A stretch of DNA of 64,000 nucleotides from Natronorubrum halalkaliphilum (GTDB lineage Archaea > Halobacteriota > Halobacteria > Halobacteriales > Natrialbaceae), in the NCBI RefSeq assembly GCF_009834785.1, contig NZ_WUYX01000015.1, positions 124,001 through 188,000 of the forward strand. The letters run 5' to 3'. The notes under the pieces were generated by a model. That model was not told the origin of the DNA and searched no databases. It saw only the letters and a program-made list of their open reading frames with translations. A program made the translations under genes and the position numbers. The first letter of the stretch is position 1, and the number at the start of each line of letters is the position of its first letter. Positions 1 through 64,000 of the stretch are shown piece after piece.

Positions 1-817
1 CCACGTGATCCGGGGAAACGCCGCGGACGTGGTCCAGACAGAGCTGAACGGCGAAGAAGACGCCAAAGATTCCGATCAGCACGATAGCAGGCGGCCAGAC
101 CCAGATATACAGCGTCAGCGCGAGTCCAGCGAGGGCGCTGTAGATTGCTGGCTTTCGAAGCGTCGCCCAGTCCTTGTCGACGGCGAGTTCGTAAATCGGT
201 TGCTCGAGTTCGGCGACTCGAAGCGCGACCATCATCGCGAGAACCGCGATCGCCATGAACAGGACTTCCGCAACGTGGTGTTGTAGTTGCCCGACAGTCG
301 TTCGGAAGAGGAACGTCCCGGGGATCAGTGCGATGATCAAAACGGAGACGAGGCCACCGACCGTGCCGCCGAGGCGTCGACCGATGTAAAAGACGGGGAT
401 CGCGATGAGGGCTGCCATCGCGGGAACGGTGAGCAATGCGACGGTGTAGAGCGTGCTCGTCGACGGATCACCGAGGCCGACGATCATCGCGATGGTGACG
501 ATAATCTGGTCGAATAACGTCCCGAACTGCCCGACGTAGTTTCCGGTCGGGAATCCGGTCCAGACCTCGTACGGCATCGTATTCGGATAGTTCTCCGATG
601 TCCATTCGATCGTTCGCCAGTGATACCACGAGTCGACGCCGCCCAGCGCGGGCGTCCCGTCGTCGGTGACAAATCTGTCGTATGCCTGGGTTCGCACCCA
701 GAACATGAACAGCACCACAGCCCCGATAACGGGGATGTGGTACCAGTCTTCCCACGTCTCGAGGAACGAGGAGGACGTTTCGGTTCCTTCCTCGACGTGT
801 TCGGTGTCCGTACTCAT
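1..817 (-). CDS. aglB: Oligosaccharyltransferase AglB, N-terminal part (cut by window edge)
   Basis: The minus-strand frame is open from an ATG at 817 to the left edge, giving the first ~272 residues. AglB transfers the dolichol-phosphate-linked glycan to Asn of N-X-S/T sequons on the outer membrane face. Visible: a short acidic cytoplasmic N-terminus, a first membrane helix (about residues 27-38), then the first external loop with the GVDSWYHWR motif whose acidic and aromatic residues are typical of STT3/AglB proteins, followed by several hydrophobic helices. The soluble catalytic C-terminal domain lies outside the window. A TATA-like element on the minus strand near 843-850 places the transcript start close to the ATG. 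The neighbouring glycosyltransferases and flippase support an N-glycosylation locus. Confidence 0.85.
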   Translation of the reverse strand, partial: MSTDTEHVEEGTETSSSFLETWEDWYHIPVIGAVVLFMFWVRTQAYDRFVTDDGTPALGGVDSWYHWRTIEWTSENYPNTMPYEVWTGFPTGNYVGQFGTLFDQIIVTIAMIVGLGDPSTSTLYTVALLTVPAMAALIAIPVFYIGRRLGGTVGGLVSVLIIALIPGTFLFRTTVGQLQHHVAEVLFMAIAVLAMMVALRVAELEQPIYELAVDKDWATLRKPAIYSALAGLALTLYIWVWPPAIVLIGIFGVFFAVQLCLDHVRGVSPDHV

Positions 818-1095
818 TAGCTTGCACCAGACACAAGTCAAGAATAAGCCTTGTCATCTATTCGCCGTGTGTTGATATCCGCACCCCTAACAGCCACTGA
901 ACGCTGTATTTCTGTACTCGGAGACTGACCGGTGAAGTGACAAACCTATAAGACACTCAATGTATTGGAGTATGCGACACGGCCGCGAACTGACCGTTCG
1001 AGAATAGACGCCGTCTTTGACCCGTTCATCACACAGTATCGGATTGGGAACCCTCTCCGCAACTCCGTCAATATTTATACACGACGGTTCGTACG

Positions 1096-2244
1096 ATGCC
1101 ACTAATGCTGTTGCTCTGGTTCGGGTTCCTGCTTCTCGCCGTCGCGGGAATCCCGTACGCGCTCTATCTCGTGGCCTATCGACTCGTCTCTCCGACTGGA
1201 TCTCCCGCCGCGAAGACCGATGTCGTCGAACCAGTGAGTATCGTCCTCCCAACGTACAACGAAGCGGCGATCATCGAAGACGCACTCGAGCAACTGTGCT
1301 CCCTCGCGTATCCGGCCGAGTCGATTGAATTCGTCATCGTCGACTCGAGCGACGACGAGACGGCCACGCTCGTCCGCGAGTTCTTCGCCGAAGGGAACCG
1401 TCCCGCGGTGACCCTGATCGAAGAGGACGATCGTGGCGGCGTCGCTCGAGCGGTCAACCGCGGGATTGAAGCGGCGAATCACGACGTGATTTTTCGCACC
1501 GACTGCGATTCGCGACTTCACGAGGACGCGATTTCCCACGCCGTTTCGAATCTCGCCGATCCAGCAGTCGGCGGCGTCACCGGACGCCAGATCGACGTGC
1601 TGGGTGACAGCGAGGTCGAAGAGTCCTACCGCGATCTTCAGGCGCAAAACCAAGCGCTCGAATCGCATCTCGATTCGACGTTTATCGTCCACGGTCCGTG
1701 TTTCGCCTTCCGCAAGGAGTACTTCGAACCGATCGCAGGCGACTCACTGGCAGACGACACGGAAATCGCCGTCGCCGTTCGCAAGGCGGGAAAGCGCGTG
1801 ATCATGGATCCCGCGATGCAGTTTACGGAGGCCAGTGTCTCGAACATCCGCGGCCGACGCGCGCGAAAGGACCGCCGTGCGATGGGGCTGTTGCAACTCC
1901 TCGATCGCAACCGCGATCTCCTCGGGCGACACGGGTGGTACGGCCGTCTGGTACTCCCGGTTAACTGGTGGTTCCTGGCGATTTCGCCGTGGTTGTCGAT
2001 CGGCGGAGCCGCGCTCGTTTTCCTTGGCCTACTGACGACGGTACCACTGATCGGGATCGCAGGCGTGGTTGCGTTTATCGGCTTCGTCCTTCTCGGCCAT
2101 CGCGATCTCCTCGGCCCGTTCCAGGCACCGTATGCGGTCTTCGACGCGCATCTGTCGCTGGTGATCGCTCGAGTCCGACTGTGGCGCGAAGACAGCGATG
2201 GGACCTGGGCGATCGACAGCGACTCGCGGGAGTTACTGAAATAA
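1096..2244 (+). CDS. Membrane-anchored family 2 glycosyltransferase
   Basis: 382 residues. An N-terminal membrane helix (about 3-30) precedes a GT-A fold domain that begins with VSIVLPTYNE (about 47-56), the usual nucleotide-sugar binding start of GT2 enzymes. The metal-binding DxD is DCD at 136-138. Two hydrophobic stretches near the C-terminus (about 290-340) suggest a membrane anchor. It probably transfers a sugar to a lipid-linked glycan on the cytoplasmic face. A TATA-like AATATTTATAC element at 1069-1080 lies about 25 bp before the start, so the transcript is probably leaderless; the in-frame ATG at 1105 is an equally possible start. It is divergent from aglB and convergent with the next glycosyltransferase. 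The sugar specificity cannot be read from sequence. Confidence 0.85.
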   Translation: MPLMLLLWFGFLLLAVAGIPYALYLVAYRLVSPTGSPAAKTDVVEPVSIVLPTYNEAAIIEDALEQLCSLAYPAESIEFVIVDSSDDETATLVREFFAEGNRPAVTLIEEDDRGGVARAVNRGIEAANHDVIFRTDCDSRLHEDAISHAVSNLADPAVGGVTGRQIDVLGDSEVEESYRDLQAQNQALESHLDSTFIVHGPCFAFRKEYFEPIAGDSLADDTEIAVAVRKAGKRVIMDPAMQFTEASVSNIRGRRARKDRRAMGLLQLLDRNRDLLGRHGWYGRLVLPVNWWFLAISPWLSIGGAALVFLGLLTTVPLIGIAGVVAFIGFVLLGHRDLLGPFQAPYAVFDAHLSLVIARVRLWREDSDGTWAIDSDSRELLK

Positions 2245-2250
2245 GCGGAG

Positions 2251-3168
2251 TTAGGGGCCGACACTGCGATCGAAGACTGAATCGAGCGTGGATGCAAATC
2301 GATCGCGGCCGATCCCCAGACACTCGCGATAGTATCCGAAGCCGCGAGCGGCGGTCATGACGGTTGCAATTGCGTTGTAGACCACCGCGTTCATCGATGC
2401 GTCGTACTGCTCGCGTCGGATCCCGCTCGGCCGAGGTGGAATCCCCACGCGACCGTATCGGTTCGGATAGTATCGCTGGAGTTGGCAGTGGCCGCGACCG
2501 ATCCGGACATTTCGGCCAATTAACGATCGAAACGAGTCTCGGGTCGGGTGAATCACTGTGGCTTCCGGCGCGTACTCGAGGTCGTACCCTGCGTCGTGGA
2601 CGCGGTTCCCGAATTCGAGGTCCCCGCCGGAGACGAGGCGCTCGTCGAACGAGCCGACATCGTCGAGAAGTGTCCGAGTAACGAACAGACACGATGTTGG
2701 GGCGTAGTGGTGTTGCTCGAGGAACCCTTCGATCGGAAACCCCGAGATGAGGTTGTACCGAGCAACCGGCGACGGGTCGTCGGGTGCCTTGAGACGGATA
2801 TTCGGGGCGAGATAGTCGGCCTCGAGTTCGGTCAGTCGGTCGAGTGCGCTCTCGAGCCATCCCGGCGTGACCCATTGATCTGCGTCGAGAAAGACGAGGA
2901 TTTCACCGGTCGCACGCTCGATACCCGTATTTCGGGCGGCGTACGATCCCTGCATGTCTGCCTCCGTCTCGAGAACGACGTGATCGTGGCTTCGAGCGTA
3001 TCGTTCGACAACCTGCGGTGTTTCGTCCGTCGAACCGTTGTCGACGACGATGATCTCGAGTTCGGCAGAAGGGTCAGTGTGCTCGAGTACGGACTCGAGC
3101 GTCGACTGAACGCCGCTCGAATCGTTGTAAACAGGAACGACGATAGAGACGGATCGGGGGCGAGACAT
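2251..3168 (-). CDS. Family 2 glycosyltransferase (cytosolic)
   Basis: 305 residues starting with the GT2 hallmark VSIVVPVYND (7-16). The DxD motif is DAD at 95-97, and the later GGDLEFGNR segment corresponds to the acceptor/catalytic-base region (the ED-like motif) of GT2 enzymes. No clear membrane helix is seen, so it is likely a soluble or peripheral enzyme working on the lipid-linked oligosaccharide. It ends 6 bp from the convergent upstream glycosyltransferase. The closing part is rich in Arg and Tyr, perhaps for membrane contact. Donor and acceptor are unknown. Confidence 0.85.
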   Translation of the reverse strand: MSRPRSVSIVVPVYNDSSGVQSTLESVLEHTDPSAELEIIVVDNGSTDETPQVVERYARSHDHVVLETEADMQGSYAARNTGIERATGEILVFLDADQWVTPGWLESALDRLTELEADYLAPNIRLKAPDDPSPVARYNLISGFPIEGFLEQHHYAPTSCLFVTRTLLDDVGSFDERLVSGGDLEFGNRVHDAGYDLEYAPEATVIHPTRDSFRSLIGRNVRIGRGHCQLQRYYPNRYGRVGIPPRPSGIRREQYDASMNAVVYNAIATVMTAARGFGYYRECLGIGRDRFASTLDSVFDRSVGP

Positions 3169-3605
3169 TCGATTGCTAGCGTTGTTCGTACGGCTGAATA
3201 AAAAATGAGTTGATCGCGATTACGAAGATGGTCCGTGTAAATGTATAGCCAATCATCATCTAGCCGCGGAAACAGGGTGAGTACGGTGGTACTCGATATC
3301 TGCGTGTGTGGATATCTGAATAACATATTTATGTATCTATGAACGACTGAAGGCAGATGCCGGAAAGGCACAATCCCACCAATCTCAATGCGGCACTCAA
3401 TCGTTCGACACTCTTCCTCTGGAAAGCCAAACAACACTGGAGCAGGTCGTTTCATCAATTTCGGAACTGTCCTTTTCAACAGGAAACCGATGACGTAACA
3501 GGCCGCGGGTCAATACCCACCAAATCACCAGCCGAAGGAATTGGCCCGAGAACGAACTCGTCGAAGACCGGTAGCGAGCACTAGGGTATACCAGTAACAA
3601 AATCG
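3169..3605. other. A+T-rich intergenic stretch in the glycosylation locus
   Basis: About 440 bases between the start of a minus-strand glycosyltransferase and a plus-strand P-loop gene. A TATA-like stretch (about 3323-3335) could drive rightward transcription. One 75-codon frame at 3357-3584 has Arg/Lys-rich, non-acidic composition unlike haloarchaeal proteins, and I do not call it a gene. The composition shift begins here and continues to about 6.9 kb. Confidence 0.5.
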
Positions 3606-4292
3606 ATGTCCCACGTTGAATTTCTCGGGCCTCCTGGTTCTGGCAAAACGACTCTGTATACGGAACTCTCTGTCACCAATGATTTCCATTTTCCGTTCCT
3701 GAATTTCAACAAAGGCGATTCCCAGCCACGGCCAGTGGATGTGCAACTCACCGACAAAATAACGAATGTACTTCGCTTCCTTTGGCAGAGACCTGCTTAC
3801 GTAAAATTACTGGCTCGTGCGAGTAGAGAGACCACTCACGAACCTATCCACTTAGTCGATATGTTGCTTGGGACAGCAGCTGAATACGAATACGCTGTCA
3901 GGACACGATCACCAGCAGAAACAGTTATATTGGATGAAGGATTTCTCCAGCGAGCACTGTCGATCCTTTTTCGGACAGATCTCGAGATATTCTGCTTAGA
4001 ATCGTATCTCGATACTGTTCCACTTCCATCGATTCTTGTTCACGTTGATGCTCCTGCTACTACTTGTGATGCTCGCCAACGAAACCGGGACAAAGACATT
4101 CTTTCTAAATCATGGGTCGATAGCGACGATACAGTAAGTGTTCTTGAGGATCTTCGCGAGAATTGCATGCAAATCACAGACTCCGCCTCTCAGCGCGGTG
4201 TTTCAGTAATTAGAATCGAAAACACAGGCTCGATTGATAACTCGGTCAAGCAAATTCGACGAGAACTACGGGCAAAGTTAGAATCTACGTGA
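3606..4292 (+). CDS. P-loop NTPase, small-molecule-kinase-like
   Basis: 228 residues. A clear Walker A motif GPPGSGKT lies at residues 8-15, and a Walker-B-like ETVILDEGF segment lies about 105 residues in. Arginine-rich DARQRNRDKD near residue 158 looks like a kinase lid. The fold is therefore probably an adenylate-kinase or thymidylate-kinase-like P-loop kinase. Its place among glycosyltransferases suggests phosphorylation of a sugar or a lipid-linked intermediate, but that is inference from neighbourhood only. The gene is richer in A+T than the window average and uses codons such as TTA and AAA more freely than its neighbours, consistent with recent acquisition. Confidence 0.65.
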   Translation: MSHVEFLGPPGSGKTTLYTELSVTNDFHFPFLNFNKGDSQPRPVDVQLTDKITNVLRFLWQRPAYVKLLARASRETTHEPIHLVDMLLGTAAEYEYAVRTRSPAETVILDEGFLQRALSILFRTDLEIFCLESYLDTVPLPSILVHVDAPATTCDARQRNRDKDILSKSWVDSDDTVSVLEDLRENCMQITDSASQRGVSVIRIENTGSIDNSVKQIRRELRAKLEST

Positions 4293-4344
4293 CTACCGTT
4301 CACGCTGCTACTCTTCGGATTAATGGAAAGTCAGACCGGTGGTA

Positions 4345-5520
4345 TTACACGTTCAAATGGCGTTGTACCGTTCGTTCAAGGTTCTCCGTGTCGACGTAGA
4401 GATCAGTTGATTTTGGCTGACACTCGAGTCGCTCGTAACCGACACCGACAGTCTCTGCGAGTTGCTCATATGGATCCTTAACCATCGATCCAAAGAGTTC
4501 GATGACCGTCGCATCGGTACAGTAGATCAAATCCGTCAGTCCAGCACCGTGTGCGCCGACGACTATATCTGCCTCGTGAAACAGCGTGACGTTCTCAGTC
4601 ACACTTAGGTCCTCGAGATGATACCGCTCGAATCCATATTTTGACAGCGTCTCCATCACTTCCGCTTCGTTAACGACACGACGTTCGATCGCTTCGGACC
4701 GAGAAATGTAGACGTTGCTTCCTGAATCAATTCGAGTTCGATCTAGGTTAGCGTTCTCGAGAACCCTTTCAACGATCCACTCGTAGTCCTGGCGAGTCTG
4801 AAGTGGAAACGAAGGCAAAACGAGACGGTTGATTCGATACACGCTGTTCGAAGTCCGCTCGACCTTTTCGTCGGGAATATTGAGCAGTTCTAGTGTCTCA
4901 TCGAGCCACGAGGGGGCATCACCCGGGACGAGATACGTCACGTCGGTTCCCGTTTCGGCTTCGAACGCGCGCAGATACCGTATCTGGGGCACTGTTTCGA
5001 TCATCCAGTGGTAGTAGTTATCGCTATAGCGTGGAATCAGTGGTGCCGCAACTTCGATCGATGTAGACTGTGTATCTAAGTTGCTGATGTTTTTCCGAGC
5101 CAGTGCTGTGGTCAGGTGGGTCGACTCAAAAAATAATTGCCAGATCAACTTCGCCACTACGAATCGTCTTCCACGGTCCGGTGGAAACAAACTCTCGTTT
5201 ACGATTTTACCGTTATCGGTGGCAACGAGTCCTGTTTCAGAGAACACGTATCCTGATCCGATATCGGCCACGAACGGCGCTGCAAATGGACCGTATGGCT
5301 CGGTGTCATCCGTCACACTGACCAACTGATTAGCAATTGTGTGAAACTCGTGTGGGGAGGCGACATCGAACGTCCCCTCGTCGCAGAGTCGATCAATGAT
5401 CGGCCAGAGAACGGTCTTTCGAGAAAGCAATTCGGCAGCATATACTCCCGTATCCCGAAATCCGACGTGGTCGGCCTTCCGTTTGACTTTCCGAAATGAG
5501 AACTCCGTTGGAGACCACAT
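4345..5520 (-). CDS. Glycosyltransferase family 61 (DUF563) protein
   Basis: 391 residues from ATG at 5520. The frame stays open upstream to 5640, but the extra 40 residues look non-coding and a TATA-like CATTATACG at 5549-5556 puts the transcript start a few bases before 5520. Family-61 features are the YSDNYYHWMIE segment in the middle and VVGAHGAGLTDLIYC in the C-terminal half, the GAHGAGL motif being the hallmark of DUF563/GT61. It should act as an inverting glycosyltransferase, probably adding a sugar to surface glycan. It is divergent from the first ParB-like gene, with which it shares a short promoter region. Composition is intermediate between the A+T-rich neighbours and the genome norm. 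Confidence 0.82.
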   Translation of the reverse strand: MWSPTEFSFRKVKRKADHVGFRDTGVYAAELLSRKTVLWPIIDRLCDEGTFDVASPHEFHTIANQLVSVTDDTEPYGPFAAPFVADIGSGYVFSETGLVATDNGKIVNESLFPPDRGRRFVVAKLIWQLFFESTHLTTALARKNISNLDTQSTSIEVAAPLIPRYSDNYYHWMIETVPQIRYLRAFEAETGTDVTYLVPGDAPSWLDETLELLNIPDEKVERTSNSVYRINRLVLPSFPLQTRQDYEWIVERVLENANLDRTRIDSGSNVYISRSEAIERRVVNEAEVMETLSKYGFERYHLEDLSVTENVTLFHEADIVVGAHGAGLTDLIYCTDATVIELFGSMVKDPYEQLAETVGVGYERLECQPKSTDLYVDTENLERTVQRHLNV

Positions 5521-5544
5521 TACAGTGTTACATGATGGTCGTAC

Positions 5545-5625
5545 TGGACGTATAATGATGCGGATTTTGTTCGGTCTTAGAATACAAAACGTGGGACCGC
5601 GTCCGCAAACAGCGAATATAAATAG
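5545..5625. promoter_or_regulatory. Divergent promoter pair between GT61 and ParB-like gene
   Basis: Two TATA-like elements face outward: CATTATACG on the minus strand (5549-5556), about 26 bp before the GT61 start, and ATATAAATA on the plus strand (5613-5621), about 40 bp before the start at 5659. This supports the starts chosen for both genes. No transcript data are available. Confidence 0.5.
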
Positions 5626-5658
5626 ATTGACGATTGACATTCAATCACTTACCACTAC

Positions 5659-6456
5659 ATGTCGCTACTTGTACGGGCCGTGCGTACGATCCGTAGAGAA
5701 GGTCCTGATCGGATGGTGTTGCTCACAATTCGATACATAAGTTATACGTTGAAATATCACAATCGAGTTAACCAACTTCGACCTCAAATTGCCAAATATG
5801 TATTTAAGTTAACTGTGGTGTGGGTTCGATTAACTGTTCGGGTACTTCATGGATTGTTTCCTGATAAATACACAGACACTAACCCTTATCGAATTCTATA
5901 TGTTGATCCATCGAGGATAAAACGAGTCTCTGGGCTACACGATCAACGGCGAAGAGGATGGGTGATTGACGGGGACTGGGATCGTAACTGTGGCCGCTTT
6001 ATCGATCAACCCATCCCCAGAAGTATTCATCAGCACTATAAAAAAGGAAAACCCTGGGACGAAACTCCATTAGTAGATATGTATGAGGATGACAGACAGT
6101 TCAAACATAAATGTGAGAGAATTGAACGTCTGTACAACCAAATTGAACGCGATGGTTTTGAACCTCAATTTAATCTTGCAAATGAATCACCAACAGTAGC
6201 TTGGAATAGTGTCAACGCGACGATTGCACCACAGACGGACGAAATCACGGTTGATATTGGACGAGACGGAGAACTACTGTGGAACATGCTCGGTAAACAT
6301 CGACTCTCAATTGCTAAGGCCCTCAATATCGAGCACATTCCGATTCTTGTCTTCGCTCGGCATTCAGAATGGCAAGCAATTCGAGCCCAGCTTGCTAACG
6401 AAGAAAATGTGACTATTCCTGATTCGAGACACCCGGATTTACGAGATCTTAAATAA
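5659..6456 (+). CDS. ParB-fold-like protein of glycosylation locus, copy 1
   Basis: 265 residues, function unknown. The N-terminal third is basic and hydrophobic and may associate with the membrane. The C-terminal third has the line DIGRDGELLWNMLGKHRLSI followed by AKALNIEHIPILV and then RHSEWQ. A Gly-x-His-Arg-Leu turn after a beta strand, followed by a helix and an IPV strand, resembles the core of ParB/sulfiredoxin-fold domains, which bind or hydrolyse nucleotides. The next gene is a clear paralogue. An enzyme that modifies a glycan or its lipid carrier is possible, but nothing in the sequence proves it. The gene is strikingly A+T-rich for this genome. Confidence 0.6.
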   Translation: MSLLVRAVRTIRREGPDRMVLLTIRYISYTLKYHNRVNQLRPQIAKYVFKLTVVWVRLTVRVLHGLFPDKYTDTNPYRILYVDPSRIKRVSGLHDQRRRGWVIDGDWDRNCGRFIDQPIPRSIHQHYKKGKPWDETPLVDMYEDDRQFKHKCERIERLYNQIERDGFEPQFNLANESPTVAWNSVNATIAPQTDEITVDIGRDGELLWNMLGKHRLSIAKALNIEHIPILVFARHSEWQAIRAQLANEENVTIPDSRHPDLRDLK

Positions 6457-6515
6457 TGACGACAATCTCCCTTACAGATTATCGGTTTGGCGTTCACTGA
6501 CTCACGTATCCTATA

Positions 6516-7328
6516 ATGAAAGACAGTTTCGATCAAATATTGCGTACCTTGACAAAATTCTACAGCGCAGGACCAGACCGACTATTCTTATACGGAATTA
6601 GGTATTTGAGCTGGAAGTCACAATTCCATCAGCTTATTCGATCTCTACCAAATCCGATAGCAACAGCGATTTACCGACTAAATAGAGAGGCTGTATGCGA
6701 AATAGTTCGTCTGTTCAGCAAAATATATCCCCACAAATACACCGACGCAGATCCATACAAACGCATCTACGTCGATCCAGCGTCGATCGAATATACAACC
6801 GGTGAAATATTCTCGAAACGACGTGGATGGGTTGTCGATGGGCAGTGGGATACAGAGGGGAATCCCTACATGCAACGCACCTTCGCAAAAGCAATCGAAC
6901 AACGTTTCGTCGAAGACCTCGAGTGGGAACAAACTGCCCTCGCCGAGAGATACGACGGTCTCGAGTTCAGAGAACACGCTGAAGCGACCGATCGACTCTA
7001 TCAACACATTCGCGAGGATGGGTACAAGTCACAGCGGCAGTTGCTCGAGGAAAAGCCCGACGTTGCCTGGGACGGACTCAACGACGCGATGCATCCGCTG
7101 GCGAACGAGATCGCCGTCGACATCGGACGGAACGGAGAGATACTGTGGAACATGTGCGGTCAGCATCGGCTCGCGATCGCGAAAGTGCTCGGGATCGATC
7201 AAATCCCGGTACAGGTGTTCCGACGGCACGCGGAGTGGCAGGCCGTTCGGGATCGAGTCAGGCGCGGGGAAGAAATTCCCGACGAGTTGCACGACCATCC
7301 GGATCTCGCTGATCTACTCGAGGAGTAG
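6516..7328 (+). CDS. ParB-fold-like protein of glycosylation locus, copy 2
   Basis: 270 residues, a tandem paralogue of the preceding gene: both share a KYTD-x-x-PY block, an RRGWV-DG-W-D block, a VAW-x-x-x-N block and the ParB-like line ending GQHRLAIAKVLGI then IPVQVFRRHAEWQ. The fold assignment to the ParB/sulfiredoxin superfamily is tentative. The 5' part of the gene (to about 6.9 kb) is A+T-rich like copy 1, while the 3' part returns to the G+C-rich, CTCGAG-rich style of the chromosome, so the composition boundary falls inside the gene. The flippase starts 64 bp downstream on the same strand. Confidence 0.6.
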   Translation: MKDSFDQILRTLTKFYSAGPDRLFLYGIRYLSWKSQFHQLIRSLPNPIATAIYRLNREAVCEIVRLFSKIYPHKYTDADPYKRIYVDPASIEYTTGEIFSKRRGWVVDGQWDTEGNPYMQRTFAKAIEQRFVEDLEWEQTALAERYDGLEFREHAEATDRLYQHIREDGYKSQRQLLEEKPDVAWDGLNDAMHPLANEIAVDIGRNGEILWNMCGQHRLAIAKVLGIDQIPVQVFRRHAEWQAVRDRVRRGEEIPDELHDHPDLADLLEE

Positions 7329-7392
7329 TCAATCCTCAAAAGCGGGAACCTCTTAAGGTGCCCTCGGAGATATCTGTACAGGACGAATCGTC

Positions 7393-8835
7393 ATGCGCCT
7401 CGGTCAAACCTCGGTCATCTATCTCGTCTCGAAACTCGCCGCCTCAGCGCTCGGTTTCGTCGCGACCATCTATTTCACCCGCACGCTTGGCGAAGAGATC
7501 TACGGATTCTACGCGCTAACGCTCGCGCTTGTCTCCTGGCTCGGGATCGTCAAGAGCGTCGGGTTCGGACAGGCGATCGTCAAGCGGATGAGCGAGAACG
7601 AGGAGCCCGACGCGTATCTTGCAGCCGGAACGGTTGTGAAGACTGTTCTCACGACTCTCATCGCAATTGGCGTCCTAATCTTTCGTGAGCAGGTAAACGC
7701 TTATATCGGACAGCCCGTCGCCGAGTTCGTCGTGTTGCTGTTGATCGTCTCGATCGTTAGCGAACTGATCAACTCCGCGCTCAAGGGCAGTCATCGAGTG
7801 CACGTCTATGCACCGCTCAGCACGGTCAAAGAAGGGGCTCGAAGCGTTGCCATGATCGGGCTGGTGGTTATTGGCTGGGAACTCACTGGCATGCTTCTGG
7901 GACACGCGATCGGAACCGCGATTATCGCCGTGATCGGCCTCTGGCTCGTGAAACCGACAGTTGTGATTCCACGGTGGCGACACGTGGTCAGTCTGTTCGA
8001 CTTTGCGAAGTTCTCGTGGCTCGGCAACATGCGCAAAAAGACGTTCAGCGATATGGATATCATCGTACTTGGGGTGTTCGTCCCGGCCGGACTTACCGGG
8101 GTCTACGCGGTCGCGTACACTCTCGCGAAGTTCCTCGACGTGTTTGGGAGTGCTATTCAGACGACGCTCTTTCCGGAACTGAGCAAACGGTCTACATCCG
8201 GAGACACGAACATGGTTCGAACGCTGACCAACGATGCGCTCACCTACGCAGGACTCTTCTTGATACCGGGAATCGTCGGTGCGGCAATTCTCGGCGATCG
8301 ACTGATGTTGATCTACGGCGATGGCTTCGAGATCGGCGCACAGGTACTGACGATTCTGCTCGTGGGGATCCTCGCGTACACCTACAACAAACAACTGCTC
8401 AACACCCTCAACGCGATCGATCGGCCGGACCTCGCGTTTCGAGCCAACGCGATCTTCATCGGTTCGAACCTCGTGTTCAACGTCGCGCTTGTCTACAGCA
8501 TCGGCTGGTTCGGCGCAGCGATCGCGACGGCAAGTTCGGCCGCTATCGGCCTCGTCTTCGGATTCTACTACACCCGGCAACACGTCGCGTTCCAGGTCCC
8601 GGTCGGCGAGATTGCCAGACAGTGTGGCGCAGCTTTGCTTATGGGCCTCGTCGTCTATGCCGCTCGAGCAGTCGGCGAACCCCACCCGATCGCTACTTAC
8701 AACGAGGTGTTCGTGGTGCTCCTCGTCGGACTCGGCGCAGCCGTTTACTTCCTCGTCCTGCTGGCTATCTCGCGGGGGTTCCGAACGACGGTCTCGAGCA
8801 ATCTGCCGTTTGACGTTCCATTGCTCCGAAATTGA
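7393..8835 (+). CDS. Polysaccharide/oligosaccharide flippase (Wzx/MATE-like)
   Basis: 480 residues, almost entirely hydrophobic, with about 12-14 membrane helices. The N-terminus (SVIYLVSKLAASALGF) and the YFTRTLGEEIYGFYAL segment are typical of the polysaccharide transporter (PST/RfbX) family of the MOP superfamily. Such proteins turn lipid-linked oligosaccharides from the cytosolic to the outer membrane face; in haloarchaea AglR has been proposed for this role. Its position between glycosyltransferase and nucleotidyltransferase genes agrees. Orthology to AglR specifically is not shown. Confidence 0.85.
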   Translation: MRLGQTSVIYLVSKLAASALGFVATIYFTRTLGEEIYGFYALTLALVSWLGIVKSVGFGQAIVKRMSENEEPDAYLAAGTVVKTVLTTLIAIGVLIFREQVNAYIGQPVAEFVVLLLIVSIVSELINSALKGSHRVHVYAPLSTVKEGARSVAMIGLVVIGWELTGMLLGHAIGTAIIAVIGLWLVKPTVVIPRWRHVVSLFDFAKFSWLGNMRKKTFSDMDIIVLGVFVPAGLTGVYAVAYTLAKFLDVFGSAIQTTLFPELSKRSTSGDTNMVRTLTNDALTYAGLFLIPGIVGAAILGDRLMLIYGDGFEIGAQVLTILLVGILAYTYNKQLLNTLNAIDRPDLAFRANAIFIGSNLVFNVALVYSIGWFGAAIATASSAAIGLVFGFYYTRQHVAFQVPVGEIARQCGAALLMGLVVYAARAVGEPHPIATYNEVFVVLLVGLGAAVYFLVLLAISRGFRTTVSSNLPFDVPLLRN

Positions 8836-8966
8836 TCGGTGTGCCGCTAGTCGGAAGGCGACACCCCTCGAACATCAATCCGTCAGATCTGTTGGGCCGG
8901 AAAGTCGAATCCGCTCGCGAAGGATCGAAAAGCAATAACTGTGCCTAACTCGTTTTCTCGGCAACC

Positions 8967-10409
8967 GTGCCGACATTCGCTCGCTCTGGCTCCGGTTCCG
9001 GCAAGTGGCACATCGTCGGTCCCGACGGCTGTCGATACGGTCGACAGATTGTGCCCGAAGACGGCGCTCCAGACGAAACAGTCTCTGCCGCCGATATCGT
9101 CGCCTACGAGTCGCCGAACGTACCTGAGAACGCGCAAGCACGGGAGAAAAACAGCCAGTCACCCGAAGCCGCTCTGTCCCTTCGAGGGAATACCCACGAC
9201 CAGCGGCTCGTCTTCCCGGCGGCGATCCGAGAGAGCGACACCGATTGCTGTGCGTTGTGCCGCCAAACGCTCGAGAACCACCAGAAGCGGCGATCCGCGG
9301 TCATCAGCGAGCTCAAAGCAGTGACGCCGCGTCGCAACCTCGAGTGGGACCGGACCGAAGACGAGACGCGCCGGGCCTGTGACTGGTGTCGTGCCTCCGA
9401 GTATACGACGTTCCGTAGTGAGGCGCTCGAAACGACGGTGTGTCCGGTCTGTAGACGGCTGTTCGAGACGCCACTCGGCGAACCAGCGAACGGAGATTCG
9501 CCGGAGGGTGATCGGCTTCCCGACACACCGACGGACCAGATCACGCCGATCGTCTTCGGAACGGACCGTCCGGAGTTCGATCCGTCTGAGTTGGTCGGGA
9601 GTAACCGCCCGGTACTCAAATTCCGGGAGAAACACACCAATGCCGAACTGGTACTCGAACTCGAGCGAACGGGTCACGGCTTCGCCGCCGACGGGATCGC
9701 CGCGCTTGAGGAAATCCGTGCGGAGTACACCCAACGAACCGCCGAGGAAACGGACGTTCGACTCGATATCGGTACGCCACCACGTACCGCGACGCTCAAG
9801 GGTATACGTCCGACCGATCGTCTCGATGTGGTCACCGACTGCTGTGATGCGATAGGCGACCCTGGCTACTGGTTCCCGCTGGGGTGGCCGGAACAGGGGT
9901 ACGTCCACCGGCGAGGCAGCGATCCGACGATACCGGGTACTGACCCCGTAGTCGAAGCGTTTCCACGCGTCAAAGCCCGCCAGTCCGAGTCGGCGGTCGA
10001 GACGGATATCCTCCGATCACTGACCGAACCCGGTCGATACCAACGCGGTGAGCGCTACTACGAGCGCGGAGCTGTGACGGACGTAGAACGCGTCGATGAC
10101 GAGCTTCGGGCGACGGTTCGGGGAAGCCGACCGTACGACGTACAGGTAACGCTCTCGAACGACAGCTACGTCGAGGGACAGTGTAGCTGCCCCGACGATG
10201 CAACACCGTGTAAGCACATCGTCGCAGCCGTGCTGGCGAGCGGCGACGTCGACGTGATCGGCGCTGATCGACCGCTTCGGGAGGTGCTCGAGTCTACGCC
10301 GCCTGCCGAGCTCCGGAAACTGCTTCGAACACTCGCGGAAGACGACGTCTCGGTTCGGAAACGGATCTACGAGGAGCTATCGGACGAAGAGAATACGACA
10401 CGGCGATAA
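8967..10409 (+). CDS. SWIM zinc-finger protein with extra Cys clusters
   Basis: 480 residues from a GTG start. The N-terminal half contains putative zinc knuckles: CCALC (about residue 92), CDWC and CPVC (about 140-163). The C-terminal part has a SWIM domain, CSCPDDATPCKH (C-x-C-x(n)-C-x-H), preceded by the usual RYQRGERYYERGAV strand. SWIM domains bind DNA or protein partners. No helicase or transposase domain is attached, so the job is unknown. The gene sits between the flippase and aglF-like genes but has no evident role in glycan synthesis. A long variable loop lies between the Cys clusters and the SWIM part. Confidence 0.7.
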   Translation: MPTFARSGSGSGKWHIVGPDGCRYGRQIVPEDGAPDETVSAADIVAYESPNVPENAQAREKNSQSPEAALSLRGNTHDQRLVFPAAIRESDTDCCALCRQTLENHQKRRSAVISELKAVTPRRNLEWDRTEDETRRACDWCRASEYTTFRSEALETTVCPVCRRLFETPLGEPANGDSPEGDRLPDTPTDQITPIVFGTDRPEFDPSELVGSNRPVLKFREKHTNAELVLELERTGHGFAADGIAALEEIRAEYTQRTAEETDVRLDIGTPPRTATLKGIRPTDRLDVVTDCCDAIGDPGYWFPLGWPEQGYVHRRGSDPTIPGTDPVVEAFPRVKARQSESAVETDILRSLTEPGRYQRGERYYERGAVTDVERVDDELRATVRGSRPYDVQVTLSNDSYVEGQCSCPDDATPCKHIVAAVLASGDVDVIGADRPLREVLESTPPAELRKLLRTLAEDDVSVRKRIYEELSDEENTTRR

Positions 10410-10616
10410 TCCAAATCGAGCGCTTGACTCGGCTGACTGAGACCGACCGTCGTAGGTCGGCTTTGGTGGAGCCGGACCACGGTCGCGGTCCCGCCGGCAC
10501 ACCAGTATACGGATCGTCCGAACCGGGATGGGCTGCAGAAAGCGTGAGCGACGACACTCGGAGAAGACAGCTCTCGCTCACAAAGTATATGTCGCCCGGT
10601 CGAAACCACTCCAAAC

Positions 10617-11351
10617 ATGCAAGCAGTCGTCTTAGCAGCCGGAAAAGGCACGCGCCTCCGGCCGCTCACCGAAGACAAGCCGAAGGTGCTCGTCGAGGTC
10701 GACGGGAAACCGCTCATCGAGGACGTGTTCGACAACCTCCTCGAGATCGGTGTGACCGAACTCGTCGTGGTCGTCGGCTACATGAAAGAGAAGATCATCG
10801 AACGGTACGGCGACGAATACGAGGGAGTTCCGATAACGTACGCCCACCAGCGCGAACAGCTCGGACTCGCACACGCCATCCTCCAGGCGGAACCGCACAT
10901 CGACGATGATTTCGTGTTGATGCTCGGGGACAACGTCTTCAGAGGGAATCTCGGCGACGTGATCAATCGCCAGCGAGAGGACCGCGCGGACGCCGCGTTC
11001 CTCGTGGAGGAGGTACCATATGAGGAGGCCTCGCGCTACGGCGTCCTCGATACGAATGAGTACGGCGAGATCGTCGAGGTCGTCGAGAAGCCCGACGAAC
11101 CGCCGTCGAATCTCGTCATGACGGGCTTCTACACGTTCACGCCGGCTATTTTCCACGCCTGTCATCTCGTTCAACCGAGCGACCGCGGTGAGTTCGAACT
11201 TCCCGATGCGATCGATCTGCTCATCCAGTCCGGCCGAACGATCGACGCGATCCGCATGGACGGCTGGAGAATCGACGTGGGGTATCCGGAGGACAGAGAC
11301 AAAGCCGAAGACCGATTAGACGACGCCGAAGCGGCGACGCCGTCGGAATAG
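10617..11351 (+). CDS. aglF: Sugar nucleotidyltransferase, AglF-like
   Basis: 244 residues. The nucleotidyltransferase signature LAAGKGTRLRPLT is at residues 6-18 with KPKVLVEVDGKPL following; LMLGDNVF supplies the metal-binding Asp, and EKP lies in the sugar-binding region. It makes an NDP-sugar from a sugar-1-phosphate. The length and pattern match haloarchaeal AglF, described in Haloferax as a glucose-1-phosphate uridylyltransferase for N-glycosylation; RmlA-type thymidylyltransferases are close relatives, so the nucleotide preference is uncertain. It supplies activated sugar for the glycosyltransferases upstream. The ATG at 10617 is preceded by a short A-rich element but no strong Shine-Dalgarno. 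Confidence 0.8.
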   Translation: MQAVVLAAGKGTRLRPLTEDKPKVLVEVDGKPLIEDVFDNLLEIGVTELVVVVGYMKEKIIERYGDEYEGVPITYAHQREQLGLAHAILQAEPHIDDDFVLMLGDNVFRGNLGDVINRQREDRADAAFLVEEVPYEEASRYGVLDTNEYGEIVEVVEKPDEPPSNLVMTGFYTFTPAIFHACHLVQPSDRGEFELPDAIDLLIQSGRTIDAIRMDGWRIDVGYPEDRDKAEDRLDDAEAATPSE

Positions 11352-11403
11352 CGGGCGTTGTGGGGTGGTTTCGTTTCGATTACGGTTTCGTTTTGAGTTC
11401 GGT
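11352..11403. terminator. T-rich stretch between convergent genes
   Basis: The 52 bases between the stop of the aglF-like gene and the stop of the convergent membrane protein gene contain repeated TTTCG/TTTTG runs on the plus strand (about 11368-11404). T-rich tracts of this kind terminate archaeal transcription. No hairpin is evident. Confidence 0.35.
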
Positions 11404-12675
11404 TTACGTCTTCGCCTCGATCGATTCCGGTTCAGCCACCGGATGTTGATCCAGTCGATCGACGAGTTCCCAGTACAGCCACAGAAACGAAAGCAGTCCG
11501 AGCGACGGTCGGTACGGGCGCCGGTCGATCGCCGCGAGCAGACATTCAATAACCTGTCGTGCGACTTCGGGCTCGAACAGGTCCTCGACGTCCGAAACGG
11601 GTTCGTCACAGACGGTCACGGAATAGGAGTTAACGAACTGCTCAGTCGTGATATCGAGCGCTGCGTCCGCATCGACGAACGCGAGCGAGACGGTGTCGGG
11701 TTTGCCGAGGCGTTCGATCCGGCGCGTGGTGCCGAGATACGATACCGATTGCACCGAGGACGACTCGAGGTCGAGTTCGTCGGTCAGGATCGAGCGAAGT
11801 GCGGCGTCGATCCCGCCGGTTGTCACGTCGGCGACGTCGAACGAGCCGGAAAACGAGAGATGTAATGCCTTCCCTTCGACGGCCACGCTCCGGCTGCGAA
11901 CCGGGAGTACCGCGCGGCCGTCGGTCGTGATCACGAGCCCCCCGCCGCCGAAGTGATCGGAGAACGGTGTCTCCGAAAGCGGTTTCGGCGTCTCACCGTC
12001 AAACAGGAGCGGTTTCGACAGTTCGCGAATCGTCGCGCCGCCGCTCAGCTCGTAGTCCGGACAGAAGTTCGTCAGAAAGCTTCGATAGTACGTCGTGGTC
12101 GATAGCTCGAACGTGTCTGCCGAGGCGGACTCGAGTCTGACCTTCCGTCCGTTCGTGCGGTTCTCTCGCCGGAACAGCGCCCGTAGTTCGTCGGCGTCAG
12201 ATTCGTACAGTGCGGCGAGTTCGTCGGGGACGTCGTACTGTCGGTCGAGGAGTTCGTGCTCGAAGCTGTCGTACGACCGCAGGCTCGAGGGTAACTGCTC
12301 GGCGGTTACCGGAATCCGTTCGGGAACGTCGGCTCGGTCTCGTGATCCTGGCAGCGCCGTGAGATCGAGAAACGAGGACGGGTTATCGTAGCTGTCGACG
12401 ATTTCGTCCGCGGCATCGATCCGTGCTCGTTCGACGTGGCGAACGTAGGGCAAGAGCAACTCGACGGAGATGTAGACGCCGAATACGGCACCCAGAACCG
12501 AGATGAGGAGATCCGAAACGAGGGACGGAAACACGGCCGGATACAGCAACCGCACGCTCAGGATAACGAGTCCTGCGAGGAGGAACAGCCCGACGACGAA
12601 CCGAACTCGGGGTTCCGCGAACGCCCGCCGGAGCTGCTTCGCATCATCGCGGAGGCGGATCAGCGACTCTGACAC
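11404..12675 (-). CDS. Conserved haloarchaeal membrane protein, unknown function
   Basis: 423 residues. Two membrane helices lie near the N-terminus (about residues 28-50 and 58-76), and the remaining ~340 residues are a predicted cytosolic, acidic domain without any motif I recognise. Patterns such as VITTDGRAVLPVRSR and LHLSFSGSFD suggest a beta-rich fold; a Nudix-like or sensor-like fold is possible but not supported by a motif. It is convergent with the aglF-like gene and is probably transcribed alone. Confidence 0.6.
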   Translation of the reverse strand: MSESLIRLRDDAKQLRRAFAEPRVRFVVGLFLLAGLVILSVRLLYPAVFPSLVSDLLISVLGAVFGVYISVELLLPYVRHVERARIDAADEIVDSYDNPSSFLDLTALPGSRDRADVPERIPVTAEQLPSSLRSYDSFEHELLDRQYDVPDELAALYESDADELRALFRRENRTNGRKVRLESASADTFELSTTTYYRSFLTNFCPDYELSGGATIRELSKPLLFDGETPKPLSETPFSDHFGGGGLVITTDGRAVLPVRSRSVAVEGKALHLSFSGSFDVADVTTGGIDAALRSILTDELDLESSSVQSVSYLGTTRRIERLGKPDTVSLAFVDADAALDITTEQFVNSYSVTVCDEPVSDVEDLFEPEVARQVIECLLAAIDRRPYRPSLGLLSFLWLYWELVDRLDQHPVAEPESIEAKT

Positions 12676-12869
12676 GTCCGTTTCTTTTCGACGGCGCGTA
12701 TAATGCTATTGGCCAGACCATCTCCGTTAGTGATGGGATGGGCGGCCCGTGATACGGACCGAGTTCGTGCGGTCTCAGATAGCAACGCGACCGGCTCGAG
12801 TTCGTGCGGTGTAAGACGGTTGTGGACAAAAACTGCGGACCTCGAGTCCAAACCGCGTCTCGGACGGCC

Positions 12870-13415
12870 CTACCAGGGCTCGTTCTTCAGGCCGAGTTTG
12901 TACGCGATCATGTTCGTCGTGACGTGGAGAATCGGCGTGAGGATCACGACGACGGCGATGACCTCCCACGTGAACACGTCGAAGAACCACTCGCTGGCCA
13001 GGAGAGCGGTCAGCGGGAGCGAGACGACGACGAAGTCGAGCTGGTCGAGTCCAGGGAACATCGCGCCGCGTTCGCGACCGGAGCGACGTTTCAGAAACGA
13101 AGCCAGGATGTCGCCGAGCATGGCTCCGGCGGCGAGACCGAGCGCCGCGAGCGGCTCGAACTCGGGGACGTCGACGCCGATTGCGGCGCTGACGTCGTCC
13201 GCGAACAGGGTGAGGAATCCGGCGAGAGCGAGGCCGGCCACGATCCCGGCGGCGGTTCCGCGCCAGGTCTTGCCGTCGCCCAGAACGCGCTTGTCGTCCC
13301 ACGTTCGGCCGCCGTCGATCGGCCGTCCACCGCCGGCCAGTACCGCGGCGTTGTTGGGAACATAGGCGGGCAACATTGCCCAGAAGGCGATCACGATTGT
13401 CTCGAGTATTGCCAT
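12870..13415 (-). CDS. carS: CDP-2,3-bis-(O-geranylgeranyl)-sn-glycerol synthase
   Basis: 181 residues with about five membrane helices. The protein carries the CarS (formerly DUF46) features: PAYVPNN near the N-terminus, then GKTWRG, GDILASFLKRR and LDQLDFV. The enzyme activates the archaeal ether lipid precursor unsaturated archaetidic acid with CTP, the step before polar head-group attachment. This strongly marks the organism as archaeal. The length is normal for the family. It is divergent from doeA across a ~300 bp intergenic region. Confidence 0.9.
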   Translation of the reverse strand: MAILETIVIAFWAMLPAYVPNNAAVLAGGGRPIDGGRTWDDKRVLGDGKTWRGTAAGIVAGLALAGFLTLFADDVSAAIGVDVPEFEPLAALGLAAGAMLGDILASFLKRRSGRERGAMFPGLDQLDFVVVSLPLTALLASEWFFDVFTWEVIAVVVILTPILHVTTNMIAYKLGLKNEPW

Positions 13416-13717
13416 GTTCGCCGGAACGAACCGCGGTCTCTTAACCGGCGGTGGTTCGGATCGAGCCGTGGGGTGGTTAGAGCAGTGGAGTGGAGTGTGT
13501 GAGTGTGTGGTTCGAACGATAGGCGCTCGAGTTGGGTTGCGTGGGGCGATCAGTTCGCCACAATCCTGCCGAGACCTCTGTCGGCACAGCCCTGCCTCGA
13601 GTCGATCGCTCTCGCCGATCTGGATTCGGGACCGGTATGTACACAGTATCTGTAACTACTGTACACGAAAAACTTTTAGCACTCCTGATCGATTCCCTTC
13701 GTAGAGACCCTGTTATC
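13416..13717. other. Intergenic region carS-doeA
   Basis: About 300 bases between divergent genes. The right end holds the doeA promoter described separately. A plus-strand frame reads from 13532 into doeA, but its first 62 codons look non-coding, and the promoter signals at 13638-13678 lie inside it, so I do not extend doeA upstream. Nothing else recognised. Confidence 0.5.
13638..13678 (+). promoter_or_regulatory. doeA promoter with repeated TGTACAC motif
   Basis: An A/T-rich TATA-like element (13668-13678) lies about 40 bp before the doeA ATG, predicting a leader of roughly 15 bases. Just upstream are two direct TGTACAC copies at 13638-13644 and 13660-13666, 22 bp apart, about two helical turns, suggesting a protein bound to one face of the helix. 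The first copy overlaps TACACA, the half-site seen at other promoters of this island. Confidence 0.5.
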
Positions 13718-14896
13718 ATGGCACGAGATATCTTCGACGAGACCGAGTACGAGCGGCGGGTCGATCGGACGAAAGAGCGGTTACGCGAGGAAGACCTCGA
13801 CGCGATCGTGGTCGCCGATCCGGCCAATATGAACTACCTCACGGGGTACGACGGCTGGTCGTTTTACGTTCATCAGGCCGTCATCGTCACGCCCGATCAC
13901 GAGGAGCCGGTCTGGGTCGGCCGGGAGATGGACGCCAACGGGGCGCGAGCGACGAGTTACCTCTCCGAACCCAACATCCTGTCCTACAGCGACGACCACG
14001 TCCACTCGCCGTACGACCTCCATCCGATGGACTACGTCGCGGGCATCCTCGAGGACCTCGAGGTCGCGGACGGCCGCATCGGCCTCGAGATGGACGCCTC
14101 TTACTTCACCGCGAAGTCCTACACGCGCTTGCAGGAGAACCTCCCCGACGCCGAGTTCGAAGATACGACGCTGCTGGTCGGCTGGGTCCGGATCAAGAAG
14201 TCCGAGCGGGAACTCGAGTACATGCGCGAGGCCGCCCGCATCTCGGAGAACGCGATGCAGGCGGGTCTCGACGCGATCGAGGCGGGCGTCCCGGAGTACG
14301 AGGTCGCCGCCGAGATCTACGACGCGCTGATCACCGGCACGGACGAGTTCGGCGGCGATTACCCGTCGATCGTTCCGCTGATGCCCTCCGGCGACCACAC
14401 CGGCACGCCGCACCTGACCTGGACAGACCGGCCGTTCGAGGACGGCGACCCGGTCATCATCGAACTCTCGGGCTGTCGCCACCGCTATCACTCGCCGCTG
14501 GCGCGGACGACGTTCGTCGGGGATCCCCCCGCGGAACTCGAGGAGACCGCCGACATCGTCGTCGAAGGACTGGAAGCGGCCCTCGACGCCGCAGAGCCGG
14601 GGGTCACCTGCGAGTCCGTCGAAAAGGCGTGGCGCGATACCATCGCGCAGTACGGTCTCGAGAAGGAAGATCGGATCGGCTACTCGATGGGGCTCGGCTA
14701 TCCGCCGGACTGGGGCGAGCACACCGCGAGCATCCGGCCGGGCGACGAGACGGTTCTCGAGGAGGACATGACCTTCCACATGATCCCCGGAATCTGGACC
14801 GACGAGATCGGGATGGAGATCAGCGAGACGTTCCACGTCACGAGCGACGGTGCCGAAACGCTTGCCGACTTTCCGCGACGGTTGTTCACGGCGTAA
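13718..14896 (+). CDS. doeA: Ectoine hydrolase (DoeA/EutD type, M24 fold)
   Basis: 392 residues of pita-bread (M24) fold. Recognised as DoeA/EutD rather than prolidase from LTGYDGWSFYVHQ (41-53), GGDYPSIVP (212-220), PHLTW (231-235), RYHSPLARTTFVG (256-268), GLGYPPDWGEH (325-335) and the C-terminal FPRRLF. The enzyme opens the ectoine ring to N-alpha-acetyl-2,4-diaminobutyrate. Metallopeptidase ligands are replaced: the first Asp is E249 (IIELSG), the second is Pro260 (HSPLA), and the EPG motif is IPG at 356-358. This fits EutD, where a Glu forms a covalent intermediate. The ATG at 13718 is chosen because the promoter lies just upstream. Glutamate dehydrogenase follows 24 bp downstream on the same strand. 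A creatinase-like or dipeptidase role is less likely given the motifs. Confidence 0.88.
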   Translation: MARDIFDETEYERRVDRTKERLREEDLDAIVVADPANMNYLTGYDGWSFYVHQAVIVTPDHEEPVWVGREMDANGARATSYLSEPNILSYSDDHVHSPYDLHPMDYVAGILEDLEVADGRIGLEMDASYFTAKSYTRLQENLPDAEFEDTTLLVGWVRIKKSERELEYMREAARISENAMQAGLDAIEAGVPEYEVAAEIYDALITGTDEFGGDYPSIVPLMPSGDHTGTPHLTWTDRPFEDGDPVIIELSGCRHRYHSPLARTTFVGDPPAELEETADIVVEGLEAALDAAEPGVTCESVEKAWRDTIAQYGLEKEDRIGYSMGLGYPPDWGEHTASIRPGDETVLEEDMTFHMIPGIWTDEIGMEISETFHVTSDGAETLADFPRRLFTA

Positions 14897-14920
14897 CCAC
14901 AGTTCACAGCCACCTTATCC

Positions 14921-16207
14921 ATGACTACGACACCACCGACACAGGAGACTGAACCGGAGGACGAACTCGACTCGGCGCTCGTCACCGCCCGCCGCCAACT
15001 CGAGCGCGCGGCGACCCACGTCGACGTCGACCCCGGCGTCGTCACGCGACTCAAACACCCGACTCGCGTCGAGCAGGTCTCGGTCCCGCTCGAACGCGAA
15101 GACGGCTCGGTCGAGGTCTTTACGGGCTACCGAGCCCAGCACGACGACGTCCGCGGACCGTACAAGGGCGGCCTTCGATTCCACCCCGAGGTGACCGCCG
15201 AGGAGTGTACCGGCCTCTCGATGTGGATGACCTGGAAGTGTGCCGTGATGGATCTCCCCTTCGGCGGCGGGAAAGGCGGCATCGCCGTCGATCCGAAGTC
15301 GCTGACCGACGACGAGACCGAACGACTCACCCGTCGGTTCGCCGAGGAACTGCGCGACGTCGTCGGGCCGACGAAGGACGTTCCGGCGCCCGACATGGGC
15401 ACCGACGCCCAGACGATGGCCTGGTTCATGGACGCCTACTCGATGCAACAGGGCGAGACCATCCCCGGCGTCGTCACCGGCAAACCGCCCGTCGTCGGCG
15501 GCTCCTACGGCCGCGAGGAGGCTCCCGGTCGATCGACCGCCATCGCCGCGCGGGAAGCCGTCGACTACTACGACCGCGACCTGTCGGAGACGACCGTCGC
15601 CGTCCAGGGATTCGGCAGCGTCGGCGCCAACGCGGCCCGCCTGCTCGAGGACTGGGGCGCGACGATCGTCGCCGTCTCGGACGTCAACGGCGCGCTCTAC
15701 GATCCCGACGGGCTCGACACCCACGCCGTTCCGACCCACGAGGAAGAGCCCGAGGCCGTCCTCGAGCACGGCGCTCCCGAGACGATCTCCAACGAGGACG
15801 TGCTCGAACTCGACGTCGACGTGCTGATCCCGGCCGCCGTCGGGAACGTGATTACCGCGGACAACGCGGACGCCATCGCGGCCGACATCGTCGTCGAGGG
15901 GGCGAACGGCCCGACGACGTTCGCCGCGGATACGATCCTCGACGAACGCGGCGTCCACGTCATTCCGGACATCCTCGCCAACGCCGGCGGCGTGACGGTC
16001 AGCTACTTCGAGTGGCTCCAGGACATCAATCGTCGACAATGGAGCCTCGAACGCGTCAACGAGGAACTCGAGGAACACATGCTCGAGGCCTGGGCGGACG
16101 TCCGCGACGAGGTCGAGGCGAAGGACTTGACCTGGCGCGATGCGGCCTACGTGGTCGCGCTCTCGCGGATCGCGGAGGCGAAGGCGACGCGCGGACTCTG
16201 GCCGTAG
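14921..16207 (+). CDS. gdh: Glutamate dehydrogenase (Glu/Leu/Phe/Val family)
   Basis: 428 residues, normal for hexameric glutamate dehydrogenases. The N-terminal domain has the substrate-binding [10 protein letters not shown] and the catalytic PFGGGKGG block; the Rossmann domain has [14 protein letters not shown]. It interconverts glutamate with 2-oxoglutarate and ammonia. Lying 24 bp behind doeA it is probably co-transcribed, and its likely job here is to regenerate 2-oxoglutarate and release ammonium from glutamate formed when the island's aminotransferases act on diaminobutyrate. NAD versus NADP preference cannot be told with confidence. The gene is very G+C-rich, like the rest of the chromosome. 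Confidence 0.88.
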
Positions 16208-16250
16208 GTTAGCGGCGAACGTCCGTTTTCTCGGACCAGCTCTACATGCG

Positions 16251-16370
16251 ATGGCGCGCGCCGAGCAACGCCGAAGCGAGTGAGGCGTCGCTCAAAGGCG
16301 CGAGGGATGAGCGAAAGAGCGAAGCGATCGAGCGAATCGGCTCGGGAGGGTGTGAAAACCCTCGCTGCCA
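16251..16370 (+). repeat. GC-rich degenerate intergenic repeat, copy A
   Basis: In the gap between convergent gdh and the hydroxyacid oxidase gene. It begins TGGCGCGCGC, contains GCGCGAGGGATGAG followed by GCGAA-type repeats, and ends in ACCCTCGCTGCC. The same ordered blocks recur in reverse orientation at 23603-23791 and, more diverged, at 23404-23518. Short GCGA repeats make it non-coding in style. Confidence 0.55.
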
Positions 16371-16456
16371 GCGCGAGCAGAGCAGGCGATGGGAACGATC
16401 CGTCGGACGAGAGATCTGTCGGACGAGACTCGAGACAAGATGGAGAAATCTGGACG

Positions 16457-19400
16457 CTACTCCGCCGTCAGCGCCGCGGAAACCTTCTCGATCGGATGCG
16501 GCGGCTCACCACAGCCGTCGTATTCCGACAGCTGTGACCGACAGGACGCACCGGGTGCAACCACGGTCTCGCCGTCGCTCCCCTCGACCTGATCGACCAG
16601 CACGTCCCCGATCTTCCGGCTCAGCGAGTAGTGTTCTGCCTCGTAGCCGAACGACCCGGCCATCCCACAGCAGCCCGAATCGAGCGCGTCGACCTCGTAA
16701 CCGACCGCCTCGAGCACCGTCGCCGCGTGGCCGTCCTTCTTGGTGGCCTTCTGGTGGCAGTGACCGTGGTAGGTGAGTCGTTCCTCGAGTCCGCCGCTTC
16801 CGGTGGGCAGTCCGTCGGCCAGACCGAACTGATCGAGGTACTCCATGACGCCGTAGGTGTTCGCCGCGACGAGTTCGACGTCGGGACCCGAGAGCAGGTC
16901 CAGATAATCCGACTGAAACATCACGGCGTCGGAGGGCTCGACGAGCACGACCTCCCAGCCGTCCCCGAGTTCGGGCGCCAGCGCGTCGACGTTCGTTCGG
17001 GCGCGCTCTCGCGAGCGGTCGAGAAAGCCCTTCGAGTGGGCCGGTCGGCCGGTCGAGGTCACGTTTTCGGGAATCTGTACGTGGACACCTGCGGTCTCGA
17101 GAACCTGCACGGCCGCCTTCCCCGCCCGCGGGTGGTTGTAATTCGTGTACGTGTCGGGGAACAGCAAGACCTTCCGGTCGGCCTCCTCGAGCGGGACTCG
17201 AGGCCCTCGCTTTGCGAACCAGTCCTCGAAACTCTCCCCGGCGAACGTCGGCAGGTCGCGCTCGCGAGCGATGCCGATCGTTTTCTCGGCGATGAACCCG
17301 GAGCCGGGCAGCGACGCGGCCCAGTTCGAGATCGGCGCGAGCGCGGAGCCGACCGCGTTGAGTCGATCGACGTTCGCGAACAGTTTGTCCCGGAGACTCG
17401 AGCCGTTCTCCCGATGGTTGGCGTGCTCGACTTCGGCCTTGAGCTTCGCCATGTCGACCTCGCTGGGACAGTCCCGCGCACACCCCTTGCAGCCGATACA
17501 GAGGTCCATGATCTCCGCCAGGAACTCCTCGTCGGTGGCCTCGGTGTCAAGTTCGCCGTTCATCGTGCTTCGCAACATGTTCGCCCGGCCGCGGGTGCTC
17601 AGGCTCTCCTCTTCGGCCGCCCGAAAGGTCGGACACATGACGCCGCCGGTGGTCTCCTGATCGCCCCGACAGCCGCCACAGCCGTGACAGAGTTCGACCA
17701 TGCCCTGAAAGCCGTTCTCGTTGTCCCAGTTTAGGTCCGGGTCGAAGCCCGCCTCGAACTCGTAGTCGGGATCGAACCGGAGGTGCTCGATCATGTCGTG
17801 GTCGCCACAGACGTTGCCCGGATTCAGGAGCCAGTCCGGGTCGAAGACCGTCTTGAGGTCCCGGAACAGCTCCCAAACTTCGTCGCCGTAGAGCTTGTGG
17901 TTCCACTGGGTTCGGGCGCGGCCGTCGCCGTGCTCGCCCGACACCGAACCGCCGTACTCGACGACGAGATCGGTGACGTCGTCCGCGAGCGATTCGAACG
18001 CCTCGAGTCCCGCCGCGCTCTTGGTGTCGACCAGCGGCCGCATGTGCATACAGCCCGGTCCCGCGTGGGCGTAGAAGCTGGCGAACGTGTCGTACTCCTC
18101 GAGAACTGCCTGAAAGTCCGCGACGTAGTCCGCGAGGTTCTCGGTCGGGACGGCCGTGTCCTCGATGAAGGAGATGTGTTTGGCGTCCGACGTCCGAGAC
18201 AGGAGGATCGGTGCCGCGCTCTTCCGGAGTTTCCAGAGTTCGGCGATCCCCTCGGGGTCGTGGGCCTCGAGGGCGTCGAAGGCACGGACGGGATCAGGAT
18301 CGTAATCGGTGTCGCCGACAGCGTCAGCGGCGTCGCCCGCCGCTGCGGTCACGTTCCCCTCCTCGTCTGCATCCCCAGCGTCGGCCGTCGGGTCCGGTAC
18401 GTCCTCGTCGGGCAACCGATCGGCCAACAGGTCCGCGACCTGCTCGCGGCCGTGGTCGTCGTCCTCGGCGTAGAACTCGACGAGTAGCGCCGTCTCGGTG
18501 CCCGCGGGGAGCCGTTCGGCCACGGGCGCGAACTCCTCCGTGTTTTCCGCGAGTTCGATCAGCACGTCGTCGATGGCTTCGACCGCCGCCGGATCGTGGT
18601 TCCGGACGATGGTGTCGACGTCGGCCATCGCCTCGAGCAGGTCGTGATAGGTCAGCAACGCCACGGCCGTCGTTTCGGGGACCGACTCGAGCGAGACGGT
18701 CGCTTCCGTCACGACGCCCAGCGTTCCCTCGCTGCCGGCGAAGACACGGGCGAGGCTGACCGTCGCGTCGGGGTCGGGATCGGAGTCGTCGTCGATCGTG
18801 ACCCTGTCGTCGGTGTTCTCGTCGAAGGCGTCCGGATCACCGTAGGCTTCCGCGACCAGTCGATCCAGATTGTAGCCCGAGACGTTGCGCTTCAGTTGCG
18901 GGAAGACCTCGCCGATCGCCGCCGCTTCCTCGTCGATCACGCGGCGGAGCGCCTCGTAGATACGCTCGAGCAGGTCGCCGTCCGGATCCGCCGTCTCGCG
19001 AAGCTCTTCGACCGTCATCTCGCCGAACCGTTCGACGGAGCCGTCGGCGAGGACGACCTCGCAAGCCTCGACGTAGGCGTCGGTTTTCCCGTACTGCAGG
19101 GAGTGGGCACCCGTCGAATTGTTCCCGATCGCGCCGCCGACGGTACTTCGGTTGCCGGCCGCCGGATCGGGAGCGAACTTCAGATCATGGGGCGCAAGTT
19201 CGTCGTTCAGGTCGGCGAGCACGGTGCCCGCCTGGACGGTCGCCCGCCGTTCGTCGGGATCGACGGAAACCAGGTCGCCCATATGCGTCGTGAAGTCGAG
19301 GACGACGGCCTCGTTGACCGCCTGGCCGGCGAGGCTGGTGCCCCCGCCGCGGGGGAGCACCGGAATTTCGTGTTCGGCGCAGTACTCGACGACGCTCGCG

Positions 19401-19699
19401 ACGTCCGCCGTCGACCGCGGGAGGACGACGCCGATTGGCGTCATCTCGTAGGCGCTGGCGTCGGTCGCATACAGCCGGCAGGAGTACTCGTCGAAGCGAA
19501 CCTCACCGTCGATCCGCTCCCGGAGCGCCGCGACGAGGTCCGACCGGGCGACGTCGCCGCCGACGTAGTCGTAGTCTGCCCGCGCGTCCGCCGCGGGATC
19601 TCCTTCGCGCGGGTCGTCCGGCGGCCCCAGATCGGTCTCCTCCGGGGTCGACGTCTGGTCGCTGTGGTCCGTCGTGGATCCTGAGTGTTCGGTGGCCAT
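16457..19699 (-). CDS. FAD/Fe-S D-2-hydroxyacid (D-lactate) dehydrogenase, GlcD-GlpC fusion
   Basis: 1080 residues. The N-terminal half is an FAD-binding PCMH-type domain (GGGTSLAGQAV, then FAPDPA with GGAIGNNSTG) followed by the FAD-oxidase C-terminal domain (YAHAGPGCMHMRP and GEHGDGR). The C-terminal half carries Fe-S binding: CHGCGGC (about residue 675), CIGCKGCARDCP (about 738) and a cysteine-rich CCG-type domain ending SGCCGMAGSFG (about 1012). Such fusions oxidise D-lactate or other D-2-hydroxyacids to 2-oxoacids and pass electrons to the quinone pool at the inner membrane face. The next gene upstream, a D-2-hydroxyacid dehydrogenase, is 3 bp away and clearly co-transcribed. The low-complexity Asp/Ala insert near residues 435-470 is unusual. 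The true substrate in this cluster is not known. Confidence 0.82.
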   Translation of the reverse strand: MATEHSGSTTDHSDQTSTPEETDLGPPDDPREGDPAADARADYDYVGGDVARSDLVAALRERIDGEVRFDEYSCRLYATDASAYEMTPIGVVLPRSTADVASVVEYCAEHEIPVLPRGGGTSLAGQAVNEAVVLDFTTHMGDLVSVDPDERRATVQAGTVLADLNDELAPHDLKFAPDPAAGNRSTVGGAIGNNSTGAHSLQYGKTDAYVEACEVVLADGSVERFGEMTVEELRETADPDGDLLERIYEALRRVIDEEAAAIGEVFPQLKRNVSGYNLDRLVAEAYGDPDAFDENTDDRVTIDDDSDPDPDATVSLARVFAGSEGTLGVVTEATVSLESVPETTAVALLTYHDLLEAMADVDTIVRNHDPAAVEAIDDVLIELAENTEEFAPVAERLPAGTETALLVEFYAEDDDHGREQVADLLADRLPDEDVPDPTADAGDADEEGNVTAAAGDAADAVGDTDYDPDPVRAFDALEAHDPEGIAELWKLRKSAAPILLSRTSDAKHISFIEDTAVPTENLADYVADFQAVLEEYDTFASFYAHAGPGCMHMRPLVDTKSAAGLEAFESLADDVTDLVVEYGGSVSGEHGDGRARTQWNHKLYGDEVWELFRDLKTVFDPDWLLNPGNVCGDHDMIEHLRFDPDYEFEAGFDPDLNWDNENGFQGMVELCHGCGGCRGDQETTGGVMCPTFRAAEEESLSTRGRANMLRSTMNGELDTEATDEEFLAEIMDLCIGCKGCARDCPSEVDMAKLKAEVEHANHRENGSSLRDKLFANVDRLNAVGSALAPISNWAASLPGSGFIAEKTIGIARERDLPTFAGESFEDWFAKRGPRVPLEEADRKVLLFPDTYTNYNHPRAGKAAVQVLETAGVHVQIPENVTSTGRPAHSKGFLDRSRERARTNVDALAPELGDGWEVVLVEPSDAVMFQSDYLDLLSGPDVELVAANTYGVMEYLDQFGLADGLPTGSGGLEERLTYHGHCHQKATKKDGHAATVLEAVGYEVDALDSGCCGMAGSFGYEAEHYSLSRKIGDVLVDQVEGSDGETVVAPGASCRSQLSEYDGCGEPPHPIEKVSAALTAE

Positions 19700-19702
19700 C
19701 GC

Positions 19703-20680
19703 TTAGCTCGACTCGGGCTGATAGACGGCGTTTTCGAGATCCTCACCCTCGCCGGCCTCGAGCGCCGCGACGTTGTTCGCGACGATATCGGCGAGCCGAT
19801 CCCAGTGTTTCGGCGTGTGGCCGCCCGTGTGGGGCGTGATGAGGCAGTTCTCGAGATCCCAGAGCTCGTGATCGTTCGGCAACGGCTCGGGGTCGGTAAC
19901 GTCGAGTGCCGCACCCCGAATGCCGTTGAACTGGAGCGCCGAGACCAGCGCGTCGGTGTCGACGATCCCGCCGCGGGCCGCGTTAACGAGCACCGCGTTC
20001 GGCGGGAGCGTGGCCAGCGCGTCTTCGTCGACGAGGTTTCGCGTTAGATCGTTCAACGGGCACGCGAGCACGACGTACTCACTCCGGGAGAAGGCCTCGT
20101 GGATATCGTCCTCGTCGAAGCTCAGCACCTCGTCGGTCGGGCCGCCCTTCGACGGCGTGTAACGGATCCCGATCGTCTCGACATCGAAGCCCTCGAGGCG
20201 CGTTACGATCTCCTGACCGATCGAGCCGAGGCCGACGACCGTAACGGTGCTGTCGGTGAACTCGTGTGACTGGAAGTGACGCCACTCGCCGTTCGATTTG
20301 CGCCGCCAGCCCTCGTGGAGATTCCGTGCGAAGACGAGCATGTTGGCGATCGACTGCTCGGCGATGCCGGGGGCGTGAATACCGCCGGCGTTGGTGACGG
20401 CGACGCCGTGGTCCGCCAGCGCGTCCATCGGAACGTGGTCGGTCCCGGCGAACGTACACGCGAACAGTTCGAGTCGATCCGCGCGCTCGAGGAGGTCTTC
20501 CTCGATCGTGATCCCCGTCACGATCCGGGCTTGTGGAACGAGTTCGCGTTCTTCTGCCGGCGTTCGCGCGAGCGCGACGGTGTGGTTCGGCAGCCGTTCG
20601 CGAAGCGTCTCGGCGTACGATTCCATCGATAATCCTTCCGTCCCCTCCCGCAAAACGACGACGTCTGGGTTCGTACTCAT
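19703..20680 (-). CDS. NAD-dependent D-2-hydroxyacid dehydrogenase
   Basis: 325 residues. Rossmann motif GLGSIG in the middle, then NAARGG with the substrate-binding Arg, DPEPLP with the catalytic Glu region, and PHTGGHT with the catalytic His, all standard for the D-isomer-specific 2-hydroxyacid dehydrogenase family. It reduces a 2-oxoacid, or oxidises a D-2-hydroxyacid, with NAD(P)H. It is the first gene of a two-gene minus-strand operon with the FAD/Fe-S oxidase, so the pair could shuttle electrons from NADH to quinone by way of a hydroxyacid, or process an intermediate of the catabolic island. It is divergent from the M20 amidohydrolase across a 128 bp region carrying TGTGTA motifs. Confidence 0.85.
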   Translation of the reverse strand: MSTNPDVVVLREGTEGLSMESYAETLRERLPNHTVALARTPAEERELVPQARIVTGITIEEDLLERADRLELFACTFAGTDHVPMDALADHGVAVTNAGGIHAPGIAEQSIANMLVFARNLHEGWRRKSNGEWRHFQSHEFTDSTVTVVGLGSIGQEIVTRLEGFDVETIGIRYTPSKGGPTDEVLSFDEDDIHEAFSRSEYVVLACPLNDLTRNLVDEDALATLPPNAVLVNAARGGIVDTDALVSALQFNGIRGAALDVTDPEPLPNDHELWDLENCLITPHTGGHTPKHWDRLADIVANNVAALEAGEGEDLENAVYQPESS

Positions 20681-20740
20681 GGTGTGGTGGTATGCGTCAC
20701 GAGGACGCGTTAGCCTATGATTGTCATCGTCTCTCTTATC

Positions 20741-20790
20741 CTTTTTGTGTATCCGACGTTAACACTCATTGTGTATAATTAAGTCGGTGG
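20741..20790. promoter_or_regulatory. Divergent promoter region with TGTGTA / ACAC-N5-GTGT motifs
   Basis: TGTGTA occurs at 20746-20751 and 20770-20775, and an inverted ACAC-N5-GTGT lies at 20762-20774 (the G of GTGT at 20771). A TATA-like TATAATTAA at 20774-20782 lies about 30 bp before the ATG at 20809 and supports that start over the GTG at 20800. The same motif type occurs at three other promoters of the island. Confidence 0.5.
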
Positions 20791-20808
20791 AACGCGTCAG
20801 TGACTCGC

Positions 20809-22134
20809 ATGAACGAGCCGATACGGGACCGCCTCGTCAGCCTCCGACGGAGTCTGCACCGCCACCCCGAGCCCGCGTGGCGCGAGTTCTACACCACCGC
20901 CCGCATCGTCGAGGAAATTCGTGCCATCGGCGTCGACGAACTCGCCGTCGGCCCGGACGCCTACGATCCCGCCGATCGAATGGCCGTCCCCGATGGCGAC
21001 CTCGAGCCGTGGGTCCGGCGCGCCCGCGACCGCGGCGCGGACGACGGACTGCTCGAGCGGATGACCGGCGGCAACACCGGCGCGGTCGCGGTCCTCGAGC
21101 GGGGCGAGGGGCCGGCGATCGGGCTCCGGGTCGACATCGACGGGCTGTTCATCGAAGAGTCGGCCGACGAGACCCACGATCCGGTCGCCGAGGGCTTTCG
21201 ATCCCAGATCGACGGCACGATGCACGCCTGCGGCCACGACGTCCACATGACCTGGGGCTTGGCCGTCCTCGAGGCCATCAAGGAGAGCGATTTCTCCGGC
21301 CGACTCGTCGTCTTTTTCCAGCCCGCCGAGGAGACCAGCGGCGGCGGCTGTCCGATGGCGAAAAGCGATTTCGCGGCCGATCTGGACTACCTGCTCGCGG
21401 TCCACGTCGGCCTCGACCATCCGACGGGCGAAGTGGTGGCCGGGATCGAAAAGCCCCTCGCGATGTGCCACGTCGACGCGACGATCGAGGGGACTTCGGC
21501 ACACGCCGGAAAGGCCCCGAACGAGGGCGATAACGCCATGCACGCCATGGGGACGGCGATCGAGAACGCGTACGGAATCCCGCGACACAGCGACGGGATG
21601 ACCCGGGTCAATATCGGGTACGCGGAGGCCGGCTCCGCGAGCAACGTCATCGCCGAACGCGCCCACATGGAGGCCGAAGCGCGGGGGGAGACGACCGAAC
21701 TGATGGAGTACATGAAGAACCGATTGAAACGAACCGTTCGATCGGCGGCGACGATGCACGGCTGTCGCGCCGACGTCGACGTCGTCAGCGAGTCGCCGCG
21801 GGCGGACAGCGACCCCGAACTGCAGGCGCTCGTCAGCGAGGTCGCGACCGACGTGCCGGGAATCGAGCGGGTGCTGCCGGCCGCCGACTTCGGCGCGAGC
21901 GAGGACGCGACCTTCCTGATGGATCGCGTCCAACAGGACGGCGGACTGGCGACCTACCTGATCGTCGGCACCGACCACCCCACCAGCCACCACACGCCGA
22001 CGTTCGACGTGGACGAGGACAGCCTCGAGCACGGGGTCGACGTCCTCGTCGAGTCGATCAGGGAACTCGAGCACCGGCATCCGGTTCCCCGCGCGGAAGC
22101 CGAGGACGGGGCGCACGCGGAGGTCGATGGATGA
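20809..22134 (+). CDS. M20 family amidohydrolase, putative N-acetyl-diaminobutyrate deacetylase (copy 1)
   Basis: 441 residues. M20D metal-ligand motifs are intact: MHACGHDVH, QPAEE, HVGLDHP and the late TDHPTSHHTP. The protein resembles AbgA/indole-acetyl-amino-acid hydrolases, which cleave N-acyl amino acids with two zinc or manganese ions. The ATG at 20809 is preferred to the GTG at 20800 because the TATA element predicts a transcript start just before it, and because the N-terminus then lines up exactly with the paralogue ending at 28461. Its stop overlaps the start of the threonine-dehydratase-like gene by 4 bp, implying translational coupling. By context it is my candidate for the deacetylase step after DoeA; other N-acyl substrates remain possible. 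Confidence 0.75.
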   Translation: MNEPIRDRLVSLRRSLHRHPEPAWREFYTTARIVEEIRAIGVDELAVGPDAYDPADRMAVPDGDLEPWVRRARDRGADDGLLERMTGGNTGAVAVLERGEGPAIGLRVDIDGLFIEESADETHDPVAEGFRSQIDGTMHACGHDVHMTWGLAVLEAIKESDFSGRLVVFFQPAEETSGGGCPMAKSDFAADLDYLLAVHVGLDHPTGEVVAGIEKPLAMCHVDATIEGTSAHAGKAPNEGDNAMHAMGTAIENAYGIPRHSDGMTRVNIGYAEAGSASNVIAERAHMEAEARGETTELMEYMKNRLKRTVRSAATMHGCRADVDVVSESPRADSDPELQALVSEVATDVPGIERVLPAADFGASEDATFLMDRVQQDGGLATYLIVGTDHPTSHHTPTFDVDEDSLEHGVDVLVESIRELEHRHPVPRAEAEDGAHAEVDG

Positions 22135-23387
22135 GCCGGGATCGAACCGACGACGAGGGCCTCGTCACGCTCGCGGACGTCGAGAACGCCCGGGAGCGGA
22201 TCGACGAGGTCGTTCATCGCACGCCCCTCGACACCTCGAGTACGTTCGCCGAACTGAGCGGCGCCGACTCCGTCGGTCTCAAACTCGAGACCGTCCAGCG
22301 GACGGGCTCGTTCAAGATCCGCGGGGCGTACAACAAGATGGCACAGCTGTCCGACGCGGAGCGCGAGGCGGGCGTCATCTCCTCGAGCGCGGGCAACCAC
22401 GCTCAGGGCGTCGCACTGGCCGGGCAACTGCTCGATATCGACACGACCATCGTCGTCCCCGAGGTGACGCCCGCCGCGAAAATCGAGGCGACTCGAGGGT
22501 ACGGCGCCGACGTCGTCGTCGAGGGCGACATCTACGAACGCTCCTACGAGTACGCCCTCGAGCGGGCCGAGGAGAGCGGCGAGACGTTCGTCCATCCCTT
22601 CGACAATCCGGCGATTATCGCCGGCCAGGGGACGATCGGGCTCGAGATGCTCGAGCAGTACCCTGAACTCGATACCGTCCTCGTCGCCATCGGCGGCGGG
22701 GGGCTCATCTCGGGTATCGGAACGGTGCTGAAGGCCCACGATCCGGATATTCGAGTCGTTGGGGTACAGCCGGAGGGTGCCGCCCACGCGAAACCGTCCC
22801 TCGAGGCCGGTGAGATCCGCGAACTCGAGACCGTCGACACCGTCGCGGAGGGCATCGCCGATACCAGGATGCTCGAAACGACCTTCGCGAACGCCCGCGA
22901 GGTCGTCGACGACGCCGTGAGCGTCACGGATACGGAGATCGCGACGGCCGTGACGTTGCTCGCCGAGCGGGCGAAAACGGTGGCGGAAAGTGCGGGGGCC
23001 GCGCCGCTGGCCGCTGCGCTAGCAGACGACGTCGACCTGGATCTCGAGGGCGAGCGCGTCGGCGTCGTGATCTCCGGCGGGAACGTCAACCTCACCGAGC
23101 ACGCGGAACTGACCCGGACCGGCCTGCACGAACTCGAGCGCTACGCCGAGGCGAGGCTGGCCGTCGCCGGGTGGCCGACAACGGTGGGCGAGGTGGCCGA
23201 CACCGTCGAATCCGAAGGCGCCGAACTCGACGTCCTCGAGCGGGCGCGCCGAACGAATCGCGACGAGCCGAATCGGGTTCCCGTTACTGTCGGGCTCGAG
23301 GGCAGCGGGCGAGAGCATCTCGAGGGCGTGCTCGATGCGCTTGAGGGGCTCGAGGGGGTTTCGGTGGTCGTACGCTCGCTCGAGTAA
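22131..23387 (+). CDS. Threonine-dehydratase-like PLP enzyme with ACT-like tail
   Basis: 418 residues. Fold type II PLP enzyme: Lys62 in TGSFKIRGA is the Schiff-base lysine, SSSAGNHAQG binds the substrate carboxylate, and GGGGLISG binds PLP phosphate. A C-terminal ~80 residues look like an ACT regulatory domain, as in biosynthetic or catabolic threonine ammonia-lyases. The 4 bp overlap with the M20 gene shows it belongs to the same operon and probably to the same pathway. In bacterial hydroxyectoine clusters a dehydratase of this superfamily, EutB, is present; this protein is longer and closer in pattern to IlvA/TdcB, so I do not call it eutB. A role on beta-hydroxy-diaminobutyrate is a hypothesis. 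Confidence 0.82.
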   Translation: MSRDRTDDEGLVTLADVENARERIDEVVHRTPLDTSSTFAELSGADSVGLKLETVQRTGSFKIRGAYNKMAQLSDAEREAGVISSSAGNHAQGVALAGQLLDIDTTIVVPEVTPAAKIEATRGYGADVVVEGDIYERSYEYALERAEESGETFVHPFDNPAIIAGQGTIGLEMLEQYPELDTVLVAIGGGGLISGIGTVLKAHDPDIRVVGVQPEGAAHAKPSLEAGEIRELETVDTVAEGIADTRMLETTFANAREVVDDAVSVTDTEIATAVTLLAERAKTVAESAGAAPLAAALADDVDLDLEGERVGVVISGGNVNLTEHAELTRTGLHELERYAEARLAVAGWPTTVGEVADTVESEGAELDVLERARRTNRDEPNRVPVTVGLEGSGREHLEGVLDALEGLEGVSVVVRSLE

Positions 23388-23403
23388 CGACTCGAGCACA
23401 CTG

Positions 23404-23518
23404 CTGGCGCGCTGGACCGCGACGAACGCAAGTGAGGCGCGGTTCGAATGCGTGAGGTCATCGCGAACGGAATGAGTGAATCGACTGGTGAGGGCGAGGA
23501 ATCCCGAGGTGCCAGCGT
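23404..23518 (+). repeat. GC-rich degenerate intergenic repeat, copy C (diverged)
   Basis: Begins just after the dehydratase stop with TGGCGCGCTGGACCGCG, then GAACGCAAGTGAGGCGCG, a GGAATGAGTGA block and ends near GAGGTGCCAGCG. The blocks are in the same order as in copy A, and it faces copy B as an imperfect inverted repeat within one convergent intergenic region. Confidence 0.45.
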
Positions 23519-23602
23519 GAGTAGCAGATCCTTCAGGTATTACAGACGGCAGATCGGTTCTCAATAACCAATACCCCTCAAACGAGCAAGACCTCTTAAA
23601 TC

Positions 23603-23791
23603 GCGGCAACTAGGGTATCCACGTCCTCCCCACCCGATTCGTTCGCTTCGTTCAGGCGCTCACTCATCCCTCGCGCAGGTTCGGACCCCGGTTCACTCGG
23701 CTCACGGTTCCCGCTGGTCACCGTTCGCTTTTCGAGGCACTCCCGATGGTCGCGCCTCGCTTTCGTTCACCGCGGCCCAGCGCGCGCCACC
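23603..23791 (-). repeat. GC-rich degenerate intergenic repeat, copy B
   Basis: Read on the minus strand it starts GTGGCGCGCGCTGG, contains GCGCGAGGGATGAG, then GAACGAATCGG and ends ACCCTAGTTGCCGC, the same order as copy A at 16251-16370. It fills the gap between the convergent dehydratase and aminotransferase genes (23388-23857) together with copy C. No coding frame of normal composition is present in this 470-base gap. Confidence 0.5.
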
Positions 23792-23857
23792 GTACGTGGG
23801 CAACTTGGCGCTGGAGAGACATTAAAACCGAAACCCGAGGAGAAAAACGAATCCCGA

Positions 23858-25219
23858 TTAGGCGGCTTTCACGCTCGCACCGGCCGCTTCGATCGCCTCG
23901 AGGAAGATCCCGATTCCCAGTTCGATCTCGCGCTCGCTCGAGTCAAGCGGCGGGAGGAGACGGATCGTCTTCTTGCCACAGCCGAGCGTCAACAGGCCGC
24001 GCTTCAGTGATTCCTGCACCACGGCCGTCCGCCGTTCGGGCGTATCGAAGGTGACCGCGAGCATCAGCCCCTTGCCGCGGACGTCCTCGACGTGATCGGG
24101 CGCGTCGTCCCGGAGCAGTTCCTTCGCTTGCTCGCCGCGCTGGGTTGCGTTTTCGAGCAGGTCGTACTCCTGAATGGCCTCGAGCGTGAACGTGCCCATC
24201 ATCGAGCCGAGCAGGTCGCCGCCGCCGAAGGTCGAACCGAGTCGGTTCTTCTCGCCGGGGAAAATTTCGGATCGCGAAATCGTCGCGCCGACGCGCAAGG
24301 CCTTCGCGCTGGCGATGACGTCGGGTTCGATCGGGTAGTGATCGGACGCCCAGATCTCACCGGTGCGGCCCACGCCGGCCTGAATCTCGTCGACGACCAG
24401 CGGAATATCGTACTCGTCGGTGACGTCCGCAATCTCCTGCATGAACGCTTCGCTGGGGAACCGGTAGCCGCCGACGCCCTGGATCGGCTCGAGGGTCACG
24501 AATGCGACCTCGTCGGGGTTGATGTGGCCGCCCTCGGGCGACAGCGAGTTCCGAAGCTGCGAACCGGCGCCGGTGAAGAAACCGCAGTCGCAGGTGCTCG
24601 CGTCACAGCCCCGGTCGGCGCAGAACGGCACCGTCTCGATGCCGCTGATTTCGGGGTAGTGTCGCGTGTAGACCTCCTTCGATTTCGTGATCGAGAGGGT
24701 GCCGAACGTGCGGCCGTGGAAACTGCCCGAAAACGCCACGCCGTACTTCGACGGCGCTCGGTAGTCGTGGCTGATCTTCATCGCGTTCTCCATGGCCTCC
24801 GCGCCGGAGTTCGAGAGGAAGACGGTGTCCATCCCGTACTGACTCGAGACGTCGGTCAGTTTTTCCATGAGGTGACTCGAGCCCGGGACGTCCGATTCCT
24901 CGGGGGAGGGGCCGGCGCCAAAGTACATGTCTTGGCCGGCGATTTTCATCGGTTCGACGAGGTCGAACTCCCGAAGCTTTCCGGTTACTTTCTCGTTGTT
25001 GTAGCCGAGCGGTGCCGCACCGATGTGGCACGTAAAGTCCAGCAACACGTTTCCGTCGACGTCGGTAACGAACGGCCCGTCGGCCTCGCGGGTGATGTCC
25101 CAGACGAACTCGTGTGAGTACTCGCTCGGTGCCGCGTTCGCCCCGTGGTACTCGACCCACTGCTGGGCGTTGGGCCCGGGGAATGTGCCCACGTCCGGTC
25201 GCGCGGTATCCCTATCCAT
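23858..25219 (-). CDS. Class III PLP aminotransferase of the ectoine island (copy 1)
   Basis: 453 residues. Features of omega/class III aminotransferases: NSGAEAMENAMK (phosphate loop), GSFHGRTFG, LVVDEIQAGVGRTG (the cofactor-binding Asp) and Lys306 in SAKALRVG, the Schiff-base lysine, followed by STFGGGD. It transfers an amino group, probably to 2-oxoglutarate; likely substrates are diaminobutyrate, 4-aminobutyrate or another omega-amino acid. Odd feature: a cysteine-rich insertion CADRGCDASTCDCG about residues 199-212, which could bind a metal. The promoter has a perfect inverted repeat overlapping the start codon. It is co-directional with, and downstream of, the BCCT transporter. Confidence 0.8.
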   Translation of the reverse strand: MDRDTARPDVGTFPGPNAQQWVEYHGANAAPSEYSHEFVWDITREADGPFVTDVDGNVLLDFTCHIGAAPLGYNNEKVTGKLREFDLVEPMKIAGQDMYFGAGPSPEESDVPGSSHLMEKLTDVSSQYGMDTVFLSNSGAEAMENAMKISHDYRAPSKYGVAFSGSFHGRTFGTLSITKSKEVYTRHYPEISGIETVPFCADRGCDASTCDCGFFTGAGSQLRNSLSPEGGHINPDEVAFVTLEPIQGVGGYRFPSEAFMQEIADVTDEYDIPLVVDEIQAGVGRTGEIWASDHYPIEPDVIASAKALRVGATISRSEIFPGEKNRLGSTFGGGDLLGSMMGTFTLEAIQEYDLLENATQRGEQAKELLRDDAPDHVEDVRGKGLMLAVTFDTPERRTAVVQESLKRGLLTLGCGKKTIRLLPPLDSSEREIELGIGIFLEAIEAAGASVKAA

Positions 25220-25250
25220 ACACAGATTATGTGTACGTCATCATTAAATC
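25217..25250 (-). promoter_or_regulatory. Leaderless promoter with TACACA-N5-TGTGTA operator
   Basis: A perfect inverted repeat TACACA-GATTA-TGTGTA occupies 25219-25235 and overlaps the start codon of the aminotransferase (25219-25217). A TATA-like TTTAATGA lies at 25241-25248 on the minus strand, about 25 bp before the start codon, so the transcript should be leaderless and the repeat sits between TATA box and transcript start. A protein bound here would block transcription. Confidence 0.6.
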
Positions 25251-25468
25251 TTGTTGTAGGTAGGCACGATGGTCGCAGAATCGGGACCGATAACGAGCGA
25301 ACACGCACCATGAACGAGCGGGGCAGCGGATAGCCGAAAGCGACAGCGCCGCCGGAGAACACGGATGAAGACGAGAAGAGGATCTGACTCGTACGGACGG
25401 CTGTACGTCGTTTCCGGCGCAATCACGACCGTTTCGCGATTGCGCGGTAAATCGTTACAGCACCCGAA

Positions 25469-27133
25469 TCAGTCGTCGTCGCCTGGTTCGACGGTCGGCG
25501 ACGGATCGTCACTGGATTGTTCCGGAGTGGAACCGAACAGCACCGTCTTCTCCTGGAGCAACACGCGACCTCGCGTGCCGCTGAAGTCCTTGACCAGGCA
25601 GAGCAAGGCCAGGAAGCAGACGATCGCGAACGGTGCGCCAGTGATCACGACTGCCTGCTGGAGTGCGCCAGTACCCTGATCGCCGCCGAGGATCATGAGG
25701 ATCGCGGCGGTCATGCCGAGGACGACGCCCCAGAAGATTCGGTTAATGTTCGACGGCCGTTCCTTTCCGCCGGTGGTCATCATCGAGACGGCGAGCGTCG
25801 AGGAGTCGGCCGACGTGATGAAGAACGTCGTGACGAGAACCAGGAACCCGAGTATCAGTACCGACCCGATCGGGATCGAAACCCCGGCGATCGAGAGCGA
25901 CAGCGCATCGAACAGGATGAAGCCGGAGACTTCCGCACCGGCTTCGCCCGCCATCACCGCGCTGAAGTCGGCAACGCCCTCGTGCTGGGCCCACACTGCG
26001 GTACCGCCGACGAACGTGAACCACGGAATGGTCGCCGCCGACGTCGCGATGATGCCGGTAAACGCGACCTCGCGGACGGTTCGCCCCTTGGAGATACGGG
26101 CGATGAACAGGCCCGCGAACGGCGACCACGAGAGCGCCCACGCCCAGTAGAAGACGGTCCAGGCCTCGACCCAGCCGGTGCCACCCTCGCCGGCACCGGT
26201 GTAGAGGCTCATCGAGACGAAGTCGCCGATCATGCCACCCATCGCCTGGGAACCGAGCAACAGGAGCAACATCGTCGGACCCGCTATGAACGTGATAACC
26301 ATGAGCGCGACGAACAGGCCCATGTTGAAGTTCGAAAGCCGACGAATCCCCTTGTCGATCCCGAGCACCATCGAGATGGTAAAGAGAATCGTCATCCCCG
26401 TTACCACGATGAGAATGCCGGTGTTACCCAGATCGATTCCCCACTGGTAGTTGAGTCCGCTGACGAACTGACTCCCGATGAATCCCAGCGACGTTGCGAC
26501 GCCGCCGATCGTCGCGAACACGGCGAGGATGTCGATTACCTTTGCGGCCGTTCCGTCGAGGTTATCCTTTCCGAGCAGCGGCGTGAGCGCCGAAGACACC
26601 CGCAGCGGGACCTTGTCGTAGTTGTACGCGAAGTAGCCGATCGCGATTCCCATGATGGTAAACACCGCGAGCTGGGGCAGCGCCCAGTGGAACAGCGTTT
26701 GCTGAATCGCGAGCGGAATCGCGGCACCCGATTCAGCTTCGGCACCGAACAGCGGGTTCGGATCCGCGTAATAGAACAGCCCCTCGGTCGGTCCCCAGAA
26801 CACGACACCCGCAGCGAACCCTGCGGAGTACAGCATCGCGAAAAATGACAGGAAGCTGTACTCCGGATCCTCGTCGCCGAGTTTGATCTTCCCCCACGGC
26901 CCGACGATCAGGAACAGGAGGAAGACGACGATCAGGAACACGATCACCAGCAGCGCCCAGCTCATGTAGCTGAGCATCTCGCCGTGAACGGTATCGATGC
27001 CGCTGGCGACGAAGTCCTGGTCGACAAAGAACGCGACGATCACTCCCACCGACAGCAACGCACCGAAGGCGAAAATGACCGGATCGATCTCGTCGAAGAA
27101 CCGACCAACCGCTCCCTTCTCGTTGCCGCTCAT
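25469..27133 (-). CDS. BCCT-family transporter (betaine/ectoine-type)
   Basis: 554 residues with about 12 membrane helices. BCCT signatures: GVATSLGFIGSQF in the middle, then TVFYWAWALSWSPFAGLFIARISKGR, which covers the family signature helix. Members take up glycine betaine, choline, carnitine, ectoine or proline with Na+ or H+. A position usually occupied by Trp-Trp (WAWW) reads WAWAL here, so substrate selectivity may differ. Near the end a polar acidic tail follows the last helix. Placed between the two aminotransferase/amidohydrolase groups of the island, it is the likely ectoine importer. A TATA-like element at 27244-27253 and a half-operator at 27271-27282 lie upstream. Confidence 0.83.
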   Translation of the reverse strand: MSGNEKGAVGRFFDEIDPVIFAFGALLSVGVIVAFFVDQDFVASGIDTVHGEMLSYMSWALLVIVFLIVVFLLFLIVGPWGKIKLGDEDPEYSFLSFFAMLYSAGFAAGVVFWGPTEGLFYYADPNPLFGAEAESGAAIPLAIQQTLFHWALPQLAVFTIMGIAIGYFAYNYDKVPLRVSSALTPLLGKDNLDGTAAKVIDILAVFATIGGVATSLGFIGSQFVSGLNYQWGIDLGNTGILIVVTGMTILFTISMVLGIDKGIRRLSNFNMGLFVALMVITFIAGPTMLLLLLGSQAMGGMIGDFVSMSLYTGAGEGGTGWVEAWTVFYWAWALSWSPFAGLFIARISKGRTVREVAFTGIIATSAATIPWFTFVGGTAVWAQHEGVADFSAVMAGEAGAEVSGFILFDALSLSIAGVSIPIGSVLILGFLVLVTTFFITSADSSTLAVSMMTTGGKERPSNINRIFWGVVLGMTAAILMILGGDQGTGALQQAVVITGAPFAIVCFLALLCLVKDFSGTRGRVLLQEKTVLFGSTPEQSSDDPSPTVEPGDDD

Positions 27134-27617
27134 GCGCTACCACCCTTCGCGCCCCGACATTCAGTTACTGTTTGCACACGTCTCCCCCGTGTTGCATCTA
27201 CCATGCTTCGCGATAGCATACCGAACCAATTGTCAGTATCCCGCATAAATATTTCCTTTTTGTACCCGATATACACAGATTACGTTTATTGGTTGGACCG
27301 GTTCTCGAGAGGCTAAACACTATACGAAAGTGCCTAAATGACTCTGAGGACCCTCTATAATTATAATAGCATAACCTATATCCCGATAATAATAACATAC
27401 GGAGATTCTCACACAGTGTGTTCCACGCTGACCGAATCTGGCGGTGAGCGTGCCGGGTCATATACTGTAGTCACCCGATCGGGAAGGACAGAGCGAGCAG
27501 TCGCACGCACTGTGGCCTAGATAACGTTCGTGACCGACACGAAGCCGGCAAATTTATCGTGAAAGTGATTTCGAGGCAGCAGTTGGTCGGCCGGCGAAAA
27601 CGATTTCTGAAACGGAG
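27134..27617. promoter_or_regulatory. A+T-rich region upstream of the BCCT gene
   Basis: 484 bases without a credible gene, markedly richer in A+T between 27240 and 27400 than the surroundings. On the minus strand a TATA-like CATAAATATT (plus-strand 27244-27253) would give a leader of about 90 bases for the transporter. ATACACAGATTA at 27271-27282 is identical to the left half and spacer of the operator at 25219-25235; the right half here is CGTTTA instead of TGTGTA. Open frames in the region have no normal composition. Confidence 0.45.
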
Positions 27618-28265
27618 TCAGTTCGTCAGTTCCTCGAGTTTCCGGTCGCGAGCCTCGGCGCTCTCGGTAACGCGCTCGGAGAATTCGTCGACGCGGTCTT
27701 TGATCTCCTCGCGGGTCCCCTCGGGTGAGAAGCTATCCGACATCGTCAGGAGTCGAACGAACGCTCGGAGTTCCTCGTCGGTCAACTGGGCGAACTCCTC
27801 GTTCTCGAGTTTCTCGATGACTTCGTCGACGTCGATCTGACCGACCGGATCGACGTTGAACTCGACGTTGACCATCCGGTAGTTCGAACCGGCGAGTCGC
27901 TGTTCGGCCTTGCCGACGCCCTCGGAGAGCATCTCTTTGAACGGCGTGTGATACCCCATCGTACCGAGATGCAAGAACGCGAGCATATCCGTGATCCCTT
28001 GCGTGTAGGCGTCTCGATCCTCGTCGTCCGGATCGAACACCGTCTCCCGGTCCCGTTCCTCGAGGTACTCGAAAAGAATGCTGAAGTCGAGGACCGCGTT
28101 CCGCACCCGCCGCCGGATCCGGTTTCGCTTTTGCTTTTTCGAGTGGTCGGTGTAGTCCGTCTTCCGTCCGAGCAGGAAGTCGCGGTCGGAGGGCGTAAGA
28201 ATTCCGCGCGGGCGATCCGAGTCCGCCGCCGTTCGAAGCGACTCCGGCACGTCGTCCTGACTCAT
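27618..28265 (-). CDS. Conserved haloarchaeal protein, unknown function
   Basis: 215 residues from MSQDD (ATG at 28265; an in-frame start 9 bases upstream is possible). Acidic, helix-rich, with a basic patch KKQKRNRIRRRVR (about residues 42-54) and alternating charged segments toward the C-terminus that may form a coiled coil. No signal peptide or membrane helix, and no known motif. Proteins of this kind are frequent in haloarchaea as stand-alone hypothetical genes, so its position inside the catabolic island may be incidental. Confidence 0.65.
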   Translation of the reverse strand: MSQDDVPESLRTAADSDRPRGILTPSDRDFLLGRKTDYTDHSKKQKRNRIRRRVRNAVLDFSILFEYLEERDRETVFDPDDEDRDAYTQGITDMLAFLHLGTMGYHTPFKEMLSEGVGKAEQRLAGSNYRMVNVEFNVDPVGQIDVDEVIEKLENEEFAQLTDEELRAFVRLLTMSDSFSPEGTREEIKDRVDEFSERVTESAEARDRKLEELTN

Positions 28266-28460
28266 ACACAACACACGGTGGGCCCGCGAATTAATCCTTC
28301 TGATCTATCGAACACGGCAATTATCGTACATCTTGTCGATCGGCAACCCCTTCGACGTCCGCCCGACTCGGCTGTGTCTCCCCGCTGAAACGAATCGAGA
28401 CACACAGCACAACCGGGGGTGTTGCGGACTCGAGAACTGAACGCGACCACACCGACCCCG

Positions 28461-29741
28461 TTACGGTCGCCGTCTAGAACACTCGAGAATGGCGTCTGTG
28501 ATGACCGAGACGCCGATCTCGAGACTGCTCTCGTCGATATCGAACGTCGGCGTGTGGTGGTTCGTCGGGTGGTCGGAGCCGACGAGCATGTACGAGGCGA
28601 GGCCGCCGCCTTGCTGTACCCGCTCCATCAGGTAGGTGACGTCCTCGCTGACGCCGAACGGCGTCGTCTCGACGATCCGGTCGACGCCGACGGTCTCGCG
28701 TGCGACCGCGGCGACGAGGTTTCGAAGTTCGGGGTCGCTATCCGCCCGCGGCGACTCGCTGATGATTCGGGGCGTGACGTCGCAGTCGTGCATCTCCGCG
28801 GCGGCGTAGAGCACGCGCTCGAGTTCCGTTCGCATGTACTCCATGAGCCCCGTCGTCTCGCCGCGGACTTCAGCTTCGATGGTGATCTCCTCGGCGATGA
28901 CGTTGCTGGCGGTTCCGCCCTCGATATGGCCGATATTGACCCGGGTCATCCCGTCGCTGTGTCGCGGGATCGCGTACGCGTTCTGGATCGCGGTCGCCGA
29001 CGCCTGCATGGCGTTGCCCCCTTCGTTCGGTGCTTTGCCCGCGTGAGCGCTCGCCCCCTCGAACGTGGCCGTTAGGTGCGCCATCGCCAGCGGCTTCTCG
29101 ATCCCGGCGACGATCTCGCCGGACGGGTGATCGAGCCCGATGTGCAGCGCGAACAGGTAGTCAACGTCGTCGACGTACCCTCCTTTGGCCATCGCCTTCC
29201 CGCCGCCCGAAATCTCCTCGGCGGGCTGGAAAAACACCTTGAATGTCCCCGAAAAGTCGCTGTCCTTCACGGCCTCGAGTGTGCCCAGTGCGATTGCGAT
29301 GTGGGCGTCGTGCCCGCAGGCGTGCATGTACCCCTCGTGTTCGGATCGAAAGCCCTCCGCGGCGGGTCGGTGGTCGTCGGCGGACGACTCCTCCATCGAA
29401 ATCGCATCGAGATCGACGCGCAGGCCGACCGTCGGCCCATCGCCCTGTTCGAGCACCGCAACCACGCCGGTGTGCCCGCCGGCGGTCCGCTCGAGGATGT
29501 CCTCCCGAACATCCGCGTCGCGTGCCCGTTCGAACCAGGGCTCGAGTTCCGATTCCGATGGCACGGCCATGCGCTCGTCGGTCGAAAGGGCCTCGCGGCC
29601 GACGGCGATCTCGTCGACGCCGATTTCCTCGAGTTCCGCTACGACTTGCGCCGTCGTCCGGAACTCGCGCCAGCCGGGTTCCGGGAGGCGGTGGAAGATT
29701 CGCCGCACCTCGCTCAATCTGTTCCGAACGTCATAGGCCAT
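28461..29741 (-). CDS. M20 family amidohydrolase, paralogue (copy 2)
   Basis: 426 residues from ATG at 29741; the frame is open further upstream, but a TATA-like TTAAGTACTT (about 29763-29772) puts the transcript start at about this ATG. It is a close paralogue of the enzyme at 20809, sharing LHRxPEP-x-WREF at the start, MHACGHDAH, QPAEE, HIGLDHPSGE, SAHAGKAPNEGGNAM and the late DHPTNHHTPTFD. All metal ligands are intact. The two copies in one island suggest either two substrates, for example acetyl-diaminobutyrate and its hydroxy form, or functional redundancy. It lies 161 bp behind RidA on the same strand. Confidence 0.75.
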   Translation of the reverse strand: MAYDVRNRLSEVRRIFHRLPEPGWREFRTTAQVVAELEEIGVDEIAVGREALSTDERMAVPSESELEPWFERARDADVREDILERTAGGHTGVVAVLEQGDGPTVGLRVDLDAISMEESSADDHRPAAEGFRSEHEGYMHACGHDAHIAIALGTLEAVKDSDFSGTFKVFFQPAEEISGGGKAMAKGGYVDDVDYLFALHIGLDHPSGEIVAGIEKPLAMAHLTATFEGASAHAGKAPNEGGNAMQASATAIQNAYAIPRHSDGMTRVNIGHIEGGTASNVIAEEITIEAEVRGETTGLMEYMRTELERVLYAAAEMHDCDVTPRIISESPRADSDPELRNLVAAVARETVGVDRIVETTPFGVSEDVTYLMERVQQGGGLASYMLVGSDHPTNHHTPTFDIDESSLEIGVSVITDAILECSRRRP

Positions 29742-29902
29742 TCTTGCCGGTTGTAAGCGCGGGAAGTACTTAACCGTGGTCGAAAATCGTATACCGTCTA
29801 CGCGAGTTCGATTGAAGCAGCGATGTGGGAGCCTCGCGAGGCTCGCGGGTGACACCGATCAGCACACAAACGACGGCGACGAGGGCCGTCCGCCGGGAAC
29901 GT

Positions 29903-30292
29903 TCAACCGAGATACGCCGTCGCGTCCATCTCGACGCGAACGTCTTCCGGCAGCCGCGAGACCTCGACACAGACGCGCGCCGGTGGCTCCGCGCCGAACT
30001 GCTCGCCGTAGGCCTCGTTGACGCGCTCATAGTCCTCGAGGTCGGTCAGGTAGACCGTGACCTTGACCACGTCGTCGAGGCCGTCGCCGCCGGCTTCGTC
30101 GACGACAGCGGCGATGTTCTCGAGGACCCGAACCGTCTGGTCCTGGACGTCGCCGTCGGCTTCCTCGCCTGTCTCCGGATCGACGGGGCCGTAGCCGGAG
30201 ACGTACAGCGTATCGCCGGCCCGGACGCCCTGCGAGTAGGGGTTGTCGTTGCTCGGTGCGTCATCGGTTTCGATGGGATCTGTATCGGACAT
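29903..30292 (-). CDS. ridA: RidA family enamine/imine deaminase
   Basis: 129 residues, the usual RidA (YjgF/UK114) length. Family motifs are PYSQGVRAGDTLYVSG near the N-terminus, VVKVTVYLTDLEDY in the middle, and the active-site Arg in PPARVCVEV with VEMDATA at the end. RidA hydrolyses reactive 2-enamine or imine products of PLP dehydratases. Lying between an amidohydrolase and a diaminobutyrate-type aminotransferase, and with a threonine-dehydratase-like enzyme in the same island, it probably protects against enamines made during breakdown of the substrate. The 26 acidic N-terminal residues are typical haloarchaeal. Confidence 0.88.
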   Translation of the reverse strand: MSDTDPIETDDAPSNDNPYSQGVRAGDTLYVSGYGPVDPETGEEADGDVQDQTVRVLENIAAVVDEAGGDGLDDVVKVTVYLTDLEDYERVNEAYGEQFGAEPPARVCVEVSRLPEDVRVEMDATAYLG

Positions 30293-30315
30293 GGTGACTC
30301 GAGTACGGCGGGTTC

Positions 30316-30331
30316 CGAACGGTTCCGTTCG
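30316..30331. repeat. Short inverted repeat before ridA
   Basis: CGAACGG-TT-CCGTTCG forms a 7-bp perfect inverted repeat with a two-base centre, in the 79-base gap between the diaminobutyrate-type aminotransferase stop and the ridA start. It may be an operator for ridA or a short processing/termination hairpin. Confidence 0.3.
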
Positions 30332-30371
30332 TGTATCGGGAAGCGATCGAGACGCGAGGCCGGACCGATGT

Positions 30372-31745
30372 TCAGGCCGTCTGTGCGGTCACGTGCTCGA
30401 TGGCCTCGGCGACGACGTCCAGCGCCGTCTCCGCGAGCTCGTGGGTGAGCACGAGCGGCGGGAGGAATCGCAGGATGTTGCCGTGGCGGCCGGCCGTCCA
30501 GACGAGGACGCCGTGTTCGAAGCAGTACTGTTGGATCGCGTCGACGGTATCGCTGTCGGGCTTCCCGTCGGCGTCGACGAACTCGGCGCCGATGATCAGG
30601 CCCTTACCGCGGATGTCGGCGAGACGGTCGGTCTCCTCGCCCGCTTCCCGGAGCCGTCCCTGAATGTACTCGCCGAGTTCTTTTGCGTGGGCGAGCAGGT
30701 CGTGTTCCTGGATGTACTCGATGGCGCGGGTGCCGGCGCGCATCCCGACGACGTGGCCGCGGTAGGTGCCGGCGTGGTCGCCCGACCCCCACGTATCGAG
30801 TTCCTCCTTGTACATCGTCGCGGAGAGCGGGAAGCCGACGCCGCCGAGGGCTTTCGCGGAGGTCATCACGTCCGGCGTGACGCCCTCCCAGTCGCTGGCC
30901 CACCACTCGCCGGTGCGGCCGAGGCCACTCTGGATCTCGTCGAAGACGAGCGTGACGTCGTTGTCGGTGGCGATGTCACGCAGCCCCTGCAGGAAGCCCT
31001 CCGGCGGGGTGACGATGCCGCCCTCGCCCTGGATCGGTTCGACGATGATTCCGGCCGGATTCGCGAGACCGCCGTAGGGATCCTCGACGATGGCCTGGAC
31101 CTCCTCTAAGGCGTGATCGACGGCCTCCTGTGGCGCTTTGTCCTGTCGGAACGGGTGCGGGTACGGCGCGTGGACGACGTCGGAAAGGAGCGGCGTGTAG
31201 TGACCCTTGAACTTCTTGTTCGAGGTGACGCTCATCGCGCCGGTCGTCGCCCCGTGGTAGGCGCCGCGGAACGCGATGAGACCGTCGCCGCCCGTGTTGT
31301 ACTTGGCGAGCTTGATCGACGCTTCGATGGCGTCGCTACCCGTCGGGCCGCCGAACACGACCCGGTTGTTGCCCTGCATGCCCGCCGGCGCGATTTCGTC
31401 GAGTTTCTCGATCAACTCGAGTCGCGCTTCGGTCGGGAAGTCGACCGTGTGGACGAACTTGTCGGCCTGTTCGTGAACCGCCTCCAGAACGTAGGGGTTC
31501 GAGTGGCCGACGTTGAGCACGCCGATGCCGGCGAACATGTCGATGTAGGTGTTGCCGTCCGCGTCGCGGACCGTCGCTCCCTTCCCCTCCTCGAACGCGA
31601 TCGGGATGTCGTTGGGGTAGGCGACCGCGCTGCTGTCGATCTCCGTCTGTTTCTCGAGCAGGGCGCGGGTGTTGGGCCCGGGTACGGAGTCGACGTTCGG
31701 TGCGTCATCGAAGTGAATGTCGTCGATCGGCGGTCCTGCCGTCAT
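30372..31745 (-). CDS. Diaminobutyrate-type aminotransferase (DoeD candidate)
   Basis: 457 residues. Class III aminotransferase with the pattern of diaminobutyrate:2-oxoglutarate aminotransferases: [12 protein letters not shown] at the start, [70 protein letters not shown] and Lys298 in SAKALGG, the PLP lysine. It should convert L-2,4-diaminobutyrate to aspartate semialdehyde, with 2-oxoglutarate becoming glutamate. This is the DoeD step of ectoine breakdown; the reverse direction is used by EctB in synthesis, but no ectA or ectC is in the window, which favours catabolism. It is the first of several co-directional minus-strand genes and is divergent from proline dehydrogenase. Confidence 0.82.
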
Positions 31746-32133
31746 ACGTGTCCCCAGGTGAAACAGATATTAATAACTTGTCCACAATATCCATGAAGAG
31801 TGTATACAATTACTGACTACACACCTGCGGAGAACGGGACGGGATCGATCGAGACTCGTAGTCGCGTGCCGATCGGCCCGACCGCTCGCCGGGATTCCAC
31901 AGCGCGTCGTTGATCGTCAGTCCCGCAGCAGTCGACTGAGCGGGCAGACAGTACCGCTCGTCGGCCCGACCGACACTGTAGTCTACGACGAACTGCGTGA
32001 CCCTCTCGAGGCCATATCCCGTGGCGTTCGGCTCGAGTGTGCGGAAGCGGTCCCTATAGCGAGCGAATTGGGCCAATGTGCCACGCGCTGTCACACACAA
32101 ACTCCCTTAGGACTGGCAGTCCAACTAGGGAAC
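31746..32133. promoter_or_regulatory. Divergent promoter region, aminotransferase / proline dehydrogenase
   Basis: On the minus strand a TATA-like TTATTAATATC (31766-31776) lies about 25 bp before the aminotransferase start, predicting a leaderless message. Upstream are TGTATACA at 31801-31808 and TACACA at 31818-31823, related to the motif at other island promoters. A 96-codon minus-strand frame at 31810-32100 overlaps these signals and has Arg/Ser-rich, unconvincing composition. No clear TATA box is seen for proline dehydrogenase. Confidence 0.45.
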
Positions 32134-33006
32134 ATGATTCCGCCGATCGCGAACCGGTTCGTCGCCGGGGAGTCCCCGGCACAGGCGCTCGATCACGTGC
32201 GGCGACTCAACGGCCGCAACGTCAAGGCGATCGTCAATCTGCTGGGTGAGCACTACGACGACCGACCGCCCGTTCGCTCGGACGCTGGGGAGTACCGGGC
32301 GCTGGCCGGCGACATCGCGAACTCGAATCTCGACGCCTGTCTCTCGATCAAACCCTCGCAGCTGGGCCTCGATCTGGGCGAGGACGTGTTTCGCGAGGAA
32401 CTCGAGGCCGTCGTCGAGGCGGCGGCCGACCACGGCGTTTTCGTCTGGATCGATATGGAAGACCACACGACGACGGACGCCACGCTCGACGCCTTCGAGG
32501 ACCTCGCTCGCGAGTACGGCGGCGGCGAGCGCTCGGCGTCCGATCAGGGATCCGACGCCGGCGTCGGCGTCTGTGTCCAGGCCAACCTCGAGCGAACCCG
32601 CGCGGACGTCGAACGGCTCGCGGACGTACCCGGAAAGGTCCGATTCGTCAAAGGAGCCTACGACGAACCGGCCGACGTCGCCTACCAGGACTCGACGCGA
32701 ATCAACCGGGAGTACAGGGACCTCCTCGAGTACGCCTTCGAGCACTATGACGGCGGGATCGGGATCGGGAGCCACGACCCGGCGATGATCGAGCACGCGA
32801 TCGACCTCCACGAGGAGCACGGTACCGACTTCGAGATTCAGATGCTCATGGGCGTCCGCGAAGACGCCCAGTACGAACTCGCCGATGACCACTCCGTCTA
32901 TCAGTACGTTCCCTACGGCGACCGCTGGAAGTCGTACTTCTACCGTCGCGTTACCGAACGGAAGGAAAACGTGTGGTTCGCCCTCCGAGCGATCCTCGGC
33001 CGCTAA
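32134..33006 (+). CDS. Proline dehydrogenase
   Basis: 290 residues from ATG at 32134, chosen because the upstream 22 codons of the open frame look non-coding. FAD-dependent beta/alpha barrel: IDMEDHTTTDATLDAF, FVKGAYDEP and the late QMLMGVREDAQYELA line are characteristic of PRODH, with YVPYGDRWKSYFYRR at the C-terminus. It oxidises proline to pyrroline-5-carboxylate at the membrane. The family length for stand-alone enzymes is about 300. Divergent from the diaminobutyrate-type aminotransferase, it adds a second compatible-solute or amino-acid breakdown function to the island. Confidence 0.87.
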   Translation: MIPPIANRFVAGESPAQALDHVRRLNGRNVKAIVNLLGEHYDDRPPVRSDAGEYRALAGDIANSNLDACLSIKPSQLGLDLGEDVFREELEAVVEAAADHGVFVWIDMEDHTTTDATLDAFEDLAREYGGGERSASDQGSDAGVGVCVQANLERTRADVERLADVPGKVRFVKGAYDEPADVAYQDSTRINREYRDLLEYAFEHYDGGIGIGSHDPAMIEHAIDLHEEHGTDFEIQMLMGVREDAQYELADDHSVYQYVPYGDRWKSYFYRRVTERKENVWFALRAILGR

Positions 33007-33045
33007 AGGGAAGGGCTCATTAGCCCCTAGTGTGAGTTGCTGTAC

Positions 33046-33762
33046 ATGGCTTCGTGGAAGCGAGATTTCGCGAGCGGGCTGATCGTCCTCGGCCCGATTC
33101 TCGTCACCCTCTACGTTATTTACTGGCTCTACGGCCTCGTCGCCGGTCTCACGCCCGGGCTCATCCTCGACCCCGAGGCCCTCGAGCCCCTCGTGCCGGG
33201 CGACGGCGAGCAGGCCACCCAGACTCGCGAGCAACTCGCACAGTTTCTTCGCGTCGTCGTCGCGCTGACCGTCTTCACCATCCTCACCTTTTCCGTCGGC
33301 TATCTCATGCGGACGACCGTCGGCGGCCTCTTCGAACGGGTCGTCGACAACGTCGCGAACCGCGTCCCCGTGATGCGTGTCGTCTACAACGCTTCGAAGA
33401 TGGCCGCTGAGACCGCGTTCGGCGAACAGGACTCCCTCCAGAAACCCGTGAAACTCGAAACCTGGAACGGGCTGCGAATGACGGCGTTCAAGACGGGCAA
33501 AGTGACCGAGGACGGTCGCGAAGTGCTGTTCTTACCGACCTCGCCGAACATCACCACCGGGTTCGTCATCGAGGTCAAATCCGAACGGATCACGGAACTC
33601 GAGGAGGACGTCGAAGACGCGCTGACCCGCGTCTTGAGCGCTGGGTTCGGTGATGCAAACCGGAATCGTGGCATGGACGCCGGCGTTTCGATCGACGTCG
33701 TCGACGAGGCGAAAGCGGAGAGCATCGACGAAACGAACCCCGAGAAGGCCGACGACGACTGA
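33046..33762 (+). CDS. DUF502 family membrane protein
   Basis: 238 residues from ATG at 33046; the frame continues 9 bases upstream with TTG. Two membrane helices (about residues 9-31 and 65-88) enclose a short loop. The RVPVMRVVYNASKMAAETAF segment and FLPTSPNITTGFV are the DUF502 hallmark blocks. A plant member is a pollen-coat-type COV protein; the archaeal function is unknown. It ends with an acidic tail. It begins 39 bp behind proline dehydrogenase, so read-through is possible. Confidence 0.78.
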   Translation: MASWKRDFASGLIVLGPILVTLYVIYWLYGLVAGLTPGLILDPEALEPLVPGDGEQATQTREQLAQFLRVVVALTVFTILTFSVGYLMRTTVGGLFERVVDNVANRVPVMRVVYNASKMAAETAFGEQDSLQKPVKLETWNGLRMTAFKTGKVTEDGREVLFLPTSPNITTGFVIEVKSERITELEEDVEDALTRVLSAGFGDANRNRGMDAGVSIDVVDEAKAESIDETNPEKADDD

Positions 33763-33885
33763 GTCGCCTCGTGCGTTTTTCGAGAGCCACCGTTTGTTGC
33801 CGTCGAAAGTCCGAATAAGCAGTGAGCGGATACCTGGATACCGCCCAATCAGCGGACCAGATAACCGAACCGGCCTGAACTGTCG

Positions 33886-35079
33886 TCAGATCCCCTGACT
33901 CATCAGGTGACTGCGCAGCACGTCCGCTTCCTTGTTCCCGGCTCCGGTGTTCAGGATCACGACCGTCTCGTCGCCGTCGAACTCGCCGCGTTCTGCGAGC
34001 TCCCACGCTCCGCTGGCCGCCGCCGCCGAACTCGGAACCATCTCGAGGCCCTCGTGCTGGGCGACCTGCGTCGCGGCGTCGAGAATGTCGGGGTCGTCCA
34101 TCGCGACCGCGCCGCCGTCGGTCTCGCGGAGCGCCTCGAGGATCCACGGGCTCGCCCCGGGATCCGGAATCTCGAGGCCGCCGCAGATGGTGTCCGGGGT
34201 TTCGACCGGCTCGTGTTCGTCGCGGCCGTCCTCGTAGGCGTCGACGATGGGCGCACAGCCCGACGCCTGGGCTGCATACAGCGAGGGGACCTCGTCGATC
34301 AGCCCGAGATCGCGAAACTCCGTTGCGGCCTTGTACATCCCGATCAGCCCGACGCCGCCCCCGGTGGGGTAACAGATCGCGTCGGGAACCTCCCACTCGA
34401 GCTGTTCGACGATTTCGTAGAGCATCGTCTTCTTGCCCTCGTGGCGATACGGCGTGACGAACGTCTGGAGGGGATACCAGTCGTCGTGTTCGTCGAGCCC
34501 TTCTTCGTAGGCCCCGCCGGCGTCGTCGATGCGTCCGCCGACGACGTTCATGTCGCCGCCGTGGACGTTGACCATCGCCTTGTTCGTAAAGCCCGACCGC
34601 GAGGGGAGGTAGACGTGCGAGTCAAGTCCCGCCCGTCCCGCGTACGCGGCGGCGGCCTGACCGGCGTTGCCCGCCGAGGCGAGCGCGACGTCGGTCGCGC
34701 CGTGTTGTGTGGCCGCCGTTACGGCGACCGTCTGGCCGCGATCCTTGAACGTCCCCGTCGGATTCCGACCTTCGTCTTTGATCAGAACGCGTTCGACGCC
34801 CATCTCCTCGGCCAGGTTGGGACAATCGACAAGCGCCGTCGCCCCCTCGTGCATCGTCACCGCCGACTCGCGCGTAAACGGAAGCAGTTCCTCGTAGCGC
34901 CACATCGAGTCGAAGGGTCGGGACTCGAGGGTCTCGCGGTCGAGATCGATCGCGTCGTAGTCGTAGGTCGGGTCGAGCGTGCCCCCGCAGTCGGGGCACT
35001 GATGGGACTCGGTTTCGGCATCGTACGCCGCGCCGCAGTCGACACACTCGAGCCCGGTAAAGGCGTCCGTCGTCTCCAT
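33886..35079 (-). CDS. thrC: Threonine synthase
   Basis: 397 residues from ATG at 35079; an upstream extension of 83 codons is rejected as Arg/Pro/Ser-rich non-coding frame. An N-terminal zinc ribbon, CVDCG (12-16) and CPDCGG (28-33), is typical of this archaeal type. PLP Lys112 lies in NPTGTFKDRG; SAGNAGQAAAAYAG binds substrate and PTGGGVGLIG binds phosphate. It converts O-phosphohomoserine to threonine. Threonine synthases are hard to tell from some other fold type II enzymes, but the N-terminal ribbon and TGTFKDRG support the call. Confidence 0.83.
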   Translation of the reverse strand: METTDAFTGLECVDCGAAYDAETESHQCPDCGGTLDPTYDYDAIDLDRETLESRPFDSMWRYEELLPFTRESAVTMHEGATALVDCPNLAEEMGVERVLIKDEGRNPTGTFKDRGQTVAVTAATQHGATDVALASAGNAGQAAAAYAGRAGLDSHVYLPSRSGFTNKAMVNVHGGDMNVVGGRIDDAGGAYEEGLDEHDDWYPLQTFVTPYRHEGKKTMLYEIVEQLEWEVPDAICYPTGGGVGLIGMYKAATEFRDLGLIDEVPSLYAAQASGCAPIVDAYEDGRDEHEPVETPDTICGGLEIPDPGASPWILEALRETDGGAVAMDDPDILDAATQVAQHEGLEMVPSSAAAASGAWELAERGEFDGDETVVILNTGAGNKEADVLRSHLMSQGI

Positions 35080-35263
35080 ACGCGAGTGTTCGCGGCGCGG
35101 GACTAATGGCTGTCCATCGGCGGCTCGGGTGGCCGGGAAACGCGGCGTTCGAGGACGGGCAACCCAACTGCGATCAAATCGGAGACGAGACGCAGCGGTT
35201 TGCTGGCGATGGCCGTCGCTCGAAAACGGTGAGGAAGAAGCGAAAACGGCAGAACGACTGCAG

Positions 35264-35440
35264 TTAGTTGTCGCCGGTTTTCGACTGCCACTCGTAGCCG
35301 CGGCGCTTGGCCGATTTGCCGAAGCCACACGAGGAGCAAACCTTCTTTTTGGTGTGGTAAGACTTCTCTCCGCAGCGACGACACTTGGTGTGGGTCGTCT
35401 TGTTCTTCTTTCCTTGGCTTGGGGTTCCTGCGCCAGTCAT
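35264..35440 (-). CDS. rpl37e: Ribosomal protein eL37
   Basis: 58 residues. A small basic protein with a zinc-binding C4 motif: CRRCG and CSSCGFG, then [13 protein letters not shown]. The N-terminal [13 protein letters not shown] is the conserved archaeal/eukaryal eL37 start. It is part of the large ribosomal subunit. The start overlaps the stop of the Lsm gene by 4 bp, an arrangement conserved in many archaea. Too short to be noticed in a long-frame scan. Confidence 0.92.
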
Positions 35441-35664
35441 GGAGTGATCGAAACGACGTTATCGCCGCGTATAATGGTTGTGTCTTCGACCGGCGTCTCC
35501 GCTTCAACTCCGCCTTCGACCGGAATCGTTGCGTCCTCGAGTACGAGGTTCATGTGCTGGTCGTAGCCAGCGAGGTCGCCGACGTACTCGTCGCCGCTCT
35601 TGAGTCGCACCGTTACGCGTTCGCCGAGCGAGGCTTCGAGGACATCCAGCGGTCGTCCACTCAT
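35437..35664 (-). CDS. lsm: Archaeal Sm-like RNA-binding protein (Lsm)
   Basis: 75 residues. Sm1 motif: [32 protein letters not shown] spread over two stretches (about residues 14-45); Sm2 motif: [12 protein letters not shown] near the end. It forms a heptameric ring that binds U-rich RNA and participates in RNA metabolism. The start at 35664 gives [12 protein letters not shown], a normal archaeal Lsm N-terminus. It is first in an operon with the eL37 gene. Confidence 0.92.
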
Positions 35665-35788
35665 ACGAAAGACCGCAGGTGACGGACACTTAATCGTACC
35701 GGTCCTGACTCCGTCCCGCGAGCATTCGCTCTCTCCGTTACAGTATCCCAACCCAACGGCTAAGTGGTCGGTCGTTGAGCCACAGCGT

Positions 35789-36112
35789 ATGGGAGAGACA
35801 AAGTTCACCCTTATCGAGTTGCATCTGGACGGCGACACCCAGTTCGGTCTGGGATCGATCGGCAGCGCACTGCCGATCGGACCGAGCGACGACTCGGAGG
35901 AGACGCCGGAGCACGGCACCGAAACCGACCTTGATCTCGAGACCGACGACGAGGCCGCTGCGGCCGACGAAGACGGCTCCGGCGGAAAAGCCATCGGTGC
36001 CGTCATCGCGCTCGTCGCGCTCGTCGGCATCGCCGTCGCCGCCAAGAAGTTCCGCGGCGACGACGAAGACGAACTCGAGACCGAAGAACAGCCCGACGTT
36101 ATCGTCAACTGA
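35789..36112 (+). CDS. Small acidic single-helix membrane protein
   Basis: 107 residues from ATG at 35789. About 65 mostly acidic residues precede one membrane helix (about 68-86, AIGAVIALVALVGIAVAAKK), then another acidic tail. No enzyme motif. The GSIGSALPIG segment ahead of the acidic region is reminiscent of a membrane-proximal loop. Composition is fully haloarchaeal, so it is probably a real gene of unknown function. Confidence 0.65.
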   Translation: MGETKFTLIELHLDGDTQFGLGSIGSALPIGPSDDSEETPEHGTETDLDLETDDEAAAADEDGSGGKAIGAVIALVALVGIAVAAKKFRGDDEDELETEEQPDVIVN

Positions 36113-36253
36113 ACGCTACCGCCGACCGGAGTCGATTCGACGAACTACGAACGCGAACTCGCCACCCCGATTCGTCCGAGTCGGCGACCGACCGATCGGG
36201 GCCAGTATTCGACCGACCGAACGCTTTTGCGCTTGCTTCCCCTACTCGTAGTC

Positions 36254-37216
36254 GTGAATCTCTATCGTAGCGCCCAGGCCGTCGCTGGGGCCTCCGGCGA
36301 CGACATGATCGACTGGCGGTCGGCCGCCGACGCTGCGAAGGCGGCGACCGATCCGGGCTCGCTCGACCTCGAGCCCGGCGAGCGCGAGGCCTACGCACGC
36401 GACGTTCGCGACGCACGGGAGGCCATTCGAACGGTGTCGGGGGCCGAGTTCGACGTTCCCGACACCGTCGAGATCCAGAACCGTCACCACTGGATTGACG
36501 CCAACATCGCGACCTTCGAGCGCGTCATGGGCACCCTCGAGGACCACGCCCAAACCGGTGCCTTCCCCGGCGTCGCTCGAACGGTCAATACGGGAACGAT
36601 GACCGTCTTGCTCGCGTTCCTCGGACGGAACGTCCTCGGACAGTACGACCCCCTGCTGCTCGCCGAGTCGCCCGAGGACAACCACGCGCTGTACTTCGTC
36701 CGCCCGAACATCCTGAACGCCGCCGAGAAACTCGAGGTCGACCCCGATCGGTTCCGCCGCTGGATCGCGTTCCACGAGGTGACCCACGCCGCGGAGTTCG
36801 GGGCCGCACCCTGGTTGTCGGACCACCTCGAGACCCGCATGGAGGACGGCATCGCGGCGCTGTCGGACGGCTCGTTCGACCGGAACGCGTTCCGCGACCT
36901 CGACGCGGCGATGACCGTCGTCGAGGGGTACGCGGAACTCCTGATGGATCACGCCTTCGACGACGAGTACGCGGATTTGCGTCGGAAACTCGACGCCCGC
37001 CGGCAGGGTCGCGGACCGCTTCAGAAGCTGTTCCGGCGACTCCTCGGCCTCGGGCTCAAGGAGCGCCAGTACGAGCGCGGGAAGAACTTCTTCGAGGCCG
37101 TCGTGAACGCACGCGACCTCGAGACGGCGAGTCTCGTCTGGGAGGGCCCGGAGAGCCTGCCGACCCACGACGAACTCGACGATCCGGGGCTGTGGATTCA
37201 GCGGATCGATCGCTGA
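36254..37216 (+). CDS. Zinc-dependent metallopeptidase-like protein, F420-associated family
   Basis: 320 residues from a GTG at 36254 that gives MNLYRSAQAVAGASGD; the open frame also runs back to TTG at 36227. The motif FHEVTHAAEFGAAPWL contains HExxH (HEVTH), the metallopeptidase zinc site. The pattern matches a family annotated as coenzyme-F420-biosynthesis-associated hydrolase, found in archaea and actinobacteria; the actual substrate is not known. No signal peptide, so it acts in the cytoplasm. It is probably transcribed alone. Confidence 0.72.
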   Translation: MNLYRSAQAVAGASGDDMIDWRSAADAAKAATDPGSLDLEPGEREAYARDVRDAREAIRTVSGAEFDVPDTVEIQNRHHWIDANIATFERVMGTLEDHAQTGAFPGVARTVNTGTMTVLLAFLGRNVLGQYDPLLLAESPEDNHALYFVRPNILNAAEKLEVDPDRFRRWIAFHEVTHAAEFGAAPWLSDHLETRMEDGIAALSDGSFDRNAFRDLDAAMTVVEGYAELLMDHAFDDEYADLRRKLDARRQGRGPLQKLFRRLLGLGLKERQYERGKNFFEAVVNARDLETASLVWEGPESLPTHDELDDPGLWIQRIDR

Positions 37217-37315
37217 GACGGGGCGACAGTAGGACACGTTTCGGCCGTGCTGTGAGTACAAACCGGCGCTTCTCCGCTTTCGAGGCGCCCGTTCTTGACT
37301 CGGCTATCCCTACCG

Positions 37316-37528
37316 CTACACAATCCAGTAAACGTACCAGAGCAGCGCGGCACCCGCGATAAGGCCGCCCAGAACGGTACCCGCGATGACCACTGGCGGC
37401 GCATCGCCCTGGACGGCGATCATTCCGCCCGAAAGGCCGACGAGCGAGACGAATCCGATCGCGACCCGAGCCGATGGAGACGTCAATGCGGTCGTCTGCG
37501 AGGCGTCCCGGCCGGGACCACGTCTCAT
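37316..37528 (-). CDS. Small two-helix membrane protein
   Basis: 70 residues: a short basic start, then two membrane helices (about 23-40 and 46-68). Its start overlaps the stop of the next upstream gene by 4 bp (ATGA), so the two are co-translated. Unknown function. Confidence 0.55.
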   Translation of the reverse strand: MRRGPGRDASQTTALTSPSARVAIGFVSLVGLSGGMIAVQGDAPPVVIAGTVLGGLIAGAALLWYVYWIV

Positions 37529-37968
37529 AGCTCGTCCGGAGTGCTGACGTGCATCGCGTGGAACGCCCACGCTGGCCGTTCGCCGTCGGTATTCCGGGAC
37601 TCGGTAGGTTCGCCGCTCGAGTCGTCGACGGAGCCCGATTCGCGGCGAACGAGCGTCCCGCTCCAGCGCGTCTCGAAGCGGCGTCGCTCGCCTGACTCGG
37701 TGTCCGTCCAGGCCATCGTGACCTCGTCGGCGACGGTGGCGTACTCGTCGTGCTCGTCGACGACGAGATTCGTACTTTCGATCGTCCATTCGTCGGTCGT
37801 ACAGCTCTGTTCCCGAAGCGCCTCCGACACCTGCTCGAAGCCGAACAGCCCCTCGCTGATGCCGAACTTCACCGTCGTCTCGTCCTCGAGAAAGTACGGT
37901 TCGAGCGCCTCGCCGTTTCGAAGCGCGTCGTAGTAGTCGCGGACGACGGATTCGGCGCGTTCGCTCAT
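37525..37968 (-). CDS. NTF2-like/SnoaL-type protein
   Basis: 147 residues from ATG at 37968; upstream codons look non-coding. The start ESVVRDYYDALRNGEALEPYF and the later alternation of beta strands (TNLVVDEHDEYATVADEVTMAW) have the pattern of NTF2-like/SnoaL or DUF4440 domains, small cone-shaped folds used by isomerases and by ligand-binding proteins. No catalytic residue can be named with confidence. It is coupled by a 4 bp overlap to a small membrane protein. Confidence 0.6.
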   Translation of the reverse strand: MSERAESVVRDYYDALRNGEALEPYFLEDETTVKFGISEGLFGFEQVSEALREQSCTTDEWTIESTNLVVDEHDEYATVADEVTMAWTDTESGERRRFETRWSGTLVRRESGSVDDSSGEPTESRNTDGERPAWAFHAMHVSTPDEL

Positions 37969-38325
37969 GGGTCTACTGTCGAAGCCCGGTCCCAAAGGCC
38001 CACCGGACGCAGACGCAGGTTCGGTCGCGCCGAGCGGAAGAGAGCAGTCGATAACACCACCCTCGACTCCCAGCGGGCCGCGACCGGTGGGCGCTGCACT
38101 CTCAGCCCCAACATCCAATTGACAGGTGCGTGCGAGTACGTAGTGGAGCAGTTACGACATGCCACCAAACCGTCGTCGTTGGAGGAACCACCCCGAGTTC
38201 GAAGTGTCGGTCGTCGCGACCGCTCGAGAACGTGCGCCTCGCTCCGGGCGTCGGATTCGCGTCGAAACAAACGCGGACCGCCCGGTTCGCGATAGTTCGG
38301 CGGCGGCCGGTTCGAGGAGGAAGCG
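37969..38325. other. Intergenic region without recognised gene
   Basis: About 360 G+C-rich bases between divergent genes. No frame of normal acidic composition and no clear TATA box or repeat was seen. Confidence 0.4.
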
Positions 38326-39111
38326 ATGACGTCTCGATCGCAACAGTCGATCGACGAATCGCCGGAGGCCGTGACCGTTTCGGATCGGGCGGGCTCGGGG
38401 ACCAACATCGGCCCGCGGGAACGGGCCGCGTCCGTCGTGCTGGGCATCGTGCTCCTGTTTCGCGGGCTGCGGCGTCGCTCGCTCGGCGGCGTCGCGACGG
38501 CCGCCGCCGGCGGGGCGCTGCTGTCGCGCGGTGTCCGCGGTCGCAGCCGACTCTATCGACTGCTCGGCGTGAACACTGCGGCGGGCGACGAGCGACCGGA
38601 CGCGGAATCGACGGACGCCCCGTCGATCGAGCGGACGATCACGGTCGGGAAACCGGCGGACGAACTCGCGGCGTTCTGCCGGGAACCGGAGCAGTTCAAT
38701 CAGATCGTCGGGGAGTTTGCGGACGTATCCGAAACGACTGGTAACGAAGGACGCCTTAGCTGGCACATTGACGGGCCACTCGGTCAGGAGATCGAGTGGG
38801 AGACCGAACTCGTCGAGGAGCGACCCGGCGAACTCCTGCGGTGGGCGTCGGTCGACGGGGCAACGGTCCCACACGAGGCGACGGTCCGGTTTCAGCCGGC
38901 ACCCGGCGATCGAGGAACGCAGGTCACGCTCCGGATTCAGTCCGACCCGCCCGGCGGATCGCTGGGCAACGCGGCGCTGGAACGACTCGGCGTCGTCCCG
39001 AGCGCGCTCGCCGGAACGGCGCTCGATCGGTTCAAGAGCCTCGCCGAAACAGGCGAGATTCCGACGATCGACGCGAACCCGTCGGGACGAGGGAAAGGGG
39101 ACCTGATCTGA
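38326..39111 (+). CDS. SRPBCC-domain protein with N-terminal membrane segment
   Basis: 261 residues. An N-terminal hydrophobic stretch (about 32-68, SVVLGIVLLFRGLRRRS then GGVATAAAGGALLSRG) looks like the YgaP/DUF2892 membrane hairpin; the remainder (about 105-245) is a START/SRPBCC ligand-binding fold (TITVGKPADELAAFCREPEQF, then a strand-rich tail with ATVRFQPAPGDRGTQVTLR). This is the polyketide-cyclase or coenzyme-Q-binding type. Ligand unknown; a lipid or quinone is plausible given the membrane anchor. Confidence 0.7.
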   Translation: MTSRSQQSIDESPEAVTVSDRAGSGTNIGPRERAASVVLGIVLLFRGLRRRSLGGVATAAAGGALLSRGVRGRSRLYRLLGVNTAAGDERPDAESTDAPSIERTITVGKPADELAAFCREPEQFNQIVGEFADVSETTGNEGRLSWHIDGPLGQEIEWETELVEERPGELLRWASVDGATVPHEATVRFQPAPGDRGTQVTLRIQSDPPGGSLGNAALERLGVVPSALAGTALDRFKSLAETGEIPTIDANPSGRGKGDLI

Positions 39112-39339
39112 GCCGCGTTCGAATCCAACCGACTCCGTTCTCGGCCCCTCGTCACTATCCGCCATCGGTGGGTCGAAAGACGCGGTCAATCGGTCGTCCG
39201 CCCCGACGGTCCGTCGAACGACCAGCGCGACTCTGGACGTCGCTCGCGGAGCCGACCGGAATCGCGGCGATCGGCTCCCGCTCCGCTCGCGGCTCGAGAA
39301 GTCCACTCAACGGACTCGAGGGGCTACTTTCGAATCGGC

Positions 39340-39891
39340 CTACATGAAGCCGCGATCGACTTCGTCCGTCTCGATCAGGTCCTCGAGCTCCGAATGAAGT
39401 AACTCGTCGGCCTCCTCGAAGCGGTCGGCGAGGTCCTCGAGTTCGTCCGGTCGGTCGTACTGGTCGTACTCCATCGGTCCGAACGCGGGACTCTCGAGGG
39501 CATCCATGACGTCGTCGAAGAGGTCCTGCGGTCGGGTCGGAGCGTCCGCGTGCGTCTCGAGGACCGTCTCGAGGCGCTTGGAGACGGTCTGGGCCTGCTC
39601 CTCGTCTTCGGGCGGCGACTGAACGGCGAACCGACCGCCGCTGTTCTCTTCGGGGAGGAACGAGCCGATCTCGTCGTCGAGTTTGCGCGCCACTTGCGTC
39701 CCGACACCGCGAACCTCGTAGGGGTTCTTCGCGTAGGTCTTCAGGAAAAAGACGCCGGCGCGGGGGTGGGCGAGATACATGTCTTCGCCGACGCCGCCGG
39801 CGCGGTCACCGGCGACCGCCCGCCAGTTTTCGGGATCGACGTCCCGGTCGGTGACGTCCTCGAGTACGTCCTGCCACTCGCGAATCCGCAT
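39340..39891 (-). CDS. Conserved haloarchaeal protein, unknown function
   Basis: 183 residues from ATG at 39891, chosen over the longer frame because the extra 48 codons look non-coding. It starts MRIREWQDVLEDV and contains HPRAGVFFLKTYAKNPYEVRG, then a long acidic, helical tail (about residues 90-183). No signal peptide or membrane helix. I know no functional assignment for this family. Confidence 0.65.
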   Translation of the reverse strand: MRIREWQDVLEDVTDRDVDPENWRAVAGDRAGGVGEDMYLAHPRAGVFFLKTYAKNPYEVRGVGTQVARKLDDEIGSFLPEENSGGRFAVQSPPEDEEQAQTVSKRLETVLETHADAPTRPQDLFDDVMDALESPAFGPMEYDQYDRPDELEDLADRFEEADELLHSELEDLIETDEVDRGFM

Positions 39892-40063
39892 AGCCGAACG
39901 TTGTGACGCAGACAGAATGAACGTATCGGTCGAAGCGAACGAGACGGCCGGACGACTGCCCGCGACGTTCGGTTGCGAGGGTGTGGGATCGCGTCCGACA
40001 CTCCTCCGGAACCAAAAGGGATACGGTGGGGCCACTCACAGGGAGAGTAACCGACGTTTGACC

Positions 40064-40351
40064 ATGTCCGTCCGTCAATCACTCTCTCTCATCGAACTGT
40101 TTCGCGCCACCCCGGCGAAAAGTTCACTCCTCGCACTCGGCCCGGTCACGCTGGCAGTCGGGCAGTTAGGAAATAGTTACGTTAACGGCGTCTCCCCCGC
40201 CGTTTCGATCGCGTTCGCCGCCGTCATGATCGCGTTCGCTGTCGTCGCAACGCGACACCACGCCGCCGAATACCGGCTCCGTCGACTCGAGGCCGATATC
40301 GACGCGGATGCCGACGCGGGCCTCGAGACTGACCGGCGTTCGGCGCGGTAA
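40064..40351 (+). CDS. Small two-helix membrane protein
   Basis: 95 residues from ATG at 40064. Two membrane helices (about 20-38 and 44-63) are followed by a charged helix RLRRLEADIDADADAG. Composition is normal for the genome. Function unknown. It is convergent with the SPW gene, whose stop is 6 bp away. Confidence 0.6.
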   Translation: MSVRQSLSLIELFRATPAKSSLLALGPVTLAVGQLGNSYVNGVSPAVSIAFAAVMIAFAVVATRHHAAEYRLRRLEADIDADADAGLETDRRSAR

Positions 40352-40357
40352 ACCGTA

Positions 40358-40909
40358 TCAGGCCCGCGTCGACTCCGTCGCGACGCTCCGTGCTTCGCGG
40401 GCTTCGTAGGCGTTGTACCCCGCAAGCCCGGCGATCAGTAGTCCGGAGACGAGCGTGGTCCAGAACAGTCCTTCGGTCATCTGCAGGAGCGCCGGCGCGA
40501 TGATCAGCCAGATCCCGAGCACGGCGACCAGCGACGCGACCCCGGTACTGAGCGGGATATCGTTCGACAGCCGGTAGAAGTTGTAGCCGGCGGCGAGGAA
40601 CACGGCGGCACCGACCAGAAGGTTGTTCCAGAGCGACGCTTCGGCGACGTCGAAGAGCAGAAGGGAGGCGGCGACCCAGACGCCGAGTGCGGCGACGATG
40701 ATACTGAGCACCGACGTCTTTCGACGCCGTTCCTCGTCCGCGATGGCGGTCGACTCGTCTCGAGGATCCCGATCGCCGGGCCGATCACCGACGCCGGTTC
40801 CGGAGTCGACGTCGTCGGACGGCTTCCGTACGCGGTCCTCGCGGCCGGTTCCTACCTCCGTTCCGCCCGCCGTTTGCGGATCGCGGTCGTCCCTGTTCGA
40901 GTCACTCAT
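40358..40909 (-). CDS. SPW-repeat membrane protein (two repeats)
   Basis: 183 residues from ATG at 40909. About 60 very polar residues (Asp/Arg/Gly-rich) precede four membrane helices that form two SPW-like repeats, recognisable as LGVWVAASLLLF-x-WNNLLVGAAVFLAAGYNFYR and LGIWLIIAPALLQM-x-FWTTLVSGLLIAGLAGYNAY. The family is frequent in haloarchaea and some bacteria; the function is unknown. A second SPW-type protein is encoded at 48231. Confidence 0.72.
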   Translation of the reverse strand: MSDSNRDDRDPQTAGGTEVGTGREDRVRKPSDDVDSGTGVGDRPGDRDPRDESTAIADEERRRKTSVLSIIVAALGVWVAASLLLFDVAEASLWNNLLVGAAVFLAAGYNFYRLSNDIPLSTGVASLVAVLGIWLIIAPALLQMTEGLFWTTLVSGLLIAGLAGYNAYEAREARSVATESTRA

Positions 40910-41120
40910 GACGACTGGCGGTTCGCCGCAGTCGGGCAAAAACGCCCCCGACCGTTCCACCGTACGGCGAGGAAAATCACGGGTAATGGATTGTTACACT
41001 GACTCGTTGAGACGGTTCTCATGTCGTGCCGATCGGATCGGGCCGCTTGAGGGCAACTTGCGGAGGACCGATGACCGATGACCGATAGCGTTTTTGACTG
41101 CTCGGTCCTGACGAACAAGC

Positions 41121-43880
41121 GTGCACGTACGCGGAACCGTCGCGGGGGAGGTCGACGTGAAGTCGGTGTCGACGAGTTACGGGGAGAGCGATCTCGCCGA
41201 GGTACCGGTCCGACTCGCCGACGACGGCGACGGCGACAGCGGCAACGGCAACGAGTCGATGCGAGCCGAAAGGCTCGCTCGAGACGCCGGCGGAGAGCCG
41301 AACGTCGCGGACGGCCACGAGACCACGACGGTAACCCTGTGGAACAAGTGGGCGGAATCGGCCGACTACCTCGAGCCGGGGATGGAACTGCTCGTTACTG
41401 ACGCGAAAGAAGAGGAGTACCAGGGCGAAACCAGGTACGCAACGACGGGCGACTCCTACGTCGTCGTGGAGCCGAGTTTTCTGGTCAACGTGACGTCGAT
41501 CCGCAACTGGGTTGAATGTCCCCGACTGTACTACCTGAACAAGCTCTCCGGAGTGCCGCTGAACTACCCCGTCGTCAAAGGGACCCTCGTCCACGAGGTG
41601 TTCGGGGACCTGCTGCGCGACCGACCGTTAGCGGAGTCCATCGAGGCCCGCGTCGACGAACGCGGCCTCGAACTCGGCTTGCTCGGCGAAACGCCCGAGG
41701 CCGTCGCCGAAGACGTCCGAGAGAACGCGAAAGCGATCGAGGGCTGGCTCGAGCAGGGCCGGCTGACCGAGGAAGATAGCTGGCGCTCCGAGCAACTCCT
41801 CATCAGCGAGACGTTCGGCATCCGCGGGCGGGCCGACGCGATCCGCCGCGGTGCGCCGGTCGAACTCAAGACGGGCAAGAACCTCAAGAAGGAGCCGCGA
41901 TTCAAGGACAAGGTCCAGGCCGCCTGCTACGCGCTGTTGCTCGAGGAACACGGCGGCGAGGTCGACACCGGAACCCTGCTCTACACCAAGAACTCGGTGC
42001 TCGACCGCAACGAGGAAACCGGCGACCTCACCCCTGCGAAGGATTTCGCGATGGGCGACGGCCTCCTGAAGTTCGTCGTGCGCCAGCGCAACGAACTCGC
42101 GGCGATGGAGGTCGCCGGCGACGTTCCGACCGGCTACGAGGGATCGGCGAAGTGCGAGTACTGCTTCGAGCAGGACACCTGCATGGTCGTTTCGGGACGG
42201 CTCGATCAGGAGTCCAAGGCCGGCCAGATCGGCCAGCCCCTCCCCGAGGAGGAACGCGAGTACTTCCAGCGCTTCTACCGAGCGATCGAGGAAGAACGCC
42301 GTGAAGTCCACCGCGAGTACGCCAAGCTCTGGGAACAGGACGCGCGGGAACGCGCCGACGACGACCGGGCGCTGATCGACCTCGAGTTCGTCGAGAAACG
42401 GCCGCTGGAGGGCGGGCGCTGGGAACTGCGAGCGCGGCGAACGTCGGGGGAAAACTCGAAACTCCGAGAGGGCGATCTGGTGCTCGCGAGCGACGGCCAT
42501 CCGGTACGGGGGGACTCCGAACTCGCGATGATCGAACGACTCGACGACGAGGTCGTCCTCACGGCCGACGAGCCGGTCGAAGTCACCCGCCTCGACGTCT
42601 ACCCTTCCGAACTGACGACCGATCGACTGCTCGTCGCGATGCACGACGCGCTCTTGAAAGGCGACGAGCGCCGGAAGGACATCCTGTTCGGCCGTACGGA
42701 GCCCGAGTTCGAGGCTATTCCGGAGACGTTCATCGACAACAACGACGCCCAGAACGAGGCCGTCACGAAAGCCGTCGGCGCACGAGACTGCGCGCTGATC
42801 CACGGCCCGCCGGGCACCGGAAAGACCTACACCATCGCCCGAGCCATCCGCGCGATGGTCGAACGCGGCGAGCGCGTCCTGCTCTCGGCGTTCACCAATC
42901 GAGCCGTCGATAACGCCCTCGAGGCCTTACTCGAGCAACTCGAGGACGTGATCGATCCCGATCGAGTCGTTCGCGTCGGCTCCGAGAGCGGCGTCCGCGA
43001 CGATATGGAGCCGTACCGACTCGAGCGCTCGGGCGAGCCCGAGGATCGCGTCGCCGAACTCCAGAACGCGCAGGTGGTCGCGGCGACGACGGCGACCTGT
43101 GGCTCCCGGGTGATGAAAGAGCAGGCCTTCGACGTCGCGCTGGTCGACGAGGCCGCCCAGTTGACGGAACCCGGGGCCTGCGCGGCGATCAACCTCGCCG
43201 AGCGGTTCGTCCTCGTCGGCGACCACGAGCAACTGCCGCCCGTCGTGCGAGCGGAGAACGACCTTACGGAGTCGCTGTTCGAACGGCTCATCGACTGCCA
43301 CCCCGAAGCCGGCGTCATGCTCGACCGCCAGTACCGGATGAACCAGCGCATCCAGGCCTTCGCCTCGACCGAGTTCTACGACGGCGAACTTCGACCCGCA
43401 GAACCCGCCGTCGCGGCCCGAAACCTGGACGACCTCGACGGCGTCTCTCGCGAGTCGCTGCCAGACGACCTCCGGGATCCGGTCTCGTTCGTCGAAGTCG
43501 AGGGTGAGGACAGTCAGTACACCGACAGCGAGGAGGCCGCCCGAATCGCCGACCTGATCGAGACCTACGAGGCTGCCGGCCTCGATCGCAGCGACATCGG
43601 GATCATCGCGCCGTTCCGGGCTCAGGTCTCCGAAATTTCGTCCCACGTCCCCGAAGACGTCGCCGTCGACACCGTCGACCGCTTCCAGGGCTCGAGCCAG
43701 GAAGTCATCATCGTCTCCTTTACCGCGACTGGAACCCTCGAGGGCCCCATCTTCGAGGACTACCGTCGGATCAACGTCGCGCTGACCCGGCCGAAACGCG
43801 CGCTCGTGCTGGTCGGCGATCCGACGGCGTTGGCGACAGACCCCGTCTACGAGCGGATGCTCGAGTGGGCGACCGCGTAG
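41121..43880 (+). CDS. Dna2-like nuclease-helicase (Cas4/RecB nuclease + SF1 helicase)
   Basis: 919 residues from a GTG start. N-terminal OB-like strands are followed by a RecB/Cas4-type nuclease: Cys133 (ECPRLYY), His158, Asp239 (GRADAI), the Glu248-Leu-Lys250 pair, Gln266-x-x-x-Tyr270, and Cys345, Cys348 and Cys354, which should hold a 4Fe-4S cluster. The C-terminal half is an SF1 helicase: Walker A GPPGTGKT (about 562-569), LVDEAAQ (Walker B), GDHEQLPPV (motif III), RQYRMN (IV), DTVDRFQGSSQEV (V) and INVALTRPKRALVLVGD (VI). This is the Dna2 arrangement used for DNA end resection and flap processing. No CRISPR genes are near, so Cas4 similarity does not imply CRISPR. Confidence 0.85.
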   Translation: MHVRGTVAGEVDVKSVSTSYGESDLAEVPVRLADDGDGDSGNGNESMRAERLARDAGGEPNVADGHETTTVTLWNKWAESADYLEPGMELLVTDAKEEEYQGETRYATTGDSYVVVEPSFLVNVTSIRNWVECPRLYYLNKLSGVPLNYPVVKGTLVHEVFGDLLRDRPLAESIEARVDERGLELGLLGETPEAVAEDVRENAKAIEGWLEQGRLTEEDSWRSEQLLISETFGIRGRADAIRRGAPVELKTGKNLKKEPRFKDKVQAACYALLLEEHGGEVDTGTLLYTKNSVLDRNEETGDLTPAKDFAMGDGLLKFVVRQRNELAAMEVAGDVPTGYEGSAKCEYCFEQDTCMVVSGRLDQESKAGQIGQPLPEEEREYFQRFYRAIEEERREVHREYAKLWEQDARERADDDRALIDLEFVEKRPLEGGRWELRARRTSGENSKLREGDLVLASDGHPVRGDSELAMIERLDDEVVLTADEPVEVTRLDVYPSELTTDRLLVAMHDALLKGDERRKDILFGRTEPEFEAIPETFIDNNDAQNEAVTKAVGARDCALIHGPPGTGKTYTIARAIRAMVERGERVLLSAFTNRAVDNALEALLEQLEDVIDPDRVVRVGSESGVRDDMEPYRLERSGEPEDRVAELQNAQVVAATTATCGSRVMKEQAFDVALVDEAAQLTEPGACAAINLAERFVLVGDHEQLPPVVRAENDLTESLFERLIDCHPEAGVMLDRQYRMNQRIQAFASTEFYDGELRPAEPAVAARNLDDLDGVSRESLPDDLRDPVSFVEVEGEDSQYTDSEEAARIADLIETYEAAGLDRSDIGIIAPFRAQVSEISSHVPEDVAVDTVDRFQGSSQEVIIVSFTATGTLEGPIFEDYRRINVALTRPKRALVLVGDPTALATDPVYERMLEWATA

Positions 43881-44009
43881 CGACCCGCCGTTTTGTCGAG
43901 TGCACGATCGAACCGGAGATCGATCGCCGCCGGTCGCGGTGGGGGCTGTGCCGATCAGCCAGCCAACGGGACGCCAGTCTTTATTTTCACCGGACCGTCA
44001 GTACGCGTG

Positions 44010-44846
44010 ATGCGACTCGAGGACGAAAGCGCGCCGCTGCGCGAGGCGGTCCCCGCGGAGTACGCCGATATCGTCGTCGCCGTCACCGAACTCGGCAGTG
44101 TGACGACGCTGATGATGCTGCTCGCCGTGCTGTTCTGGTGGCACGATCGCCGACGGAGCGCGCTGGTGATCAGCTACGCGGTCGCCGGCCTCGCGGTTTT
44201 GCTCTCCGTCGAGACCCTGCTGGGTCTGCCACGGCCGCCGGAAGACGTCTGGATCGCCTCGATCGAGGTCGACGGCTACGGCTTCCCGAGCGGCCACGCG
44301 TTCGCCGCGGCCGTGGTCTACGGCGGCCTCGTCTCGGCGTACGACCGGGGACGGGACTGGCGGGCGCTTCTCGGCGCCGGAACGGTCGTCGCCCTCGTCT
44401 CCCTCTCGAGGGTCGTCCTCGGCGTCCACTACCTGGGCGACGTGCTCGTCGGCGCGGGGCTGGGTATCGCCTTCGTCGTCCTCATGGATCGACTCACCCG
44501 CGGCGCGCCGACGGTGGGCTTCGCGATCGCACTCGTCCTCGCGGTTCCCGCCGTCTACGTCACCGGGGCCGCGCCGGACGCGCTGCTCGGCCTCGGCGGG
44601 GCGATCGGTGGCGTGCTGGTCGCGGGACGGATCGATCGACTCCCCGACCTTCGCTCTCGACTCGAGGCGGTCGTACTCCTCGCCGTCGGCGGCGCTATCG
44701 CCGTCGTCGTGCAGGTCGTCGAGACGCTCGTCACGTTCGCGCCGGTCCTCGTCGCGCTCTACGCCGTTCTCGTCGCGTGGGTCTTCCTCGCGCCGGCCGT
44801 CGTGAGTCTGCTCGAGACCGCCGTCCGCGAGTCGAGGGTCGCCTGA
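44010..44846 (+). CDS. PAP2-family membrane phosphatase
   Basis: 278 residues from ATG at 44010; the open frame extends upstream but its first 39 codons are not typical. About 8 membrane helices. The three PAP2 motifs are visible: LLGLPRP (motif 1 remnant), PSGHAF (motif 2) and SRVVLGVHYLGDVLVG (motif 3, S-R-x5-H-x3-D). It dephosphorylates a lipid or isoprenoid phosphate on the outer membrane face, for example a dolichol pyrophosphate. The C-terminal half adds several helices beyond the minimal PAP2 core. Confidence 0.8.
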   Translation: MRLEDESAPLREAVPAEYADIVVAVTELGSVTTLMMLLAVLFWWHDRRRSALVISYAVAGLAVLLSVETLLGLPRPPEDVWIASIEVDGYGFPSGHAFAAAVVYGGLVSAYDRGRDWRALLGAGTVVALVSLSRVVLGVHYLGDVLVGAGLGIAFVVLMDRLTRGAPTVGFAIALVLAVPAVYVTGAAPDALLGLGGAIGGVLVAGRIDRLPDLRSRLEAVVLLAVGGAIAVVVQVVETLVTFAPVLVALYAVLVAWVFLAPAVVSLLETAVRESRVA

Positions 44847-44900
44847 TCTGCCTCCCGACGAGCCACCGCCGTTTTTGCAGGTTGGGGCCGAACGCCACCC

Positions 44901-46127
44901 ATGGACATTCCGCTGGGAACCGGAACGATCGACGTCTCGTTTCCCGACTGCGAGGTGACGGTCGCCGAACCGCCGGGCGGCGACCCCGTCGACGTTCGAA
45001 CGGCGGCCGAACGCGCGCTCGAAGACCCCCTCGGGCCGCCGCTCGAGTCCCGCGTCGATCCCGACGACGACGTCGCCATCGTCGTCACGGACGTCACCCG
45101 AACGGTGCCGGATGACGTGCTGCTCGACGCGTTGCTCGAACGCCTCGCAGCGTGTGGCCTCGAACGCGATCGGGTGACGGTCGTCATCGGGCTCGGCCTC
45201 CACCGGCCGATGACCGACGACGAGATCGAGGCGATGCTGGGCGAACACGCCGATCTGGCGGTCAATCACGATCCCGAATCGGTCGTGGAGATGGGGTCGG
45301 TCGCCGGCGACGTGCCCGTCGAAATCGGCGCCCCGGTCGCGGAGGCCGATACGGTGCTCTCGACCGGCGTCGTCGAACCACACCAATACGCGGGCTTTAG
45401 CGGCGGGGCGAAGACGGTCGTTATCGGCGCGGGCAGCGAGTCGATCATCCGCTATACGCACGGTCCCAAGATGCTCGCCCGCGACGGCGTCCGCCTCGGC
45501 CGCGTCGAGGGCAACCCGTTCCGCGAAACGATCGACGAGGCCGGCGACCTCGCCGGCGTCGACTTCTCGCTCAACCTGACCCACGGGCCCGCGGGCGTGC
45601 TCGGCGTTCGTGCAGGGGACGGACGCCGGATCGTCCGCGAACTCGCCGCGGTCGCTCGAAACGCCCTTTCGGTTCCGATAGATCGCACGTACGACGCCGT
45701 CGTCTGTGGCGTCGGCGCGCCGAAGGACGCGAACCTTTACCAGGCGACTCGCGGGGCGACCTACGTCGCACTCGGGGATCGAAACCCGCTCCGGGATGGC
45801 GGGCGACTCGTCGTGCCCGCCGAACTCCCCGAAGGGGCCGGCGACGGCACCGGCGAAAAGCGGTTCTATCGGCGGTTGTCCGAGGCCGGCGACGCTCGGT
45901 CGCTCTACGAAGAGATGCGCGAGGGGTACGAGCCCGGCGCGCAGCGGGCGTTCGTCGTCGCTCGCGTCCTCCGGAATCACGACCTGTACGTGACGAACAG
46001 CGAGGCTCCCGAAATCGTCGACGGCTGTCTCATGCACGCGGCGGCCGACGTCGAGGACGCCCTCGAGGCCGGCAGCGAGGTCCTCGTCGTACCGGACGCG
46101 TTGAATACGCTACTGATCGAGGCCTAA
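44901..46127 (+). CDS. larA: LarA-type nickel-dependent racemase homologue
   Basis: 408 residues. The ligands of the nickel-pincer cofactor of lactate racemase are all in place: His101, His161 (EPHQYAGFSGG), Lys171 and His187 (RYTHGPKM), with the same spacing as His174, Lys184 and His200 of Lactobacillus LarA. The family interconverts D- and L-lactate or epimerises other 2-hydroxyacids. No larB, larC or larE maturation genes are in the window, so the cofactor would have to be made from elsewhere in the genome. It follows the PAP2 gene by 54 bp. A link to the D-2-hydroxyacid enzymes at 16-20 kb is possible, but they are 25 kb away. Confidence 0.82.
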   Translation: MDIPLGTGTIDVSFPDCEVTVAEPPGGDPVDVRTAAERALEDPLGPPLESRVDPDDDVAIVVTDVTRTVPDDVLLDALLERLAACGLERDRVTVVIGLGLHRPMTDDEIEAMLGEHADLAVNHDPESVVEMGSVAGDVPVEIGAPVAEADTVLSTGVVEPHQYAGFSGGAKTVVIGAGSESIIRYTHGPKMLARDGVRLGRVEGNPFRETIDEAGDLAGVDFSLNLTHGPAGVLGVRAGDGRRIVRELAAVARNALSVPIDRTYDAVVCGVGAPKDANLYQATRGATYVALGDRNPLRDGGRLVVPAELPEGAGDGTGEKRFYRRLSEAGDARSLYEEMREGYEPGAQRAFVVARVLRNHDLYVTNSEAPEIVDGCLMHAAADVEDALEAGSEVLVVPDALNTLLIEA

Positions 46128-46251
46128 CGGACGGTTCGTACGCGCGATCGGAAGAAGGCGATGCAAGTCCGTCGCAGATGGGAGCCCGGACGGCCTCGAA
46201 ACCTGAGAAGCGAGCGCTGAAATTCCAGAATCGAAATCCGCGTTCGATCGA

Positions 46252-46473
46252 TCAGTCGCCCGCACAGTAGGAACTGTTGTCGGCGTGTCCGGGGAACGAG
46301 CGCGGACGGTCGGTGATCGTCGTCTCGCAGTCGGGACAGCGATAGCTGTCGCAGTTCTCGGCTCGTCGAACGTTCCAGTCGCCGTCGATCGGACTCTCGT
46401 GGCCGCAACTGAAACAGTACAGCACCGTCTTGCTGGAGGGCGGACGGCTCGGTCCGGACGTGGAGGGCGTCAT
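46252..46473 (-). CDS. Small zinc-finger protein
   Basis: 73 residues from MTPSTSG (46473). Two Cys pairs, YCFSCGH and YRCPDCET, should bind one zinc ion; the rest is a short tail ending PGHADNSSYCAGD. Small zinc-ribbon proteins like this are abundant in haloarchaea. Function unknown; RNA or protein binding is the usual assumption. Confidence 0.65.
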   Translation of the reverse strand: MTPSTSGPSRPPSSKTVLYCFSCGHESPIDGDWNVRRAENCDSYRCPDCETTITDRPRSFPGHADNSSYCAGD

Positions 46474-46555
46474 TAGCAACAGCTCGGGACGGATGCTGAA
46501 AACGGTGTTGAATCGTCGGTTAACTGCCGAATGAGAGCATTTACCAGGTCACCGA

Positions 46556-47023
46556 TCAGCCGTCCGTCGCACTCGAGGTCGGCTTTCGAACGATGGCGAA
46601 CCAGAACTCCTCGACGGACTGGATGAATTCGACGAACTGGTCCGGCGAGATCGGCTTTTGAATGTAGGAGTCCGCCTCGAGATCGTGCGAGCGGACGATC
46701 TCCTCGCCGACCGCTGAACTGGTGAGGACGATAACGGGAATCTCGCGCAGCGCCGGTTCGCCGTTCAGTTCCGACAGGACGTCCATGCCGCTTTTCCCCG
46801 GGAGCTGTGGCTCGAGCAGGATGATATCCGGCTGTGGCTTCTCGGCGTATTCGCCGCGCTGGTGGACGAAGTCGAGGGCGGATTCGCCGTCGGAGACGGC
46901 GTGGATGGTGTTCATGAGCTTCGCGTCCCTGAAGTTCTCCGTGAAGAGACGGGTGTCGCCGGGATTCGGCTCGACGAGGAGAATATCGATCGCTCGATCA
47001 ACCTGTTCCTCCGGTGCGGTCAT
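46556..47023 (-). CDS. Receiver-domain protein lacking the phospho-acceptor Asp
   Basis: 155 residues, a CheY-like fold of the Rcp1 type (DILLVEPNPGDTRL, then IILLEPQLPGKSGMDVL, VIVLTSS, and the conserved Lys in YIQKP). Where the phospho-acceptor Asp normally lies (ILLDLxLPG), this protein has Glu (ILLEPQLPG), and one of the paired acidic residues near the N-terminus (VED) is Pro (VEP). It therefore cannot be phosphorylated in the normal way; Glu may mimic the active state. Conserved Thr/Ser and Lys remain. It is one of three single-domain receivers in the window. Confidence 0.8.
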   Translation of the reverse strand: MTAPEEQVDRAIDILLVEPNPGDTRLFTENFRDAKLMNTIHAVSDGESALDFVHQRGEYAEKPQPDIILLEPQLPGKSGMDVLSELNGEPALREIPVIVLTSSAVGEEIVRSHDLEADSYIQKPISPDQFVEFIQSVEEFWFAIVRKPTSSATDG

Positions 47024-47220
47024 AATTCGTTATTCGTCCGGGGCGTTAAAACTGCACGGTTGACGGTATTGAAAAGTCGATTTTCCCGACGCAATCCCGT
47101 GCTATCGAAGCCGGTTCGGAAACAGAAACCTCGGTGGACGGACACGCGTGCGTCGACTGCTAGGGGGTACACTCCGTAGCATCCGCTTCACAATTCTGTG
47201 AATCGACCCCGATGCTACCG

Positions 47221-47679
47221 TTACCGCGACTTCGGTGGCAGCTGTACGTGGTCGAACCAGAACGCTTCGACCGCTTCGACTACTGCAGCGAACTCGTTGA
47301 CGTCCGTGGGTTTCGTCACGTACGCGTTGGCCTCAGCATCGTAACAGCCCGCGATATCGTCGCTGGCGTCGGAACTCGTGAGAACGATCACCGGCAGGGA
47401 CCGCAGATCTTGAGACGACCGAATGGCGTCGAGAATCTCGTGCCCGTCTTTTCCGGGAAGGCCCAGATCCAGGAGGACGATATCCGGCGGCGAGACCGCG
47501 TCGTCGCCGTCCCGTTCGGTCAACGCAGTCACCGCGTCGTCTCCGTTGTCGACGACGTGAAGGACCGTCTCAGTAGCCGTCGACTCGACGGCTCGTTCGA
47601 TCAGCTGGACGTCGCCGGGGTTGTCCTCGACCAGCAAGATCTCGATCGGTTCGTCGGATCGGTGACGGTGAGTAGACAT
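47221..47679 (-). CDS. Single-domain response regulator
   Basis: 152 residues from ATG at 47679; the upstream frame extension of 42 codons looks non-coding. A complete receiver: EILLVEDNPGDVQL with the acidic pair, VLLDLGLPGKDG with the phospho-acceptor Asp, VIVLTSS and YVTKP. No output domain. It probably answers to a PAS-rich histidine kinase such as the one at 50415, but no pairing is provable from position. Confidence 0.85.
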   Translation of the reverse strand: MSTHRHRSDEPIEILLVEDNPGDVQLIERAVESTATETVLHVVDNGDDAVTALTERDGDDAVSPPDIVLLDLGLPGKDGHEILDAIRSSQDLRSLPVIVLTSSDASDDIAGCYDAEANAYVTKPTDVNEFAAVVEAVEAFWFDHVQLPPKSR

Positions 47680-47861
47680 GATAGCGGCGATCAAGTATGG
47701 AGTTTGTGATACAGCCGGAAGCCTGACGCGATCGGTCCCGTCAATGGATCTTCCCTTCGGAAAGATCGATGCACAGTGCAAAATCTCTCGCCGTACCCAC
47801 TCCATATAGCACGAGCGAAATAAGATCTGCTTTCACCCGAAAGATCAAACACGTACTCGAG

Positions 47862-48113
47862 TCACATCGTTTGCTGATAGTTACATTTCGGGCAGTACAG
47901 CCGGCGACGCTGAACGAGCAGAAGACATTCGCCGCAGACGCAGGGGCCGCCGACCGAGACGTTTTCGGTCTCGCGCATGACCGCTCTCAGCGTGTTCTCG
48001 AGTTGGGTGACGCGACGGCTGTTATCCGTGAGTTCGGCCTCGAGAGCAGCCAACCGTCTGTGAACCGTCTGCGGTAGAGGAGTGGTGCTGTTCGACCGCC
48101 GTCTCCGTGGCAT
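47862..48113 (-). CDS. Small coiled-coil and zinc-ribbon protein
   Basis: 83 residues. An Arg-rich start is followed by a helix of coiled-coil type (about 17-50) and a C-terminal zinc site with CVCGEC and CPKC. A similar architecture occurs at 49986: helix, SVGGPC or SIGCAC, then CPxCN. A TATA-like TTATTC on the minus strand near 48140 fits a leaderless start. Function unknown. Confidence 0.6.
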   Translation of the reverse strand: MPRRRRSNSTTPLPQTVHRRLAALEAELTDNSRRVTQLENTLRAVMRETENVSVGGPCVCGECLLLVQRRRLYCPKCNYQQTM

Positions 48114-48230
48114 ATCGGATTCACGCCCGACCCCAGAATAAGCGTATGGTGGTTATGCGCAAGTGGAGTCGGTAGCTCCGAACACAATGCTTGGTCCATA
48201 TTTAGAGTAGTGGATCGCGTACGGGTAGCT

Positions 48231-48626
48231 ATGAGCGACTCAGCCGTAGCCGACCGTCGATTACCGTCCGCCGAGCGAACGGCTGGACTCGCGGCCGGAA
48301 TCGGGGCCTGGATCCTGTGGTCGGGCGTCATCCTGACGGGATCCGGGACGATCATCGTGAATAACTTCCTCGTCGGCGGGGCGATCGCCGTCTTCGCGGC
48401 GTACGCCGCCGGGTGGCCCGCGGGCGGGCCGCTTCCCAGCGTCGCCGCCCCGCTGTTGGTCGTCCTCCTCGGCCTGTGGACGGTCGCCGCTCCGTTCGTC
48501 TTCGAGGTGGCCGCAGCCCGGCTGCTCTGGAGTAATGTTATCGCCGGCGTGCTCGTCGCGATTCTGGCCGGAACGAGTCTGTACGGGAGCAGGCAGTTAG
48601 AGCGGCCCACGGCGACCGGAGCCTGA
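48231..48626 (+). CDS. SPW-repeat membrane protein
   Basis: 131 residues from ATG at 48231 (the track-like longer frame would add seven residues). Four hydrophobic helices in two repeats: AWILWSGVILTGSGTIIVNNFLVGG and GLWTVAAPFVFEVAAARLLWSNVIAG, each with a W-x-N-N/N-V-type turn as in SPW proteins. No catalytic residues. Related in type to the protein ending at 40358. Function unknown. Confidence 0.65.
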   Translation: MSDSAVADRRLPSAERTAGLAAGIGAWILWSGVILTGSGTIIVNNFLVGGAIAVFAAYAAGWPAGGPLPSVAAPLLVVLLGLWTVAAPFVFEVAAARLLWSNVIAGVLVAILAGTSLYGSRQLERPTATGA

Positions 48627-49009
48627 CGGTGTCGACTGCGGTCTATCGTTCTACGGGGAGCGCATCCCGCCGTTTACGGGGTCTCTCGTAAATCGGCGGC
48701 TGGTGACGGATTTCGGGAGTCGTGGCGAGTACGCAATGCAACTGGTCCGCGATGTTCCTCTGATTTGGAGCTGCTGATCGCTCGAGGAGCGCACGGGGAG
48801 GAACGAATCCCTCCACAGATCACGCGACCACTGCTGGACGGATGGGCTCCGGTTCGATTTTGAGCGGCGTCGAACGGCCGCCTGGGGCGGAGATCGGGGG
48901 AACCGCCGTCCAAACCAGCCGCAGACGGAGTTTTCGCGGACCCATTAAATAAAGGGTATTCGGTCATCCCCGTTGGCCCCCTCTATACAAATACGAGAGG
49001 ATACCCACT
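48627..49009. promoter_or_regulatory. Intergenic region upstream of doxX-like gene
   Basis: 383 bases. Two TATA-like elements lie at about 48945-48953 (TTAAATAAA) and 48984-48994 (TATACAAATAC); the second predicts a leaderless message starting close to 49010, the first a ~38-base leader containing GAGAGGAT, a possible ribosome-binding site. A 97-codon minus-strand frame (48674-48967) has Arg/Ser/Pro-rich composition and is not called. Confidence 0.4.
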
Positions 49010-49576
49010 ATGTCAACTACTACTCGAAACAGACTCGAAAGCCGGTATGCGGGAATTACGCTCGAAGGACACCCCCACGCGCTGACGGCGTGGTTCGTCG
49101 TCGCTCTGCGGTTCGTGATGGGCGGAATGATCCTGTTCGCGGGACTCGGCAAGTTCGCGTTCGTCAGCGGCGAGGCGTTCGACGCCAGCGGCTTTCTGGT
49201 CCACGGCGTCGACCCCGTCAGCCCCGTCAGTGGTCTCTTCGCCGCGATGGCCGGCAACGCCGTGTTGCTCGAGGTCATCAACGTCGTGGTGCCGGTCACG
49301 CAGGTGCTGATCGGCGTCGCGCTGATCGCCGGCGCGTTCGTCCGCCTGGCCGCGCTGGGCGGGGCCATGCAGATGGTCCTGTTCTACCTCGGCGGCTGGG
49401 AAGGACAGTGGCTGGCGCTGTTCGACTCCACGCTGATCTACGCCGTCGTCTTCCTGGCGCTGGGCGCCTTCGCGGCGGGCCGAATCGCCGGCCTCGACCG
49501 CTACATCGAACGGATCGACGTCGGCGGCCAACCGCTCCTCGAGCGGTACCCGAAGCTCCGGTACCTCCTCGGGTGA
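49010..49576 (+). CDS. DoxX-family membrane protein
   Basis: 188 residues with four membrane helices. The LRFVMGGMILFAGLGKF segment (about 32-48) and the later VLIGVALIAGAFVRLAALGGAMQMVLFYL are typical DoxX/DoxD-family helices. Members of this family serve as subunits of thiosulfate:quinone oxidoreductase or in quinone-linked redox systems, but many are of unknown role, and no such partner is next to this one. Promoter signals are described for the upstream gap. Confidence 0.75.
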   Translation: MSTTTRNRLESRYAGITLEGHPHALTAWFVVALRFVMGGMILFAGLGKFAFVSGEAFDASGFLVHGVDPVSPVSGLFAAMAGNAVLLEVINVVVPVTQVLIGVALIAGAFVRLAALGGAMQMVLFYLGGWEGQWLALFDSTLIYAVVFLALGAFAAGRIAGLDRYIERIDVGGQPLLERYPKLRYLLG

Positions 49577-49985
49577 ACTACCCGCTTTTTTGTGCTGGCT
49601 GACCGAAGCCCGCACGGGTTCGATTTGCTGAGCGGACAACTCCTGTCGGCTACTGATGCGATTTCCCGTACGTCAGTACCGCCGCAACACGGCCGCCGTG
49701 TCCCGCAATTCGTCTACAGCAGTCCGTATGAGGGTCTCGACGGAGCCGGCACGGCGACTGTCGCGCCGAACTGAACTCGAGGGGATAGTTCGCCGCAAGT
49801 ACCGTCGTCACGTAAGCGGAGACGGCCGTTTTCGGTTCGCTATCGGTAGCCGTCCTGTCATCTGATACGGTTTGCTGTGCCGATGTACCGGGGGACCGCA
49901 AGCCGTCCTGCGGTCCCATCGGGAATGACTGAGAGCAGACAGTATGAGAGCTACCTATATAGCCGCTGGCGGCCTATCTGTCCCG
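49577..49985. other. Intergenic region without recognised gene
   Basis: About 410 bases after the DoxX-like gene. An element ACCTATATAGCC at 49950-49961 can serve as TATA box for the next gene. Two minus- and plus-strand frames of 60-89 codons lack the acidic composition of haloarchaeal proteins. Nothing else recognised. Confidence 0.4.
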
Positions 49986-50297
49986 ATGACGCCTCGAATG
50001 CCGCCTCGGACGAACGACCGCGGACGCGGACGCGAACGCGAACACCGAGCCCTGCGAGCGCAACTCGAGGACGCTAGGATCCGACTCGAGCGGGCGGAGT
50101 CTCAGTTGGGTGACCTCACCGAGCGGCTCGAGCGGACCGAGTATCGGCTCCTGTTGCTCGATACGACGCTCCAGGCTGTCGCTCGACGAACGAGCGTTTC
50201 GATCGGATGTGCGTGCGATCACTGCGACCGGAGTTATCTCCTGATCACGGACGGGATGCTGGTGTGTCCGAACTGTAACTCCCGACAGTCGATCTGA
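49986..50297 (+). CDS. Coiled-coil and zinc-ribbon protein (paralogue of 47862 type)
   Basis: 103 residues from ATG at 49986, which lies about 30 bp after the TATA-like TATATAG; an upstream ATG at 49944 would put the promoter inside the gene. A long Glu/Arg-rich helix (about 15-60) is followed by SIGCACDHC and VCPNCN, a four-Cys zinc site. The layout matches the smaller protein ending at 47862, so both belong to one haloarchaeal family. Unknown function. Confidence 0.62.
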   Translation: MTPRMPPRTNDRGRGREREHRALRAQLEDARIRLERAESQLGDLTERLERTEYRLLLLDTTLQAVARRTSVSIGCACDHCDRSYLLITDGMLVCPNCNSRQSI

Positions 50298-50414
50298 CGG
50301 GACCAGACGACGGTTTCGGAGGGGCTTCGTACTCCGGAATCTGGGCGCTTCGTGTCCGTGACCGGTCTGGGATTCTCGAGAGGTTTATCCGGCTCTAGGC
50401 CGACCTCGAACCAT

Positions 50415-53400
50415 ATGAGTAATCGAGCGGACGCCACGGGCCAGACGTTCTGGGGGAACGTTGACGACGATGTGGCGCTCCAGCGCTATCGGACGCTCGT
50501 CGAGACGATCGACGACAGCGTCTATCAACTCGATGCTGACGGACATTTCATCGCGGTCAACGAGACCATCCTCGAAACGACGGGGTATTCCCGCGACGAC
50601 CTGATCGACGAACACGTCTCCGTGCTTCTCGACGAGCCCGATATCGAACGGATCAACGACGAGATTCGTACCCAACTCGAGACCGGTGACGACGTTTCTC
50701 CCTTCGAGCTTGCGGTCCAGACGGCAGACGGTACGTACTTTCCCTGTGAGTTGCGGGTTAACGTGTTACTGGAGGACGGTGAGTTCGCCGGGACCATCGG
50801 CGTCGCCCGTGACATTTCCGATCGGAAACACCAACAGGAAACCCTGGAGTCGGCACGAGCGTCCTACGAGTCGATCACGACCGTCCTCGACGAAGCTGAT
50901 ATCGGCGTCTTCATCCTCGACGATCAGTTCGACGTCTCGTGGATCGACGAGCGGATCGAGGAGTATCTCGGCCTCGACCGAGACGAGGTCGTCGGCCGGG
51001 ACAAGCGAGCGGTCATCGAGGACACTGTTAAAGAGCGGTTCGCCGACCCCGACGCGTTCGCCGAGAACGTTCTGGCGACCTACGACGACAACAGCGACGT
51101 CGAACGCTTCGAGTGTCGCGTCACCGCCGACGAAAGCGTGGGACGGTCGGAACGATGGCTCGAGCACCGGAGCAAACCGATCGAGACCGGACGGTACGCC
51201 GGTGGCCGCGTCGAACTCTACTACGATATCACCGACCGGAAGGCTTCCGAGAGCGCCCTCCAGGAGAGCGAAAAGCAGTTTCACTCGCTGGTCGAAGCGG
51301 TCGAAGAGTACGCGATCTTTCGGCTCGATACCGACGGACGCGTCATCAGCTGGAACGAAGGCGCGAGACAGATCAAAGGCTACGACCGCGAGGAGATACT
51401 CGGCGAGCACTTTTCGACGTTCTACGTCGACGATGATCGCGCCGCTGGCGTTCCGGAAGCGAACCTCGAGAAAGCCCTCGAATCCGGCTCCGTCGAGGAC
51501 GAAGGGTTGCGGGTTCGAAAGGACGGCACGCAGTTCTGGGCCAACGTGACGATCACCGCGGTTCGGGACGACGACGGCACACACCAGGGATACGTGAAGG
51601 TGACTCGGGATATGACCGATCGTCGTGAGCACGAACAACAACTCCAGCGCGAACGCGACGTACTCGACCGCGTTCTCGACGTCAGCCCCGTCGGGATCAT
51701 GGTCTTCAACGACGACGACGAGGTGACGCGGCTCAACGACCGCTGGACCGAGATTTTCGGTCGGAACGAAACCGACCTCGCGGCCCACACCCGTCCGGAC
51801 GAACCGATCTACGACGAAGACGGGCAGCAGATTTCAGCCACGACACATCCGTTTACACAGGCGCTCCGGACGGGGACACCGGAGTACGATCGGATACTCC
51901 GGATCGAACGGTCGGACGACGAGCACCGCTGGGTCGTCGTGAACGCGGTCCCGATCCTGACCGATGACGGAGCGGTCGATCGAGTCGTTGCGACCAGCGA
52001 AGATATCACCGATATCAAAGAGCGCGAACGCGAACTCGAGACCGAACTGGGACAGATTCTCGGTCGGGTCTCCGACGCGTTCTACGCACTCGACGACGAG
52101 TTCCGGTTTACACACGTCAACGAGCGCGCGGAAGAACTGCTCCAGCACGACGAGGAGGAACTGCTCGGGGAGTCCCTCTGGGACGTGTTTCCGGAATCCG
52201 CCGAAAAGGACGACGTCTGGGAGAGCTTCCACACGGCCCTCGAAACCCAGGAGCCGACCAGCTACGAACTCCACTTCGAGCCGCTCGATTTCAGGGTCGA
52301 GGCGAACCTCTACCCCTCCGAAACGGGTATCTCCGTCTATTTCAGAGACGTCACCGAACGCAAGGAGCGCGAGCGAAAACTCGAGCGCAACGAGCGCCGG
52401 TACCGAACCCTCGTCGAGTACTTCCCCAACGGCCTCGTGACGCTGTTCGATCACGATCTAGAGTACACGCTAGCGGCGGGCCAGGGTTTCGACAGAATCC
52501 CCGTCGAACCCGACGACCTCGAGGGCGAATTCTTCCGAGACGCGTGGGATGAGAAGACCGCCGACACGCTCGAACCGGCCTTCGAGGCGGCACTCGACGG
52601 CGAGGAGCGCTCGATCGAATTCGAGTACGCCGGCCGAGAGTGGTCGCTCCACGCGGTACCGATCACGGACGAACGCGGAGCCGTCTTCGCCGGCATGACG
52701 ATGGCCCAGGACATCACCGAGCAAAAAGAGCGCGAACGGTATCTGGAGGACGCGAAGGCCCAGCTCGAGGCCGCAACCGAAGCCGGTGCGGTGGGCACCT
52801 GGGAGTGGCGGATCCCCGAGGACACGTTCGTTACCGGGGCGTCGTTCGCCAGAACGTTCGGCGTCGATCCCGAAGCGGCCCGGGAGGGAGTGCCGCTCGA
52901 GCGAATCCTTGCGTCGGTCCACGCAGACGACCGCGAGCGCGTCGAGCGAAAGATCGAGGAGGCGGTCGAGACGTGCGGGGAGTACGAGGAGGAGTATCGG
53001 GTCTGGAACGCCGACGGCGAACTCCGATGGGTCGTCGCTCGAGGCTACGTCGAATCCGACGAGGACGGTAATGCGGTCACGTTCCCCGGCGCGATCACCG
53101 ACATCACGGAGCGAAAGCGAGCGGAAATCGAACTCCAGAAGCACAAAAACCAGTTCGAGACGCTGTTCCAGGTGCTTCCCGTCGGCGTCGTGGTCGCAGA
53201 CAAAAGCGGCAGGGTCGTCGAGGCGAACGACGCTGCAAGGGAGATCTGGGGCGGAGACGTCTTCGACGCGGAGACCGTCGAGGACTACGAGAAGTATTCG
53301 GCCGTGTGGGCCGAAACGGGCGAGCCGGTCGACCCCGAAGACTGGACCATGTCGGAGGTGTTAGACGGCGAGGCCGTCACCGAACCGAACGTCTACGAGA

Positions 53401-54242
53401 TCGAGGCGTTCGACGGCGACCGCCGGATCATCATGGAACACGGGATGCCCGTCACCGACGACCGCGGCAACCTGCGTCGCGCCGTCGTGACGCTGACCGA
53501 TATCACCGAACGCAGGGCGTATCAGCGTCGACTCGAGGAAACCGTCGCCCAGCTCGAGGAGTCCAACGAACGGTTAGAGCAGTTCGCCTACGCCGCGTCC
53601 CACGACCTGCAGGAACCGCTCCGAATGGTCTCGAGTTATCTCCAACTCATCGAGCAACGCTACGCCGACGCGTTGGACGAAGACGGCGAGGAGTTCCTCG
53701 AGTACGCCGTCAACGGTGCCGATCGAATGCGGTCGATGATCGAGGGCCTGCTCGAGTATTCCAGAGTCGAGACCCGTGGCGACCCGCTCGAGCCGACCGA
53801 TCTCGGAATCGTCGTCGACGACGTTCTCGACGACCTCCGGCTACAGATCGAGGACAACGACGCCGAAATTCTCATCGACGAACTCCCGCGCGTGGAGGGT
53901 GATGCCGGGCAGTTGCGGCAGGTGTTCCAGAACCTGCTGTCGAACGCGATCGAGTACAGCGGCGACGAACCGCCGCGGGTTCACATCTCCGCAGAGCGCT
54001 CCGGATCGATGTGGACGGTCTCGATCGCGGACGAGGGGATCGGCATCGACCCCGACGAAACGGACCAGATTTTCGAGGTGTTCAACCGCTTGCACAGCCG
54101 CGAGGAGTACGACGGAACGGGGATCGGACTCGCGCTCTGCGAGCGGATCGTCGAGCGCCACGGCGGCGAAATATGGGTCGAAAGCGAACCCGGCGAGGGG
54201 GCGACGTTCTCCTTTACGCTCCCGGCGGTGACCGGCCAGTAG
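50415..54242 (+). CDS. Multi-PAS sensor histidine kinase
   Basis: 1275 residues from ATG at 50415, no membrane helix. About eight PAS/PAC units in tandem (approximate starts at residues 20, 155, 290, 410, 545, 660, 780 and 910), most ending in DITDRK/DITERK-type linkers, followed by a HisKA domain with the phospho-acceptor His in AYAASHDLQEP (about 1064) and an HATPase_c domain with NLLSNAIEYS (N box), DEGIGI (G1) and GTGIGLAL (G2). A soluble redox or ligand sensor is likely. The number of PAS units is unusually high. The Rcp1-type receivers at 46.6, 47.2 and 58.1 kb are possible partners. Confidence 0.88.
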   Translation: MSNRADATGQTFWGNVDDDVALQRYRTLVETIDDSVYQLDADGHFIAVNETILETTGYSRDDLIDEHVSVLLDEPDIERINDEIRTQLETGDDVSPFELAVQTADGTYFPCELRVNVLLEDGEFAGTIGVARDISDRKHQQETLESARASYESITTVLDEADIGVFILDDQFDVSWIDERIEEYLGLDRDEVVGRDKRAVIEDTVKERFADPDAFAENVLATYDDNSDVERFECRVTADESVGRSERWLEHRSKPIETGRYAGGRVELYYDITDRKASESALQESEKQFHSLVEAVEEYAIFRLDTDGRVISWNEGARQIKGYDREEILGEHFSTFYVDDDRAAGVPEANLEKALESGSVEDEGLRVRKDGTQFWANVTITAVRDDDGTHQGYVKVTRDMTDRREHEQQLQRERDVLDRVLDVSPVGIMVFNDDDEVTRLNDRWTEIFGRNETDLAAHTRPDEPIYDEDGQQISATTHPFTQALRTGTPEYDRILRIERSDDEHRWVVVNAVPILTDDGAVDRVVATSEDITDIKERERELETELGQILGRVSDAFYALDDEFRFTHVNERAEELLQHDEEELLGESLWDVFPESAEKDDVWESFHTALETQEPTSYELHFEPLDFRVEANLYPSETGISVYFRDVTERKERERKLERNERRYRTLVEYFPNGLVTLFDHDLEYTLAAGQGFDRIPVEPDDLEGEFFRDAWDEKTADTLEPAFEAALDGEERSIEFEYAGREWSLHAVPITDERGAVFAGMTMAQDITEQKERERYLEDAKAQLEAATEAGAVGTWEWRIPEDTFVTGASFARTFGVDPEAAREGVPLERILASVHADDRERVERKIEEAVETCGEYEEEYRVWNADGELRWVVARGYVESDEDGNAVTFPGAITDITERKRAEIELQKHKNQFETLFQVLPVGVVVADKSGRVVEANDAAREIWGGDVFDAETVEDYEKYSAVWAETGEPVDPEDWTMSEVLDGEAVTEPNVYEIEAFDGDRRIIMEHGMPVTDDRGNLRRAVVTLTDITERRAYQRRLEETVAQLEESNERLEQFAYAASHDLQEPLRMVSSYLQLIEQRYADALDEDGEEFLEYAVNGADRMRSMIEGLLEYSRVETRGDPLEPTDLGIVVDDVLDDLRLQIEDNDAEILIDELPRVEGDAGQLRQVFQNLLSNAIEYSGDEPPRVHISAERSGSMWTVSIADEGIGIDPDETDQIFEVFNRLHSREEYDGTGIGLALCERIVERHGGEIWVESEPGEGATFSFTLPAVTGQ

Positions 54243-54495
54243 TTCCGCGCGTCGTCTCGGTTCGCTAGTTCTCCTCTCGTCGACACGTCGAGACGGTCAG
54301 TCTTCGGTGCGGTCACGGGTTCAGGCAGGAATCGATATGTCGTAACAACTGGAACTGTTTACACACCGATCACATAGCTATCGTGCGATCAAGTGTGCAC
54401 TGACTTCCAGTGACTACGACACCTGTCGCGCCGCTCGAAACTCAGTCACGGAGCGAGTGCGTCTTATGTCGCTGCGTCACGCCCGTGAGAACGTG

Positions 54496-55165
54496 ATGAT
54501 GAGGAGACACTACCTCGCCGCCAGCGGGTCGATCGCTGCGCTGGCGGTCTCGAGTCGAACGGGGTCAGGAACAGAGACACAGACACGAACACGAACACAG
54601 GAGACGACCGACGACACCGACGGCGTGCTCGAATTCGACGGCGCCGGTGCCACGATCACCGACGAGTTCTCGCTGACGGACGGGCTCGCAATCGCGGAGG
54701 GTGAATACGACGGCGATTCGAATTTCGTCGTCGAACTCGTGGCGCTCGAGGGAGCGCGATGACTTGCTCTTCAACGCGATCGGACCGTTCGAGGGTGCTA
54801 CGGGTGAGTTGGTCGAACCCGGAGAGTACGTCCTCGACGTCGACGCCGACGGCGCGTGGTCGATATCGATCCGGCAGCCGGAGCCCGCGGGGACGGACGC
54901 CGACGTCGACGACCTTCCGGTCGAACTCCAGGGCGAACACGCCGACTGGGCCGGCCCGATCGGTTTCGATGGGCTCGTCGAAGCGCACGGAACCCACGCT
55001 GGCGACGCGAACTTCATCGTCGAGGTGTTTCCCGTAGACGAGCCGTTCCCCGAACTGGTGTTCAACGAGATCGGACCGTTCGAGGGGGAGACCACGCTTC
55101 GCGCCGACGGCGTCGGATACGTGGTCGTCGAGGCCGACGGCCCGTGGACGCTCGAGGTACGGTAG
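54496..55165 (+). pseudogene. Frameshifted Tat-exported protein with duplicated domain
   Basis: A signal of the twin-arginine type (MRRHYLAASGSIAALAVSS) opens one frame from about 54496, which stops at 54760; the sequence continues in the +1 frame from about 54755 to 55165. Dropping one G in the GAGGGA at 54753-54758 joins the two frames into one protein of about 220 residues. The joined product has two similar ~85-residue units: GDSNFVVEL...LFNAIGPFEG...DADGAWSISIR and GDANFIVEV...VFNEIGPFEG...EADGPWTLEVR. Either a true inactivating mutation, a sequencing error in a G run, or a programmed shift; the sequence alone cannot separate these. Confidence 0.7.
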
Positions 55166-55271
55166 TCCGTTCCGATTGGGTTCGAGCGTCGTCAGCCGTC
55201 AGTTGTCAGTCGCCACTGCTCGACTGTGATCGCGACCGCAAAAAATCGATCCGTTCCAGCCAGTTCCCGGG

Positions 55272-55466
55272 TTAGAGTCGGGTGACGTTGGTGGCGCGGG
55301 GGCCCTTGGGGGCCTGTTCGATGTCGAATTCGATCTCGGTGCCTTCTTCGAGGTCCGGGCCGCCAACGTCTTCCATGTGGAAGAATACGTCGTCGTCCGC
55401 GTCGTCCGTCTCAATGAAACCGTAGCCGCCTGTGTCGTTGAAGAAATCAACCTTACCTTTCGCCAT
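55272..55466 (-). CDS. cspA: Cold-shock domain protein
   Basis: 64 residues from MAKGKVDFFND (ATG at 55466). RNP-1 is GGYGFIET and RNP-2 is DVFFHM, the nucleic-acid-binding motifs of the cold-shock fold. It acts as an RNA chaperone. Acidic substitutions between motifs fit a halophile. Confidence 0.92.
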   Translation of the reverse strand: MAKGKVDFFNDTGGYGFIETDDADDDVFFHMEDVGGPDLEEGTEIEFDIEQAPKGPRATNVTRL

Positions 55467-55699
55467 TACGTATCGATCGAGGGGAGACGGAGGGATAAGG
55501 GTTGCGTGTGCGGGACCGTCGTGATCTCGGCGTCGAAACCGCGCTTTCGTTCGTCGAATACGGCGGCTGCGGCGGAGTGCAAGCACATGACTGGGTGAGC
55601 ATTAGGCCGCCATTGGTTGAACGAAAGAAATGAGACGGTCGTCGTGTCGGCTACGGATCGTATCCGCGTCTAGTCGGTTACGCGACCGTCGATGTATCT

Positions 55700-58057
55700 A
55701 TGACCATGGACGACGCTACCGACGCCGACAACGAGGGGGACCGATCGGAGACAACAGCCGTGGAGAACGACCCGGAGCCCGACTCCGCGGAGACGGCACA
55801 GTCCGAAGCCGACGACGAACGGTCGGAGACACCGGCGAAAACGGACGGCTCGGGCGATGAATCGGCATCGAAGACAGACGCTGAGCCGGGAGCGACCGGG
55901 ACGAGCGACGATGACGGCAACACCGACGGGGTCGACGCCGAGAGTAAACAACGACAACTCGACCAGGTCCGGGAGAATCCGGAAGGTGAACACCTGACGA
56001 CGGACCACGGCATCCGAGTCAGCGACACCGATAACTCGCTGAAGGCGAGCGAGCGCGGGCCCACGCTGATGGAGGACTTCCACTTCCGGGAGAAGATGAC
56101 GCAGTTCGACCACGAGTCGATCCCGGAACGAGTCGTCCACGCCCGAGGGTCGGGCGCTCACGGCTACTTCCAGCCCTACGACGATCCCGATCTGGGGGAG
56201 TACGACGACGTCGCCGAACTCACCAAAGCGTCCTTCTTGCAGGACCCCGACCAGAAGACGCCGGTCTTCGTGCGGTTCTCGACGGTCGTCGGCTCGAGGG
56301 GGTCGGCGGACACGGTTCGGGACGTCCGCGGGTTCGCGACCAAGTTCTACACCGAGGAAGGGAACTACGATCTGGTCGCGAACAACATCCCGATCTTCTT
56401 CATTCAGGACGCGATGGAGTTCCCGGATCTCGTTCACGCGATCAAGCCGGAACCCGACGACGGGATGCCCCAGGCGTCGGCGGCCCACGACACCTTCTGG
56501 GACTTCGCCTCGCTCAAGCCGGAGATCGCCCCCATGATCATGTGGGTGCTATCCGGCCGCGCTCTTCCGCGGTACTACCGCATGATGGAGGGCTTTGGCG
56601 TACACACGTTCCGGTTCGTCAACGACGAGGGGAAATCGCGGTTCGTCAAACTCCACTGGAAGCCGAAGTACGGCACCCACCAGCTGGTGTGGGACGAGAC
56701 GCAGAAGCTGGCCGGGAAGGACGCGGATTTCAACCGACGGAACCTCTACGACGCCATCGAGAACGGGACCTACCCCGAATGGGAACTCGGCGTCCAGATC
56801 GTCGAGGAGGACGAGGCCGACCAGTTCGACTTCGATCTACTCGATCCGACGAAGCTCATTCCCGAAGAGGAGGTCCCCGTCCGGCCGCTTGGCAAAATGG
56901 TGCTCAACGAGACGCCGGACAACTTCTTCGCCGAGACGGAGCAGGTGGCGTTCCACCCCGGAAACGTCGTTCCCGGTATCGACTTTACGAACGACCCGCT
57001 CCTCCAGGGCCGGCTGTTCTCCTATCAGGACACTCAACTCAACCGCTTTGGCAGCGCGAACTGGGACGAGATCCCGATCAATCGCCCGATCGCCGAGCGC
57101 CACAACAACCAGCGCGCCGGGTTCATGCGCCAGGAAATTAACGAGGGCAAAGCCTCGTACAAACCGAACTCGATCGACGACGATCAGCCGGCTGAGGCCT
57201 CAGCCTCGGAAGGCGGCTACGAACACCACGCCGAAAAGATCGACGGCAAGAAGATCAGAAATCGCAGCGAGAGCTTCGAGAACCACTTCACACAGGCGAA
57301 GCTGTTCTGGAACAGTATGACCGAACCGGAGAAGGAGAACATCGTCGACGCGGCCCACTTCGAACTCGGCAAAGTCGACCGCGTCGAAATCCGCGAACGA
57401 ATGGTCTACGACATCTTCAACAACGTCGATCACGAGTTCGCCAAACGAGTCGCCGAGGGAATCGGCATCGATCCACCAGAGGAGCCGGGCGACCAACACC
57501 AGGACCACGACCGGAGCTCGGACGCACTGAGCATGGTCGCCGGCGAACCAGAGAGCATCGCAACTCGAAAGATCGCGTTCCTCGTCGACGACGGCTTCGA
57601 GGACGAACACCTCGAGGCAGTTACCGACGCGCTCGAGGAGCGCGACGCGTCCGTCGAGGTCGTCTCGAAAGTCCTCGGCGAGAAGTCCGCGGCCGACGGC
57701 GGCAGCGTCGAAGCGGACAAACACCACGTCGCTTCGGGCTCGATCATGTACGACGCGGTCTTCGTTCCGGGGGGCAACGAGAGCGTCGAGACCCTCCTCG
57801 AGCAGGGAGACGCCAAGCACTTCGTGGCGGAGGCGTTCAAACACAAGAAGCCGATCGGTGCCTTCGGCGAAGGAACCGAGTTGCTCGAGGCCGTCGATCT
57901 GCCGGAGGTAGAGATCGCCGACGACGGCGAGACCGTCGTGGCGGACGGTGTCGTCACCTGTCGCGACGGCGACACCGACGAGTTCATCGAGTCGTTCGTC
58001 GAGGCGATCGCCGAGCACCGCCACTGGGATCGGAGTCCGAAGGAAGTGCCAGCGTAG
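55700..58057 (+). CDS. katE: Large-subunit catalase, KatE/HPII type
   Basis: 785 residues. A disordered, very acidic N-terminal extension (about 1-90) is followed by the catalase core: [14 protein letters not shown] with the catalytic His (about 146), [10 protein letters not shown] with the distal Asn, and [14 protein letters not shown] with the haem-ligand Tyr (about 440). The C-terminal part (about 620-770) is the DJ-1/PfpI-like domain of clade 2 catalases, [11 protein letters not shown] then VFVPGGNES; its nucleophilic Cys is absent, as in HPII. It decomposes hydrogen peroxide. ATG at 55706 is an alternative start. Confidence 0.92.
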
Positions 58058-58096
58058 GATGACGCGACTCGAGTCGTCTGTGGTCGCCAGTTGCGA

Positions 58097-58501
58097 CTAC
58101 TGTTGCAACGATCGGGCGAGTTGCTTGAAGGTGTCGGGAGCGAGCGGTTTTTCGACGCAGGCGTCTACTTCGTCTTCGATATCGTTCAATTTGAGATCCG
58201 CACCCTGTTGGGATCCCGAGAGCACGATCGTCGGGATATCCTTCACGTCGTCGTTCATCTCGGCGAGAACTTCTTCCCCGTCCTTTCGAGGGAGGTGGAG
58301 ATCGAGGAGGATCGCGTCCGGCCGAGGAGTATCGCTGTAGTCGCCGGACCCGTGAAGGAACGCCAACGCGTCAGCGCCGTCGGTCACGACGTGAACGGTG
58401 GGCGCTAACCCACCCTCCTTCAACATCTCCTTTATTAACCTGACGTCACCCGGATTGTCCTCCACTAAAAGGATTTCGTCAAAGTGGTTTGGAGGCTCCA
58501 T
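58097..58501 (-). CDS. Single-domain response regulator
   Basis: 134 residues from MEPPNHF (58501); a further ATG lies 42 bases upstream. Complete receiver: EILLVEDNPGDVRL with the acidic pair, ILLDLHLPRKDG with the phospho-acceptor Asp, TIVLSGS and VEKP. No output domain. Rcp1-type partner of a PAS-type kinase, identity unknown. It is convergent with the catalase gene, 39 bp away. Confidence 0.85.
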   Translation of the reverse strand: MEPPNHFDEILLVEDNPGDVRLIKEMLKEGGLAPTVHVVTDGADALAFLHGSGDYSDTPRPDAILLDLHLPRKDGEEVLAEMNDDVKDIPTIVLSGSQQGADLKLNDIEDEVDACVEKPLAPDTFKQLARSLQQ

Positions 58502-58765
58502 CGTATGTTCGATTGCGGCTGACAGGTTTAAGGGTTCTGTCACGTCCGAAACTAATTCGTCGATACCGGTGGGTAACGGCTGCTGATATGTCGATCGTTC
58601 GGTTCACGCGCCCAACCGAATAAGACGGCAAAAATGACTGATTAGTTTACAAAACTATTCAACGGTCTCGACCCTCTGTCTGTCCGAAGAGTCACGGAAA
58701 TTGGGTGGCGGGAAAGGCTACCGCAAACCCAACGGGTCTATACGTCTTTGTGGTGGGTTCTGGTG

Positions 58766-59461
58766 ATGACGACAGTCGTCGAGCTCGAGATACCGGCTGA
58801 TCGGCTCGGGGCGGCCCGAACGTTTGATCGGGTGCCGACGTTCGAGTGCGAGATCGGTGGGATGATTGGCGATTCGCCGCCGCTGGTCTGGGCATCAGGC
58901 CCGGATCGCGCCACCGTTCACGCGGCGCTCGAGGCCGATCAATCGGTCAACGTGATCGCGAGTTTGACCGACAGCAGACAGGAGTACTACGAGAGCGAGA
59001 ACGGGACCGACGGAAGCGAACGGTGGCTCTTCCAACTCGAGTTCGGTGACGGGATCAAGCTGTTTCAACAGATCGTCGCGGAGCACGGTGGGGCGATTCT
59101 GGCAGCCCGCGGAGCCGACGGCACGTGGTCAGTGAAATTGCTCTTTCACGACCGCGGATCGCTCTCGGAGTGTTACGCGCTGTTCGAACAGTACGATTTC
59201 AACGTCGAGGTCACGCGCCTCTCCGGGATAGACGACTTCGCAAGTGCTCGAACGCCGTTGACACAGACCCAGTACGAGACGATCTGCAAGGCACACGAAC
59301 TGGGGTATTTCGACGTCCCTCGAAAGATTACGCTCAAGGAACTCGCCGCCGAACTCGACGTTTCCCATCAGGCGCTTTCGGAGCGGCTTCGTCGGTGTCA
59401 CGCTGCACTCGTCAGCGCCGAATTGACCGATCGAATGACGCCGACGGCGATCGATCCGTAG
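58766..59461 (+). CDS. Bacterio-opsin-activator-type HTH regulator
   Basis: 231 residues from ATG at 58766. The N-terminal ~150 residues match the domain found next to bat-type regulators (beta-rich, with LLFHDRGSLSECYALFEQYDFNVEV), and the C-terminal part is an HTH_10 domain: LTQTQYETICKAHELGYFDVPR, KITLKELAAELDVSHQALSERLRR. Such proteins regulate haloarchaeal genes, often in response to oxygen or light. No sensor domain is attached. Target unknown. Confidence 0.8.
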   Translation: MTTVVELEIPADRLGAARTFDRVPTFECEIGGMIGDSPPLVWASGPDRATVHAALEADQSVNVIASLTDSRQEYYESENGTDGSERWLFQLEFGDGIKLFQQIVAEHGGAILAARGADGTWSVKLLFHDRGSLSECYALFEQYDFNVEVTRLSGIDDFASARTPLTQTQYETICKAHELGYFDVPRKITLKELAAELDVSHQALSERLRRCHAALVSAELTDRMTPTAIDP

Positions 59462-59669
59462 TGTTATCTGGGTCGATTGGAATCCACCCCTTCACAGATC
59501 GACTCGCGAAAGGATCGTTCAGACGGTCCCGTTCGTCAGGTGACGGTGCGATCCGTGTATCGTGCTGGGGTCTTGTGATGTGGAGATCAAGAGTACCGTT
59601 CGTTTTGAGATCGACGAACAGCGTGGGTTCTGCCGCGGGTTCGGGTGACGAATTTCGACGATTTCGATT

Positions 59670-59777
59670 TCACCATCGGCCGACCAGTTCGACGGAGAAG
59701 CGCTTTTCGAAGCCCACGTGTCGAATTGTCACGTTATGCTCGAAGGTCCCGTCTAATTCCGTACATGTGGGCACCAT
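59670..59777 (-). CDS. Possible small protein, uncertain
   Basis: 35 residues, starting MVPTCTELDG and ending FSVELVGRW, of coherent composition. A TATA-like AATAAAGC on the minus strand lies about 40 bp before the ATG. The reading continues in another frame after the stop (as DGEIEIVEIRHP), so it could be the start of a frameshifted longer gene. I do not recognise it. Confidence 0.25.
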   Translation of the reverse strand: MVPTCTELDGTFEHNVTIRHVGFEKRFSVELVGRW

Positions 59778-59998
59778 TATTGGAACCTGTCCCCTATCTA
59801 CCGTAACAGATAGCTTTATTATTGGACAGTAACAAACCAATAGTGTCGGCGCGGTAGCCGACCCCGCGATACCTACCGAGCGCTACTCCAAGCGCCGGTG
59901 GATCACTCGTGCTCAATCACCCCTGTGGCCACTCGTGGCTGTGTGGCCGCTTCTGGTGGATTGTGGATGGTGGATCCCTCGGGTTGTCCCACCACGAC

Positions 59999-60060
59999 CC
60001 ATCACTCCCTTCGAATCCGTCTGTACCATCACTCCTTTCGAATCCGTCTGTACCGTCACT
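59999..60060 (+). repeat. 27-base tandem repeat
   Basis: Two copies of a 27-base unit (59999-60025 and 60026-60052), differing at one base, plus the first 8 bases of a third copy with one change (60053-60060). The unit is CCATCACTCC then C/T, TTCGAATCCGTCTGTA. It lies 88 bases before the DUF7344-type gene. No CRISPR-like spacers. Confidence 0.7.
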
Positions 60061-60140
60061 GCTCCAACGGAATCAGCCCCGCCGGGACGGGAATATAGGA
60101 GGATACTTAACAGTCTCTCCGCAGAACATGAGTAGCAACG

Positions 60141-60713
60141 ATGGCGATCACCGTGTCTCGAAATCACGTCGTCGGCGACGAAAACTCGTCCGATGGGGCG
60201 GAGTCGGACGCCGATCAGTCCGAATTCGACCCCGACGATATCTACCACCTCTTGCAAACTCGCCGTCGCCGGGACGTCCTCCGGTATCTCCGGACTACCG
60301 ACGGCCCAGTCCGGTTGCGCGACCTCGCCGAACAGGTCGCCGCCTGGGAGCAGGAGACGACTATCGAGAACCTGACCTCGAGCCAACGCCAGCGCGTCTA
60401 TATTTCGCTGTACCAGTCACACCTCCCGAAACTCGACAATCGAGGGATCGTCGACTACGACAAGGATCGTGGGGTAGTCACCGCGACCCCACTCGCCGCT
60501 CAGTTCGATCCGTATCTCGCCGGTCTCGAGGAGTCCTCGGAGGATCCGTGGCCGCGACGGTATGCGGGAACTGTCGGGTGTTGTAGCCTGTTCCTGGCAG
60601 CCACCGCGGGCGGGATCGCTCCGGCGTCGTGGTTCAGCACAGCCGTACTCATCGTCGTCGCGTTCACTGTTGTCACGGCCCTGCACGCGTATTCGGCACA
60701 AGTCGCGTCATAG
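60141..60713 (+). CDS. DUF7344-type winged-helix membrane protein
   Basis: 190 residues. The N-terminal half (about 35-120) is a winged-helix-like domain: DIYHLLQTRRRRDVLRYL, LRDLAEQVA, QRQRVYISLYQSHLPKLD with a wing DYDKDRGVV. Two membrane helices follow near the C-terminus (about 146-163 and 168-186). This combination occurs in haloarchaeal DUF7344 proteins, thought to be membrane-bound or membrane-linked regulators. No ligand or target known. A run GGAGGA at 60100-60105 lies too far upstream to be a normal ribosome-binding site. Confidence 0.75.
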   Translation: MAITVSRNHVVGDENSSDGAESDADQSEFDPDDIYHLLQTRRRRDVLRYLRTTDGPVRLRDLAEQVAAWEQETTIENLTSSQRQRVYISLYQSHLPKLDNRGIVDYDKDRGVVTATPLAAQFDPYLAGLEESSEDPWPRRYAGTVGCCSLFLAATAGGIAPASWFSTAVLIVVAFTVVTALHAYSAQVAS

Positions 60714-60956
60714 ATCGATTTGCCGTTCGAATCCGAGGCCGGGCTTGTCCGCCGCATTCGTGTTTGATTCACTACGGGTATTAGTAGGGAACTGACACCA
60801 GTGCGGTGCTCAGAATCCACTTTATAACAATACACGGCTGGAAACGTATTTACCTCCAAATCGATTTGGCGGGGGATTCGAACAGCGAGCGCCCAGAATT
60901 GTGCTGTACAGCGATCCTTCGCCGCTACAAAGGTCAGGTCAGTGGGAACGTCTTCG

Positions 60957-61805
60957 TCAGGAGACGGCCGCCCGTTCGAACTGTCTTATGCCGACGAGCA
61001 TCGGAAGGATGAGCCAGAGGCCTAATATCACGGCTGCGACCTCGGGTTGGACGTACCACGAGAGCTCACTCGGTTCCGGGAGGTCCATCGTTTCGAGGCG
61101 CCCGTCCGGAAACACGCCGATCGTTGCCACGAGATACGCGCGCGCCGGATTCGTGAGCATCCCGACGAACTGAATCAGATCCTCTCCAACCCCGAGTCCA
61201 AGTACGGTATTGAGAACGTAATCGATGCCGGCCAACCCCGAAATATCGTCGTTTAGCGTGACGAGGTTCGTCAGAAGGTAGAACCCGAGCGCGCCGGCCA
61301 TTGCCCGTGATCGAGACGCTGTGACCGCAGAAATCCCGATCGCAACCGCCACGTAGGCGAGTGCGTATATCGTCGTGAGAGCGGCAATTCGTACGAATAC
61401 CGCTGCGTACAGCGAATCGAACCACACTACTGCGAGCACTGCAGCGATCGCGAATCCCAAAACGAGCGACGCCGCGACGATCCCCGCCCGCGAGATGTAC
61501 TTCCCGAGTACCACGTCACGACGACTCACCGGCGTCGATAAGAGATGCTTGATGCTACCAGACTCGCGCTCGCCGGCGATCGAAAGATAGGCGGTGACGA
61601 GCGCAATCGCCGGGACGAACACTGCCCCAATAAACACCATGTTCCACAGCGCCACGAGGAGGTCGGGTGCCCCTTCGGCACCGCCGAGTCGCACTTGCAG
61701 GAAAAACAGTACGATCAGTAGCATATAATGTATCCCAACGAACCAGACGATCTTTGCTCGCCGAGCGTCGAGGAAATCTTTGGAGACGACCGCTCGGACG
61801 CTCAT
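60957..61805 (-). CDS. ABC-2-type transporter permease
   Basis: 282 residues with about six membrane helices. The arrangement (SIAGERESGSIKHLLSTPVSRRDVVLGKY between helix 2 and 3) is typical of ABC-2 / NosY-like permeases. It exports an unknown substrate or moves lipids. Its start overlaps the stop of the ATPase gene by 4 bp, so the two make one transporter. Convergent with the DUF7344-type gene, 243 bp away. Confidence 0.83.
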   Translation of the reverse strand: MSVRAVVSKDFLDARRAKIVWFVGIHYMLLIVLFFLQVRLGGAEGAPDLLVALWNMVFIGAVFVPAIALVTAYLSIAGERESGSIKHLLSTPVSRRDVVLGKYISRAGIVAASLVLGFAIAAVLAVVWFDSLYAAVFVRIAALTTIYALAYVAVAIGISAVTASRSRAMAGALGFYLLTNLVTLNDDISGLAGIDYVLNTVLGLGVGEDLIQFVGMLTNPARAYLVATIGVFPDGRLETMDLPEPSELSWYVQPEVAAVILGLWLILPMLVGIRQFERAAVS

Positions 61806-62767
61806 CGTTTCACCCCAACCTCCGCCGCGCCGATTTCGTTATCAACTGCCGGCGCGTCCTCTCGACTGGACGACGTGTACGTGTTGAACAACCGCTCGAG
61901 CGACGTTTCCGCCGACGTAATGTCCAAGATCCGGGTGTGTTCGTCCAGTTCTGAAATTACCTCGATTTTCTTCGTTGAATCCGTGATGGTTGCCGTAATC
62001 GTGGACTCATCGATCGTGACGTCTTCGACACCATCGATGGCATTCAGCGCGAGAGCGTCGGGTACGTAAGCGACGTCGATGCTAATCGTACCGCCGAGAT
62101 CCAGATTCGATCGAAGCGCGTCGGGAGTGCCGGTGGCGACGAGACAGCCATCGTTCAAAATACCGATCCGATCACACACGGCTTCAACCTCGCCGAGGAT
62201 GTGGCTCGAAAAGAACACGGTCCGTCCGTCGCCCGCCTCCGCACGGATAATCTCACGAAATTCCTGCATTCCGGTCGGATCCAGTCCTGCAGACGGTTCG
62301 TCGAGGATCAACAACTCGGGGTCACCGACCAGCGCCATGGCGAGCGCAAGACGCCGTCTCATCCCCTTCGAGTAGTCACCGACTGCTCGACCCGCCTCGT
62401 CGCTCGAGAGACCCACGCGGCTGAGCAGTGAATCAACGTCTACAGTAGCGTCGTTCGCTCGTGCGACCCACCCGATGTGTTCACGGCCCGTCAGGCGCGC
62501 GTAAAGGCTTGCTCCTTCGGGAAGCACACCGGTTCGTCGACGAATCTGCTCGGCGTCGGTGGTCGGATCGTATCCGAGGACGGTTACGTCCCCCTCAGTC
62601 GGCCGAACGAAATCGAGCAGCACATTGATTACCGTCGACTTCCCGGCGCCGTTCGGGCCGAGGAAGCCGAACACTTCGCCCTCTGTTACTCGCAAGTCGA
62701 GCCTATCGACGGCGACGACCTCCTCGTTAAAACGCTTGGTGAGATGTTTTGTCTCGATGGCAGTCAT
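61802..62767 (-). CDS. ABC transporter ATP-binding protein
   Basis: 321 residues from MTAIETKHL (62767). Walker A GPNGAGKS (about 40), signature YSKGMRRRLALAMAL, Walker B LLILDEPSAGLD and the H-loop SHIL are all intact. A C-terminal extension (about 220-321) is common in DrrA/CcmA-like exporters. It pairs with the ABC-2 permease by a 4 bp overlap. The substrate could be an antibiotic, lipid or copper-related; nothing in the sequence decides. Confidence 0.9.
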   Translation of the reverse strand: MTAIETKHLTKRFNEEVVAVDRLDLRVTEGEVFGFLGPNGAGKSTVINVLLDFVRPTEGDVTVLGYDPTTDAEQIRRRTGVLPEGASLYARLTGREHIGWVARANDATVDVDSLLSRVGLSSDEAGRAVGDYSKGMRRRLALAMALVGDPELLILDEPSAGLDPTGMQEFREIIRAEAGDGRTVFFSSHILGEVEAVCDRIGILNDGCLVATGTPDALRSNLDLGGTISIDVAYVPDALALNAIDGVEDVTIDESTITATITDSTKKIEVISELDEHTRILDITSAETSLERLFNTYTSSSREDAPAVDNEIGAAEVGVKR

Positions 62768-62775
62768 CGCGGACC

Positions 62776-63069
62776 TCACCTCGAGATTACCGCTTCCAGT
62801 CGTTGTCCGACCGTCTTGGGTTCGTACCGGTCGGGGAACGGTCTATCGGCCGTTCTCAGTCGGTCGAACAGCCACCGGACGCTCCGCACCGTAGCGGCGA
62901 CGAACCCGATTGCGACCGCCACCACAATCGGATACGACATCACCAGTACTCCCGCAGCGAGTAATCCCACGAAGAGCGCCCCACCGACGAACGGTCGCTG
63001 TTCCGGATGCTCCGGATCGAATCTGTGCGTGTTTCGAATTCCTTCAGGGTCTATTGGTCCTCCGTGCAT
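62776..63069 (-). CDS. Small membrane protein of ABC operon
   Basis: 97 residues: a polar N-terminus (MHGGPIDPEGIRNTHR), two membrane helices (about 28-44 and 46-62), and a basic tail. It ends 8 bp ahead of the ATPase start and is first in the transporter operon. It may be an accessory subunit. Unknown family. Confidence 0.6.
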   Translation of the reverse strand: MHGGPIDPEGIRNTHRFDPEHPEQRPFVGGALFVGLLAAGVLVMSYPIVVAVAIGFVAATVRSVRWLFDRLRTADRPFPDRYEPKTVGQRLEAVISR

Positions 63070-63369
63070 AGTACCGAACCTCCGATTTTGGACCGGTTAG
63101 GTCGAACCGCAACCGAACACACGGGAGACAGACCGAGGTCGATTGCTCCGGATATACTGGGCGGGTTTATATTCGTCCACCGAACAGCCGTTCAGGCGAA
63201 CTTTGAGGGCGTGTAAGTCGCGTAATCTCGGTACGACGGGGCGATTTTCCGTCGTTCGAAGGCGCCCGATCCGATGGCGGAGCGACGTACCGGGCGAGCC
63301 GAGTGTCACCTCCCAGTATGCTGGGCACAACACTTTACTGGCCACTCGATGGAGTCCCCGACTAAGGCC
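63070..63369. other. Divergent intergenic region before the HTH gene
   Basis: 300 bases between the ABC operon and the final HTH gene. A TATA-like GGTTTATATTCG near 63162-63173 lies within the gap; another element ACACTTTACTGG is at about 63330. No coding frame of normal composition. Confidence 0.35.
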
Positions 63370-64000
63370 ATGAGAGAGGCTAACATAACCATCGGCGACG
63401 GGGAGTTCGGCGCGATGGGAATCGAGGAGCTCATCGCCCTCGGTCGCGAGGCGGGGATTCGAGACTTCGAGGAGTTGGCCTGTCACGGGACCGGGGCCAT
63501 CGTACAGGTGAAAGTCGAATCCCGGTACGACGAAGACCGGCTATCGGCGCTGGACTGTGTTGATCAGTGGGAACGCGTCGCGGAAACGGACGGTGGCTAC
63601 CTGTACGTGATCGCGTTTACTGCGCCGGAACTTCCGGAGAGCCTCGCTGAGGAAGTCGAGGACCTGATCGGGACGTGCGATCCCGAACTGGACGACGGGA
63701 GCGCAACGATCTCGCTCGTCGGCCCCCAGGAAACGATCGCCGAAACGATCAGCGAATACGAAGCAGCCGGAGTCTCACCCGACCTCCGGAAACTCGGTTC
63801 CTACGACGGCAGCGATGACCCGGTAGATGCCTTAACCGACCGTCAACAGGAGGTGATTCGGACCGCGTTCGACATGGGCTACTACGAAGTGCCGCGGGAG
63901 GTATCGACCGAGGATGTCGCTGCCGAACTAGCGCTCGATCCCTCTACCGTCTCTGAGCACCTCCAGCGTGCCGAACGGAACGCACTGGCGCAGTTCCTCC
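63370..64000 (+). CDS. Bacterio-opsin-activator-type HTH regulator (cut by window edge)
   Basis: At least 210 residues, 3' end outside the window. The N-terminal part has a beta-rich bat-associated domain (HGTGAIVQVKVESRYDED), and the visible C-terminal part is an HTH_10 domain: LTDRQQEVIRTAFDMGYYEVPR then VSTEDVAAELALDPSTVSEHLQRAER. It shares this two-domain layout with the protein at 58766. Divergent from the ABC exporter operon, so it may regulate that operon. Confidence 0.8.
   Translation, partial: MREANITIGDGEFGAMGIEELIALGREAGIRDFEELACHGTGAIVQVKVESRYDEDRLSALDCVDQWERVAETDGGYLYVIAFTAPELPESLAEEVEDLIGTCDPELDDGSATISLVGPQETIAETISEYEAAGVSPDLRKLGSYDGSDDPVDALTDRQQEVIRTAFDMGYYEVPREVSTEDVAAELALDPSTVSEHLQRAERNALAQFL

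Follow-up and report, generated by a model that had tools for sequence, protein, structure and literature searches.

Natronorubrum halalkaliphilum carries two M20D amidohydrolase genes clustered with a homologue of the ectoine hydrolase gene doeA/eutD, a BCCT transporter gene and two class III aminotransferase genes, all within the 64,000-nucleotide stretch analysed here (the window; Table 1), which raises the question of which enzyme would complete the deacetylation that follows ring opening. In proteobacteria this step is assigned to DoeB/EutE (TIGR02994; solved as 6TWL/6TWM), an AstE/AspA-fold enzyme that is also encoded near a DoeA/EutD homologue and belongs to a protein family unrelated to that of the two M20 enzymes, M20A and M20B. 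Our reading, which we hold at a probability of roughly 0.6, is that the cluster serves ectoine utilisation in haloarchaea and that an M20D amidohydrolase takes the step of DoeB/EutE there; the sequence evidence is best read with M20A as a non-orthologous DoeB. Gene content, intact active-site residues, the absence of a DoeB orthologue, and the strong tendency of M20A to occur with, and close to, doeA are observed; from these we infer every reaction in the proposed route, above all the substrate of M20A.

Table 1. Features of the cluster (positions are those of the window)
Feature	Position	Strand	Remarks
doeA/eutD homologue (ectoine hydrolase, M24 fold)	13718..14896	+	TIGR02993 475 bits, E 2e-142
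Glutamate dehydrogenase	14921..16207	+	PF00208/PF02812
FAD + Fe-S D-2-hydroxyacid (D-2-hydroxyglutarate/glycolate-type) dehydrogenase	16457..19699	-	NF049975 493 bits, below its cut-off
D-2-hydroxyacid dehydrogenase (NAD)	19703..20680	-	PF02826; divergently oriented beside M20A
M20A, AbgA-like M20D amidohydrolase	20809..22134	+	TIGR01891 250.5 bits; candidate N-alpha-acetyl-diaminobutyrate deacetylase
Threonine ammonia-lyase-type PLP enzyme	22131..23387	+	4-base overlap with M20A; TIGR01127 391 bits, above cut-off
Class III aminotransferase a	23858..25219	-	PF00202; 26% identity to Paracoccus yeei DoeD
BCCT-family transporter	25469..27133	-	PF02028 E 8e-141; candidate ectoine importer
Conserved haloarchaeal protein, no assigned function	27618..28274	-	Cluster companion; syntenic at several loci
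M20B, paralogous AbgA-like M20D amidohydrolase	28461..29741	-	TIGR01891 267.8 bits
RidA-family (enamine/imine deaminase) protein	29903..30292	-	PF01042 E 1.6e-36; between M20B and aminotransferase b
Class III aminotransferase b	30372..31745	-	PRK06938 diaminobutyrate transaminase 405 bits, below its cut-off; candidate DoeD

In the proposed route, the BCCT transporter would import ectoine and the DoeA homologue would open its ring to give N-alpha-acetyl-diaminobutyrate; the two-metal site of M20A would hydrolyse the acetyl amide, releasing acetate and leaving diaminobutyrate, and a class III aminotransferase would convert the latter to aspartate semialdehyde, with glutamate dehydrogenase recycling glutamate. 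The last of these genes is present at 29 of 45 named doeA loci (about two thirds), the NAD-type D-2-hydroxyacid dehydrogenase at 38 and the threonine ammonia-lyase-type gene at 34, while the FAD + Fe-S dehydrogenase is an optional member (19/45). The threonine ammonia-lyase-type enzyme may have an EutB-like role: it is 36% identical to Priestia EutB, and it scores 250-268 bits against EutB models, below their cut-offs (413 for the hydroxyectoine dehydratase test). This gene and the RidA gene had been passed over in the earlier note. The product of 27618..28274 gave no significant family match in Pfam and NCBIfam profile searches. Some gene starts have alternatives: the longest doeA reading frame opens with TTG at 13532, M20A may start at GTG 20800 or ATG 20809, and the M20B frame spans 28461-29855 (GTG 29855), with ATG 29741 as the likely start.

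M20A and M20B are 61% identical and both match the Pfam M20 (PF01546) and M20_dimer (PF07687) families; their scores against the TIGR01891 amidohydrolase model exceed its cut-off of 153.75 bits, which places them in M20D. The metal ligands (C144, H146, E177/E178, H202 and H398 in M20A numbering) and H235 of the dimerisation domain are invariant in an alignment of both enzymes with haloarchaeal paralogues and bacterial AbgA. The earlier note's picture of two paralogous M20D enzymes with intact ligands, flanking the transporter and the aminotransferases, holds for the BCCT gene and aminotransferase a; aminotransferase b lies outside M20B. The closest solved structure by sequence (E 2.6e-76) is the AbgA-like 3IO1 from Klebsiella, related to the AbgA subunit of E. 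coli p-aminobenzoyl-glutamate hydrolase and having the same metal-ligand pattern; mean identity to Providencia AbgA is 36%. The predicted fold is likewise nearest to 3IO1 and to the N-acylglutamine aminoacylase 6SLF. The AlphaFold model is of moderate confidence (pLDDT 79.5), and low at 115-143, near the active site. Unlike AbgA, the M20 enzymes stand in a context of ectoine catabolism rather than folate catabolite use, and no AbgB partner was recognised among the cluster genes as annotated here.

It had also been suggested that duplication split acetyl-diaminobutyrate from its hydroxy form between the two enzymes, and this is not supported. M20B is optional, some clusters have a single M20, which in most cases groups with A in the tree, and few residues are clade-specific: only G153/A189 at 90% conservation and ten positions at 80%, one of which (F117/S153) sits in the usual M20D active-site loop. 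A set of clean A/B specificity residues was accordingly rejected, the differences being too weak to claim split substrates, and M20B is best described as an accessory paralogue.

No DoeB/EutE orthologue scored over the TIGR02994 cut-off (402.7 bits) in the 391 haloarchaeal genomes searched, this one included; the best scores were 100.7 bits here, on other contigs, and 128.8 across the whole set, whereas the Paracoccus and Klebsiella DoeB controls reached 590 and 540. M20A and M20B did not match this model at all. The earlier statement that the window has no AstE/AspA-type gene was borne out. PF04952 had no matches in this genome, but its present version is a short model of 76 positions, and the search was therefore run with the full eutE model; at E<=1e-40 it returned nothing, control genomes included, and the search was repeated at E<=1e-15.

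The M20A type was found in 131 of 144 genomes with doeA but in only one of 247 without it (raw counts, not corrected for phylogeny). Its distance from doeA is at most 10 kb in 119 of the 129 mapped genomes, and at 37 of the 45 named doeA loci it is again within 10 kb and in conserved order; in the window, doeA lies about 6 kb before M20A. M20B is confined to doeA-containing genomes, at 81/144 (again raw counts, not phylogeny-corrected). Eight of the 13 doeA-containing genomes without a close M20A were inspected, and six have an M20 gene beside a D-hydroxyacid dehydrogenase gene near doeA, five of them more divergent (G039, G276, G134, G256, G104) and one truncated where the stretch ends (G262). 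The other two (G249, G255) have no M20 gene near doeA; their doeA loci (L122, L123) carry a BCCT gene and a cystathionine-gamma-synthase-like gene. With these two, and with some further doeA copies that are solitary, the doeA-M20 linkage is not universal, and the occurrence of the dehydrogenase/M20 pair remote from doeA at another locus (L104) suggests that the role of the M20 enzymes may be broader than the ectoine step. The idea that an M20 enzyme replaces DoeB/EutE thus gains the absence of an orthologue here and in 390 other haloarchaeal genomes, together with the association of M20A with doeA; it loses the two-substrate part, and the activity itself is a prediction.

The name DoeB2, which the earlier note had put forward for an M20-type enzyme at this step, does denote a real M20 family (NCBIfam NF038260), an M20D amidohydrolase whose name assigns it to this reaction, although a literature search on the name found no paper. 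The name does not extend to the enzymes in the window: M20A and M20B score 98.7 and 117.1 bits against a cut-off of 550, nothing in this genome exceeds it, and both match the CpsA and TIGR01891 models better. They are AbgA-like M20D enzymes from a separate lineage and appear to have been recruited independently of DoeB2. A Priestia (Bacillota) cluster likewise pairs a DoeA homologue with a nearby M20D gene, and DoeB is absent from the part viewed; among its other genes are eutB, eutC, a cystathionine-gamma-synthase-like gene, homoserine dehydrogenase and aldehyde dehydrogenase. The M20 there is of the CpsA-like kind and shares just 26-28% identity with those of the window, and was rejected as an M20A orthologue. 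A survey published in 2026 (PMC13188858) calls this gene abgB, states that eutE is absent from the Bacillaceae genomes examined, and reports haloarchaeal clusters in which EutD is accompanied by genes for an 'aminopeptidase', aminotransferases and BCCT, evidently the same clusters as those here. Its main text does not name the deacetylase, give co-occurrence or separate M20A from M20B.

The DoeA homologue bears on whether the cluster handles ectoine. Its 475 bits fall below the TIGR02993 equivalog cut-off of 613, but no haloarchaeal genome passes that cut-off and the Priestia homologue, at 531, is short of it too. Ectoine hydrolase is by a wide margin its best NCBIfam family; it scores 383 bits with the solved ectoine hydrolase 6TWK and is 50% identical to P. 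yeei DoeA and 56% to the Priestia homologue, both from clusters with eut or ehu genes. Alignments show the active-site motifs GYDGWSFYVHQ and YPPDWGE to be conserved and, in that with 6TWK, the catalytic Glu (E255 of EutD) as well. It therefore seems improbable that the cluster serves the breakdown of some other cyclic or acylated amino acid, one suiting both the DoeA homologue and M20A, even though M24 homologues also stand beside M20 genes in rhizobia (L130, L131) and the literature found holds no biochemistry or growth data in support of archaeal ectoine catabolism. Slightly less improbable is a distant AstE/AspA homologue, encoded elsewhere, as the deacetylase, with the M20 enzymes serving peptide or other acyl-amino-acid breakdown. 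The genome-wide AstE/AspA search that the earlier note had proposed, besides returning no DoeB/EutE orthologue, did find three remote homologues in this genome at E<=1e-15, the best a remote relative of the solved EutE 6TWM. Such genes, however, occur in 390 of 391 haloarchaeal genomes with or without doeA, at no more than 129 bits, and so do not track doeA as M20A does; the candidate in this genome (contig C39:48961-49845) adjoins a threonine-synthase-like gene.

The order of steps could also differ. N-alpha-acetyl-diaminobutyrate is the one-carbon-shorter homologue of N-acetylornithine, and an acetylornithine-type aminotransferase might convert it via N-acetyl-aspartate semialdehyde to N-acetylaspartate, leaving M20A and M20B to deacetylate that or a related N-acyl acidic amino acid. 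PRK05769, of the acetylornithine aminotransferase family, is the best NCBIfam match of both aminotransferases (below cut-off); among solved structures, the closest M20 relative carries the annotation of an aminobenzoyl-glutamate utilisation protein, of the type that hydrolyses acyl-acidic amino acids; and the cluster has no DoeC-type semialdehyde dehydrogenase, while an aldehyde ferredoxin oxidoreductase gene adjoins aminotransferase b at several loci. Characterised bacteria, by contrast, deacetylate before transamination (PMC5924519, PMC7192451), and aminotransferase b also has good scores against models of diaminobutyrate aminotransferases, to which it is nearer than a, and is closer to DoeD (32% identity to that of P. 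yeei); we regard this order as unlikely. We would credit somewhat more, still tentatively, a distinct haloarchaeal route that took up an AbgA-like M20D enzyme separately from both DoeB and DoeB2, alongside the further, CpsA-like, M20 of Bacillota; in it deacetylation may follow transamination, and M20B may act on a second intermediate such as the hydroxyectoine derivative. That M20A and M20B form one hetero-oligomer, rather than two substrate-split enzymes, is very unlikely: M20B is found only with doeA, and E. coli p-aminobenzoyl-glutamate hydrolase is an AbgA2AbgB2 tetramer (PMC5082436), but 63 of the 144 doeA-containing genomes lack an M20B-type gene, most of them having M20A, and A and B are far more alike than AbgA and AbgB (18.9%), each with a complete ligand set.

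The presence near doeA of an amidohydrolase from a different family, in place of the bacterial deacetylase, suggests that haloarchaea probably evolved their own means of completing the deacetylation step in the breakdown of ectoine, a major compatible solute of saline habitats. M20A offers one named candidate gene for a step that the main text of the survey leaves open (PMC13188858). Should M20A prove to be the deacetylase, annotation based on DoeB or DoeB2 would overlook the pathway in 144 of the 391 haloarchaeal genomes sampled, more than one third, and AstE-fold enzymes and more than one M20D lineage would each have come separately to fill a single metabolic step.

The window lies in a haloarchaeal draft genome of 4.56 Mb and carries an ectoine-type cluster. 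The stretch 20809-29741 runs from the ATG of M20A to the likely ATG of M20B, the two M20D amidohydrolases that the earlier note described as having intact metal ligands; both indeed keep the complete set and exceed the TIGR01891 cut-off (153.75 bits). The earlier note's observation is borne out. A dehydratase and imine-deaminase pair that would fit a hydroxyectoine branch would be made up of the PLP enzyme whose gene overlaps M20A and of the RidA protein; their role there is speculation.

Genes of the ectoine-type cluster (spanning 13.7-31.7 kb of the window; empty cell, within this span) and features of other loci (L numbers)
Feature	Position	Remarks
DoeA/EutD homologue		
Glutamate dehydrogenase		
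FAD/Fe-S D-2-hydroxyacid dehydrogenase		
NAD D-2-hydroxyacid dehydrogenase		
M20A	start ATG 20809	TIGR01891 250 bits
Threonine-ammonia-lyase-type PLP enzyme	22131-23387	4-base overlap with M20A
Class III aminotransferase a		
BCCT transporter		
Protein of unknown function		
M20B	likely ATG 29741	TIGR01891 268 bits
RidA protein	29903-30292	adjoins M20B
Class III aminotransferase b		
Second haloarchaeal doeA locus type	L122 (genome G249) 6035-11729; L123 (G255) 6465-12185	BCCT, doeA, cystathionine-gamma-synthase-like, zinc-alcohol-dehydrogenase-like genes
Cystathionine-gamma-synthase family gene	L132 8222-9400; L095 14228-15427	PRK08249, over cut-off
doeA and EutA-like maleate-isomerase-family gene, adjoining	L099 14230-20083	Haladaptatus pallidirubidus plasmid; TIGR02990 111 bits, below cut-off
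Aldehyde ferredoxin oxidoreductase	L105 29525-31195; L091 near 7362; L066 near 7729	
D-2-hydroxyacid dehydrogenase/AbgA-like M20, divergent pair	L104 2856-5224	Natrialba magadii pNMAG02
DoeA-superfamily M24 and M20 genes	L130 2705-9732; L131 3674-7167	plasmids of Agrobacterium fabrum (L130) and Sinorhizobium fredii (L131)

DoeB, the deacetylase of the classical DoeA-DoeB-DoeD-DoeC route (PMC5924519, PMC7192451, PMC3187862), was found neither in the window's genome (best TIGR02994 match 100.7 bits, cut-off 402.7) nor among 391 haloarchaeal genomes (at most 128.8 bits). The model is valid because bacterial DoeB proteins, run as positive controls, reach 590 and 540 bits. The weak matches are remote AstE/AspA-family proteins, present in 390 of the 391 genomes with and without doeA alike; the best one in the window's genome adjoins a threonine-synthase-like gene. 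The genome-wide check for an AstE/AspA homologue, proposed in the earlier note, is thus literally positive, but negative for the relevant object, a DoeB orthologue tied to doeA.

An M20 tracks doeA across haloarchaea. DoeA homologues (all those listed at least 416 bits) occur in 144 of the 391 genomes, spread over 41 of 86 genera, and M20A-type enzymes (E≤1e-175) in 132, of which 131 carry doeA and one does not; Fisher's p of 1.6e-87 is descriptive, since related genomes are not independent. The two genes share a contig in 123 of 129 mapped genomes (median distance 5.4 kb) and lie within 10 kb in 119. Among named loci of another collection the same spacing holds at 37 of 45, with conserved gene order; contig ends and doeA genes standing alone account for some of the rest. 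Thirteen genomes have doeA without a close M20A. Eight were inspected. In six an M20 still lies near doeA, either more divergent or truncated at the stretch edge; in the other two (G249, G255) doeA is accompanied by BCCT and cystathionine-gamma-synthase-like genes but by no M20, and no amidohydrolase was recognised near doeA there. Two further doeA clusters hold relatives of the cystathionine-gamma-synthase-like gene, one on a Klebsiella plasmid where a true doeB is present, the other in Priestia together with an M20; the gene may encode an enzyme of ectoine catabolism that has been overlooked.

Gene context and family chemistry make M20A most likely the candidate N-alpha-acetyl-diaminobutyrate hydrolase, which would act by two-metal-site hydrolysis like M20D aminoacylases. 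Non-orthologous replacement of DoeB, as the earlier note proposed, is the best reading (probability about 0.62), given the DoeB search and the distribution of M20A. In a real alternative, transamination by an acetylornithine-type aminotransferase comes first, and N-acetylaspartate is what the M20 deacetylates. The further proposal, that duplication split the substrates between the two M20s, is unproven. M20B-type enzymes occur in 81 genomes, every one with doeA, and form one clade (support 100/100); M20A and six single-copy cluster M20s form a second (99/95), three more cluster M20s belong to neither clade, and another two paralogues from the window's genome (contigs C14, C50) branch deeper, in a tree whose long outgroup branch leaves the root uncertain. 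That some clusters carry a single M20 suggests that one copy suffices, and at 90% conservation A and B are told apart by one position only (ten at 80%); a substrate split is no more than a possibility.

By sequence and fold, the nearest solved relative of the window's M20s is 3IO1, annotated as an aminobenzoyl-glutamate utilisation protein, followed by fold by N-acylglutamine aminoacylase. DoeB2, a name mentioned in the earlier note, is a real M20 family (NCBIfam NF038260), but membership was rejected for M20A and M20B (98.7 and 117.1 bits, cut-off 550). In rhizobia, M20 genes lie near DoeA-superfamily M24 genes, the Sinorhizobium M20 reaching 315 bits with DoeB2, under the cut-off, and the Agrobacterium locus additionally having a D-2-hydroxyacid reductase and an aminotransferase. 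The Natrialba pair lies away from doeA, beside peptidase genes. The Haladaptatus locus lacks M20A but also contains genes for an IclR regulator and for an O-acetylhomoserine sulfhydrylase-like protein. Eight doeA loci carry an aldehyde ferredoxin oxidoreductase gene, adjoining aminotransferase b in those viewed; none was recognised within the window. This enzyme could substitute for the missing DoeC semialdehyde dehydrogenase.

Haloarchaeal EutD clusters have been published, termed provisional in PMC13188858, and we found no published assignment of the haloarchaeal deacetylase in the open-access literature. Because the clusters themselves were already known, what is new is that co-occurrence singles out M20A and that DoeB and DoeB2 membership is excluded. 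The doeA cluster of Priestia also carries an M20D gene, of CpsA-like type and only 26-28% identical to the window's M20s, so that M20D enzymes seem to have been recruited into doeA clusters more than once.
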